The position numbers and the translations under genes were made by a program. From the IMG/VR virus record IMGVR_UViG_3300017962_000036, positions 1 to 36,975 of that record: a stretch of DNA of 36,975 nt; one strand, written 5' to 3'. The notes under the pieces are model-generated. The model saw only the letters and a list, made by a program, of their open reading frames with translations. It had not been told where the DNA came from and searched no databases. This stretch comes from a virus. Shown here piece after piece: positions 1 through 36,975 of this stretch. Every line of letters starts with the position of its first letter. Position 1 is the stretch's first letter.

Positions 1-41
1 CTGATATTGAGGATCTCCTCCATGTTTTCTTCTAGGCTCAT
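1..41 (-). CDS. Start of the next late gene, cut by window edge (possibly small terminase gp16)
   Basis: An ATG at 41-39 overlaps the TGA stop of gp15 as ATGA, and 13 codons stay open to the window edge, reading MSLEENMEEILNI. The tight stop-start overlap matches other junctions in this operon. An AAGGA lies about 11 bases before the ATG, longer than ideal. In T4 the gene after 15 is 16 (small terminase), and an acidic N-terminus fits that, but 13 residues cannot identify a family. The product name is therefore inference from gene order only. Confidence 0.55.
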   Translation of the reverse strand, partial: MSLEENMEEILNI

Positions 42-838
42 AAGAATTCAATTCCTTCATTAAATCCAAAGTCATCATCAGCGGTCAATAGAAGATCGTC
101 TAAACCATCAATGTTACCATCTTCATTGATATCTGTTGTTGCTTTTGGCGTGTATGTTCTTGTAATAGTTCTACGATTGACATTATTATCACCAAGCGTT
201 TCGTGAATGATTGCTTTCTTGATAACAGAAGCAGTGTTGTATGGACCGTAGAGATAAGTTTTAGCAGTGAAGTTTAGAGTATATACAATGTATCTACGTT
301 CTAAAAAACTATCATCCCAGTTATCTTCATGACTTATACTATTGAGAACTATAGCAACATCTTTTTTCTCATCCATATCTGGAATCATATTCAATGTTAA
401 TGAAAATGATGGTTGAAAATATGGAAGTATTTGTTCTGTAATTTGCAGTGCATCATCTTGAGACTTTGCAATTACACCTAGTTCAAAATTTATATTATAA
501 GGAACAGGAACATATTGAGTTCGGACCTCATTACCATTATCATCAATGATCGTTTTGTATTTTTGAATTGGTGATGTCTTACGGGCAGAATCGTAGTCAA
601 GACCTGTCATCTCAAAATAGAGACGTGGCAATGTGATTGATACTTTACGAAGATCTGGGTTCTCTTCCAATCGAACTAAAAACTTTTGCTTAGGTCCATA
701 AGCAAGAGGAACTTTCTGTTGCTCAATAATAGAATCATCCGAAGGATCTTTTCTTCTGATCTCTACATTATTAAATAGAGTTCCAAAAGCAATGACAGTT
801 CTTCGTATAGTTTCGTTATAAAAATGAGATCCTAACAT
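38..838 (-). CDS. 15: Tail completion / proximal sheath stabilisation protein, gp15-like
   Basis: This 266-aa protein is close in length to T4 gp15 (272 aa), which caps the contracted-tail proximal end and stabilises the sheath before the tail joins the head. The N-terminal FYNETIRRTVIAFGTLFNN and the central segment around QYVPVPYNINFELGVIAKS are typical of the cyanomyovirus gp15 family as I know it. A short charged C-terminal tail rich in Asp follows about residue 235. It starts with TAATG overlapping the gp14 stop and has no obvious Shine-Dalgarno, which suggests translational coupling. The order gp13-gp14-gp15 supports the call strongly. Expected location is the tail-neck junction of the virion. 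Confidence 0.9.
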   Translation of the reverse strand: MLGSHFYNETIRRTVIAFGTLFNNVEIRRKDPSDDSIIEQQKVPLAYGPKQKFLVRLEENPDLRKVSITLPRLYFEMTGLDYDSARKTSPIQKYKTIIDDNGNEVRTQYVPVPYNINFELGVIAKSQDDALQITEQILPYFQPSFSLTLNMIPDMDEKKDVAIVLNSISHEDNWDDSFLERRYIVYTLNFTAKTYLYGPYNTASVIKKAIIHETLGDNNVNRRTITRTYTPKATTDINEDGNIDGLDDLLLTADDDFGFNEGIEFL

Positions 839-1779
839 TAGAAGACATCAGTAAAGTTTCCATATTCGCCAAATGGATTCCTCTCTGTAAAGTCGAGAAT
901 GTCATCCGCTTCAACTTCTATGTATTTATTATCATCATATTCACTATTGCTGTCATCAATATTGACAGTAGGACTTTGATTTCCTATAATGTATACACCA
1001 TCACTAGTGTATGAAGATCCACTTTGTTTTAGTACAGCTTGTCCTTCTGCAAAGTCTCCAGTAATATTGATTAGTTTCAATGATCTAGTTGGTGCATCCC
1101 AGTCTGCTACCTTAGCAGTTATACCAGTTGGAGTATATGTTGTATTACCTAACAACTCACCAACAGTGTGATATTCTATAATATCATTTTGATAGTAGTT
1201 GCCAGTTCCACCTTCATCCAATACAAGAGTAATGGAGTAATCTGTTTCTAGTGCGTCATCATCAATCTCAGGAATTCCAGTATTGAAATCATCGCTACCA
1301 ACATCATAGATTTCACAAGTTAGAGTATAGAAATATACTTTACCTAACTGATAGAAAGGTTGTTCTCTTTCTACAAATTTTATTTCATATATATCTTCTG
1401 TTAGTGGGAAGTATATTAGATCACCTTCATTGGGTCTTGTCATAATTTCTAGATTTTTCAATCTAGGTGCTTCTTCATCCCATCGTCTTGCGGAGATAGT
1501 AATCCTGATTTCATCAGTAATCTTTAGACCAAACTTACTGATAAATTCTGAAGTATCTCCAAATCCTTCTACGTTTTGTAAGAACGCTTCTATAACTATT
1601 TTCTCATTGAACTCTGAGAAGATAATGTCACCAAGAACTCCATCTTGAGTTGTCTTTCTAGAGAGATAATAGACATCACTACCGAAGAGCTTGATCTGCT
1701 CATCTACTAAATCTTGAACTAGGTTTTGTTCCCCACTATCATTTTTTAGATAGAGTGGAAAGTAATGACTGGTAGGCAT
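838..1779 (-). CDS. 14: Neck protein, gp14-like
   Basis: This 313-aa protein sits between gp13-like and gp15-like genes, exactly as in T4, where gp14 (256 aa) joins gp13 to form the neck that closes the packaged head and receives the tail. The N-terminal half (start MPTSHYFPLYLK, then EQNLVQDLVDEQIKLFGSD near residues 18-36, and the RRWDEEAPRL region near residue 100) is the pattern of cyanomyovirus gp14. The protein is longer than T4 gp14; the extra length is a C-terminal extension, about residues 170-300, of acidic beta-rich sequence ending in RNPFGEYGNFTDVF. The start ATG lies one base after the gp13 stop, and only a weak GGATAAG precedes it. The identity rests on recognised sequence and on context. 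Confidence 0.9.
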   Translation of the reverse strand: MPTSHYFPLYLKNDSGEQNLVQDLVDEQIKLFGSDVYYLSRKTTQDGVLGDIIFSEFNEKIVIEAFLQNVEGFGDTSEFISKFGLKITDEIRITISARRWDEEAPRLKNLEIMTRPNEGDLIYFPLTEDIYEIKFVEREQPFYQLGKVYFYTLTCEIYDVGSDDFNTGIPEIDDDALETDYSITLVLDEGGTGNYYQNDIIEYHTVGELLGNTTYTPTGITAKVADWDAPTRSLKLINITGDFAEGQAVLKQSGSSYTSDGVYIIGNQSPTVNIDDSNSEYDDNKYIEVEADDILDFTERNPFGEYGNFTDVF

Positions 1780-1780
1780 C

Positions 1781-2581
1781 TTATCCGATCATGTCCATAG
1801 GTGGAATAGCATACTTGCTGAGGACTTCACTTTCTATTTGCATAATCTCTCCAACAGCATCTTCATACAACTGTCTTCCATTCATGGTAATACCACCAGG
1901 AAGTTGTACGTTATTAAACTTGATCATGTTTTGACCCCACTGTCTTTTGATTAGAGCAGTAGCGTATCTCTTCAAGAACATATCATTATACATTTCGGTT
2001 GCGTCTGTAGGATCAACAAGACGATGTGCCTCAATCAATAACCAAGTATCCTCTTTGAGGAATGCCTTATTGATATCAAGATATAAACGATCACGACGCA
2101 TTGTGTATCTGAACTGCTGGAATGATCCATTGTTGAGGACCATATCCAGTGTCTCTAGATACTGCTTGTTCATATAGTAGTTGAGGATATCTAGTGATCC
2201 AAACGCATACAGATCGTTCAGGAACAACTGATACTCAACACCAAAAAGGTTAGAACGGATTGAGTTGCTGACTAGACCAAATACTCTTGTAATGCCAACA
2301 ACGTGATTAGGAATAGGAATATAATTTGTTGCCTCTTCCCAATTAGTAGTTCCAGATGTTGTAGTTAGTTCTCCATCAAATCTTGTTAGATCGTCAGCAG
2401 TAATTTTGTGTCTTAGGTAAGCACGCTCAGCACCATTGTAGCAGTTCTCTTGAAAAAACTGAATGGCATCATCAATCAGATCATCAACTTGATCATCATC
2501 AACGTTGATTTCTAATACTGGTGCGCCTAATTTTCTTAGGCAGTAATCAGTAAACTCTGCCCTAGATGCTGGTTGAGCCAT
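1781..2581 (-). CDS. 13: Neck protein, gp13-like
   Basis: This 266-aa protein (T4 gp13 is 309 aa) begins with a recognisable cyanomyovirus gp13 sequence: an N-terminal segment containing FTDYCLRKLGAPVLEINVDD, an acidic helix DDQVDDLIDDAIQFFQEN (about 26-43), and a C-terminal KRQWGQNMIKF. It also carries the block of aromatic, helical residues LYAFGSLDILNYYMNKQYLE. gp13 and gp14 form the neck complex on the portal after packaging. The start is preceded by AGG repeats (GTAGGTTGTAAGG) and, 23 bases further up, by a GATAAATA late-promoter motif, so gp13-14-15 can be transcribed as a unit from its own promoter. Confidence 0.92.
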   Translation of the reverse strand: MAQPASRAEFTDYCLRKLGAPVLEINVDDDQVDDLIDDAIQFFQENCYNGAERAYLRHKITADDLTRFDGELTTTSGTTNWEEATNYIPIPNHVVGITRVFGLVSNSIRSNLFGVEYQLFLNDLYAFGSLDILNYYMNKQYLETLDMVLNNGSFQQFRYTMRRDRLYLDINKAFLKEDTWLLIEAHRLVDPTDATEMYNDMFLKRYATALIKRQWGQNMIKFNNVQLPGGITMNGRQLYEDAVGEIMQIESEVLSKYAIPPMDMIG

Positions 2582-2603
2582 CCTTACAACCTACTTTATT
2601 AAG

Positions 2604-2611
2604 TATTTATC
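2604..2611 (-). promoter_or_regulatory. Late promoter motif GATAAATA before gp13
   Basis: Reading the minus strand, TTGATAAATAC fits the T4/cyanophage late consensus NATAAATA. It lies in the 28-base gap before gp13 and overlaps the TGA stop of the 177-aa gene. A small inverted repeat (TACTT/AAGTA with a 4-base loop) begins in its last two bases. Such motifs are rare elsewhere in the window: I saw four others inside coding DNA and four in about 225 bases of gaps. Confidence 0.65.
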
Positions 2612-3143
2612 AAAAGAAGGTAGAGAAGGAATATGCTCCTCCGCCAACTGGAGCAACCGTATAGTCAGCAATCCATTCGGCAGTATCAACTTCTACATAT
2701 CTTCTATTACTTCGTCTTCCACTAGCACCACCAGTCTGAATAATACCAACCTCAACGTTAGCTCCAGATAGTGCTGCTAGAATATTGGCATTCCAGGTAA
2801 ATGATATGGTTTGACCTGTGGTAGATGATACCGTAATATTATTACTAGATGTTCCTGTAGAACTTCCAGACTCATAGACAACTAACTGAACTGTTGGATT
2901 ATTTCCACCGCTAGCATTTTTCTTTACAACTGCCCTAAAGGTTTGTAAGTTTGCTCCACTAGTTAGAGTGTCTGTTGGTGATGGAAAAGAAAGAATTATT
3001 TCAGTTGCTCCACTAGTATCAGCAGTAGCAAACGTTCCATCAGCATTAGCAACACCTTCATCCAAATTTGCAATTACAGCGTCATTGTTAAATCCTACAG
3101 GAGTTCCTATTACTGCATCAGGTAATAAAGTTTCAGTTGCCAT
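2610..3143 (-). CDS. Virion structural protein, beta-sandwich type, 177 aa
   Basis: A 177-aa protein rich in Thr, Ser, Gly and Val with no signal peptide or membrane segment. From about residue 65 the sequence alternates short beta strands (FRAVVKKNASGGN, then VQLVVYESGSS, then ISFTWNANILAAL) and ends with an EWIADY segment. This jelly-roll-like pattern recurs in many phage appendage proteins and probably marks a structural or decoration protein. The start lies two bases after the stop of the 46-aa gene upstream. The terminal TGA is part of a late-promoter motif for gp13. The function is unknown; it could be a fibre tip or a neck decoration because it abuts gp13. Confidence 0.75.
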   Translation of the reverse strand: MATETLLPDAVIGTPVGFNNDAVIANLDEGVANADGTFATADTSGATEIILSFPSPTDTLTSGANLQTFRAVVKKNASGGNNPTVQLVVYESGSSTGTSSNNITVSSTTGQTISFTWNANILAALSGANVEVGIIQTGGASGRRSNRRYVEVDTAEWIADYTVAPVGGGAYSFSTFF

Positions 3144-3145
3144 AA

Positions 3146-3286
3146 TTATTCAGTGGGTTGTTGTGATTCGCTGTCGTCTAATAAATTTTTATTTTCTTCT
3201 AGTTTTTTCATAGACTCTAGTTGACTAGCATCTAGAGAACTTCTGTGGTCTTTATTTCTTTGTGCTAATTTTTTACTAAATGTCAT
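3146..3286 (-). CDS. Small charged, helix-prone protein, 46 aa
   Basis: An ORF of 46 codons from ATG at 3286 to TAA at 3148-3146. It fills the 148-base space between two structural genes, starting five bases after the upstream stop and ending two bases before the next ATG. The translation begins MTFSKKLAQRNKDHRSS and continues with Lys/Glu/Asn-rich, helix-favouring sequence (QLESMKKLEENKNLL) to a C-terminal ESQQPTE. The exact fit between neighbours and the coding-like composition argue that it is real. It resembles the other tiny helical proteins scattered through this operon (67, 60 and 74 aa). Function unknown; a chaperone or assembly role for the adjacent fibre is a guess. Confidence 0.72.
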   Translation of the reverse strand: MTFSKKLAQRNKDHRSSLDASQLESMKKLEENKNLLDDSESQQPTE

Positions 3287-3291
3287 GATTA

Positions 3292-5004
3292 TTAACTGGG
3301 TACTAAACGTAATGCGACTGTAACTCTTGTAACAGTTGTAGCAGAGTCAACTTCAAATTCTATCACATCTCTTGCGGATAGTGTAGTTGTCCATGAAGAT
3401 AATGTGAGATCTTCTGCTTTCTGTGCTGAAGATAATGTTGGAAGTTCCGTTCCAGCAATAGAAGATGTTGTTGGGAATCCTGTGAAAGTAGAACGGTTTA
3501 CATCAACTACAATACTTCCAGATTGATCTGCAATAATCGTCCAACCAGTTACTGTATAATCTCCATCAATAACAATTACTCCTTTCTTTCCAGTAGTAAT
3601 TGCAGAACCACCACCATCAATTACAAAGTTGAGAGTTCTGGTATTTGAAACAAATGAAGCATTTTGAGATCCGTCAAACTGGAGAATGTCATTTGCAGCA
3701 CCCCCTGCAGCAGGGAGAGTGATAATATAATCATTAGTTACATTTGCTGGTGCTTGTATAAGAACTGTATTAGTTCTGTCGTCATCTTGTAATGATATTC
3801 CTTGACCTATAGCAACACCATCGGGAGAAATCTGAAAAACACTAGTGCCCTGATATGTACAACTAAGTAATCTTGAATCTGCTCCGACACTTACGTTGCT
3901 TGTGCTACCTCCAGAATCATTTGTGCATTGTATAGTAAATCCAGTATAATTAACGCTAGCGACTGGCCAGTTTGCAACTACACTAGATCCATTGCTTGTA
4001 GAATAAAAAGATCTTGAAACAATGCCAAGATTTCCTGCATCTTTATTAGAAAGATAAACACTAAAACTTGAAGTTGGTCCAATAGATCCAGTTGAAGTGC
4101 CATCTTCATCTGGATCTTCTATCTGGGAAATTATTGTCGTGTATCCATATCCCTGCTGCACTCCTGATGGCGGACCAGCATCATAAGCACCAAGCCAATC
4201 AATTGACGCCATGAAATCATCTGCTGCTGGACTAATTGATTCTCTTATTAAGTTTGTAATTGGACCTCTGTTTGCTCCTGATTCGCTAATTTTAATAGCA
4301 ACTGGGGTAAACACAGTGCCTTCAACAAAGAGATTTCCACTAGCATCAGTTTTATTACCAATATTCAAACGTGTATTAGTAGCATCAAAGTTGATATCCG
4401 TGTCTGATGTAAAGTTTCCAGCACCATCACTGAATTGAATATCACCAGATCCACCAGCAGCAGACTGAGTTGTTCCAGAAGCATTTGCCCAAACTAGAGT
4501 AGCATCAGTTGCTGTTGGTGTTGGAGAAGAAGCAATCTGCAATATGTCTCCAGCTGAACCAATTGTTGCTGGTAATGTATAAGTTCGAACTGCTCCAATA
4601 GAAGCAGGAGATTGGAGAGCAATATAGTTTGTGCCATCTCCAAGTCTTAGATCTCCTTGACTATCAATAAGAAGATTGCTGCCGTCTGTAGTAATTCCAG
4701 TAGCACCAGCAAATGATCCAGAACTATTATATTGTATTTGTGTATCAGATCCTGCAGCAGATGCTCCTGGTGCATCTACCCAAGATAAAACTCCAGTTCC
4801 ATTAGTTTGTAAATATTGATTTGCTGTACCATCATCTGCTGGCAAAGTCAGAGTATAATTTGCTGCTAATGAATCTGGTGCTTTTAAAGAAACAGTATTT
4901 GTTCCATTTGTAGAACCCTCATAAAAAATTAGAGATGCTCCGTCTGCTGCTACTCCACTTATAATTTCTGGATTTATTAATATCTGTCCTCTAGTTAGTG
5001 CCAT
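3292..5004 (-). CDS. Tail-fibre-type protein with repeated fibre modules, 570 aa
   Basis: I start this gene at the ATG at 5004, which overlaps the upstream stop as TAATG and has GGAGG ten bases before it. An in-frame start seven codons earlier lies inside the upstream gene and is less likely. Three copies of a fibre module ending in TLTLPA...LQ (about residues 36-76, 126-173 and 412-447) alternate with Gly/Ser/Asn-rich linkers. The C-terminal domain (about 458-570) contains IDGGGSAIT, IIADQSGSIVVDV and SWTTTLSARDVIEFEVDSAT, a domain I recognise from tail fibre and appendage proteins of many phages. The protein is probably a trimeric fibre or adhesin on the virion surface. Confidence 0.85.
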   Translation of the reverse strand: MALTRGQILINPEIISGVAADGASLIFYEGSTNGTNTVSLKAPDSLAANYTLTLPADDGTANQYLQTNGTGVLSWVDAPGASAAGSDTQIQYNSSGSFAGATGITTDGSNLLIDSQGDLRLGDGTNYIALQSPASIGAVRTYTLPATIGSAGDILQIASSPTPTATDATLVWANASGTTQSAAGGSGDIQFSDGAGNFTSDTDINFDATNTRLNIGNKTDASGNLFVEGTVFTPVAIKISESGANRGPITNLIRESISPAADDFMASIDWLGAYDAGPPSGVQQGYGYTTIISQIEDPDEDGTSTGSIGPTSSFSVYLSNKDAGNLGIVSRSFYSTSNGSSVVANWPVASVNYTGFTIQCTNDSGGSTSNVSVGADSRLLSCTYQGTSVFQISPDGVAIGQGISLQDDDRTNTVLIQAPANVTNDYIITLPAAGGAANDILQFDGSQNASFVSNTRTLNFVIDGGGSAITTGKKGVIVIDGDYTVTGWTIIADQSGSIVVDVNRSTFTGFPTTSSIAGTELPTLSSAQKAEDLTLSSWTTTLSARDVIEFEVDSATTVTRVTVALRLVPS

Positions 5005-7895
5005 TATGCTTGTGCCTCCGTCCAACGAAGAATGATATCAACAGTTGCTGACTGGGAATTGTTATTAGCAATGGTAAATACAATTACTTCTGGTCCATCT
5101 GGATAAGTAGAGTCTCCACCAATGATAGAGTTTTGAACTTCTTTGATAGCAGACAAATCATATGTAGCAGTTCCAGAAGCAGAAAGATATCTAAATAAAA
5201 TCTCTCCATCTTCTGGTGCTGTTGTTGTTCCAGCAAGAGTTCCACCTGAAGTAGCATATTGTGCAAATGATGGTTGGAAAGCAGTTACAGTTCTAACAGT
5301 AGTTGTATTAGCATTCTGCCAAGTTGCTGCTCCAACGTTACTTGGATTCAAGATAGCGGCAATCTCAAGGTTTCTGCTTGAGTTGTTATTCAATTCTAAA
5401 CTTTGTAGCTTGATCTGTGATCTATTAATAATTTCTCTTTCTCCAAGAAGACCAGGAATTGTATCTGAAACTGATGGAGCAGGACGGAACAACAATAGAT
5501 TTTGAATACCATTACCAGCAATAGTTACGTTTGTTACTGACAAACTAAACAGATAACCAGTATCTTCTTGGAATTCTCCATCCATAATTACAGCAGAACC
5601 CCAGTGTGAAATTGTTGGAGCACATGTTGTATTCAATAGAATTGCACTTGAACCTGCTGGGTGATTATATGCTGTGGTTGCTCCACTAAATGATCTAGAT
5701 GCTCCAGCGAGGAATTGTGTATAAGAATCTGCTCTAGTAGTTCCAGTCAATACATTTCCAGATTTGCCAGTATAACTAATAATTTCATGTCTAATAGTTC
5801 CAGATTGATTACTTGTAACCATAACATGTTCTGGATATGTTGCTGATGCTTCTGGGAATCTGGAAGCATCTGCCAATGTAATGTCTCCAGTAGTTCCTGA
5901 TGCTGATGCTAATTTATCTAAAGCTGAATAATTTACAACTTCATATCTTGCTGGCAAGTTTCCAGATCTCATATAAGCTTCTGCGTTGAAGTTACTGTTT
6001 GATATTCTATGAACAGTAACAAAGTTTCCTTCTGGACCTCTCAGCATGAAGTCAATAAATCCAGCACCATACCATGAATACTGAATGGCAACCATCTGCA
6101 TCTTGGATAGATCTATATTATATCCAGATGCTCCTTTTCCATCAATTTTATCGTAGTTGAATTTACTTTGTGGAACGCGAAGTTCCCTAATAATCGTCGG
6201 TTTTGAATTAGTTACAGTAGCACCTCTATTTTCTGGAGATACTGAAATAGAAGTATCACTAGTAATAGTAGTTACCAGATATCTTTGACCTTTGATTAGA
6301 ATATTATCACCAACTTTTAATTGTTCTGTGAATCTTGTATTTGTTCCTGTAACTGCCTGTGATCCATTTGTAATAGAGCAGACACCAGTAAGTTGGAATG
6401 TAGAAGAACGACGAACTACATTCAGTTCTTGTCCATCAAATTCCCAAAAAACTCCGTTAGTATCGTCAAACAATCCACAACGAATAGATGATCCAGACCA
6501 TTTCGTAATAGCAATTCTTGGTTGGTTATCAAGAACGGCAGCGGCATCGGTTGGCGCTGATGCTCCTTCATCTACTCTAAATGTTTTATCATCTACAATA
6601 GTTTTTACAATATATGTTCCGTTGTAATTTGTCGAAGAGATACCATATAATTCAATAGTAGCACCTGCTTGTAATCCATGAGATAATTGAGTTTCAATCG
6701 TGATTTCATTTGTGCCAGAACTCCACGATGCTGACTGTAAATCAAAGATTGGATTGAACAGTGCTCCAGTGGAATACAAAATTCCCTTACCAGATTGATA
6801 ACGGAAGTATCTTTTTGATTGTCTCTTTGCTTCTAATCCATGAATAGGTAAGTATGGACCTACGAGAACACCACCATCAAATGGTCTATGAATAAAGAAA
6901 CTATCATTGATTGCTATTAGACTAACATTAGTCGTTGTAATAGAACCACTAGTTACGGTCTGACCAGCATCATAAACAATAGTATCTCCATCTGTTACTT
7001 CCGTAACAAAGAATCTACCTTCATGTGATTGAGTTCCTGCGGTGGTATCAACAACAAGAATAGGCGAACCTGGAACTAGACCATGTGGACTATTGAATGT
7101 AACGGTTACATTACCACCAGCACCATCACCAGTCATTGTATTAATATCCATAGGAGAACCAACATAAGTTCCTCCTTCTTTTACTACTACCGTTGGGTTG
7201 TATATACTTCCAGTAGCAATACTTCCTTTGACTAGAACATCAAAAGTAGATAATGTAGGAGAGTTATTTGCGCTAACAACAAACAAACCATTCGCCAAAT
7301 CACTATCAGTGCCAGTAATTGAAACTGGTGTTCCCACATCAGGAGCAGTTCCAGTAGTAACTGTTACTCTCACTGTTGAAAAGGTAGCAGCTCCTAAAGA
7401 CTCTATTTCAGATGCTACTAGTGCTGGTCCAGGAAATTCAAAGAACGAAGGGATATTTCTATTCAGTCCAACCGACTGCCATTTAGTTGCTTGTAATCCA
7501 TATTCAAAGTCAGCGTCAATTAGTGACTGTGGATTAGCAACACGTATTCTTTCAATTGCGTCTGTGCCAAAATCGAAAGGACGAACCTTTAGTCCCTGAG
7601 CATTATCTTCAACGTAGATGAGCAACTCATCCGTATCACTCATCGATGTTGTATCAAAATCTAATGTGAAGACACAATGACCATCAATAGAATATGGGAA
7701 GTCTGGGTCAGTTCCTAGCTCTGGGTGTGTATGAGACTTAGTTCCTCCTTTCCCAGCAACTCCAACCGAATATATTACAGTATCTGCAGTTACATTAATA
7801 ATCAATAGAAGATCATTTAGATCTCTATGACCAGGAATTTTTACGGTCTTCGCACTAGCATCAAATAAGTATTGTTTTTCTTGTCTTTTTGCCAT
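5004..7895 (-). CDS. Conserved cyanomyovirus virion structural protein, 963 aa
   Basis: This protein carries several blocks I recognise as strongly conserved among cyanomyovirus virion proteins. They are VRPFDFGTDAIERIRV followed by LIDADFEYGLQATKWQ (about 104-140), RPFDGGV then RYFRYQSGKGI (about 337-372), and YSWYGAGFIDFMLRGPEG with AYMRSGNLPARYEV (about 606-653). Between these, beta-rich SH3-like segments of the type HGL..G..I recur (about 271 and 406). A further segment near residues 690-721 (RHEIISYTG, LTGTTR) is echoed in the 4038-aa protein. There is no signal peptide or enzyme motif. It is probably a baseplate or fibre-base component. The start has GGAG eight bases upstream. Confidence 0.88.
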   Translation of the reverse strand: MAKRQEKQYLFDASAKTVKIPGHRDLNDLLLIINVTADTVIYSVGVAGKGGTKSHTHPELGTDPDFPYSIDGHCVFTLDFDTTSMSDTDELLIYVEDNAQGLKVRPFDFGTDAIERIRVANPQSLIDADFEYGLQATKWQSVGLNRNIPSFFEFPGPALVASEIESLGAATFSTVRVTVTTGTAPDVGTPVSITGTDSDLANGLFVVSANNSPTLSTFDVLVKGSIATGSIYNPTVVVKEGGTYVGSPMDINTMTGDGAGGNVTVTFNSPHGLVPGSPILVVDTTAGTQSHEGRFFVTEVTDGDTIVYDAGQTVTSGSITTTNVSLIAINDSFFIHRPFDGGVLVGPYLPIHGLEAKRQSKRYFRYQSGKGILYSTGALFNPIFDLQSASWSSGTNEITIETQLSHGLQAGATIELYGISSTNYNGTYIVKTIVDDKTFRVDEGASAPTDAAAVLDNQPRIAITKWSGSSIRCGLFDDTNGVFWEFDGQELNVVRRSSTFQLTGVCSITNGSQAVTGTNTRFTEQLKVGDNILIKGQRYLVTTITSDTSISVSPENRGATVTNSKPTIIRELRVPQSKFNYDKIDGKGASGYNIDLSKMQMVAIQYSWYGAGFIDFMLRGPEGNFVTVHRISNSNFNAEAYMRSGNLPARYEVVNYSALDKLASASGTTGDITLADASRFPEASATYPEHVMVTSNQSGTIRHEIISYTGKSGNVLTGTTRADSYTQFLAGASRSFSGATTAYNHPAGSSAILLNTTCAPTISHWGSAVIMDGEFQEDTGYLFSLSVTNVTIAGNGIQNLLLFRPAPSVSDTIPGLLGEREIINRSQIKLQSLELNNNSSRNLEIAAILNPSNVGAATWQNANTTTVRTVTAFQPSFAQYATSGGTLAGTTTAPEDGEILFRYLSASGTATYDLSAIKEVQNSIIGGDSTYPDGPEVIVFTIANNNSQSATVDIILRWTEAQA

Positions 7896-7898
7896 GAT

Positions 7899-8360
7899 CT
7901 ATACTCCAAATACTATGCTATTTACAATTGATTGTTCTTGTGTAACATAAGCATCTAATTCAGTAGTAGAAGTTGTCAACCCAAAAACTACACCAAAAAA
8001 GTCTTGACCTGCTTTTGGCGCTTCTACAAAATTAATTACAATAGGATCTGTCGTCAAATCCGTTCCACCAGAAATATAAAATCCACTTGATTGAGTTGGA
8101 TCTGGTTGTTGAATCACACCACCAACTGATATCATTACTCTCGCTGCTGTTGTTATTTCACTATTTATGAACTTGTTCGTATTGCTAGTAAGAGTAAATG
8201 CTGTTGTAGTTCCATTAAAAGAAGACGCAATATTATCGATAATTTTATACTCAGTGTTTAGTGGAACTATTTGCCATGCTGCACCATTGTATTTCCAAGT
8301 TTTTGTTCCAATAGTAACAGTATCATTCAAACTTGGTGATGCTGGAAAATCTAATGCCAT
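7899..8360 (-). CDS. Small virion/fibre-associated protein, 153 aa
   Basis: A 153-aa protein beginning MALDFPASPSLNDTVTIG followed by WKYNGAAWQ, an N-terminal module found at the start of many phage fibre proteins. The rest (about 35-150) is a beta-rich domain with FNGTTTAFTLT, RVMISVGGVIQQP and FVEAPKAGQDFFGVVFG, a pattern common in cyanophage structural proteins. The start is preceded by the strongest ribosome binding site in the window, GAGGAGGT, formed by the last codons of the 65-aa gene. This predicts high expression and a decoration or fibre role. No catalytic residues are evident. Confidence 0.8.
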   Translation of the reverse strand: MALDFPASPSLNDTVTIGTKTWKYNGAAWQIVPLNTEYKIIDNIASSFNGTTTAFTLTSNTNKFINSEITTAARVMISVGGVIQQPDPTQSSGFYISGGTDLTTDPIVINFVEAPKAGQDFFGVVFGLTTSTTELDAYVTQEQSIVNSIVFGV

Positions 8361-8363
8361 TTT

Positions 8364-8561
8364 TTATACCTCCTCTGGTGTTACAATACCAAAGAATTCA
8401 CATGCTTCTGTCTGACTATCAAACCAATACCATCCATCAACAGGATATGTATGGTCATCCTTAGACTCTTTTCTCAATTCATAATTAGAATTCATTACAA
8501 AATTTGGTCCATAAAGTAATGTACCATTATCATTCTTATAAAATCCTTGTGTGTTTTCCAT
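8364..8561 (-). CDS. Small conserved cyanophage protein, 65 aa
   Basis: A 65-aa protein with GFYKNDNGTLLYGPNFV near the N-terminus and YPVDGWYWFDSQTEACEFFG near the C-terminus. I recognise this as a small protein found among fibre genes of T4-like cyanophages, with no assigned function. It is rich in Trp, Tyr and Phe and has no membrane segment. TAGGAG precedes the ATG by seven bases. Its last codons (P-E-E-V-stop) create the GAGGAGG ribosome binding site of the following gene, so the two are likely translationally linked. Confidence 0.8.
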   Translation of the reverse strand: MENTQGFYKNDNGTLLYGPNFVMNSNYELRKESKDDHTYPVDGWYWFDSQTEACEFFGIVTPEEV

Positions 8562-8576
8562 AGTTAATCTCCTAAA

Positions 8577-10340
8577 TTATCCCGTAACAGTCCAACCTTT
8601 GTCTGTAGCAATAGAAGTATTGTCAGCAACTGTCCCAGGATTACTAGATACAGTTATAGTTTGTGAAGTAACAGTTGATAAGTTTGTGTATATTTCATTC
8701 AATGAATTAAAGGATAACTTGGCGTTCGCAACTGAAAATGAAACGTCATATAAATCAGTAGATTCTATTCTTTGTAGTGATGCGCATCCAATAATAGAAA
8801 GACCAGAAGATGAAGTTCCAGTGCCAAAATTCCAATGACTGGGAATAACTTGAATATTTGCACAATTGTATAATACACTACTTCTGCCATTGTTCATATT
8901 TGGCATATTATATCTTGGAAGTTTTTCTAAAGAAATGCAATTGCTAAAATGATCATCCCAATTAGTACATGAAGTATAATCAGTATCTGGAACTTTTCTC
9001 AAAGCCACACAATTTGAGAAAACACTTCTTGCTTGATCTACTCCACTACTATTAAAATTTAAAAAGTTTGGAGCTGTAATCAATGATCTACAGTTTGAAA
9101 ACATAAAATTTACGCTTGTAACACTGGTCATATCAAAATCTGCTACTTTTGCAAGTGAATAACAACTTGAAAAGCAAGATGAAAAAGATAGAACTAATCC
9201 TGTATTTAAATATGGAACTTCTTTCAAAGAGTAACAACTTGCAAACGTACTACTCATAATTGTACAACTACTAAAATCAAATTGTGGAATCTCTTCTAAA
9301 GAAGTACATGATTGAAAAGCAGCGGTAGCGTTTGTGACAGAACTAAAATCATATAAAGGCAATTTTTTTAATTTAAAGCATTCATTGAACATAAAAGATA
9401 TGTTTGTAGCACTGGAAGTATCAAGATACGGAGCTCGATCAAGATTATAACAATCAGAAAAAGCACTACTAAAACTAGTTACATTTGATGAAAGACTAGG
9501 ATCTATAACAAAATTTTGTAGGTTAGTGCATCCACTACACATATTTTGAAAACTAGTAATGCTACTACTAAGATTGTAAATTTCTATACTTTCTAAATAT
9601 TTCGCCATAACCGCAGTAAAATCAGAGATATTACTAAGTTGTAGACTTGTGCAACTTGGAAGTGAAAGTTTTATTTCTAACCAACCACTAGTATATCCAC
9701 CTCTAGAAAAAGGTGCAAATTTATTATCAAGATCGAGTCTCTCAATGTTACCAGATGTTGGCGTAATTTTTATAGTTTCTATTTTATATGGCAGCAATGA
9801 TCCAGATCCATCAGTAGTTAGTGCCACAGCACTACCAGATTCTGTTGCTGAGATTTGAAATGTATTTGTTGTTGGATTTATTACATAATAATCTTTTCCT
9901 TCTGTTATTCCAGTTGTTGATGAAATGCGGTAGAATTGTACAATGTCTCCTTCAATATATCCATGAGAACTTCTTGTTACTACATCTCCAGTATCTGTAA
10001 AAGTAACAGTGGCATCATATAATGCATTATTATCAAAAGGAGTTGCCCATTCGACATATTGATTAGTCGATCTGTTTGTTGTACTAATACCGACACGCTC
10101 AACTTGATAAGTACCACTGTTAGACACTTGACAAGTTACTGAACTTTCATTGCCATTATTTCCAGTGTTATCTCCTGGCCAAACAGCACACAACCCAACA
10201 AATTTTTCATCACTACTAGAAACTGACTCTGGAAATTCTGGCCATGCTTTGTTTCTTTTCCATATTTGTTCACTAGTATTTGTCGATACAGATCTTGTAC
10301 TAGACTGAATACTAAATGATTGATTATTGCGAATTGCCAT
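8577..10340 (-). CDS. BspA-type leucine-rich repeat protein, 587 aa
   Basis: Residues 1-250 hold an unassigned N-terminal part (MAIRNNQSFSIQSS start, then a beta domain with SSHGYIEGDIVQFYRIS near 124-140). About residues 260-525 consist of some ten repeats of 23-29 residues of the form F..C..L...P..D.SS.T, for example FQSCTSLEEIPQFDFSSCT. Each has a Cys or Ser-Cys before the Leu, which is the BspA/DUF285 leucine-rich repeat pattern. The C-terminal end (SLNEIYTNLSTVTSQTITVS to DKGWTVTG) is a cap I know from other phage and bacterial LRR surface proteins. LRR folds bind protein or glycan ligands, so a host-surface adhesin role is the natural inference. It starts as TAATG overlapping the upstream stop, with GGAG eight bases before. 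Confidence 0.87.
   Translation of the reverse strand: MAIRNNQSFSIQSSTRSVSTNTSEQIWKRNKAWPEFPESVSSSDEKFVGLCAVWPGDNTGNNGNESSVTCQVSNSGTYQVERVGISTTNRSTNQYVEWATPFDNNALYDATVTFTDTGDVVTRSSHGYIEGDIVQFYRISSTTGITEGKDYYVINPTTNTFQISATESGSAVALTTDGSGSLLPYKIETIKITPTSGNIERLDLDNKFAPFSRGGYTSGWLEIKLSLPSCTSLQLSNISDFTAVMAKYLESIEIYNLSSSITSFQNMCSGCTNLQNFVIDPSLSSNVTSFSSAFSDCYNLDRAPYLDTSSATNISFMFNECFKLKKLPLYDFSSVTNATAAFQSCTSLEEIPQFDFSSCTIMSSTFASCYSLKEVPYLNTGLVLSFSSCFSSCYSLAKVADFDMTSVTSVNFMFSNCRSLITAPNFLNFNSSGVDQARSVFSNCVALRKVPDTDYTSCTNWDDHFSNCISLEKLPRYNMPNMNNGRSSVLYNCANIQVIPSHWNFGTGTSSSGLSIIGCASLQRIESTDLYDVSFSVANAKLSFNSLNEIYTNLSTVTSQTITVSSNPGTVADNTSIATDKGWTVTG
8790..9561 (-). repeat. Degenerate LRR-coding repeats, about 70-85 bp period
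   Basis: The DNA encodes roughly ten leucine-rich repeats of 23-29 residues with a regularly placed Cys. At the nucleotide level the copies are diverged, so this is an old protein-level repeat rather than a fresh tandem duplication. The boundaries are approximate and taken from the translation. Confidence 0.6.
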
Positions 10341-10666
10341 TATGTAATCTCCGATCCAAATAGACTAAAAGATAAATTAACACTCGATGCGTACACTGTT
10401 ACAACATCTGTAGTTGCTAATGTAATACCTAGAGTGAGGTGAAGAGAGTCAGTTTGAGCTATAACTGTATCGTATATTACATAGTGTTGATTGGCAATAG
10501 CTGCACCAGATGGTCTAACAGCAACTCTAACTGATGCCGCTGATCCACGATTGCATATAGAAAGCGTTGATACTACAGTACTAGTAGATGCTGGAACTGT
10601 GTATAAATCTGTGTTTGTTGTAGCAGATGGAGAACTTTGTCCAAGTACTTTATATGTTGTTGCCAT
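10340..10666 (-). CDS. Small conserved cyanophage structural protein, 108 aa
   Basis: A 108-aa protein reading MATTYKVLGQSSPSATTN, then DLYTVPASTSTVVSTLSICN, VRVAVRPSGAA and TDVVTVYASSVNLSFSLFG. This is a sequence I recognise as widely conserved in T4-like cyanophages, usually next to fibre genes. The alternating hydrophobic pattern predicts a compact beta-sandwich. There is no signal peptide. GGGAG, made by the last codons of the 427-aa gene, lies six bases before its ATG, and the 587-aa gene follows with a one-base overlap. It is probably a virion decoration or fibre-attachment protein; the specific role is unknown. Confidence 0.85.
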   Translation of the reverse strand: MATTYKVLGQSSPSATTNTDLYTVPASTSTVVSTLSICNRGSAASVRVAVRPSGAAIANQHYVIYDTVIAQTDSLHLTLGITLATTDVVTVYASSVNLSFSLFGSEIT

Positions 10667-10667
10667 T

Positions 10668-11951
10668 TTATGCTCCCATTAATAAAAACGAACTGATAGT
10701 TTCTTGTGCAGCTGCAGGTTCTGTTGCACCAGTTACTGTATATGAAGAACCAAATTCAATCCACTGTGAACTATTTCCGTCGTTGTAGTAAACGTAACAA
10801 ATTCCGTCGTCAGAATCTACCCAGCGATCTCCTACACTTGGAGATGTTGGCGCTGTTGACTGGAAGTAATTTTCTCCGCCATTACTAACGGATCCATCTG
10901 CCATTAAATACTGTGATGCAGTTCCGCCAGATTTTATAAACGAAGTCGCTTTTATATTACCTTGTACATCTAATTTTTCAGTTGGATCTATTCCAATACC
11001 AACATTATAATTCTCATCTCCAACAATCCAATAGTTTGCTGCTCCACTACTTGTTCTATTTCCTATAGCAAGTTGCTCATTGCTAGTTGTATCTGGCGCA
11101 TCAAATAAAAATGATTCACTAAATCCATTTCCTATGATAACTTTATTTGATGCAGTTGTAGATATTCCTCCATATTTTCCAATAAAAATATTGGAAGATC
11201 CTGTAGTATTATTATTTCCTGATAGTGTGCCAATAGAAACGTTATCTTGCCCTTCTGTAATAGAAGGTCCAGCAATATATCCAATCGAAACATTTTCTGA
11301 TCCAGTAGTATAACCAGGTGATGGAAAATATCCTAGGAAGACGTTATGATTACCAGTTGCACCACTATTTGCTCCTTCACCAGCACCTTCTCCTATGCAT
11401 ACATTATAACTAGCAGATGTAATTTCACCACCAGCATTAACTCCAATAAAAACATTATTAAATGCACCGTCAAAATTAAGTCCCGCAAATCTACCTATAG
11501 AGATATTTTGATTACCATCGGTATTAGCTGAACCAGCAAGTTGACCGATAGATATGTTATAAACACCACTAGTAAGTGATTCCCCCGACTGGTCGCCAAT
11601 AAGAATATTATCAGTTCCTGTCGTCAGAGCAGCACCTGTGGTTGTTGAACTGCCAACTAAAAAATTCTGATTATTACTTAGAACAATTTTGTCGTCATTC
11701 AGAAGAATGTTATTACCATTTGAATCTAAGTCTCCACCAAGTTGTGGAGTGGTATCTTCTACTACATTAGATATTCCTCCTCCCCCAGCACCAGCACCAA
11801 TCTCTACGATGCTTTCTGTGCCGTTGTCTTTCTTGATAAACAGTTTGCCATCAAACGTGTTGATAGCAACTTCTCCTAATGCTAATTGTGCAGTAGTTGG
11901 TACTGCAGATTGTGTGGCTGATCGCCTCAGCCTTACTACTGGTGTTGCCAT
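10668..11951 (-). CDS. Fibre/adhesin with Mtd-type N-terminus and YadA-head-like repeats, 427 aa
   Basis: Residues 1-50 (VVRLRRSATQSAVPTTAQLA, then LGEVAINTFDGKLFIKKDNG) match the N-terminal module of phage tropism-determinant and fibre proteins. About 67-83 has the TTPQLGGDLDSNGNNIL linker common in cyanophage fibres. About 113-275 contains ten repeats near 17 residues with an N-[IV]-x-IG core (NILIGDQSG, NISIGQLAG, NVFIGVNAG, NVSIGYIAG). This is the left-handed beta-roll pattern of YadA/Hia-type trimeric adhesin heads. NVGIGIDPTEKLDVQGNIKA (about 316-335) is a fibre motif often followed by an intramolecular chaperone, but no S74-type peptidase follows. The C-terminus (about 360-427) has SVGDRWVDSDDG. 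AGGA lies six bases upstream. It is probably a trimeric host-binding fibre. Confidence 0.87.
   Translation of the reverse strand: MATPVVRLRRSATQSAVPTTAQLALGEVAINTFDGKLFIKKDNGTESIVEIGAGAGGGGISNVVEDTTPQLGGDLDSNGNNILLNDDKIVLSNNQNFLVGSSTTTGAALTTGTDNILIGDQSGESLTSGVYNISIGQLAGSANTDGNQNISIGRFAGLNFDGAFNNVFIGVNAGGEITSASYNVCIGEGAGEGANSGATGNHNVFLGYFPSPGYTTGSENVSIGYIAGPSITEGQDNVSIGTLSGNNNTTGSSNIFIGKYGGISTTASNKVIIGNGFSESFLFDAPDTTSNEQLAIGNRTSSGAANYWIVGDENYNVGIGIDPTEKLDVQGNIKATSFIKSGGTASQYLMADGSVSNGGENYFQSTAPTSPSVGDRWVDSDDGICYVYYNDGNSSQWIEFGSSYTVTGATEPAAAQETISSFLLMGA
11126..11615 (-). repeat. Degenerate ~51-bp coding repeats (YadA-head-like)
   Basis: About ten copies of a 17-residue unit with core N-[IV]-x-IG encode a probable beta-roll. 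The spacing is regular (core positions near residues 115, 132, 149, 166, 183, 203, 220, 237, 254 and 270), with one longer spacing of 20. The DNA copies are diverged. Confidence 0.7.
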
Positions 11952-11970
11952 TTTTTATCCTATATAGGTT

Positions 11971-12195
11971 TTAAAATGTGCCACCATCCTGATCTGTATC
12001 TACAGACTTTTTACGGGTGGTGGTTTTCTTGGTAGGAGCAGATTCAGAAGCATTATTTAATGCCTCGGTCAATGCTAAGTCAAATGCTCTTACCTTCGCT
12101 TCTAACGCAACAATCTGATTGAGTTGAGAGGAAATTTTTTCCTGCATCACCTCAATCAGAATTGCGTAATCTACTTGTACTTGATTTTGGATCAT
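11971..12195 (-). CDS. Small coiled-coil protein with DGGTF end, 74 aa
   Basis: A 74-aa protein. Residues 8-48 form a heptad-like helix (YAILIEVMQEKISSQLNQIV continuing to ALEAKVRAFDLALTEALNN), predicted to be a coiled coil. The following Ser/Thr/Lys-rich tail (TKKTTTRKKSV) is probably disordered and basic, and the end is DGGTF. No Shine-Dalgarno is visible; the ATG follows five bases after an AT-rich hairpin that overlaps a late-promoter motif. It may be an oligomerisation or assembly partner for neighbouring fibres, by analogy with other small coiled-coil genes here; that is inference. Confidence 0.75.
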   Translation of the reverse strand: MIQNQVQVDYAILIEVMQEKISSQLNQIVALEAKVRAFDLALTEALNNASESAPTKKTTTRKKSVDTDQDGGTF

Positions 12196-12199
12196 AACA

Positions 12200-12222
12200 A
12201 AATAATACTGTTAGTATTATTT
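12200..12222 (-). promoter_or_regulatory. AT-rich hairpin before the 74-aa gene
   Basis: On the minus strand the gap reads AAATAATACT, AAC, AGTATTATTT: a perfect 10-bp inverted repeat with a 3-base loop. It is followed by TG, TT and then ATG. Its 5' arm overlaps the GATAAATA late-promoter motif, so RNAs from upstream would carry the full hairpin next to the start codon. RNAs starting at this promoter would lack most of the 5' arm. It could instead be a weak terminator. Confidence 0.6.
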
Positions 12223-12225
12223 ATC
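12218..12225 (-). promoter_or_regulatory. Late promoter motif GATAAATA before the 74-aa gene
   Basis: The sense sequence TTGATAAATAATAC matches NATAAATA. It lies in a 28-base gap and shares bases with the TGA stop (12226-12224) of the 646-aa gene upstream. Transcription would begin just before the 3' arm of the adjacent hairpin. Confidence 0.6.
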
Positions 12226-14164
12226 AATAAGTACCAGCATCAACTGTTAGGTTCTGAAGATATCTTCCAGCGGTTGAACCATCGGGAGCAGAACCAGCAG
12301 CAAGATAACTTACAATCGCTTGATTAGCTCCAGCGGTATCTGTTACGTTTAGAGCACCACAAAGAACTGCAATTGGAGTAGGTGAAAGATCAGTACCCGA
12401 ACCAGTGCCAGTAGTAGTACCAGTAACAAATAGATCTAGACCTTCGTCATAACCGATGAAGATGTTGTCATCATCACCACGCTCAATTACGATACCAGAA
12501 TCTGCAGTTGGATTACCAGTAGTACCGTTTGCTAATTCAAGCAGTCTATCTGAAACTACGGTGTTGGTAGTATTGATGGTTGTGGTAGTACCATTGACTG
12601 TTAAGTTACCAGTGATAGTGACGTTAGAATCAAACGTACCGTCTCCAGTAACATCAAGAGTACCAGGAACATCAATATTTGATGCCCACTCAACACCTGT
12701 ACCAGCAGCATCTGTTTGAAGTAACTGACGAGCAGTTCCATTTGCTAGTTTTGAAACCGCAATCTCAGCAGTAGCAGAGATATCTCCATCTACAATTACA
12801 CCAGAACCAATGCTAGCAGCGCCGCCAGCAGCAATAGTGATATCGCCAGATACCTTACCGAAAGTATAATCAGCAACTCTCGTTACTGCTGCTTTGCGGT
12901 TAGTACCAGCGCCACCATCATCGACAGCGATAAGATCAGCATCTGCAAGTGCAGCACCGATGTCAGTCATGCCATCGATGTCAAGTGCTAACTCATGAGA
13001 AATTCCTTCACCTGATGTAGCACCACTGGTAGAAATACCACCATTAGCAGTTACTGAAACATCAGCAACATAATCACCAGTAGTATCTGTTCCAAGTGCA
13101 ACAGAGTTAGCAGCAATTGTGGCAACACCAGATGAGTTGAAAGTTACATCACCAGTTGCTTCTTGAAGAACATATAGTGCTAAATTAGCAGCAGTAATCT
13201 TATTATGACCGACACCATTGACACCATCAACAGTGTCATAGAATGCTAGTTCGTCAGCATCAGCAATAGTGTCAGTATCTAAACCATTGATGTCTAGTGC
13301 AACGTCATCTGCGTTGACTGTGATACCTTCACCAGCACCAATTGCTAGATCAACGGTTTGACCTTCACCAGCAGAAGAAGTCTTAGCAAGACCTGCACCT
13401 GCGGTTACATCTTCGACATAGTTGCCAGTTGTCTGAGTTCCTAGAGCAACAGAGTCGTTCTGGATTGTTGCAGTGCCGTTTGCTGCAACAGCAATATCGC
13501 CAGCAATATCAGCAAAAATAACAGTCTCAAGATTTGAAATTGTTACCTTCTTATTTGCTGTTGCTGATGCATCATATACTGCAAAAGAATCAGCAACGAC
13601 TAGAGGATCAGTGCCACCTTCTGCATCTAGTGCAGTTAGTTCGTTAATGTCTAGAGCAGTTGTAAGAACATTAGTTGCCGTAGCATAGGTCTGTGAAATA
13701 CCAGACCCACCAGTAAATGTTACGGTATCTGTAGAAGCAATGTTCTCTGAGTTAGAACCATCAGATACTGTCCAACCAGAATAACCTGATGTTTGATCTA
13801 CCCAAGAAAGATTTCCATTAGCATCGGACTGAAGAATTTTTGCTCCTGTTGGAGCTGCTGGCCAAGTATATGTTGAATCTGTTGCGATATCAGCAACATC
13901 AAAAGTTACCGATCCTCCACCAGATACATCAGTTCTTGCTAGAATAGTTACTTCGCCTGAAGTAGTTGCCGCCGCGGCTGTGAGTGACTCATCAACTCTT
14001 GCTGTATATGAAGTACCACCAACATGAACAAAAGAAGATGCGCCATCTGCAACGTAAAGGTTGCTTGCGCTAGTATCAAAAAATGGTTCACCAGAAAGAG
14101 CAGTTGACACATTTCCTACTGGGGTGGATGATCCCCTACGTAGTCTTAAACGTGGTGCTGCCAT
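12224..14164 (-). CDS. Tail fibre protein with Mtd-type N-terminus, 646 aa
   Basis: Residues 5-50 (RLRLRRGSSTPVGN, LSGEPFFDTSASNLYVADG) form an Mtd/fibre N-terminal module. The middle has three related repeats beginning near residues 218, 337 and 435 with the pattern GD[IV]xxxxxGxAxI, the first two followed by VALGTxTTGxYVxDV and LDIxG. These are Ala/Thr/Asp-rich and slightly GC-richer than neighbours. A motif well known from cyanophage fibres follows (about 519-575: NLTVNGTTTTINTTNTVVSD, then GIVIERGDDDNIFIGYDEG). The C-terminus has no chaperone domain and ends VDAGTY. AAGGA lies six bases before the ATG. It is very likely a side or long tail fibre. Confidence 0.87.
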   Translation of the reverse strand: MAAPRLRLRRGSSTPVGNVSTALSGEPFFDTSASNLYVADGASSFVHVGGTSYTARVDESLTAAAATTSGEVTILARTDVSGGGSVTFDVADIATDSTYTWPAAPTGAKILQSDANGNLSWVDQTSGYSGWTVSDGSNSENIASTDTVTFTGGSGISQTYATATNVLTTALDINELTALDAEGGTDPLVVADSFAVYDASATANKKVTISNLETVIFADIAGDIAVAANGTATIQNDSVALGTQTTGNYVEDVTAGAGLAKTSSAGEGQTVDLAIGAGEGITVNADDVALDINGLDTDTIADADELAFYDTVDGVNGVGHNKITAANLALYVLQEATGDVTFNSSGVATIAANSVALGTDTTGDYVADVSVTANGGISTSGATSGEGISHELALDIDGMTDIGAALADADLIAVDDGGAGTNRKAAVTRVADYTFGKVSGDITIAAGGAASIGSGVIVDGDISATAEIAVSKLANGTARQLLQTDAAGTGVEWASNIDVPGTLDVTGDGTFDSNVTITGNLTVNGTTTTINTTNTVVSDRLLELANGTTGNPTADSGIVIERGDDDNIFIGYDEGLDLFVTGTTTGTGSGTDLSPTPIAVLCGALNVTDTAGANQAIVSYLAAGSAPDGSTAGRYLQNLTVDAGTY

Positions 14165-14195
14165 TTTAGTTCCTTAAAACCTGTTACTTATATAT

Positions 14196-14579
14196 TTAGT
14201 AAGTTCCATAGTCTAAAGCATCATCATCAATATTATCAGATCTATCAACTATTTCAAATGGTGAAACATATTCATGCTTTTGTAATGATTCATTCCAAAC
14301 TAAAACATAGTTATTATTTCTATTTGATGTATCGACATCATTAGAACCAGATAATGATCCTGCTACTGGTAAACTATAAACATGAGCTTGTTGGGTTTCA
14401 TCCCAAGTCACAACGTATTGATCTAATCTACCAGAAGTGTTGACATCATCAAGTGTGGACAAATTTCCTTCTAGCTGCTGAGGAGCTTCATCTACGTCTA
14501 CAATTTGTTTTCTATCTGTTCTTGTAAAAGTTACATTATAATTATTTGTGCTGCTTACTGTAACTTGATACTTGCTCAT
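14196..14579 (-). CDS. Small fibre-module protein with two repeats, 127 aa
   Basis: A 127-aa protein with two copies of one module: residues about 43-70 (LDDVNTSGRLDQYVVTWDET, HVYSLP) and 80-107 (NDVDTSNRNNNYVLVWNESL, HEYVSP). The module resembles the repeat of longer phage fibres of the form DVDT..L..YVLVWD....K.V. The C-terminal NIDDDALDYGTY ends in the GTY seen in the 646-aa protein. The ATG overlaps the upstream TGA (ATGA), so it is translationally coupled to the 117-aa gene. Probably a short fibre segment or fibre connector; not a known family I can name. Confidence 0.8.
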   Translation of the reverse strand: MSKYQVTVSSTNNYNVTFTRTDRKQIVDVDEAPQQLEGNLSTLDDVNTSGRLDQYVVTWDETQQAHVYSLPVAGSLSGSNDVDTSNRNNNYVLVWNESLQKHEYVSPFEIVDRSDNIDDDALDYGTY

Positions 14580-14929
14580 AGTACTCCTGGCATTACTGTG
14601 ACCACTCCTTCAATTACTTTATCCGTTGTTCCTCCAGGACTAGTAATAAAAAGATTCCATACATATCTTCCTTTTTTGAGGTCTGTTGTTTTTTGTACCA
14701 ATGATCCTCCACTGTTTGCCATAGAGAGTTTTACTTCACCAGTAGTAACATCAGTTACAGTAGCACCTAAACTATACTTGGTTGTTGTAGTATAATTTCT
14801 TGCCATATATGCAGACACAGCATATCCAGTCATATCTAGAAAGTTTCCATTCTCATCTCTTAGGTTGAATGAAACTTCCCAGTCAGCACCAATCTCTATT
14901 TGTAGATTTACTGGTATAGCAGTAGCCAT
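14576..14929 (-). CDS. BppU-like beta-sandwich structural protein, 117 aa
   Basis: A 117-aa protein with the pattern seen in the N-terminal domain of phage upper-baseplate and related structural proteins: GADWEVSFNLRDENGNFLDM, TGYAVSAYMAR, TTGEVKLSM, KGRYVWNLFITSPGG, and a C-terminal EGVVTVMPGVL. It is predicted to be an immunoglobulin-like beta-sandwich. The Shine-Dalgarno AGAGGGG lies seven bases before the ATG and forms the 3' arm of a hairpin with a late promoter in its loop. Its translation may therefore depend on which promoter made the transcript. It is coupled by ATGA to the 127-aa gene. Confidence 0.82.
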   Translation of the reverse strand: MATAIPVNLQIEIGADWEVSFNLRDENGNFLDMTGYAVSAYMARNYTTTTKYSLGATVTDVTTGEVKLSMANSGGSLVQKTTDLKKGRYVWNLFITSPGGTTDKVIEGVVTVMPGVL

Positions 14930-14933
14930 GAAA

Positions 14934-14969
14934 ATACCCCTCTATACTTGTATTTATACAGAGGGGTAT
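14934..14969 (-). promoter_or_regulatory. Hairpin sequestering an SD, with late promoter in its loop
   Basis: The arms are 14969-14960 and 14943-14934 (sense ATACCCCTCT and AGAGGGGTAT), a perfect 10-bp stem with a 16-base loop. It lies three bases after the stop of the 60-aa gene. The 3' arm holds the AGAGGGG ribosome binding site of the 117-aa gene and is followed by TTTC and ATG. The loop contains TATAAATA. The stem plus Ts also fits a rho-independent terminator for transcripts arriving from the 4038-aa gene. Confidence 0.75.
14951..14958 (-). promoter_or_regulatory. Late promoter TATAAATA before the 117-aa gene
   Basis: A perfect match to the T4 late promoter -10 element, in the 43-base gap, the longest in the window. 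A start about six bases downstream would fall at or just before the AGAGGGG arm and give a short, unstructured leader. Confidence 0.78.
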
Positions 14970-14972
14970 CTA

Positions 14973-15155
14973 TCAAGATTCTTCGCTTGGAGCGTCTGGT
15001 GAATCATGCTCTAATAAATTTAGAGTCTCTAGACCACCAGTAAGTTTTGTTCTATACTCTTTTGCTTTTACTAGATTTTGTTCTAGTTCTTTAATTTGAC
15101 TATCAGTTTGAGCAATTTGATCTTCAAAATTTTTTCTAAGTGTTGCAGGATCCAT
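14973..15155 (-). CDS. Small coiled-coil protein, 60 aa
   Basis: A 60-aa protein, mostly one predicted coiled coil (RKNFEDQIAQTDSQIKELEQ, LVKAKEYRTKL, about residues 7-40) with an acidic, probably disordered tail ending SPDAPSEES. It has its own late promoter upstream (TATAAATA at 15187-15180), but no clear Shine-Dalgarno, and its ATG lies in a 14-base palindrome. A hairpin or terminator follows its stop at once. This helical design recurs in small phage assembly or spacer proteins, but no family can be named. Confidence 0.75.
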   Translation of the reverse strand: MDPATLRKNFEDQIAQTDSQIKELEQNLVKAKEYRTKLTGGLETLNLLEHDSPDAPSEES

Positions 15156-15166
15156 GATATATCATG
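15153..15166 (-). repeat. Palindrome containing a start codon
   Basis: CATGATATATCATG is a perfect 14-base palindrome whose last three sense bases before the second codon are the ATG of the 60-aa gene. The RNA could fold as a 5-bp stem with a TATA loop and hide the start codon. Confidence 0.5.
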
Positions 15167-15179
15167 ATGACATCACTAA

Positions 15180-15187
15180 TATTTATA
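15180..15187 (-). promoter_or_regulatory. Late promoter TATAAATA overlapping the stop of the 4038-aa gene
   Basis: The sense sequence CTATAAATATTAG contains a perfect T4-type late element. The TAA at 15185-15183 inside it is the stop codon of the 4038-aa gene. The promoter lies 25 bases before the 60-aa gene. Confidence 0.75.
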
Positions 15188-18100
15188 GACCCTGTGCGAA
15201 CGCAAACTCGCTAGACAGGTGAGCAATATCCGAAATAAAGATTCTAGAATTACTATCTAAGAACACACCGTTTGCATCAAAGAACATTATATAATACAAA
15301 CTAGAATTTAGAAGGTTCTTGTACAATACTGCATAACCAGAAGTGCCTGCTTGAGCACCATAAACACTATACTGTTTATAATTTACATTATTATTGAATG
15401 AAATAATAGCTCTTTCATCTTCAACACCTTCCTCATATGGCGCAACATTTAGAACTCCATTGGGATCTATACCAGTGTTATTAAGTAAAATTAGTCCTCC
15501 TTGCAGTTCTGCTAAGTCTGAATAGAATTTGCCATTTTGTGTGACGGTTACTGTATCTATTTCACCTTCTTCATTTGTTCCGCAAGTTAATAGTGCATCT
15601 AAACCAAACTCAGAACTTACCCGACAATTACTAAAAGTAGTCAAAGGTTCATATCCAGTTCCAGCACGAACAATTCTAGGTTCAATAAGACCTTCTTCAA
15701 ACAATGATAATGGAGCAGATGTAAAGATAGGATCGCCAAATGTTGGAGATTCTGGATCATTATCAGTTCCAATTTGTTCTGGAGCAGTTCTAAAGTCTGG
15801 TACAATCAAACCATTATATTCATAATAGTTGCATGTTTGACAACCAATAACTTTGTATTCGTTCAACTCGTTTGTTTCTACTGGAGCACCAGACTCGTAT
15901 TTGAAGTATACTAAGTTTGTACCATCCCATGCAAGTAAATTTCCTTCAAGGACAGAAGACTTGTATCTATAGAGAGTTGTATTACCGACATTTTCAATAA
16001 CTCTGAACGTTCCATTGTCAACATCATATTGTTCTGGATTCAGATCACTTGTTGCTGGTAATGGTAAAGCAGAAAGTACAAATCTTGTCTGTAGAGTTAT
16101 TGGGTTATGTACAGCAGCAACGTACTTATTAAATCCAGCATATTCAATTGCTGTTATATGTTCGTCTTCTGAAATTAGATTTAGAGACAAATCAATACAT
16201 GATCCTACTCCAGTTACAGCAACACCGTTATAAGTAAATCTAGTTCCAACATCAAATCCTGCAGGAGCACCAATGTCTGTCCAATTTGTATCTTCTACAA
16301 GGTCAATAGTATACTCTTGACCAGATATCATTTCGGTTGCTGGAATTTCTTTATCACGATATAGTTCTGTATCAATCCAGACTCTAGCGTTAGGTGAATA
16401 TCTTATAAACTGCCTTCCAGTATTGAGATTCGTACCTGCACAAATAAATTGACCATCGTTAAATGTCAATGCTTTGACATCAAATTCTTCGGTACTTTCT
16501 GGAGAAGTAATATCAGAGAAGTTTTCATATTCGTAAATTTCAATAAATGGACTTTGGTATACTCCTTGGAAGAATACTCTATATCCTGCCTCAACAAACT
16601 TACCAAGACCATAAGTTACTGCAGTAGTTTTGATTGGAGTAAAGACATTGTTGTATCCTTTTATTCTGTCAGCAACAACATCAATATCTAGATTTAGTCC
16701 TGTTATATTTGATAGAACAAAGTTTTTATAGAAATTAGTTGAAGATGCAATATCATAAATCAGAACATAATTATAATCATCAAACTCTGCTTCAATTACG
16801 GTGTTAGTATTGTTTACAGTAATTGAGTACCATACAATACTATCTGCTGAAACTGAACTTGGATTTGTGCTGGTATAGTATACTAAATTATCTCCTTGAG
16901 CAAATGTATAACTACCAATCCTCTTTATAAATTTCACATTTGTTTCAGATAGCAAACTGTAATCTACTCCATTACCAGAAGAAATATCAGTAATAGATAG
17001 TGATTTGAACGTTCCATTTGCAAATGCAATCAAAATATTAGAACTTGGTTCATCGTAAGATATGTGATTGATTGTATTTGCTAAAGTTCTATTACTCCAG
17101 TTTTCTCCATCGAATGACCAGTAAAGACTTGTTCCAGAGAATGAAGCAAAGAAAGGAAGATCTAGATATAATCCAGAAATAATTTTCTCTACGGGAGTAT
17201 TAGCAAAGAAAGTTGGTTGTGTGACAACTTCATTCCAATAAATTGGTCTGTTCTTTGAAATAAAGTTTCTTTGTTTGAATACAAATCTACCAAGAGTTTT
17301 ACCAACAGATGTTGTAAACATCTCTCTAGTTGCTCTGGTCTGAACGGTTTCAATATCATAGATTGCTCCGTCAGTTCCATCAGCAATAACACTAGTGTTT
17401 ACAATCTGCTGTCTCTGATTATTCTTGAATCCTCCAAGTTCAACAGCACCAATTTCAAAATCTCTTGTAGAGAATCCATCTTTACTAGCAATGTACATAA
17501 TGTTAGAACTAGGCGTTGAACTAGAGTTAGAATTTATTGTCAGTGATGTTTCACTAAAAACATTAGAAACATAATATTTTATGGAACTTCTGTTGATATC
17601 GATTGGTTCACTGGGATTAGGAGAAATAATAAATGAAACGGTATCACCAATAAAGACATTGTTTGTGTCTCCATTGACTATAGTTACATTGTACTTATAT
17701 CTTCTTACATAAAATCTTAGATTGCTTGGATCACCGAGCAATGATTGTGTCAAATAAACTACATTGTTAACATAATCAATTGATTTTACTTTTGTTCCTG
17801 GTTTTATATTTGTACCAGTAACAAAGAGATCCTCAGAATGCAATTCATTTACATCAGATAAGATTACATATGAATTGATATCTCCAGCCTCGCTAAATGA
17901 AGCGGAGGTTTTTAGTGATTTCAAAACAGAGTAAACATATGATCGACTATAACTGCTAGATGTTATAACAGCTTTATAGTTATCAAACAGAACTGCTTTT
18001 TGTGGTCCATAAACCAAACCTCTAACGTTAGGAATTCTTTGATAATCAGTTCTGTAGTCTTGTGATTTTACAATAACAGTATCTTTATAAGTTGAAGCGA

Positions 18101-21100
18101 TCTTTAGTGGTGTTGTAAGATTTACCTTAATGTAATTTTTTTCTAGATCAATCAATGTTCCAAATACATTTGGAGCAAAAGGAAGAACTACATCGTAATA
18201 TGTGTTAGAAGCATTGTTTATAGATAATTGTTGATCTTTATACCATCCATAAGAATAGTTGGAAGTGTATGGTTCGGTTCTGTTAGATGGTAATTGTATA
18301 TCAAAGAAATTGTATTGAGTTCCAGCATCATCAAGATTGAATGCCGATCTACCATATGGTCCATTGATATCGCCAGGAGCAGAAGATAAATCTAGGCGAG
18401 CAAGGAATCCTCCTCTACTAGAATTATTTTTATATGTGAATCCTGTCAAATAACATACATCGTTTTCTACATATATCGATTTATTTCTATTTCTAATATC
18501 TACCAAAATACCATCAGATAAATCAGAACCAAATTCTTTTGCTAGCAATAAATTTCCATTAGTATCTAATTTATAGAGTATCAAATCACTACCAGTATTA
18601 CCACTGGTAGTATACCCATAATGATAAGTAGTTCCAGTAGTTTTATCAATATCAATTCCTCCATAAGAGTATTCAGATGCATTTGCATCAAACACTTTAC
18701 CCCATTGATATGTGCCATTAGTATCTAACTTCATAACAAACGTATAGTAAGCTTGGTATGTTGGATCGCTATTGTATGAATAACTATATCCACCAATGTA
18801 TACGTTATCATTATCATCTAATACTAAACCATTTATATATTCAGCTCCATTATATGTAAGGTCAATTTGAGAATATACTTTGCTCCATATTGCAGTAGGA
18901 TTATTTGGATTTGAAGTAATGTCAAATTTGTATATGCCCAATAACTGATCATATATCGCTGCAGCAAGATACATGTATCCTTGAGAATCAAACTTGATAT
19001 CTCTAATTCTCCATTGATACTCACTAGTACCAATACGCCAATCATCTAATAATGTTAGGGTGGTACTATCTAATTTTACAACCATTCCACCTTGGTATGC
19101 TCCTGTCAAACTCATACCAGTATTAATCTGGTCATTAGATCCATGCATACCAGTAAGGAAATTGAAATCGTTGTAGTTCCAAACTACTTGATTGTTATCA
19201 GTAAATGTAACATTGATTTCTTTCAGGTCAATATTATCCATATAAGTTGACCAGTAGTAACCACCAGCAAATATACTGAAATAGTATTCATTAGAATCAA
19301 ATGCTTGAATTGTAAATGTATGCTGAGGTGATGCTGGTTTTACATTTGTCTTATCATAATAAATTTCCATTTGTGAAGTAGATGGGTTGTAGTCCATCCA
19401 ATAGAAAACATTCTGTTTGATACCAACAAATGGTGCAGTACCAGATAGAATATTCAGATCAACTGCCTGTTGTTCGAATGGAGTAGTTCCTGAATATCCA
19501 TCTGTTTTATAATATCTAACAGTATTATCAGTATCTCTCCATACATCACCAGTAAAAACAAATGAAGCATACTCCAAACTACTACTTGTATGTTTTTGTA
19601 ACCAGTAGTAACTACCATGCTTATCATTTTGTTTTGTCCAACCAATACCAAATACTCCAGACTGAGTATTATTATTTGGATCAGACATTTCAATATTGAA
19701 TGAAATGCTAAATGGTCTATTCCATAGATACTTATTTTCTGTGTAGAAATTATTGGTTTGGTAATTAGCATTATAATGGCACATTCTCAAGTCTTTACTA
19801 TTGACTATGCTATATCCAGAACTTTGATTATCATGACCATCATACAAAGTATGAAGAGCAAATCTCCAACCACTTGTATTTGGAACAGATGGTAAATCCC
19901 ATCTATAATGTCTGCCAGAATAAGTCCACGAAAGACTTGCTACTCTTTCTCCTTCAAAAGAAAATGCACCGCCACCACTAGCAGAGTTTGCTCCAGATGA
20001 ATAAGAATTATTATTAATTTCTGTAGAAAGTTCTACTCTTGTTTGTTCATTTTCATAGAATCTCAACTCGTGGAATTTAGTTGGAGATCCTAGAGACCCA
20101 CTACTACTTGTGCTTCCTTCGTAAACTACATGATATATTCTATTAGGAGCAGTTCCTGTAATACCATATCTAATTCTTTGACATGAGTAATTAGATCTAC
20201 ATCCAAAGAAAAGTTTATCTTCTGCTGGACTAGTACCTGACATATTAGTTATGGCAAGTGGATCGTATGCTCCAAATATTATTGCACCTTTAGTGCTCAC
20301 ATATGCAGTATTATGAAGTCTTCCTTGGAAATTGACACTCCAGGGTAGAGCAAGTTCCCAATAACCATTGTAATTAGTACCTACTGTTGGAGTTTCTGAA
20401 GATGACCAATCTCCTGGGAATAGTCCATTAAATTTTGTACTTCCAGTAATCCATAGATTTCCAGTGCTATCAAATTCAAACCCACCATATGGATATTCTT
20501 CTCCACCAGAACTTATTTTTTTGTCTAGTAAAACAGTTCCATTTGTATCATATTTTGCTATGTGAATAGAATTATCAGTACGATTTCTAGTCAAACAATA
20601 TATCTGGTCATTATAAACCTGCACTCCTTCTGGACGATAATCAAAATCAAATGTACTCTCTGCTGCTTTTGCCCAAACAACATCTCCAGCAGAATCAAAC
20701 TTGATTAAGAACTGCCTATCTCCAGTACTAGATGATTCATAATATCCAGTTGCTAGTGTATAAATGTTTCCTAAAGAATCTTTTGCTACACCGCAAGTTG
20801 ATAACTGGTAATTTGATGATGGATTTCCAAATGTCGTAATGAAGTTAGCTGCGTTTTCTTCTCCCTGTGTTCCTTCTGGATATTCAAGCGATTGAATTTC
20901 ATAATCATTTCCTTCAAATGACAAAATATAATTTCCAGTATTTTTGATTCCAGTCTCTGGATCATACTTTGGTTCTAGACCTGTCAGACTTTCTGGATCT
21001 AGAATGGTATCAGAAAGGAATAGTGTTTTGGAGAATTTTTCTGACGCAAAAGAAACATATTTTGATGTCAAACATTTCACTGGTTTAATATCCAAGCATC

Positions 21101-24100
21101 CAGACAGAGGAATGTATTTGAATCCTCTACCGTTATTGAATTTGTTTGCAGCAGTAACCAAACCATCATTCAAACCAGCAAGAATTTGGGAGTCAACAAT
21201 GTACATCTTTCTGAAAGGAGTACATTGGTCATTCGAAATAGATGTGTTTACTGTTGGTTTGTTTATGTAGAAACTTGTGGAGTCTTTTAGTAGTGAGACT
21301 TTGTAACCAGGACCAATTGCATGTGTAGTTTGAATTAGTAATTCATCACCAGGAGTCAACTCTGTTATAATACTACCAGCTTCCAATTCTAGGGTAGATG
21401 AATCGATATAAGTACATTCTTTAGTAGGATCAATTTTTATTGAGAAAATATTATTTACATTAATCTGATCAGTTGTGGGACTTATAGCAGACATTCCATT
21501 GAAGATATATGGATTATCAACTTCTAAACCAGCAACTTTAATTTGAACAGATGCTGATGGATTTGGTTGATAAGTATCTGTTACAACTACACGAATATTT
21601 GAAAGTTCATCTGATCCATTATAGATAATAGAATTTTCTTTGATAGCATTATATGGACTGAATGAAATTATTGCTCCAGCAGAATGATTTTCTTTGATAA
21701 TACAATCACCAAAATATTTGTTTGTTCTGTATCCATAGTAAATAATTTCATCGTCAATTCTTATGTTTCCAAACTGTGGCAATGATGCATCAATTGCATC
21801 TGGAATCATATACCTGAGACCAGTAGATTCATTTGTTAGATTTTGTGCCTCGTAAGTTTCAGTTGAAACTTTTGTATAAGAAATTCCATCATCTGATGTA
21901 AACGCCTGGAATGCTGATGGGAATGATCCGTAGTATGAAGTACCACGAACAATATCATATGCATCTACTAACACAGGATTTGCAAATTCCATTATGATAG
22001 TTGTAGATCCAACAGAACCATGGTTGAAATCAATAAAATTGCTATCTAGATTACCATCGGTAATGTAACCTATTTGTGTTGCATTCGCAGATGTTCCAGG
22101 TGCAGTAACAGTGACATTTGTATATGGAACTTGAGTACCATCGTAATAAAGTCTGATCTGACCAAGAGATGTGTAAGAATAATTTGTAAAATGAGTTTCT
22201 GTAATAACAAATTTATAAAATCTTCTTGCAGTAATTGGATCTCGAAGTACTTCAATTTTTGAATCGGAAGCACTAATAGAATTTTCTAATTGTGATTGTG
22301 GATATCTTACTGCTATCTTTGTTTGGGGAATTGCCCAGAACTGATTTAGTTCTGTTACTGGTAATGTAAATGTATATGTGTTGTTATCAAAAGTACGACC
22401 AGTATAATTATATAAAGTATTTCCTATTGTAACTTGCCCAAATGTTGGAACTAATTCTTCTTCTAAGTTTTCTGGTGCTTGGTTGAATGTATCTTGAGTA
22501 GTAATACTATTGAAACCAGTAATACTAAAAGTTTCTGGTTGGTTTTTATTATTATTTACTTGAGCATCCAGAGTTGCTTCTGTTGCGTTACCACTAGAAT
22601 TACGAGTAACATCAATAATTGTTCTAAATTCTGGAGAGGTAATTCCTGGACCATATACTTTTTGTCCTATTGTTATACCTATTGCTGGGTTTGAAAATGT
22701 AACAACTTCTTTAAAAGTCGTTGCTTCAAAATCTTGATATAATTGTTGAGGAACTCTTGCTTTTAGTTTGTATCCAGATCCTGTTGGGAACGTAATTGGC
22801 GATCCACCTTTTGTGGCAGAAATACTTATATCAGAATTAGAAACAGAATTTGTTGAAATTACATAATATACTACTCCTTCGGTTAGAAGTGAAGATAATG
22901 CAGATGGTATATTAGTGAAGCAAACTGGAACATCAATTGCAAATTGTAGACTAGGGAAAGCAAAACTATTTACAAAATTAGTTTGAATGAGTTCAGTTCC
23001 TGCACTAGATTCTATAGTATATGTTTTTTGATCTGCTCCTGCTATGTGGAAATAACGAGACTCTTCATTCTTATCTAATAACCAATAGACCGAAGGATCA
23101 TACTGGTCAGGAACATAGTAAGTAGATAGTTCGATATCACCTTCATTCCATTGAGTTGCAAACCAGACAACTTTACCATTATCTAAAGAATATCTAGTAT
23201 TCTTGTTTAAGTTTGGAATAGGATCGATTCGATATTCTTGTTCTACTGGAGTAGTGTTTGATAAATCTGAAATTTTTCTAATGTTTACAATTTCACAAAC
23301 AGAAGGAATACCCCTCAAGTACGTGTTATATGTTTCAATGGTCTCTGGATCTTCCAGTGTTACATTATTTACATAAACATAATAATACTCAACTTCTGTT
23401 GGATGATTTTCAAAACCTATAACGGGAGCATTATAATCATTGCCAGTATATAAAATTACATCTGTAATATCTTCATATACAGGATTGAAATAGCTGTTAG
23501 ATATTTTAGAGATATGTGAAATATTTGCTTGTAAATTTCCAATATCTGCTTTTTTCAATTTGAATCTAGCACATGGTTCTCCACCAAATGCTGCTAGTGA
23601 ATAATCATAAATGATAATGTCTGAATATTTTTGTCTCTTTGTTCTGGTTTTAATTTTTACTGGACTATAATATCCACTACCAATTAACCATGACGAACTT
23701 ATTCCACCAACCCAAATTGGATTTGGATTTAGATACACATAAGTTCCCCATGTATATTGATAAACCCTGCTGACAGTAAATGGTGTGTCTGGAAACGCAG
23801 ATGATGTAGCAATTGAACCTGTCGTAATTTTATCTCTATCGTCTACACCATTTTGTATAAAGAAATATGCATAAGAATATCCATTACTATATCCCCAAGT
23901 ATTATTAATCGAAACACTTCCTGGATATAATTGTAGTGGATACTCAGGACCATACTGTTCTAATGACCAGATAACTGCTCCATCATTTGGAAGATCTGGT
24001 CCGAATATTACATCACCAACACCAATACCAGAACTATCATTTAGTACAATAGTTTCATTGTCGGAAATTGGTTCATATAAGTACTTTAATCTAGTAGAAG

Positions 24101-27100
24101 GAATACTTTCGTTTGAGAAGAATTGGTCTCTAGATGCTTGGATCAAAAACGTTTCTGTTTGAGTACGAGGAGCAAAATAAGTTTCATCATCATCTTGAAT
24201 TCCTGTAATTTGATTTCTTGAAGAAACAAATGCTTGATACACAGTTCCATACAAATCTTCGTATGCTCTATTACCGATTGGATATGGTTCTAGGTAATAT
24301 TTTATTTGTATAGTTTCGGTTGTATATGATGCATATTGATATTGTTTAACTTTTGCAAATCCTTTATCATTCACTCCAAACATAGCAATATAAGGAGTCT
24401 GTCCATCTGCAGTTGAATTGAACTCTATCGTTGCAGTATTTCCAACCATTGCACCTTCTGCAATATTTGGATCAAATATAGTAGTAGTAGATTCCAAGAA
24501 TACTTTTCTATTGATTATATCGATAGAAGATATTGTAATTGTACTGGAATTTTCTAGTCCACTGCATATAATTCTCATCTTTGGTGCTAATCCAGCAACC
24601 TCATCAAGTTTCAATGAATTTTCTAAGTAATTTACATCTTCAACTACCCTTTCAAATGTAAGACCATTTGGATACAATCCCTTTGAGAAGAAGTAATTTG
24701 GTCCATACAATGGAGTCTGATATCTATAACGATATGTAGAGTCCGAAGTTATTTTTCCAATAGTTGTTTGGTAATCATTTGTATCATATGGTCTTTCTCT
24801 CGTATATGTTCCTTGTCTCCAATAAAACTGTTTAGTAGTTCCTATTACAGTTCCGTCTGAATTGAATGGTTTGTTTCTTGCTTCTTCTGGTACGACATAT
24901 TCGTATATTAGTTTTATAACACTTGTACTGTCAAATCCCTGGTGCGCTACTGCAGTAGTACCACACTCACCACGAGTAACACCTATGAGTTCATATCTAT
25001 TTTCAGAAACTTCTGCATAATTTGTATAACTGATGATCTCATTATCAATCTGGATATAGTATTTGAAATTATATGTAGTACCATTCCATTGATAGGAAGT
25101 TCCATAATTATCTTCTCTTGGATATTCAACATAATAATATCTAGTTTCAGTTTGAGTCAGGATAGGTTCTGATGTTCCGATTCTTTCATTCCAAGAAATT
25201 GATTGTACATCACCAACTAAGTTTGCTAATATAATATTCTGAGTAGTTCCTCCACTGTTGATATCAGACATCAATTGTGGTTTATCTGCATTAGCAGTTC
25301 CTTTTGGATAAAGATTGATATACTTAATTGGAGTACCTGCTGTCAATCCATCTGTGCCACGCTCTGTATTGTAATCTTGATATGAATTCAATCTAAGAAT
25401 TTCGTATGCTCCGCCGCCTTGGGTACTGACAGTGGGACCATTACTTGAGGTCGTTTCGTACGTATAAATTCTGATTCCTATTCTGTCTTTAGAACGTACA
25501 TCATTACCACTGTTTGCATTATTGAGATTAGTGTCTCCATAAGCATAAGCATAATATGTTTGTTGTAATTCATAACTGTCATCGACGCTATCCCACCGTG
25601 GAGTATAAAGTCTTCCATACCAACGCCAATTTGCACCGCTCATATAAAAGTAGTATGTTGATGGCCAATTAGTAGCGTTGATATCGCTAGTTGCCCAAGC
25701 ATACATGATGCTGGTGGTTCGATTTCTAAAACAATCTAAAACTCCGCCAACTGCGGATGCTTTATCTACAGCATCATCTACACTAACAAGATCATATTCA
25801 AAATTAAATCCAATAGAAGTATAAATTCCCCTAAACTCTATCGATACTGGTAGATTTGGTATAGTATCTAATACCCAATTAGAACTAAGTTGTTTTAGTG
25901 TATTTTTATATAATACAGAATATTGTAATATATTATCCTGATTTATGCTAACTCTAGATGGATACTTGAAATTTATATAATACTCATAGTATGTTTCTCC
26001 ATCATCATTTGTTTTTGTCGCAACTTTATTGTATCCACTAATAGGAGTAGAATCCCACTGATAATTGGGGATATTAGAATCACCACTATCTTCCCATACT
26101 TGGGTGTAAAAAGAATACTCTTCGTCTTTTGGAGTTGGTATTGCTACCGATAAATCTGTTTTTGTTTGTACTTTTATAGATCTTGTATATTTTGGATAGT
26201 TTAGATCTCCAGAAGTAGCAGATATCACATTGCAATGAATTGAATCTCTAAACAGATATCCATAGTATTGTCTTCTGATCTGAGACGATGAACCTCTATT
26301 TAATTTTGACCAAAGTGAATTACTGCCTCTTTCAAGAATAACCTCATCACCAGATACTATTGGTGTATCTGGAAATACTGATAAATATATGTTGTAAAAT
26401 TCTGAAGAGTCTGCATTTTCTTCAATGAAAGTTACATAAGCATTTCTAAAAACAGAACTAACAATAAAATCATTGATAGTGATTCCAGTATCTAATTGTG
26501 ATTTTTCAATTGTAATATTATAACCAGATAATTGAATGTTATCTAGACGAATGTCATCAATTCCATCTACTCCACCAAATTGACTTCCCGAGATATAAAG
26601 GTCTTCATTAGCATTGTATCCACTACCAGATGAAATAATAGAAACTCCAACAACTCCATATGATCCACTAGCTTCAGAATCAGATCCTCCTTGTCCGTCG
26701 TCAACATCTTCGAAGTTTGGTGCTAAAACAACTAGAAATGTTGCACCAGTTCCGCCAGATGATGCAGGTTGATGTTCGCAAATATATTCAAAGACATCCT
26801 CTTCTAAAATAATTTCATGTAAAAGATTACTATCCCCATCAACACTATCGATGTTCAAACTTGTGTTATTTAGATCATAAACATTGCTCCAACCAGCAAC
26901 ACCATCAGTTGGAACTAATTCTACATCAGATATTAAAACTCTATATTGATCAATAAAATCTTTCCTAATCCAAGTTTGACTAAGATCACCAGTGCCACCA
27001 ACTGATCCTAAATTTCTTCCCAACCAATCAGTATCTGGGATTACTTTTGCATCTGTTAGTGTCGCGGTAGCAAATCTATTAAAATATTGCGCTCCAAGAG

Positions 27101-27299
27101 TTGTACTACCAACATTTTCTGCTTCTAAAGCATCATTCAAACTTATGAGAACTGTAGAATCGGTTGCCCAATTCTTGAAGTCCGCCATGTTGACGGAATC
27201 ATCAGTTTGTATTAAAATGTCTGCGGTTGATGGTAATTTACCTATAGAAGCTCTGGTGATCTTCTTGGAGAAAAACGATCTTGATACTACTGCCGACAT
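15183..27299 (-). CDS. Giant mosaic virion/adhesin protein, 4038 aa
   Basis: At 12.1 kb this single ORF takes a third of the window. It has no signal peptide or enzyme motif and is beta-rich, Asn/Ser/Tyr-rich throughout. Recognisable parts, in order: GSGYN motif (about 227); EIISYTNY...IGVTRGECG segment (about 750-785); GPGIT module (about 1525-1600); discoidin/F5-8C-like domain (about 1736-1830, DGNLDSNFIDF to FTSDDGISYTKVS); seven propeller blades of SBBP type (about 2153-2976, for example DSLGNIY, DSTGNLW, DDNDNVY, KLDTNGTYQWGKV) interrupted by a 450-residue insertion with a lectin-like part (about 2287-2736); BNR-like second propeller (about 3370-3650, YWSFDGENW); an EYTI/TNWTDIGA module (about 3655-3700); and a GTGYE segment near the C-terminus. 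It is probably a distal fibre or host-binding protein. The start follows a weak AAAAG. Confidence 0.87.
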   Translation of the reverse strand: MSAVVSRSFFSKKITRASIGKLPSTADILIQTDDSVNMADFKNWATDSTVLISLNDALEAENVGSTTLGAQYFNRFATATLTDAKVIPDTDWLGRNLGSVGGTGDLSQTWIRKDFIDQYRVLISDVELVPTDGVAGWSNVYDLNNTSLNIDSVDGDSNLLHEIILEEDVFEYICEHQPASSGGTGATFLVVLAPNFEDVDDGQGGSDSEASGSYGVVGVSIISSGSGYNANEDLYISGSQFGGVDGIDDIRLDNIQLSGYNITIEKSQLDTGITINDFIVSSVFRNAYVTFIEENADSSEFYNIYLSVFPDTPIVSGDEVILERGSNSLWSKLNRGSSSQIRRQYYGYLFRDSIHCNVISATSGDLNYPKYTRSIKVQTKTDLSVAIPTPKDEEYSFYTQVWEDSGDSNIPNYQWDSTPISGYNKVATKTNDDGETYYEYYINFKYPSRVSINQDNILQYSVLYKNTLKQLSSNWVLDTIPNLPVSIEFRGIYTSIGFNFEYDLVSVDDAVDKASAVGGVLDCFRNRTTSIMYAWATSDINATNWPSTYYFYMSGANWRWYGRLYTPRWDSVDDSYELQQTYYAYAYGDTNLNNANSGNDVRSKDRIGIRIYTYETTSSNGPTVSTQGGGAYEILRLNSYQDYNTERGTDGLTAGTPIKYINLYPKGTANADKPQLMSDINSGGTTQNIILANLVGDVQSISWNERIGTSEPILTQTETRYYYVEYPREDNYGTSYQWNGTTYNFKYYIQIDNEIISYTNYAEVSENRYELIGVTRGECGTTAVAHQGFDSTSVIKLIYEYVVPEEARNKPFNSDGTVIGTTKQFYWRQGTYTRERPYDTNDYQTTIGKITSDSTYRYRYQTPLYGPNYFFSKGLYPNGLTFERVVEDVNYLENSLKLDEVAGLAPKMRIICSGLENSSTITISSIDIINRKVFLESTTTIFDPNIAEGAMVGNTATIEFNSTADGQTPYIAMFGVNDKGFAKVKQYQYASYTTETIQIKYYLEPYPIGNRAYEDLYGTVYQAFVSSRNQITGIQDDDETYFAPRTQTETFLIQASRDQFFSNESIPSTRLKYLYEPISDNETIVLNDSSGIGVGDVIFGPDLPNDGAVIWSLEQYGPEYPLQLYPGSVSINNTWGYSNGYSYAYFFIQNGVDDRDKITTGSIATSSAFPDTPFTVSRVYQYTWGTYVYLNPNPIWVGGISSSWLIGSGYYSPVKIKTRTKRQKYSDIIIYDYSLAAFGGEPCARFKLKKADIGNLQANISHISKISNSYFNPVYEDITDVILYTGNDYNAPVIGFENHPTEVEYYYVYVNNVTLEDPETIETYNTYLRGIPSVCEIVNIRKISDLSNTTPVEQEYRIDPIPNLNKNTRYSLDNGKVVWFATQWNEGDIELSTYYVPDQYDPSVYWLLDKNEESRYFHIAGADQKTYTIESSAGTELIQTNFVNSFAFPSLQFAIDVPVCFTNIPSALSSLLTEGVVYYVISTNSVSNSDISISATKGGSPITFPTGSGYKLKARVPQQLYQDFEATTFKEVVTFSNPAIGITIGQKVYGPGITSPEFRTIIDVTRNSSGNATEATLDAQVNNNKNQPETFSITGFNSITTQDTFNQAPENLEEELVPTFGQVTIGNTLYNYTGRTFDNNTYTFTLPVTELNQFWAIPQTKIAVRYPQSQLENSISASDSKIEVLRDPITARRFYKFVITETHFTNYSYTSLGQIRLYYDGTQVPYTNVTVTAPGTSANATQIGYITDGNLDSNFIDFNHGSVGSTTIIMEFANPVLVDAYDIVRGTSYYGSFPSAFQAFTSDDGISYTKVSTETYEAQNLTNESTGLRYMIPDAIDASLPQFGNIRIDDEIIYYGYRTNKYFGDCIIKENHSAGAIISFSPYNAIKENSIIYNGSDELSNIRVVVTDTYQPNPSASVQIKVAGLEVDNPYIFNGMSAISPTTDQINVNNIFSIKIDPTKECTYIDSSTLELEAGSIITELTPGDELLIQTTHAIGPGYKVSLLKDSTSFYINKPTVNTSISNDQCTPFRKMYIVDSQILAGLNDGLVTAANKFNNGRGFKYIPLSGCLDIKPVKCLTSKYVSFASEKFSKTLFLSDTILDPESLTGLEPKYDPETGIKNTGNYILSFEGNDYEIQSLEYPEGTQGEENAANFITTFGNPSSNYQLSTCGVAKDSLGNIYTLATGYYESSSTGDRQFLIKFDSAGDVVWAKAAESTFDFDYRPEGVQVYNDQIYCLTRNRTDNSIHIAKYDTNGTVLLDKKISSGGEEYPYGGFEFDSTGNLWITGSTKFNGLFPGDWSSSETPTVGTNYNGYWELALPWSVNFQGRLHNTAYVSTKGAIIFGAYDPLAITNMSGTSPAEDKLFFGCRSNYSCQRIRYGITGTAPNRIYHVVYEGSTSSSGSLGSPTKFHELRFYENEQTRVELSTEINNNSYSSGANSASGGGAFSFEGERVASLSWTYSGRHYRWDLPSVPNTSGWRFALHTLYDGHDNQSSGYSIVNSKDLRMCHYNANYQTNNFYTENKYLWNRPFSISFNIEMSDPNNNTQSGVFGIGWTKQNDKHGSYYWLQKHTSSSLEYASFVFTGDVWRDTDNTVRYYKTDGYSGTTPFEQQAVDLNILSGTAPFVGIKQNVFYWMDYNPSTSQMEIYYDKTNVKPASPQHTFTIQAFDSNEYYFSIFAGGYYWSTYMDNIDLKEINVTFTDNNQVVWNYNDFNFLTGMHGSNDQINTGMSLTGAYQGGMVVKLDSTTLTLLDDWRIGTSEYQWRIRDIKFDSQGYMYLAAAIYDQLLGIYKFDITSNPNNPTAIWSKVYSQIDLTYNGAEYINGLVLDDNDNVYIGGYSYSYNSDPTYQAYYTFVMKLDTNGTYQWGKVFDANASEYSYGGIDIDKTTGTTYHYGYTTSGNTGSDLILYKLDTNGNLLLAKEFGSDLSDGILVDIRNRNKSIYVENDVCYLTGFTYKNNSSRGGFLARLDLSSAPGDINGPYGRSAFNLDDAGTQYNFFDIQLPSNRTEPYTSNYSYGWYKDQQLSINNASNTYYDVVLPFAPNVFGTLIDLEKNYIKVNLTTPLKIASTYKDTVIVKSQDYRTDYQRIPNVRGLVYGPQKAVLFDNYKAVITSSSYSRSYVYSVLKSLKTSASFSEAGDINSYVILSDVNELHSEDLFVTGTNIKPGTKVKSIDYVNNVVYLTQSLLGDPSNLRFYVRRYKYNVTIVNGDTNNVFIGDTVSFIISPNPSEPIDINRSSIKYYVSNVFSETSLTINSNSSSTPSSNIMYIASKDGFSTRDFEIGAVELGGFKNNQRQQIVNTSVIADGTDGAIYDIETVQTRATREMFTTSVGKTLGRFVFKQRNFISKNRPIYWNEVVTQPTFFANTPVEKIISGLYLDLPFFASFSGTSLYWSFDGENWSNRTLANTINHISYDEPSSNILIAFANGTFKSLSITDISSGNGVDYSLLSETNVKFIKRIGSYTFAQGDNLVYYTSTNPSSVSADSIVWYSITVNNTNTVIEAEFDDYNYVLIYDIASSTNFYKNFVLSNITGLNLDIDVVADRIKGYNNVFTPIKTTAVTYGLGKFVEAGYRVFFQGVYQSPFIEIYEYENFSDITSPESTEEFDVKALTFNDGQFICAGTNLNTGRQFIRYSPNARVWIDTELYRDKEIPATEMISGQEYTIDLVEDTNWTDIGAPAGFDVGTRFTYNGVAVTGVGSCIDLSLNLISEDEHITAIEYAGFNKYVAAVHNPITLQTRFVLSALPLPATSDLNPEQYDVDNGTFRVIENVGNTTLYRYKSSVLEGNLLAWDGTNLVYFKYESGAPVETNELNEYKVIGCQTCNYYEYNGLIVPDFRTAPEQIGTDNDPESPTFGDPIFTSAPLSLFEEGLIEPRIVRAGTGYEPLTTFSNCRVSSEFGLDALLTCGTNEEGEIDTVTVTQNGKFYSDLAELQGGLILLNNTGIDPNGVLNVAPYEEGVEDERAIISFNNNVNYKQYSVYGAQAGTSGYAVLYKNLLNSSLYYIMFFDANGVFLDSNSRIFISDIAHLSSEFAFAQGL

Positions 27300-27304
27300 T
27301 TCTT

Positions 27305-30300
27305 TTAGACATCAAAGGTGTTTACGTTGTAGAGAATTCTATCAGTACCATAGATGAAGTAGTTGATAATAAAATCTCCTACAACGCCATTCTCTCCCGT
27401 ATCAGTATTTAGCCAAGCATTCTTGATAGAATACCATCTATTGCCACCTGTAGAAGCAATTCTTTCTAACCCTTTGATAACTGTTCCTTCTGTGTTTTGT
27501 GTAGAAACATAGATAAATCCAGATACACCTAAGTTAGCAGTAAGAACGGTATCAGATAATCTTCCAATTCTTAGTAGTCCTTCGTCTGTATCTAATTCTG
27601 CTGTTGATGGTGAGTATGAGAAGTTTACACCATTTTCCAAATTGTAAACAAAGTTTCCACCTGACAATGCACCAGCTTCATAATTACCATCATCATCAAC
27701 ATAAATTTGCCACGTTGTTGGAGCAGGTGATCCAGTTAGTTTATTTGCATATGCCCACTGGAATAGTCCAGCAGGTGTGACAAACACATCATCAATTGAT
27801 GCTGCTGATGGACCCCAGTTTTGTGTTGAAGATACTTTCTTAGTAAATCCAAACTTATCTTCTGTAGCAACTGGGAATCTAAACAAAGCATTTGGTTGTG
27901 CTACCTGAGAATCTTTTAGTTCAAGGCTAGCACCATCTTTTAGTTTGAGAACGTTGGAAACTTCAATATCAGCAACAGTTACTTTGTCATATGTAACCGT
28001 CTTAGAAGACGCTTCTGCTAACTGAATACGTGCGGATGACTGCAAGATAGTAGAGAATGCTTCTAGGTTTCCAACTCCGCTACTGGAAGCAGCAGTGATG
28101 TATAGATAATCATTTGGATTGATTAGTCTAGTCTGAGCACTAGTTTTTAGTTTAGGTACATTGACTGTTTCTGACTGACTACCCTTGGTGTCAATAATTT
28201 GAGAACCAATGAAGAAGTCTCCATTTGAGTTAGTGCCACTAGATCCGTTGAATCCACCATCAAGTTCTTGAGTTTGAGCATTAATAGTTTGCTGTTTGTT
28301 TAGAACAATAGTTTGGAAAGCAGGGAAACCAGTTGAATAGTTACCAGGACCAAATCCAACATATTCCCAAGTGTGACCAGATGCTCTAATATTACTTGGT
28401 CTATGTAGTTTGACTGTAATTGGTGCTAATCCATCCTGATCTTCAAACAATAGCATTCTATTGCTATATGCAGATCCGTCGTTTCTGGACGTTTCATTTA
28501 CAACAGTGAAATCATCAAACAAATCATCATCAATACCAATATCATTTTCAATATTTGATCCGCCAACTTTTTTGTATGGTTCGTTTGATTTGAAATTAAC
28601 TCTCTTCAACTTGACACCAACTAAAGCAGAATCTCCTGCTGCTATAGCATTACCACCTGTTAGTTTTTTGAATGTAATTTGGTTTGTTGAAGTCGATGAT
28701 ATTCTATAGAAAGTATCTGTATCAATTACAGATGATGTGCCTACAGAACAGAATTTTACAATATCGCCTACAACTAGATTATTAGTTCCAGCAGTTAGAG
28801 TTACAGTTGTGCCAGCATTAGATCCAATAGTATACAAAGAAACACCAGAATTAATGTTTACACCAGACTGTAGATACGTGACAAAAGTTTCTATAGTTTC
28901 TGCTGTAGTAGAATATTCTGATCTTCTTTCATAACCATCTGCCTCTAAATTGGATGCATCTACAGTCACAGTTTTGATTGTTGGAGTTGTGTCATAGATG
29001 CTGTATGCTTTTTTAGGATTCCATTCTGGTTTATCAAGATTTACATCTGGATATAAGAAATATTGATTCTGTGCATATCCAATTGGTAATTCATCATTTG
29101 TTCCCAAAATATTCTTGACATTAGCATTACTAACGGTTAAGATATAGTATCCATCCTGCTGGTTGTATTGATACTCAACTTGAGTTTCTACATTATAAAT
29201 GTAATAACTATTAGCATATGATGGTGCTTGGTCAAGTGATAACTTGATTACATACTTTCTTTCGGGTGGTTTTGATATTGTTTCTTTTGGAATTTTATAA
29301 AGAACTCTCCAGATATGATCTGTTTGTAATCTATTGTCTGGTGTTCTCTTAACAAACAAACTTGGGAAAGAAGAATTTTCTCCAAACTCTCTACTATCAA
29401 GAGTATTCAACGCATAATCCGTATTAGAATCATACCTCATCGTGATTCTCTTCAGCAATGTATTTTCTGTAGTAGAATCAATTGGATCTGCTTGAGAAAA
29501 ATCAGCGTTCAACTGCGTAGCAGCAAAAGAAGCAGCATCTACAAATTCATAGTAACTTCCATCACCTGCTTGTGACCAGTAAAATACATCATCATTTGCA
29601 ACAGCATCTTTGATGTAGATAACAACATGACCATAATATAGACCGCCTTGTGTCTCTGAATATTCCCATCCATAATACTGTCTAGTATCATTTTCGGGAA
29701 TAGAAATTGGAGTTGAATCTGCTGCAGTTTGATTTACATCTGCATCAATACAAACTTCTCCCTTTTCATTTTCATTTTCAGTAGCAGTTCCTTTTAGTCT
29801 TAGTCTTGCTTTAAATTCTTTCTGAACATCGGATCCAATATATGTTGGGAAAGAAGTATAAACATACTCATCAAAATCCGAACTAGTTTCATATTCTTCA
29901 GTTTGTGGATTGAAACCAATGTTTCTTCCTTTACCTAATAGATAGTTGATTCCATCTAATAGTAACCAACGTTTTTCTTCCGCAGTTCCTTTGTTTTCAA
30001 TGTACTCAGGAACTTCATCTTGACCATACAATCCATATGGGTTGTTTGGATTCTTGATGTAAATTTTACTAATTTTTGGTTTATCTGCTGTAGTAGCATT
30101 CTGCCATGTGGAGAATGTTCTTTGATCAATTTCACCAATGCCAATTGGTTGTGTTGTTCCGTAATTGATTCCTCTTGGGGGAATAACACCAATCAACTGA
30201 CCAGAAGAATCTTGATCAAATGCTACTCTCTTATAACCAGAACTTAGTGTAGCAATATTACCGAAGTTTGAGTTAGAGTTTGTAATTGATACGTCAGATC

Positions 30301-33300
30301 CAGTTTCTGAAATAAAGTGATCTGCATAACCAACAGCGAAAACAGATACAACTTGTAGGAAAGAATCGTTACTACACTTAATGTGGTAATGTCTCCATCC
30401 ATCTTGATACACTGCATCAACTTTGGTGTGTCTTTGATCTGCTTCAGTAACAACTTTTGTGCTATCTGCATATGTTGGCCCACCAGAAGGATTGTACAAA
30501 TATGCTCTGTCGTCTCTTTGTAGTGAGATACCAGTGTACTGTGCAAGAACCATTGATTTGAAACCAGTGGCATCATCACCATTAGCATGTAGACCACCCA
30601 TTCCATATACGGAACGTAGTGAGCAGTTGAAGATATATGGAGAAGCAGAACTTACAGTATCAATAGAGATAGGTGATGTTGCATCACCAACGATTCTGTT
30701 TTCTTCAATTCTGCGAGTCAGTTCCTCTTCACCAATGTCTGGGTTTGTCTGAGCGTTATAAATTCTAACTGCTTTTAGATAATACTCATCAAGTTCTTTT
30801 GCGTTGGCATACTTGAATGCAACTAGTCTGTGGTGACTACATGGGAAGCATCCAGTATCATCAATACCGTTTTGATTATTATAATCAACTAGATTATCAT
30901 TCACGTCAACATACTGTGGAATGTTGATAGCGTCTTTGATAGTAAGTTGCCAGAAATAAGAACCACCAGTTACTCTGAAGATAGCACTTTCTTGATCCCT
31001 ATCAAATCCAAAAGGAACACGTCTGATAGTAGTTGTTGTGCCATCATTAAGAATATCAACATACAAATCATATGAAGTAAAAATAGACTGTGCTACATCA
31101 TTGCATTCTGGAACAGATGGATCAAACAAATCTCCAGATTCAAATTTAGACTCTGAGTATGGAATTGCCGTTGAATAGAACGATGCTGCTCTAAATGTGA
31201 AGTTTGTATTAGATGCTTGATTTACATCTACAGCAGAATCTAATGTTGCAGATGTAACAGCATTATTTCCATCATAAACTACGCTAATAATTTGTCTAGT
31301 TCCAGTAATACCAGGACCTTCAATAGTAACACCAGGAACAATACCTAGTTGTGGAGTTACAAACGTAACAGTAGTTCCACTTGTAGTTGCTTGATCTACA
31401 AAAGAACTGTTTCTCATTGCCATTACTGCCATATGAGAAGCAATACGTAGAGTAGTTACAGTATCAGCAACTTCGCTATCTCCTTCAATAGTTCCCGATT
31501 TTAGTACCGCTCCATCATAGTAGAATTTTGCGCTATCATAGATGTTTGAGTTGCCACCTTTCTGAAGATCATCAACTAGAGCATCTAGATAATATCCAAT
31601 GTCTCTCTTACACTTTGCTTTATTATAATCAAGATTGTTGGCAGCATGATTGCTATCTTCCTGTAACCATCCAAATGACTCTGCTTGGATAAACTCTCTA
31701 TTACGGATAATTAGATTGCCACCATCTTGATATCTGTGTGCTGTTGCGGGAGTAGCAGGATCGGGAACATACTTTGGTCTAAGAATAGTTTTTCTTAGAT
31801 CCAGACCAATGATAGAAGTACCTCTGGGAACTACAACACCACCAGAAGGTGGGTTAATTTTATGGAGGTTTCCAATTAGTTCTTCTTCTGTGTTATAATT
31901 TGCTGCTGTATTGAAGAACGAAGCAAAGTCTGCATCAGTCTCTTGCTTTCCTGGTCTATTATCAATATCATAATCACCAGGGAATACAATGATTGTATAA
32001 TATTCGAATGCGTCAACACCAACTTCTTCTGCAATACCAGTACCAGTAGGAGTTTGTGAATTGGCAATAAATGTAGTTCCAGGATCAGAATTTGCAGCAC
32101 CAATAGTAGTCCAATTGGTATTACCAGCAATAACAATCTTATACTCTTTTCCAGGTATAATCTGCTCTGCTGGAACTTCGCCTAACTGACCCTCACCAGC
32201 AATGTATGATTGCTTTGCAACTTCAAACAATGCCCTTTCAATACTCTTGAATGGTTTATTTAAACTTCTTCCTGTTTGATCAAAAGCATCTGTTGCAAAT
32301 TCTTCGTTCTTACTAACGTAGATAGTTCTTTCATTATTTGTAAGTTCAATGTTTGCTGAGTTTTTGGTAGCAAGACCTTGAGCAACTAGAGTTCCATCAG
32401 CACGAAATAGAATTTTTGTGTTTTCATTACCACCAGTTGTAAAGTTTACACCAAAAGTATCTCTGTGGAATCCAGTGTTATCTTCGGTATCACTAAGATT
32501 TCTAAACGTAAGTGATTGATCTGTAATTAAACCAGCAGAAAGTGTTACATCTGTGGATTCAATATTAGGTACAGTTAATTTATTTGTATCTGCATTATAT
32601 ACAAGATCAGTATCATACTGAACACCTTCTGCTGAACTAGTTCCTTCTAAAATAGCAAGTGGTTTATCTGTAGTTTGTGAAGATGCAGTTAGGATTACTT
32701 TTTGAGTTTCTGTAGCAGAAAGGCTAATACTTGATGAAGATAATCCTTGTACTTGGAAACGTGCATCTTGGTTTCCACTATCAATTCTTAGAATATCCCC
32801 AATTTTATAATCTTGACCCTCTGACGTTACGGTGACGGTCTCTGGTACTGCTCCACCAGTTCCACCTGTCCAAGAAATAGTAAGAAGACTACCAGTACCA
32901 GTTACAGCAACTGTTCCAACATCTGTTCCCGTTGCAGCATATCCAGTACCAGCAACTGTTCTGAGAAGCTCATTAGCAGGACCAGATCCAATCAAAGTTT
33001 CTCTTACTTCATTTACAGCAGAAACAAGATCTGATTTATCTGTAGTAGTTAGAGTAGTTAGATCTCCAATTCTATCTAATGCTAGATCAGCATGTACCAA
33101 TCCTGTATCCGCATCTGCCTGTGCTGCTGCAGCATCTAAAACAGCTTGATCTGCAGTCGTCTTTACTTCATTGATACCATCAACAATATAAACTGCTGTT
33201 GTATCTAACGTGCTAACATCGGTAATTTCGGTAACTTGGAATTGAGCATCTCCACTACCAGCAGAAATGGTGACAGTATCTCCTACTCTGTATCCAGATC

Positions 33301-34222
33301 CAGCAAGGTCAACAGTTACAGTCGCTGGAACTGCTCCACCAGTTCCACCTGACCATCCAATTTGTAAACCAGTACCATCATTACCAGATGTAGTTGATAT
33401 AAAATTGTCTGCAGCATCATATCCAGTGCCACCAGATATTCTAGATAGTGTTACAACTTTACCATTATTAACTATCTGACCTTTTAGTTCATTGATCGCA
33501 TGAGTAATGTCTGTGTGATCAATAGTAATTAGACGATCTAGATCTCCAATTTTTGTATTGACATTACTATCATTTGTACCAACAGTACCATCCAAATTAG
33601 ACAAATTTGTATCTGTAGTGTCTAGTCTATTTTTCAGTTCATTGATAGCATCAACAACAGTTACTTGTGATGTAGTTGCTAGATTGGTTTTATCACCAAC
33701 ATAATCATTGGTTCCCTTAGGACCAATGTATCTCCAACCTTTGATACGAATAAAACCAGTTGTAGTACCACCAGAATCTACATATGTTGGCAAACTTTCT
33801 CCAATAAAAGTAAGCACACCACTGGCATAATCAAAGTGCCATTCGCCAACCCCACTATCACCTTGTGGGTAAAGTCTTTGAGTTCCGTTATTTGAATATA
33901 CTTCTACTTGATACTGCTGCCCAAATTCTGGAGAAATCCAATCAGTTAGACCAGTTGACCAAGATCTTTTTGGTTCTTTTGAAGAAAAATTGGCAGTACA
34001 TGAAACAGCAGTCGAATATTTATCTTCAACATACCCAGCAACTGCTACTGGTGTTGCTGGAATCTTATCAGAAGCAAACCAGACTAAATCACCTCTAGGA
34101 GATTCTACAGATAAAGTAGATTCGTTGTAGAGTAGTTTATCCTCAGCAACATCTGTTTTGATTTTCTTATGCCCTACCTTTTTGTAGAGATAATCTAACT
34201 TTTCAGAATCGGGAATTGCCAT
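27305..34222 (-). CDS. Giant virion structural protein, beta-helix/fibre type, 2305 aa
   Basis: The N-terminal 175 residues (MAIPDSEKLDYLYKKVGHKK start, later FIRIKGWRYIGPKG) are typical of cyanomyovirus structural proteins. Then come coiled-coil-like repeats of form IGDL..L...DLV.AINE (about 176-250 and 384-412) and two copies of a beta domain (about 256-334 and 420-495) with GGTGGAVP near their middle. From about 633 (TIYVSKNEEFATDAFDQTGR, KPFKSIERALFEVA) a pectin-lyase-like beta-helix region runs past IVFPGDYDIDNRPG and PRGTSIIGLDLRKTILRPKY. SPYIFNCSLRSVYGMGGLHA and KSMVLAQYTGISLQRDD (about 1190-1240) are conserved cyanophage blocks. CFPCSHH (about 1123-1129) may bind metal. No Shine-Dalgarno is visible. 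It probably fills the role of a T4 gp10-type baseplate/fibre hub, but homology to gp10 is not shown. Confidence 0.87.
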   Translation of the reverse strand: MAIPDSEKLDYLYKKVGHKKIKTDVAEDKLLYNESTLSVESPRGDLVWFASDKIPATPVAVAGYVEDKYSTAVSCTANFSSKEPKRSWSTGLTDWISPEFGQQYQVEVYSNNGTQRLYPQGDSGVGEWHFDYASGVLTFIGESLPTYVDSGGTTTGFIRIKGWRYIGPKGTNDYVGDKTNLATTSQVTVVDAINELKNRLDTTDTNLSNLDGTVGTNDSNVNTKIGDLDRLITIDHTDITHAINELKGQIVNNGKVVTLSRISGGTGYDAADNFISTTSGNDGTGLQIGWSGGTGGAVPATVTVDLAGSGYRVGDTVTISAGSGDAQFQVTEITDVSTLDTTAVYIVDGINEVKTTADQAVLDAAAAQADADTGLVHADLALDRIGDLTTLTTTDKSDLVSAVNEVRETLIGSGPANELLRTVAGTGYAATGTDVGTVAVTGTGSLLTISWTGGTGGAVPETVTVTSEGQDYKIGDILRIDSGNQDARFQVQGLSSSSISLSATETQKVILTASSQTTDKPLAILEGTSSAEGVQYDTDLVYNADTNKLTVPNIESTDVTLSAGLITDQSLTFRNLSDTEDNTGFHRDTFGVNFTTGGNENTKILFRADGTLVAQGLATKNSANIELTNNERTIYVSKNEEFATDAFDQTGRSLNKPFKSIERALFEVAKQSYIAGEGQLGEVPAEQIIPGKEYKIVIAGNTNWTTIGAANSDPGTTFIANSQTPTGTGIAEEVGVDAFEYYTIIVFPGDYDIDNRPGKQETDADFASFFNTAANYNTEEELIGNLHKINPPSGGVVVPRGTSIIGLDLRKTILRPKYVPDPATPATAHRYQDGGNLIIRNREFIQAESFGWLQEDSNHAANNLDYNKAKCKRDIGYYLDALVDDLQKGGNSNIYDSAKFYYDGAVLKSGTIEGDSEVADTVTTLRIASHMAVMAMRNSSFVDQATTSGTTVTFVTPQLGIVPGVTIEGPGITGTRQIISVVYDGNNAVTSATLDSAVDVNQASNTNFTFRAASFYSTAIPYSESKFESGDLFDPSVPECNDVAQSIFTSYDLYVDILNDGTTTTIRRVPFGFDRDQESAIFRVTGGSYFWQLTIKDAINIPQYVDVNDNLVDYNNQNGIDDTGCFPCSHHRLVAFKYANAKELDEYYLKAVRIYNAQTNPDIGEEELTRRIEENRIVGDATSPISIDTVSSASPYIFNCSLRSVYGMGGLHANGDDATGFKSMVLAQYTGISLQRDDRAYLYNPSGGPTYADSTKVVTEADQRHTKVDAVYQDGWRHYHIKCSNDSFLQVVSVFAVGYADHFISETGSDVSITNSNSNFGNIATLSSGYKRVAFDQDSSGQLIGVIPPRGINYGTTQPIGIGEIDQRTFSTWQNATTADKPKISKIYIKNPNNPYGLYGQDEVPEYIENKGTAEEKRWLLLDGINYLLGKGRNIGFNPQTEEYETSSDFDEYVYTSFPTYIGSDVQKEFKARLRLKGTATENENEKGEVCIDADVNQTAADSTPISIPENDTRQYYGWEYSETQGGLYYGHVVIYIKDAVANDDVFYWSQAGDGSYYEFVDAASFAATQLNADFSQADPIDSTTENTLLKRITMRYDSNTDYALNTLDSREFGENSSFPSLFVKRTPDNRLQTDHIWRVLYKIPKETISKPPERKYVIKLSLDQAPSYANSYYIYNVETQVEYQYNQQDGYYILTVSNANVKNILGTNDELPIGYAQNQYFLYPDVNLDKPEWNPKKAYSIYDTTPTIKTVTVDASNLEADGYERRSEYSTTAETIETFVTYLQSGVNINSGVSLYTIGSNAGTTVTLTAGTNNLVVGDIVKFCSVGTSSVIDTDTFYRISSTSTNQITFKKLTGGNAIAAGDSALVGVKLKRVNFKSNEPYKKVGGSNIENDIGIDDDLFDDFTVVNETSRNDGSAYSNRMLLFEDQDGLAPITVKLHRPSNIRASGHTWEYVGFGPGNYSTGFPAFQTIVLNKQQTINAQTQELDGGFNGSSGTNSNGDFFIGSQIIDTKGSQSETVNVPKLKTSAQTRLINPNDYLYITAASSSGVGNLEAFSTILQSSARIQLAEASSKTVTYDKVTVADIEVSNVLKLKDGASLELKDSQVAQPNALFRFPVATEDKFGFTKKVSSTQNWGPSAASIDDVFVTPAGLFQWAYANKLTGSPAPTTWQIYVDDDGNYEAGALSGGNFVYNLENGVNFSYSPSTAELDTDEGLLRIGRLSDTVLTANLGVSGFIYVSTQNTEGTVIKGLERIASTGGNRWYSIKNAWLNTDTGENGVVGDFIINYFIYGTDRILYNVNTFDV

Positions 34223-34234
34223 TTTGAAAAACTA

Positions 34235-36016
34235 CTACGCTTGGGTTACTGGTGTAATGCTGAGACTAGTTACTGATTGTCCAGATGTTAGTTTAATTCT
34301 TACAAAAATATCATTAGTAGAAGAATTAGAACTACTTTCTGATCCGAAAGTACAGCCTATCGCTGTATTATTTAGTGCTGTATTGAGAGGTAAGATATAG
34401 TCGATAGCGCAACCACCAACGGCAATTCCAGATCCAGAATATCTTTCATATAAATCCAACCAACCATTAGTAGCAGCATTCAAAGATTGTACATTAGGAA
34501 TATTTGAAGTCATCCATATTCCTGCAACTCCACTGGGAGAATTTATATTGATAGTAAAGTTTTGTACGGAAGATCTGGTAAATTTGAATGTAAAGTATTG
34601 AGCACCAGATCTAGATCCACCAGAAAGGTCTGGACCATATGGAAGATATGTAGTAGTATAATCAGTTTCGTCGTGACTCAAAACTCCACCAACAACAGTT
34701 GCTTCAAAATCGTTAATTGTAATAAATTGATTGAAATTTATCGTGCTTCCATTCCAAATATTTGCAGGATTATCAGTTGCACTAATTGAATTTATCCTAA
34801 CACCATTTCCCGACCCAGAACCAACATTACCAATAACAACATTTTGTTCATCAATTTTAGTAGAAGATGGTGTTCCACCTTTTACTAAGATTACTTTTGT
34901 GTATGTTGGTGTATGATTTCTTGTTGAATATCCATTATCAACAGTAAAAGTTGGAAAGTTATTAGAAGCAATGTGAGTGTCTCTAATTGGTAAATTTACT
35001 GTATAATTTGTAGTAGAAGAACTCAAATAGTTTTGTGGCAATGGTACAGAAATACTAGCATCTGAATATGTAATATCGTTTACAGTTTCAAAATTGGTAA
35101 CAGCACTTACTGTAATAAATGTATTGCTAGAAGGAAATACATTCCCAGATAAATTTCCAAAATTCAATTCCACCTGATATGAATTGGACTGACTAAAATG
35201 TGGAATACCACTGCTATAATTATAGTTTGCTGTTAGTGGTTCTGTTATTGTAGAAGTGCAAGTTGGTTGACCAGGATTTGATGTGTCATACAACCATTGA
35301 ACTTTTTGTGAAAGAATTGCAGATTGTGAAAATTGCAACTCATTCCATCCACTAGTATTAGATCCTGTAGCATAGAAATCATAAGATTGCCAGAACCCCG
35401 TTGGATCTCCAGTGATCGTTCCATAATCTACATTATTAGAAATAATCAAATCATCATACGTTCCTGAATTATCAGTATCATCAAAAGTTACGGAACCTAC
35501 ACTAGAACCATTTCTGTTTACAGATAATGTTCCGCTATTTCCTGGACCAAAAGTTTCTTTTAGTTCTGTAACATAATTTGCTGTTCTTAAAACTTTTACT
35601 GTACTTCCTGCTCCTGGTAAAGAAGCAATTCCATTATCTAATCCAGTAACACCAGAGCAATATCTGTACTGAGTATATTGATCTAGATCAATACTAGTAT
35701 TTGATATAGTTTGTGGTTGAGTGGGAATAATTCTTCCTAAAAAAGTATTCAAACCATCAACAGCATCTGCTACTTTTGTGTTTTGATCGAGAACAACTGC
35801 ATAAGTGCTGTTTGTATAAGAACCATCTGTTGGCAAACCAATAACTCCTGCTTCTGCAGCAGTAAGTGCGTCATAAACTAAATTAACAGCATCAACAACA
35901 TTTGTAGTTGTGTCAACATCCAAATTGGATATGTCTCCTACGTCTGTAGCAATATTATTGATTTCTCTTCTTTGTTGCTCAAACGTGAATGTTTTCGCTA
36001 CGTTTCTAGTTGCCAT
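34235..36016 (-). CDS. Tail-fibre-type structural protein, 593 aa
   Basis: The N-terminus (MATRNVAKTFTFEQQRREIN, then DVGDISNLDVDTTTNVVDAV) is a module I know from many cyanophage fibres, with a helical trimer-like segment at about 10-55. The remainder is beta-rich and Ser/Asn/Thr-rich without enzyme motifs. Segments such as SYQVELNFGNLSGNVF, YTVNLPIRDTH and FATVNDITY-like beta strands recur. The C-terminal part (about 470-593) has YFTFKFTRSSVQNFTININS and IFVRIKLTSGQSVTSLSITP. The ATG lies inside the end of the 67-aa gene (11-base overlap), with only a weak AAAGAG upstream. A fibre or baseplate-attached spike is the likely role. Confidence 0.8.
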   Translation of the reverse strand: MATRNVAKTFTFEQQRREINNIATDVGDISNLDVDTTTNVVDAVNLVYDALTAAEAGVIGLPTDGSYTNSTYAVVLDQNTKVADAVDGLNTFLGRIIPTQPQTISNTSIDLDQYTQYRYCSGVTGLDNGIASLPGAGSTVKVLRTANYVTELKETFGPGNSGTLSVNRNGSSVGSVTFDDTDNSGTYDDLIISNNVDYGTITGDPTGFWQSYDFYATGSNTSGWNELQFSQSAILSQKVQWLYDTSNPGQPTCTSTITEPLTANYNYSSGIPHFSQSNSYQVELNFGNLSGNVFPSSNTFITVSAVTNFETVNDITYSDASISVPLPQNYLSSSTTNYTVNLPIRDTHIASNNFPTFTVDNGYSTRNHTPTYTKVILVKGGTPSSTKIDEQNVVIGNVGSGSGNGVRINSISATDNPANIWNGSTINFNQFITINDFEATVVGGVLSHDETDYTTTYLPYGPDLSGGSRSGAQYFTFKFTRSSVQNFTININSPSGVAGIWMTSNIPNVQSLNAATNGWLDLYERYSGSGIAVGGCAIDYILPLNTALNNTAIGCTFGSESSSNSSTNDIFVRIKLTSGQSVTSLSITPVTQA

Positions 36017-36209
36017 TTTTGATTAGCTCTTTTAGTAAAGTTTTTATTTCAGAAACTTCATTCTTCAAAATATTTATGTCCTCCAAAGCATTGTTTAAAG
36101 ACTTCAACTTTCTCCTAGCTTCTATTGCTGATGGGTCATGATTAATTATTGCACCAGTATTTTTATCTCGCAATAATCCATCATGACCCTTTACTTTTAT
36201 ATAATCCAT
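36006..36209 (-). CDS. Small conserved cyanophage protein with coiled coil, 67 aa
   Basis: A 67-aa protein. The N-terminal MDYIKVKGHDGLLRDKNTGA continuing to IINHDPSAIEARRK, followed by a coiled coil (LNNALEDINILKNEVSEIKT to LLKELIKN, about 38-65), is a pattern I recognise as a small protein conserved in T4-like cyanophages beside baseplate genes. The start is TAATG overlapping the wedge gene's stop, with AGGA five bases upstream inside the last codons. Its 3' end overlaps the 593-aa gene by 11 bases, so the three genes are tightly coupled. Function unknown; a virion assembly or structural adaptor is likely. Confidence 0.85.
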   Translation of the reverse strand: MDYIKVKGHDGLLRDKNTGAIINHDPSAIEARRKLKSLNNALEDINILKNEVSEIKTLLKELIKNGN

Positions 36210-36975
36210 TAGAATCCTGCAACCGCACGAATGTCTTGAATCTTAGGAACATATACTGGATCGGATCCAAGCATTACAATTTTGATAGCAAACGAAGAAA
36301 ATTCGGGGAGATCTGATACACTATATTTTAGATCTTGATAAGAAGATTGCTTTTCAACAACACTGGAAATTGTATTGTTGCTATTAGCAAGTTCACTTGT
36401 ATCAGGATGACCATTATCATTGAAATAGATCCACTCAATATCATCAAAGTTTTCTTGACTTGAAGACTTCTTGAATTTATACAGGACTTGAATATTTTCT
36501 ATTTCTTTTACATTTGCTAAGAGGTGAACATCAATAGAAGTAGCTGGACTTGCTATGTAAACTTCTTTAGTTACATACTTGGAAATTGTGGAACTATTGT
36601 TTGAAGTATCTTCTTCTACATAATCAACACCATTTTCATATCTAACTCTAGACACTTCAATGAACAGTGATTCATCATCGGGTTGTGCTGGATAAGATAT
36701 AATGTCTCCTACACGGAAGATATCGCTGGATTGACTATCGGAATCAGATGCTCTTGTAAACAAGTTGTTATCAATAATCCTTCCAGTATAATCATCATTG
36801 ATTGGTCTGAAGTCGGTTCTTAGAGTCAATTCTCTGGAATTTCTATTCCAAATAATTGAAGTTCCGCTAATAATATTGTCATATGTAATTGTAGGAGTAA
36901 TTGGATTCCTAGCAGTAATCGTAATCGATTCTCCAGCAGCAGATTGAGTAGAACTATTGATAACAGGAACAATCA
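36209..36975 (-). CDS. Baseplate wedge-type protein, C-terminal part (gp7/gp8-like), cut by window edge
   Basis: The frame stays open from 36975 to the TAA at 36211-36209, giving 255 codons. The internal TTG at 36829 is not a convincing start, because coding-like sequence continues upstream (SAAGESITITARNPITPTIT, SIIWNRSRE). The part seen is beta-rich with an RVGDIISYPAQPDD segment, an IEVSRVRYENGVDYVEE segment and a C-terminus SFAIKIVMLGSDPVYVPKI leading to RAVAGF. This ending, predicting a beta-sandwich after a list of contacts (VYVPKIQDIRAVA), is the pattern of cyanophage baseplate wedge proteins (T4 gp7/gp8 position). The exact T4 equivalent cannot be decided from the C-terminus. Confidence 0.75.
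   Translation of the reverse strand, partial: IVPVINSSTQSAAGESITITARNPITPTITYDNIISGTSIIWNRNSRELTLRTDFRPINDDYTGRIIDNNLFTRASDSDSQSSDIFRVGDIISYPAQPDDESLFIEVSRVRYENGVDYVEEDTSNNSSTISKYVTKEVYIASPATSIDVHLLANVKEIENIQVLYKFKKSSSQENFDDIEWIYFNDNGHPDTSELANSNNTISSVVEKQSSYQDLKYSVSDLPEFSSFAIKIVMLGSDPVYVPKIQDIRAVAGF

Follow-up and report, generated by a model that had tools for sequence, protein, structure and literature searches.

A hairpin that encloses a predicted late promoter in its loop and the Shine-Dalgarno (SD) sequence of a tail-fibre-assembly gene in its 3′ arm was found in a 36,975-base fragment of an uncultured, marine, T4-like virus in IMG/VR (this whole fragment is referred to as the window), and the element is probably best explained as a start-site switch of the T4 e, 49 and I-TevI type. 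This mechanism, already proposed in a preliminary description of the sequence, is favoured because the element matches or surpasses T4 e, 49 and I-TevII in layout and energetics. The evidence for the switch comprises the layout, the predicted RNA energetics, and the recurrence of such elements in relatives.

Layout and gene neighbourhood of the element

All long genes of the window, including tail and neck genes of a T4-like phage, are carried on the minus strand, and two of them, encoding products of 4038 aa (15183-27299) and 2305 aa (27305-34222), make up half of the window. The element lies between a 60-aa gene and a 117-aa gene, where the minus strand from 14969 to 14927 reads ATACCCCTCT GTATAAATACAAGTAT AGAGGGGTAT TTTC ATG. 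The features are as follows.

14934-14969, minus strand: hairpin with perfect 10-bp arms, the 5′ arm being ATACCCCTCT (14969-14960) and the 3′ arm AGAGGGGTAT (14943-14934)
14959-14944, minus strand: hairpin loop of 16 nt, GTATAAATACAAGTAT
14951-14958, minus strand: predicted late promoter TATAAATA of the T4 gp55 type, within the hairpin loop
14945, minus strand: predicted late transcription start at the sixth base past TATAAATA, immediately before the SD arm
14937-14943, minus strand: SD AGAGGGG, inside the 3′ arm, seven bases before the ATG at 14929
14930-14936, minus strand: U-rich spacer TATTTTC from SD to ATG, a possible weak terminator U-run
14576-14929, minus strand: 117-aa gene, 'L-shaped tail fibre assembly' (phrog_1084, E 2.5e-19; phrog_3304, E 9.7e-14)
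14196-14579, minus strand: 127-aa gene, overlapping the 117-aa gene by 4 nt, with its own SD AGGAG outside the hairpin
14973-15155, minus strand: 60-aa gene (phrog_580), directly upstream of the hairpin
15180-15187, minus strand: second TATAAATA, before the 60-aa gene, with no straddling hairpin (-1.4 kcal/mol)
15183-27299, minus strand: giant gene (4038 aa), upstream of the 60-aa gene
1781-2581, minus strand: head-tail adaptor family gene (presumably gp13 in T4 nomenclature)
838-1779, minus strand: head closure family gene (presumably gp14)
38-838, minus strand: tail sheath stabiliser family gene (presumably gp15)
2589-2621, minus strand: weaker second example, at the gp13 neck gene, with GATAAATA (2604-2611) between ACCTTCTTT and AAAGTAGGT (8 of 9 pairs)
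12200-12225, minus strand: weaker third example, at a 74-aa gene, with GATAAATA (12218-12225) overlapping the 5′ arm of AAATAATACT-aac-AGTATTATTT

The perfect 10-bp stem, the 16-nt loop with TATAAATA and the SD AGAGGGG seven bases before the ATG were all found where the preliminary description had placed them. The anti-SD duplex of AGAGGGG was computed at -8.2 kcal/mol, and the perfect stem is followed by TTTC, or by TATTTTC if counting begins at the G4 of the SD. The window has only two copies of TATAAATA, each on the coding strand and lying in or at a gap between genes. The start at 14945 was placed on the assumption of T4 late-promoter geometry, and this spacing is supported indirectly by a peak of ATG codons exactly 5 nt past the promoter at homologous loci. 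In cyanomyoviruses, NATAAATA has been described as the late promoter, and relatives carry gene 55, for gp55-type late transcription (PMC2984593); in the window virus this gene would fall outside the fragment.

The order of large gene, small gene and 117-aa homologue recurs in several Kyanoviridae. The preliminary description derived the read-through RNA straight from the giant gene, which needs amendment, as the 60-aa gene with its own TATAAATA (15180-15187) stands in between. Nor would masking by the hairpin alone shut the 127-aa gene, as had been proposed: the SD of this gene is unmasked and, because it lies outside the hairpin, the gene could be silenced only via termination or translational coupling. 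Sigma-70-like sites in the window are not above chance, with no early promoter evident upstream of the hairpin, and an Rfam search of the window gave no match.

Predicted folding and comparison with T4 elements

RNA folding added inner and wobble pairs to give a stem of 16 pairs at -23.1 kcal/mol (z = -5.9; 0 of 200 shuffles were as stable), and the hairpin is the lowest-MFE 40-mer of the window when both strands are compared. Perfect 10-bp stems with loops of 3-20 nt number 3 in the window versus 0-6 per shuffled window, and the rarer G+C-rich ones number 1 versus 0-1 per shuffle; a perfect stem alone is not unusual, and what stands out is its coincidence with TATAAATA and a correctly spaced SD and ATG. 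The SD is paired in the stable hairpin of the long RNA, and the predicted late RNA keeps the SD and loses the 5′ arm. Folding of both leaders predicts that opening the SD would cost about 20 kcal/mol in the read-through RNA versus 1.3-2.9 kcal/mol in late RNAs starting at 14946-14943, in agreement with the masking on read-through and the release on late RNA that the preliminary description had proposed.

The straddling energy, i.e. the folding energy gained when the RNA segments on either side of the predicted late start are joined, is -20.6 kcal/mol for the window element. The same calculation gave -15.5 for T4 gene 49, -13.2 for I-TevII, and -10.0 and -12.8 for e, which has two late promoters; the test is imperfect, as soc, a textbook case, scores only -3.5.

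Hairpin structures of this kind have been reviewed for T4 e, soc, 49 and I-TevI (PMC3014915) and for I-TevII, I-TevIII, segB and Aeh1 mobE (PMC2988022), with direct experiments cited for e and I-TevI (PMC3014915, PMC2988022). In e and 49, a hairpin in the early RNA masks the ribosome site and a late promoter lies within it (PMC3014915), and the T4 cases belong to transcription units that are early or middle (PMC2988022). The window element shares with e and 49 an SD or start region in the 3′ arm, a predicted late RNA without the 5′ arm, and a promoter (TATAAATA or AATAAATA) between or overlapping the arms, and its straddling energy is stronger than theirs (-10 to -15.5 kcal/mol). Unlike e and 49, it has late structural genes as neighbours and precedes a tail-fibre-assembly gene of a marine phage. 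The layout of T4 I-TevII, CCTCGTATAAATATGAATACGAGG, is almost the same as that of the window element, but unlike the genes with homing endonuclease switches (I-TevI, I-TevII, I-TevIII, segB and mobE), the window gene is no endonuclease and lies in no intron or mobile cassette. The likeness to T4 drawn in the preliminary description is supported for the geometry and energetics of e and 49, but not or only partly for the timing: the module is late, with no early promoter signal above chance, and the early/late logic of T4 is therefore not directly transferable. A literature search for published transcription-start maps of a T4-like cyanophage gave nothing usable.

In the mechanism that we infer, together with the activity of the promoter, its start point, the existence of a read-through RNA and the translational effect, RNA polymerase arriving from upstream would transcribe the whole inverted repeat, and the nascent read-through RNA would form the hairpin and bury the SD of the 117-aa tail-fibre-assembly gene, which would not be translated from this RNA. 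RNA polymerase carrying the late sigma factor would start at the TATAAATA of the loop, just 5′ of the SD arm, and the resulting RNA, devoid of the 5′ arm, would not fold and would be translated. Because the SD would be masked in the former RNA and the 5′ arm would be missing from the latter, the 117-aa gene would be on only from its own late promoter and uncoupled from its neighbours.

The probable role of the hairpin is to shield one late gene from other late RNAs, or else to protect it from weak early read-through, since the neighbours are structural genes, the 60-aa gene immediately upstream has its own TATAAATA, and sigma-70-like sites do not exceed chance; such insulation is likely to operate in part through termination. 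Masking is rated the main effect because the SD sits in the arm and the U-run TATTTTC is weak, with termination as a possible effect. The two are compatible, as both would leave expression to the nested late promoter.

Recurrence at homologous genes and elsewhere

NATAAATA precedes the gene in nearly all of the 61 distinct leaders of 117-aa gene homologues in IMG/VR. A hairpin around the late promoter was found in 7 of these leaders, belonging to the window's clade (represented by identical copies only), L012/L013 and L050/51/52/67, whereas 54 have the promoter and no hairpin, so that conservation of both arms in relatives, named as a check in the preliminary description, is not or only partly supported. 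The hairpin is thus not conserved by descent across the family, but appears to have arisen several times at this gene; because most homologues have the late promoter alone, the switch is not essential to the gene. Five unrelated hairpins were identified within the family, namely those of the window, L050/51/52/67, L012/L013, the cultured Melnitz methylophages (L006/L291; the same plan with a different sequence), and L093, which was found through the DNA pattern alone and whose gene was then placed in the same family (phrog_1084, E 1.3e-22). L050 (CACACTTTCCTTATAAATACTAAAAAGGAGACTGTGTGAATG) carries the SD AAGGAG in its 3′ arm (-11.3 kcal/mol, z -3.75), and most of the cultured cyanophages lack the hairpin.

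Around the 117-aa gene family, straddling energies of -10 or below occur at 4 sites versus 0.8 expected, and of -12 or below at 3 versus 0.35 expected (80 sites), with no excess at -4; these counts, and those for gp13 given below, include related sequences and are not formal probabilities. As the excess is found only in the strong tail, weak straddling energies are not evidence, including those of the two other window cases before the gp13 gene (-5.2 kcal/mol) and the 74-aa gene (-6.5 kcal/mol), both within the chance range.

At homologue loci (L027, L033, L057, L059, L071, L088, L340, L365, L373, L006 and others), the spacing between the end of NATAAATA and the ATG peaks sharply and separately at exactly 5 nt, with 11 sites, beside which 3 sites lie at 6 nt and none at 0-4 or 7 nt. 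Late mRNAs from such sites, of which TATAAATAGTTAT-ATG is an example, would be leaderless and start from the A of the ATG. The significance of the peak is provisional, since a peak was also seen for one of four control octamers (9 sites at 4 nt).

In IMG/VR, exact-pattern scans were run for complementary arms flanking ATAAATA and, as a control, for arms in which the 5′ half was reversed. Complementary and control stretches numbered 34 and 10, respectively, for AGAGGG arms, and at least 120 and 35, respectively, for AAGGAG arms, i.e. a 3- to 4-fold excess over the non-complementary controls (at least this for AAGGAG). Two internal controls were added because complementarity alone favours hairpins of any kind. 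Among the matches listed, a gene start 3-14 nt past the 3′ arm was present in 66 distinct cases (10 + 56) on the promoter strand versus 20 (2 + 18) when the opposite strand of these symmetric hairpins was read. The AAGGAG stems among the matches listed extend past the six fixed pairs by a mean of 3.6 bp inward and 2.8 bp outward, compared with an average of 0.6 in each direction in the non-complementary AAGGAG control. Genes behind such elements, again among the matches listed, include those for gp13, tail tube, baseplate hub, terminase and HNH endonucleases. Many of the genes listed (L146, L149, L207, L215, L219, L226, L237, L244 and others) look homing-endonuclease-like by eye; a Pfam HNH domain was confirmed in L099 and L149, and L207 fell below the curated cut-off.

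A set of 42 distinct gp13 leaders, each with a late promoter, was fetched by protein similarity, with no hairpin preselection, and straddling energies of -10 or below were found in 9 of them versus 1.8 expected when upstream flanks were swapped among leaders. All 12 pairs are kept in one gp13 subclade (100% paired), with one pair varying among G-C, G-U and A-U; covariation in this subclade was rejected, because 240 of 500 shuffles did as well and the variation is too small. The gp13 leaders of L320, L321, L353 and L302 contain an A-run, an SD complement, TATAAATA, an SD, a U-run and the ATG within ~35 nt, and look like a terminator, a promoter and a ribosome site in one palindrome.

Alternative explanations and significance

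The hairpin could instead serve mainly as an intrinsic terminator for the operon before it. The next late promoter would then occupy the loop for economy of space, and SD masking would be a by-product; we consider this reading unlikely. Like intrinsic terminators, the element has a stable stem followed by a short U-rich run, and clear forms occur at the same junction in L012/L013, which read CCCTTCGTAT-AAATATC-ATACGAAGGG-TTTTTT (CGAAGGG-TTTTTT) with the SD outside the stem. L023 has a terminator immediately upstream of the promoter, L116 and L120 are similar, and TTTT occurs shortly before the ATG in 7 of 17 hairpin leaders versus 5 of 86 leaders without a hairpin (Fisher p 0.0005); spacer T content as a continuous measure did not differ between hairpin and other leaders (p 0.17). 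Ending transcription would also silence the 127-aa gene. In the window, however, the SD itself forms the arm, the promoter fills the loop, which is long when only the perfect stem is counted, and the strong stem is followed only by TATTTTC, a short, interrupted U-run; moreover, a terminator scan of the window, confined to loops of 3-8 nt, did not report the hairpin, and the stems of many relatives end in the SD or run towards the start codon with no U-run. The suggestion of a terminator in the preliminary description thus gains support from relatives (the TTTT enrichment and L012/L013) and loses some through the weak U-run of the window.

That a chance inverted repeat overlaps a late promoter and an SD would fit the equal frequency of perfect 10-bp stems in shuffles and the absence of the hairpin from most homologues, but is highly improbable for the most stable 40-mer in the window, with a straddling energy of -20.6 kcal/mol where 0.35 sites at -12 or below are expected among 80, and with independent recurrence within the same gene family. 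Structured 5′ leaders are known to influence phage mRNA stability, and the hairpin might accordingly be a stability or processing element (an RNase site or 5′ end protection) and not a translational one. A 36-bp inverted repeat has been noted before psbA of cyanophage S-PM2 (PMC5931967), but the late transcript in the window would contain no hairpin and the arm coincides with the SD, making such a role very unlikely.

A broader reading, which we offer tentatively and with some doubt, is that elements of this kind at virion genes of T4-like phages may be three in one: a terminator acting on the incoming RNA would hold a late promoter in its loop and have the SD for its 3′ arm, and the U-run would double as the spacer between SD and AUG. 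They would insulate late genes from each other, not early from late, and would have had many separate origins, at gp13 neck genes as well as tail-fibre-assembly genes. An example is AAAATCTCC-TTATAAATAAGTAA-GGAGATTTTTAAATG in L320, with others in L302, L321 and L353, and the window would hold a form in which SD masking is strong and the U-run weak. A literature search on overlapping terminators found nothing usable.

The start-site switch, our preferred reading, is of a design known as a kind; as judged from sequence comparison, the window instance is both new and unusually strong, and it belongs to a recurrent pattern, of which no description in virion genes of marine phages was found in the literature searched. 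Start mapping and reporter tests are feasible, because the Melnitz methylophages are cultured and have the element at the same gene. With the switch, a regulatory design known from a few T4 genes and from homing endonucleases would extend to structural genes of marine phages that are abundant, and the control comparisons point to a design that is common and has been repeatedly invented across T4-like phages. It also raises the testable question of a late gene's need for shielding from other late transcripts.
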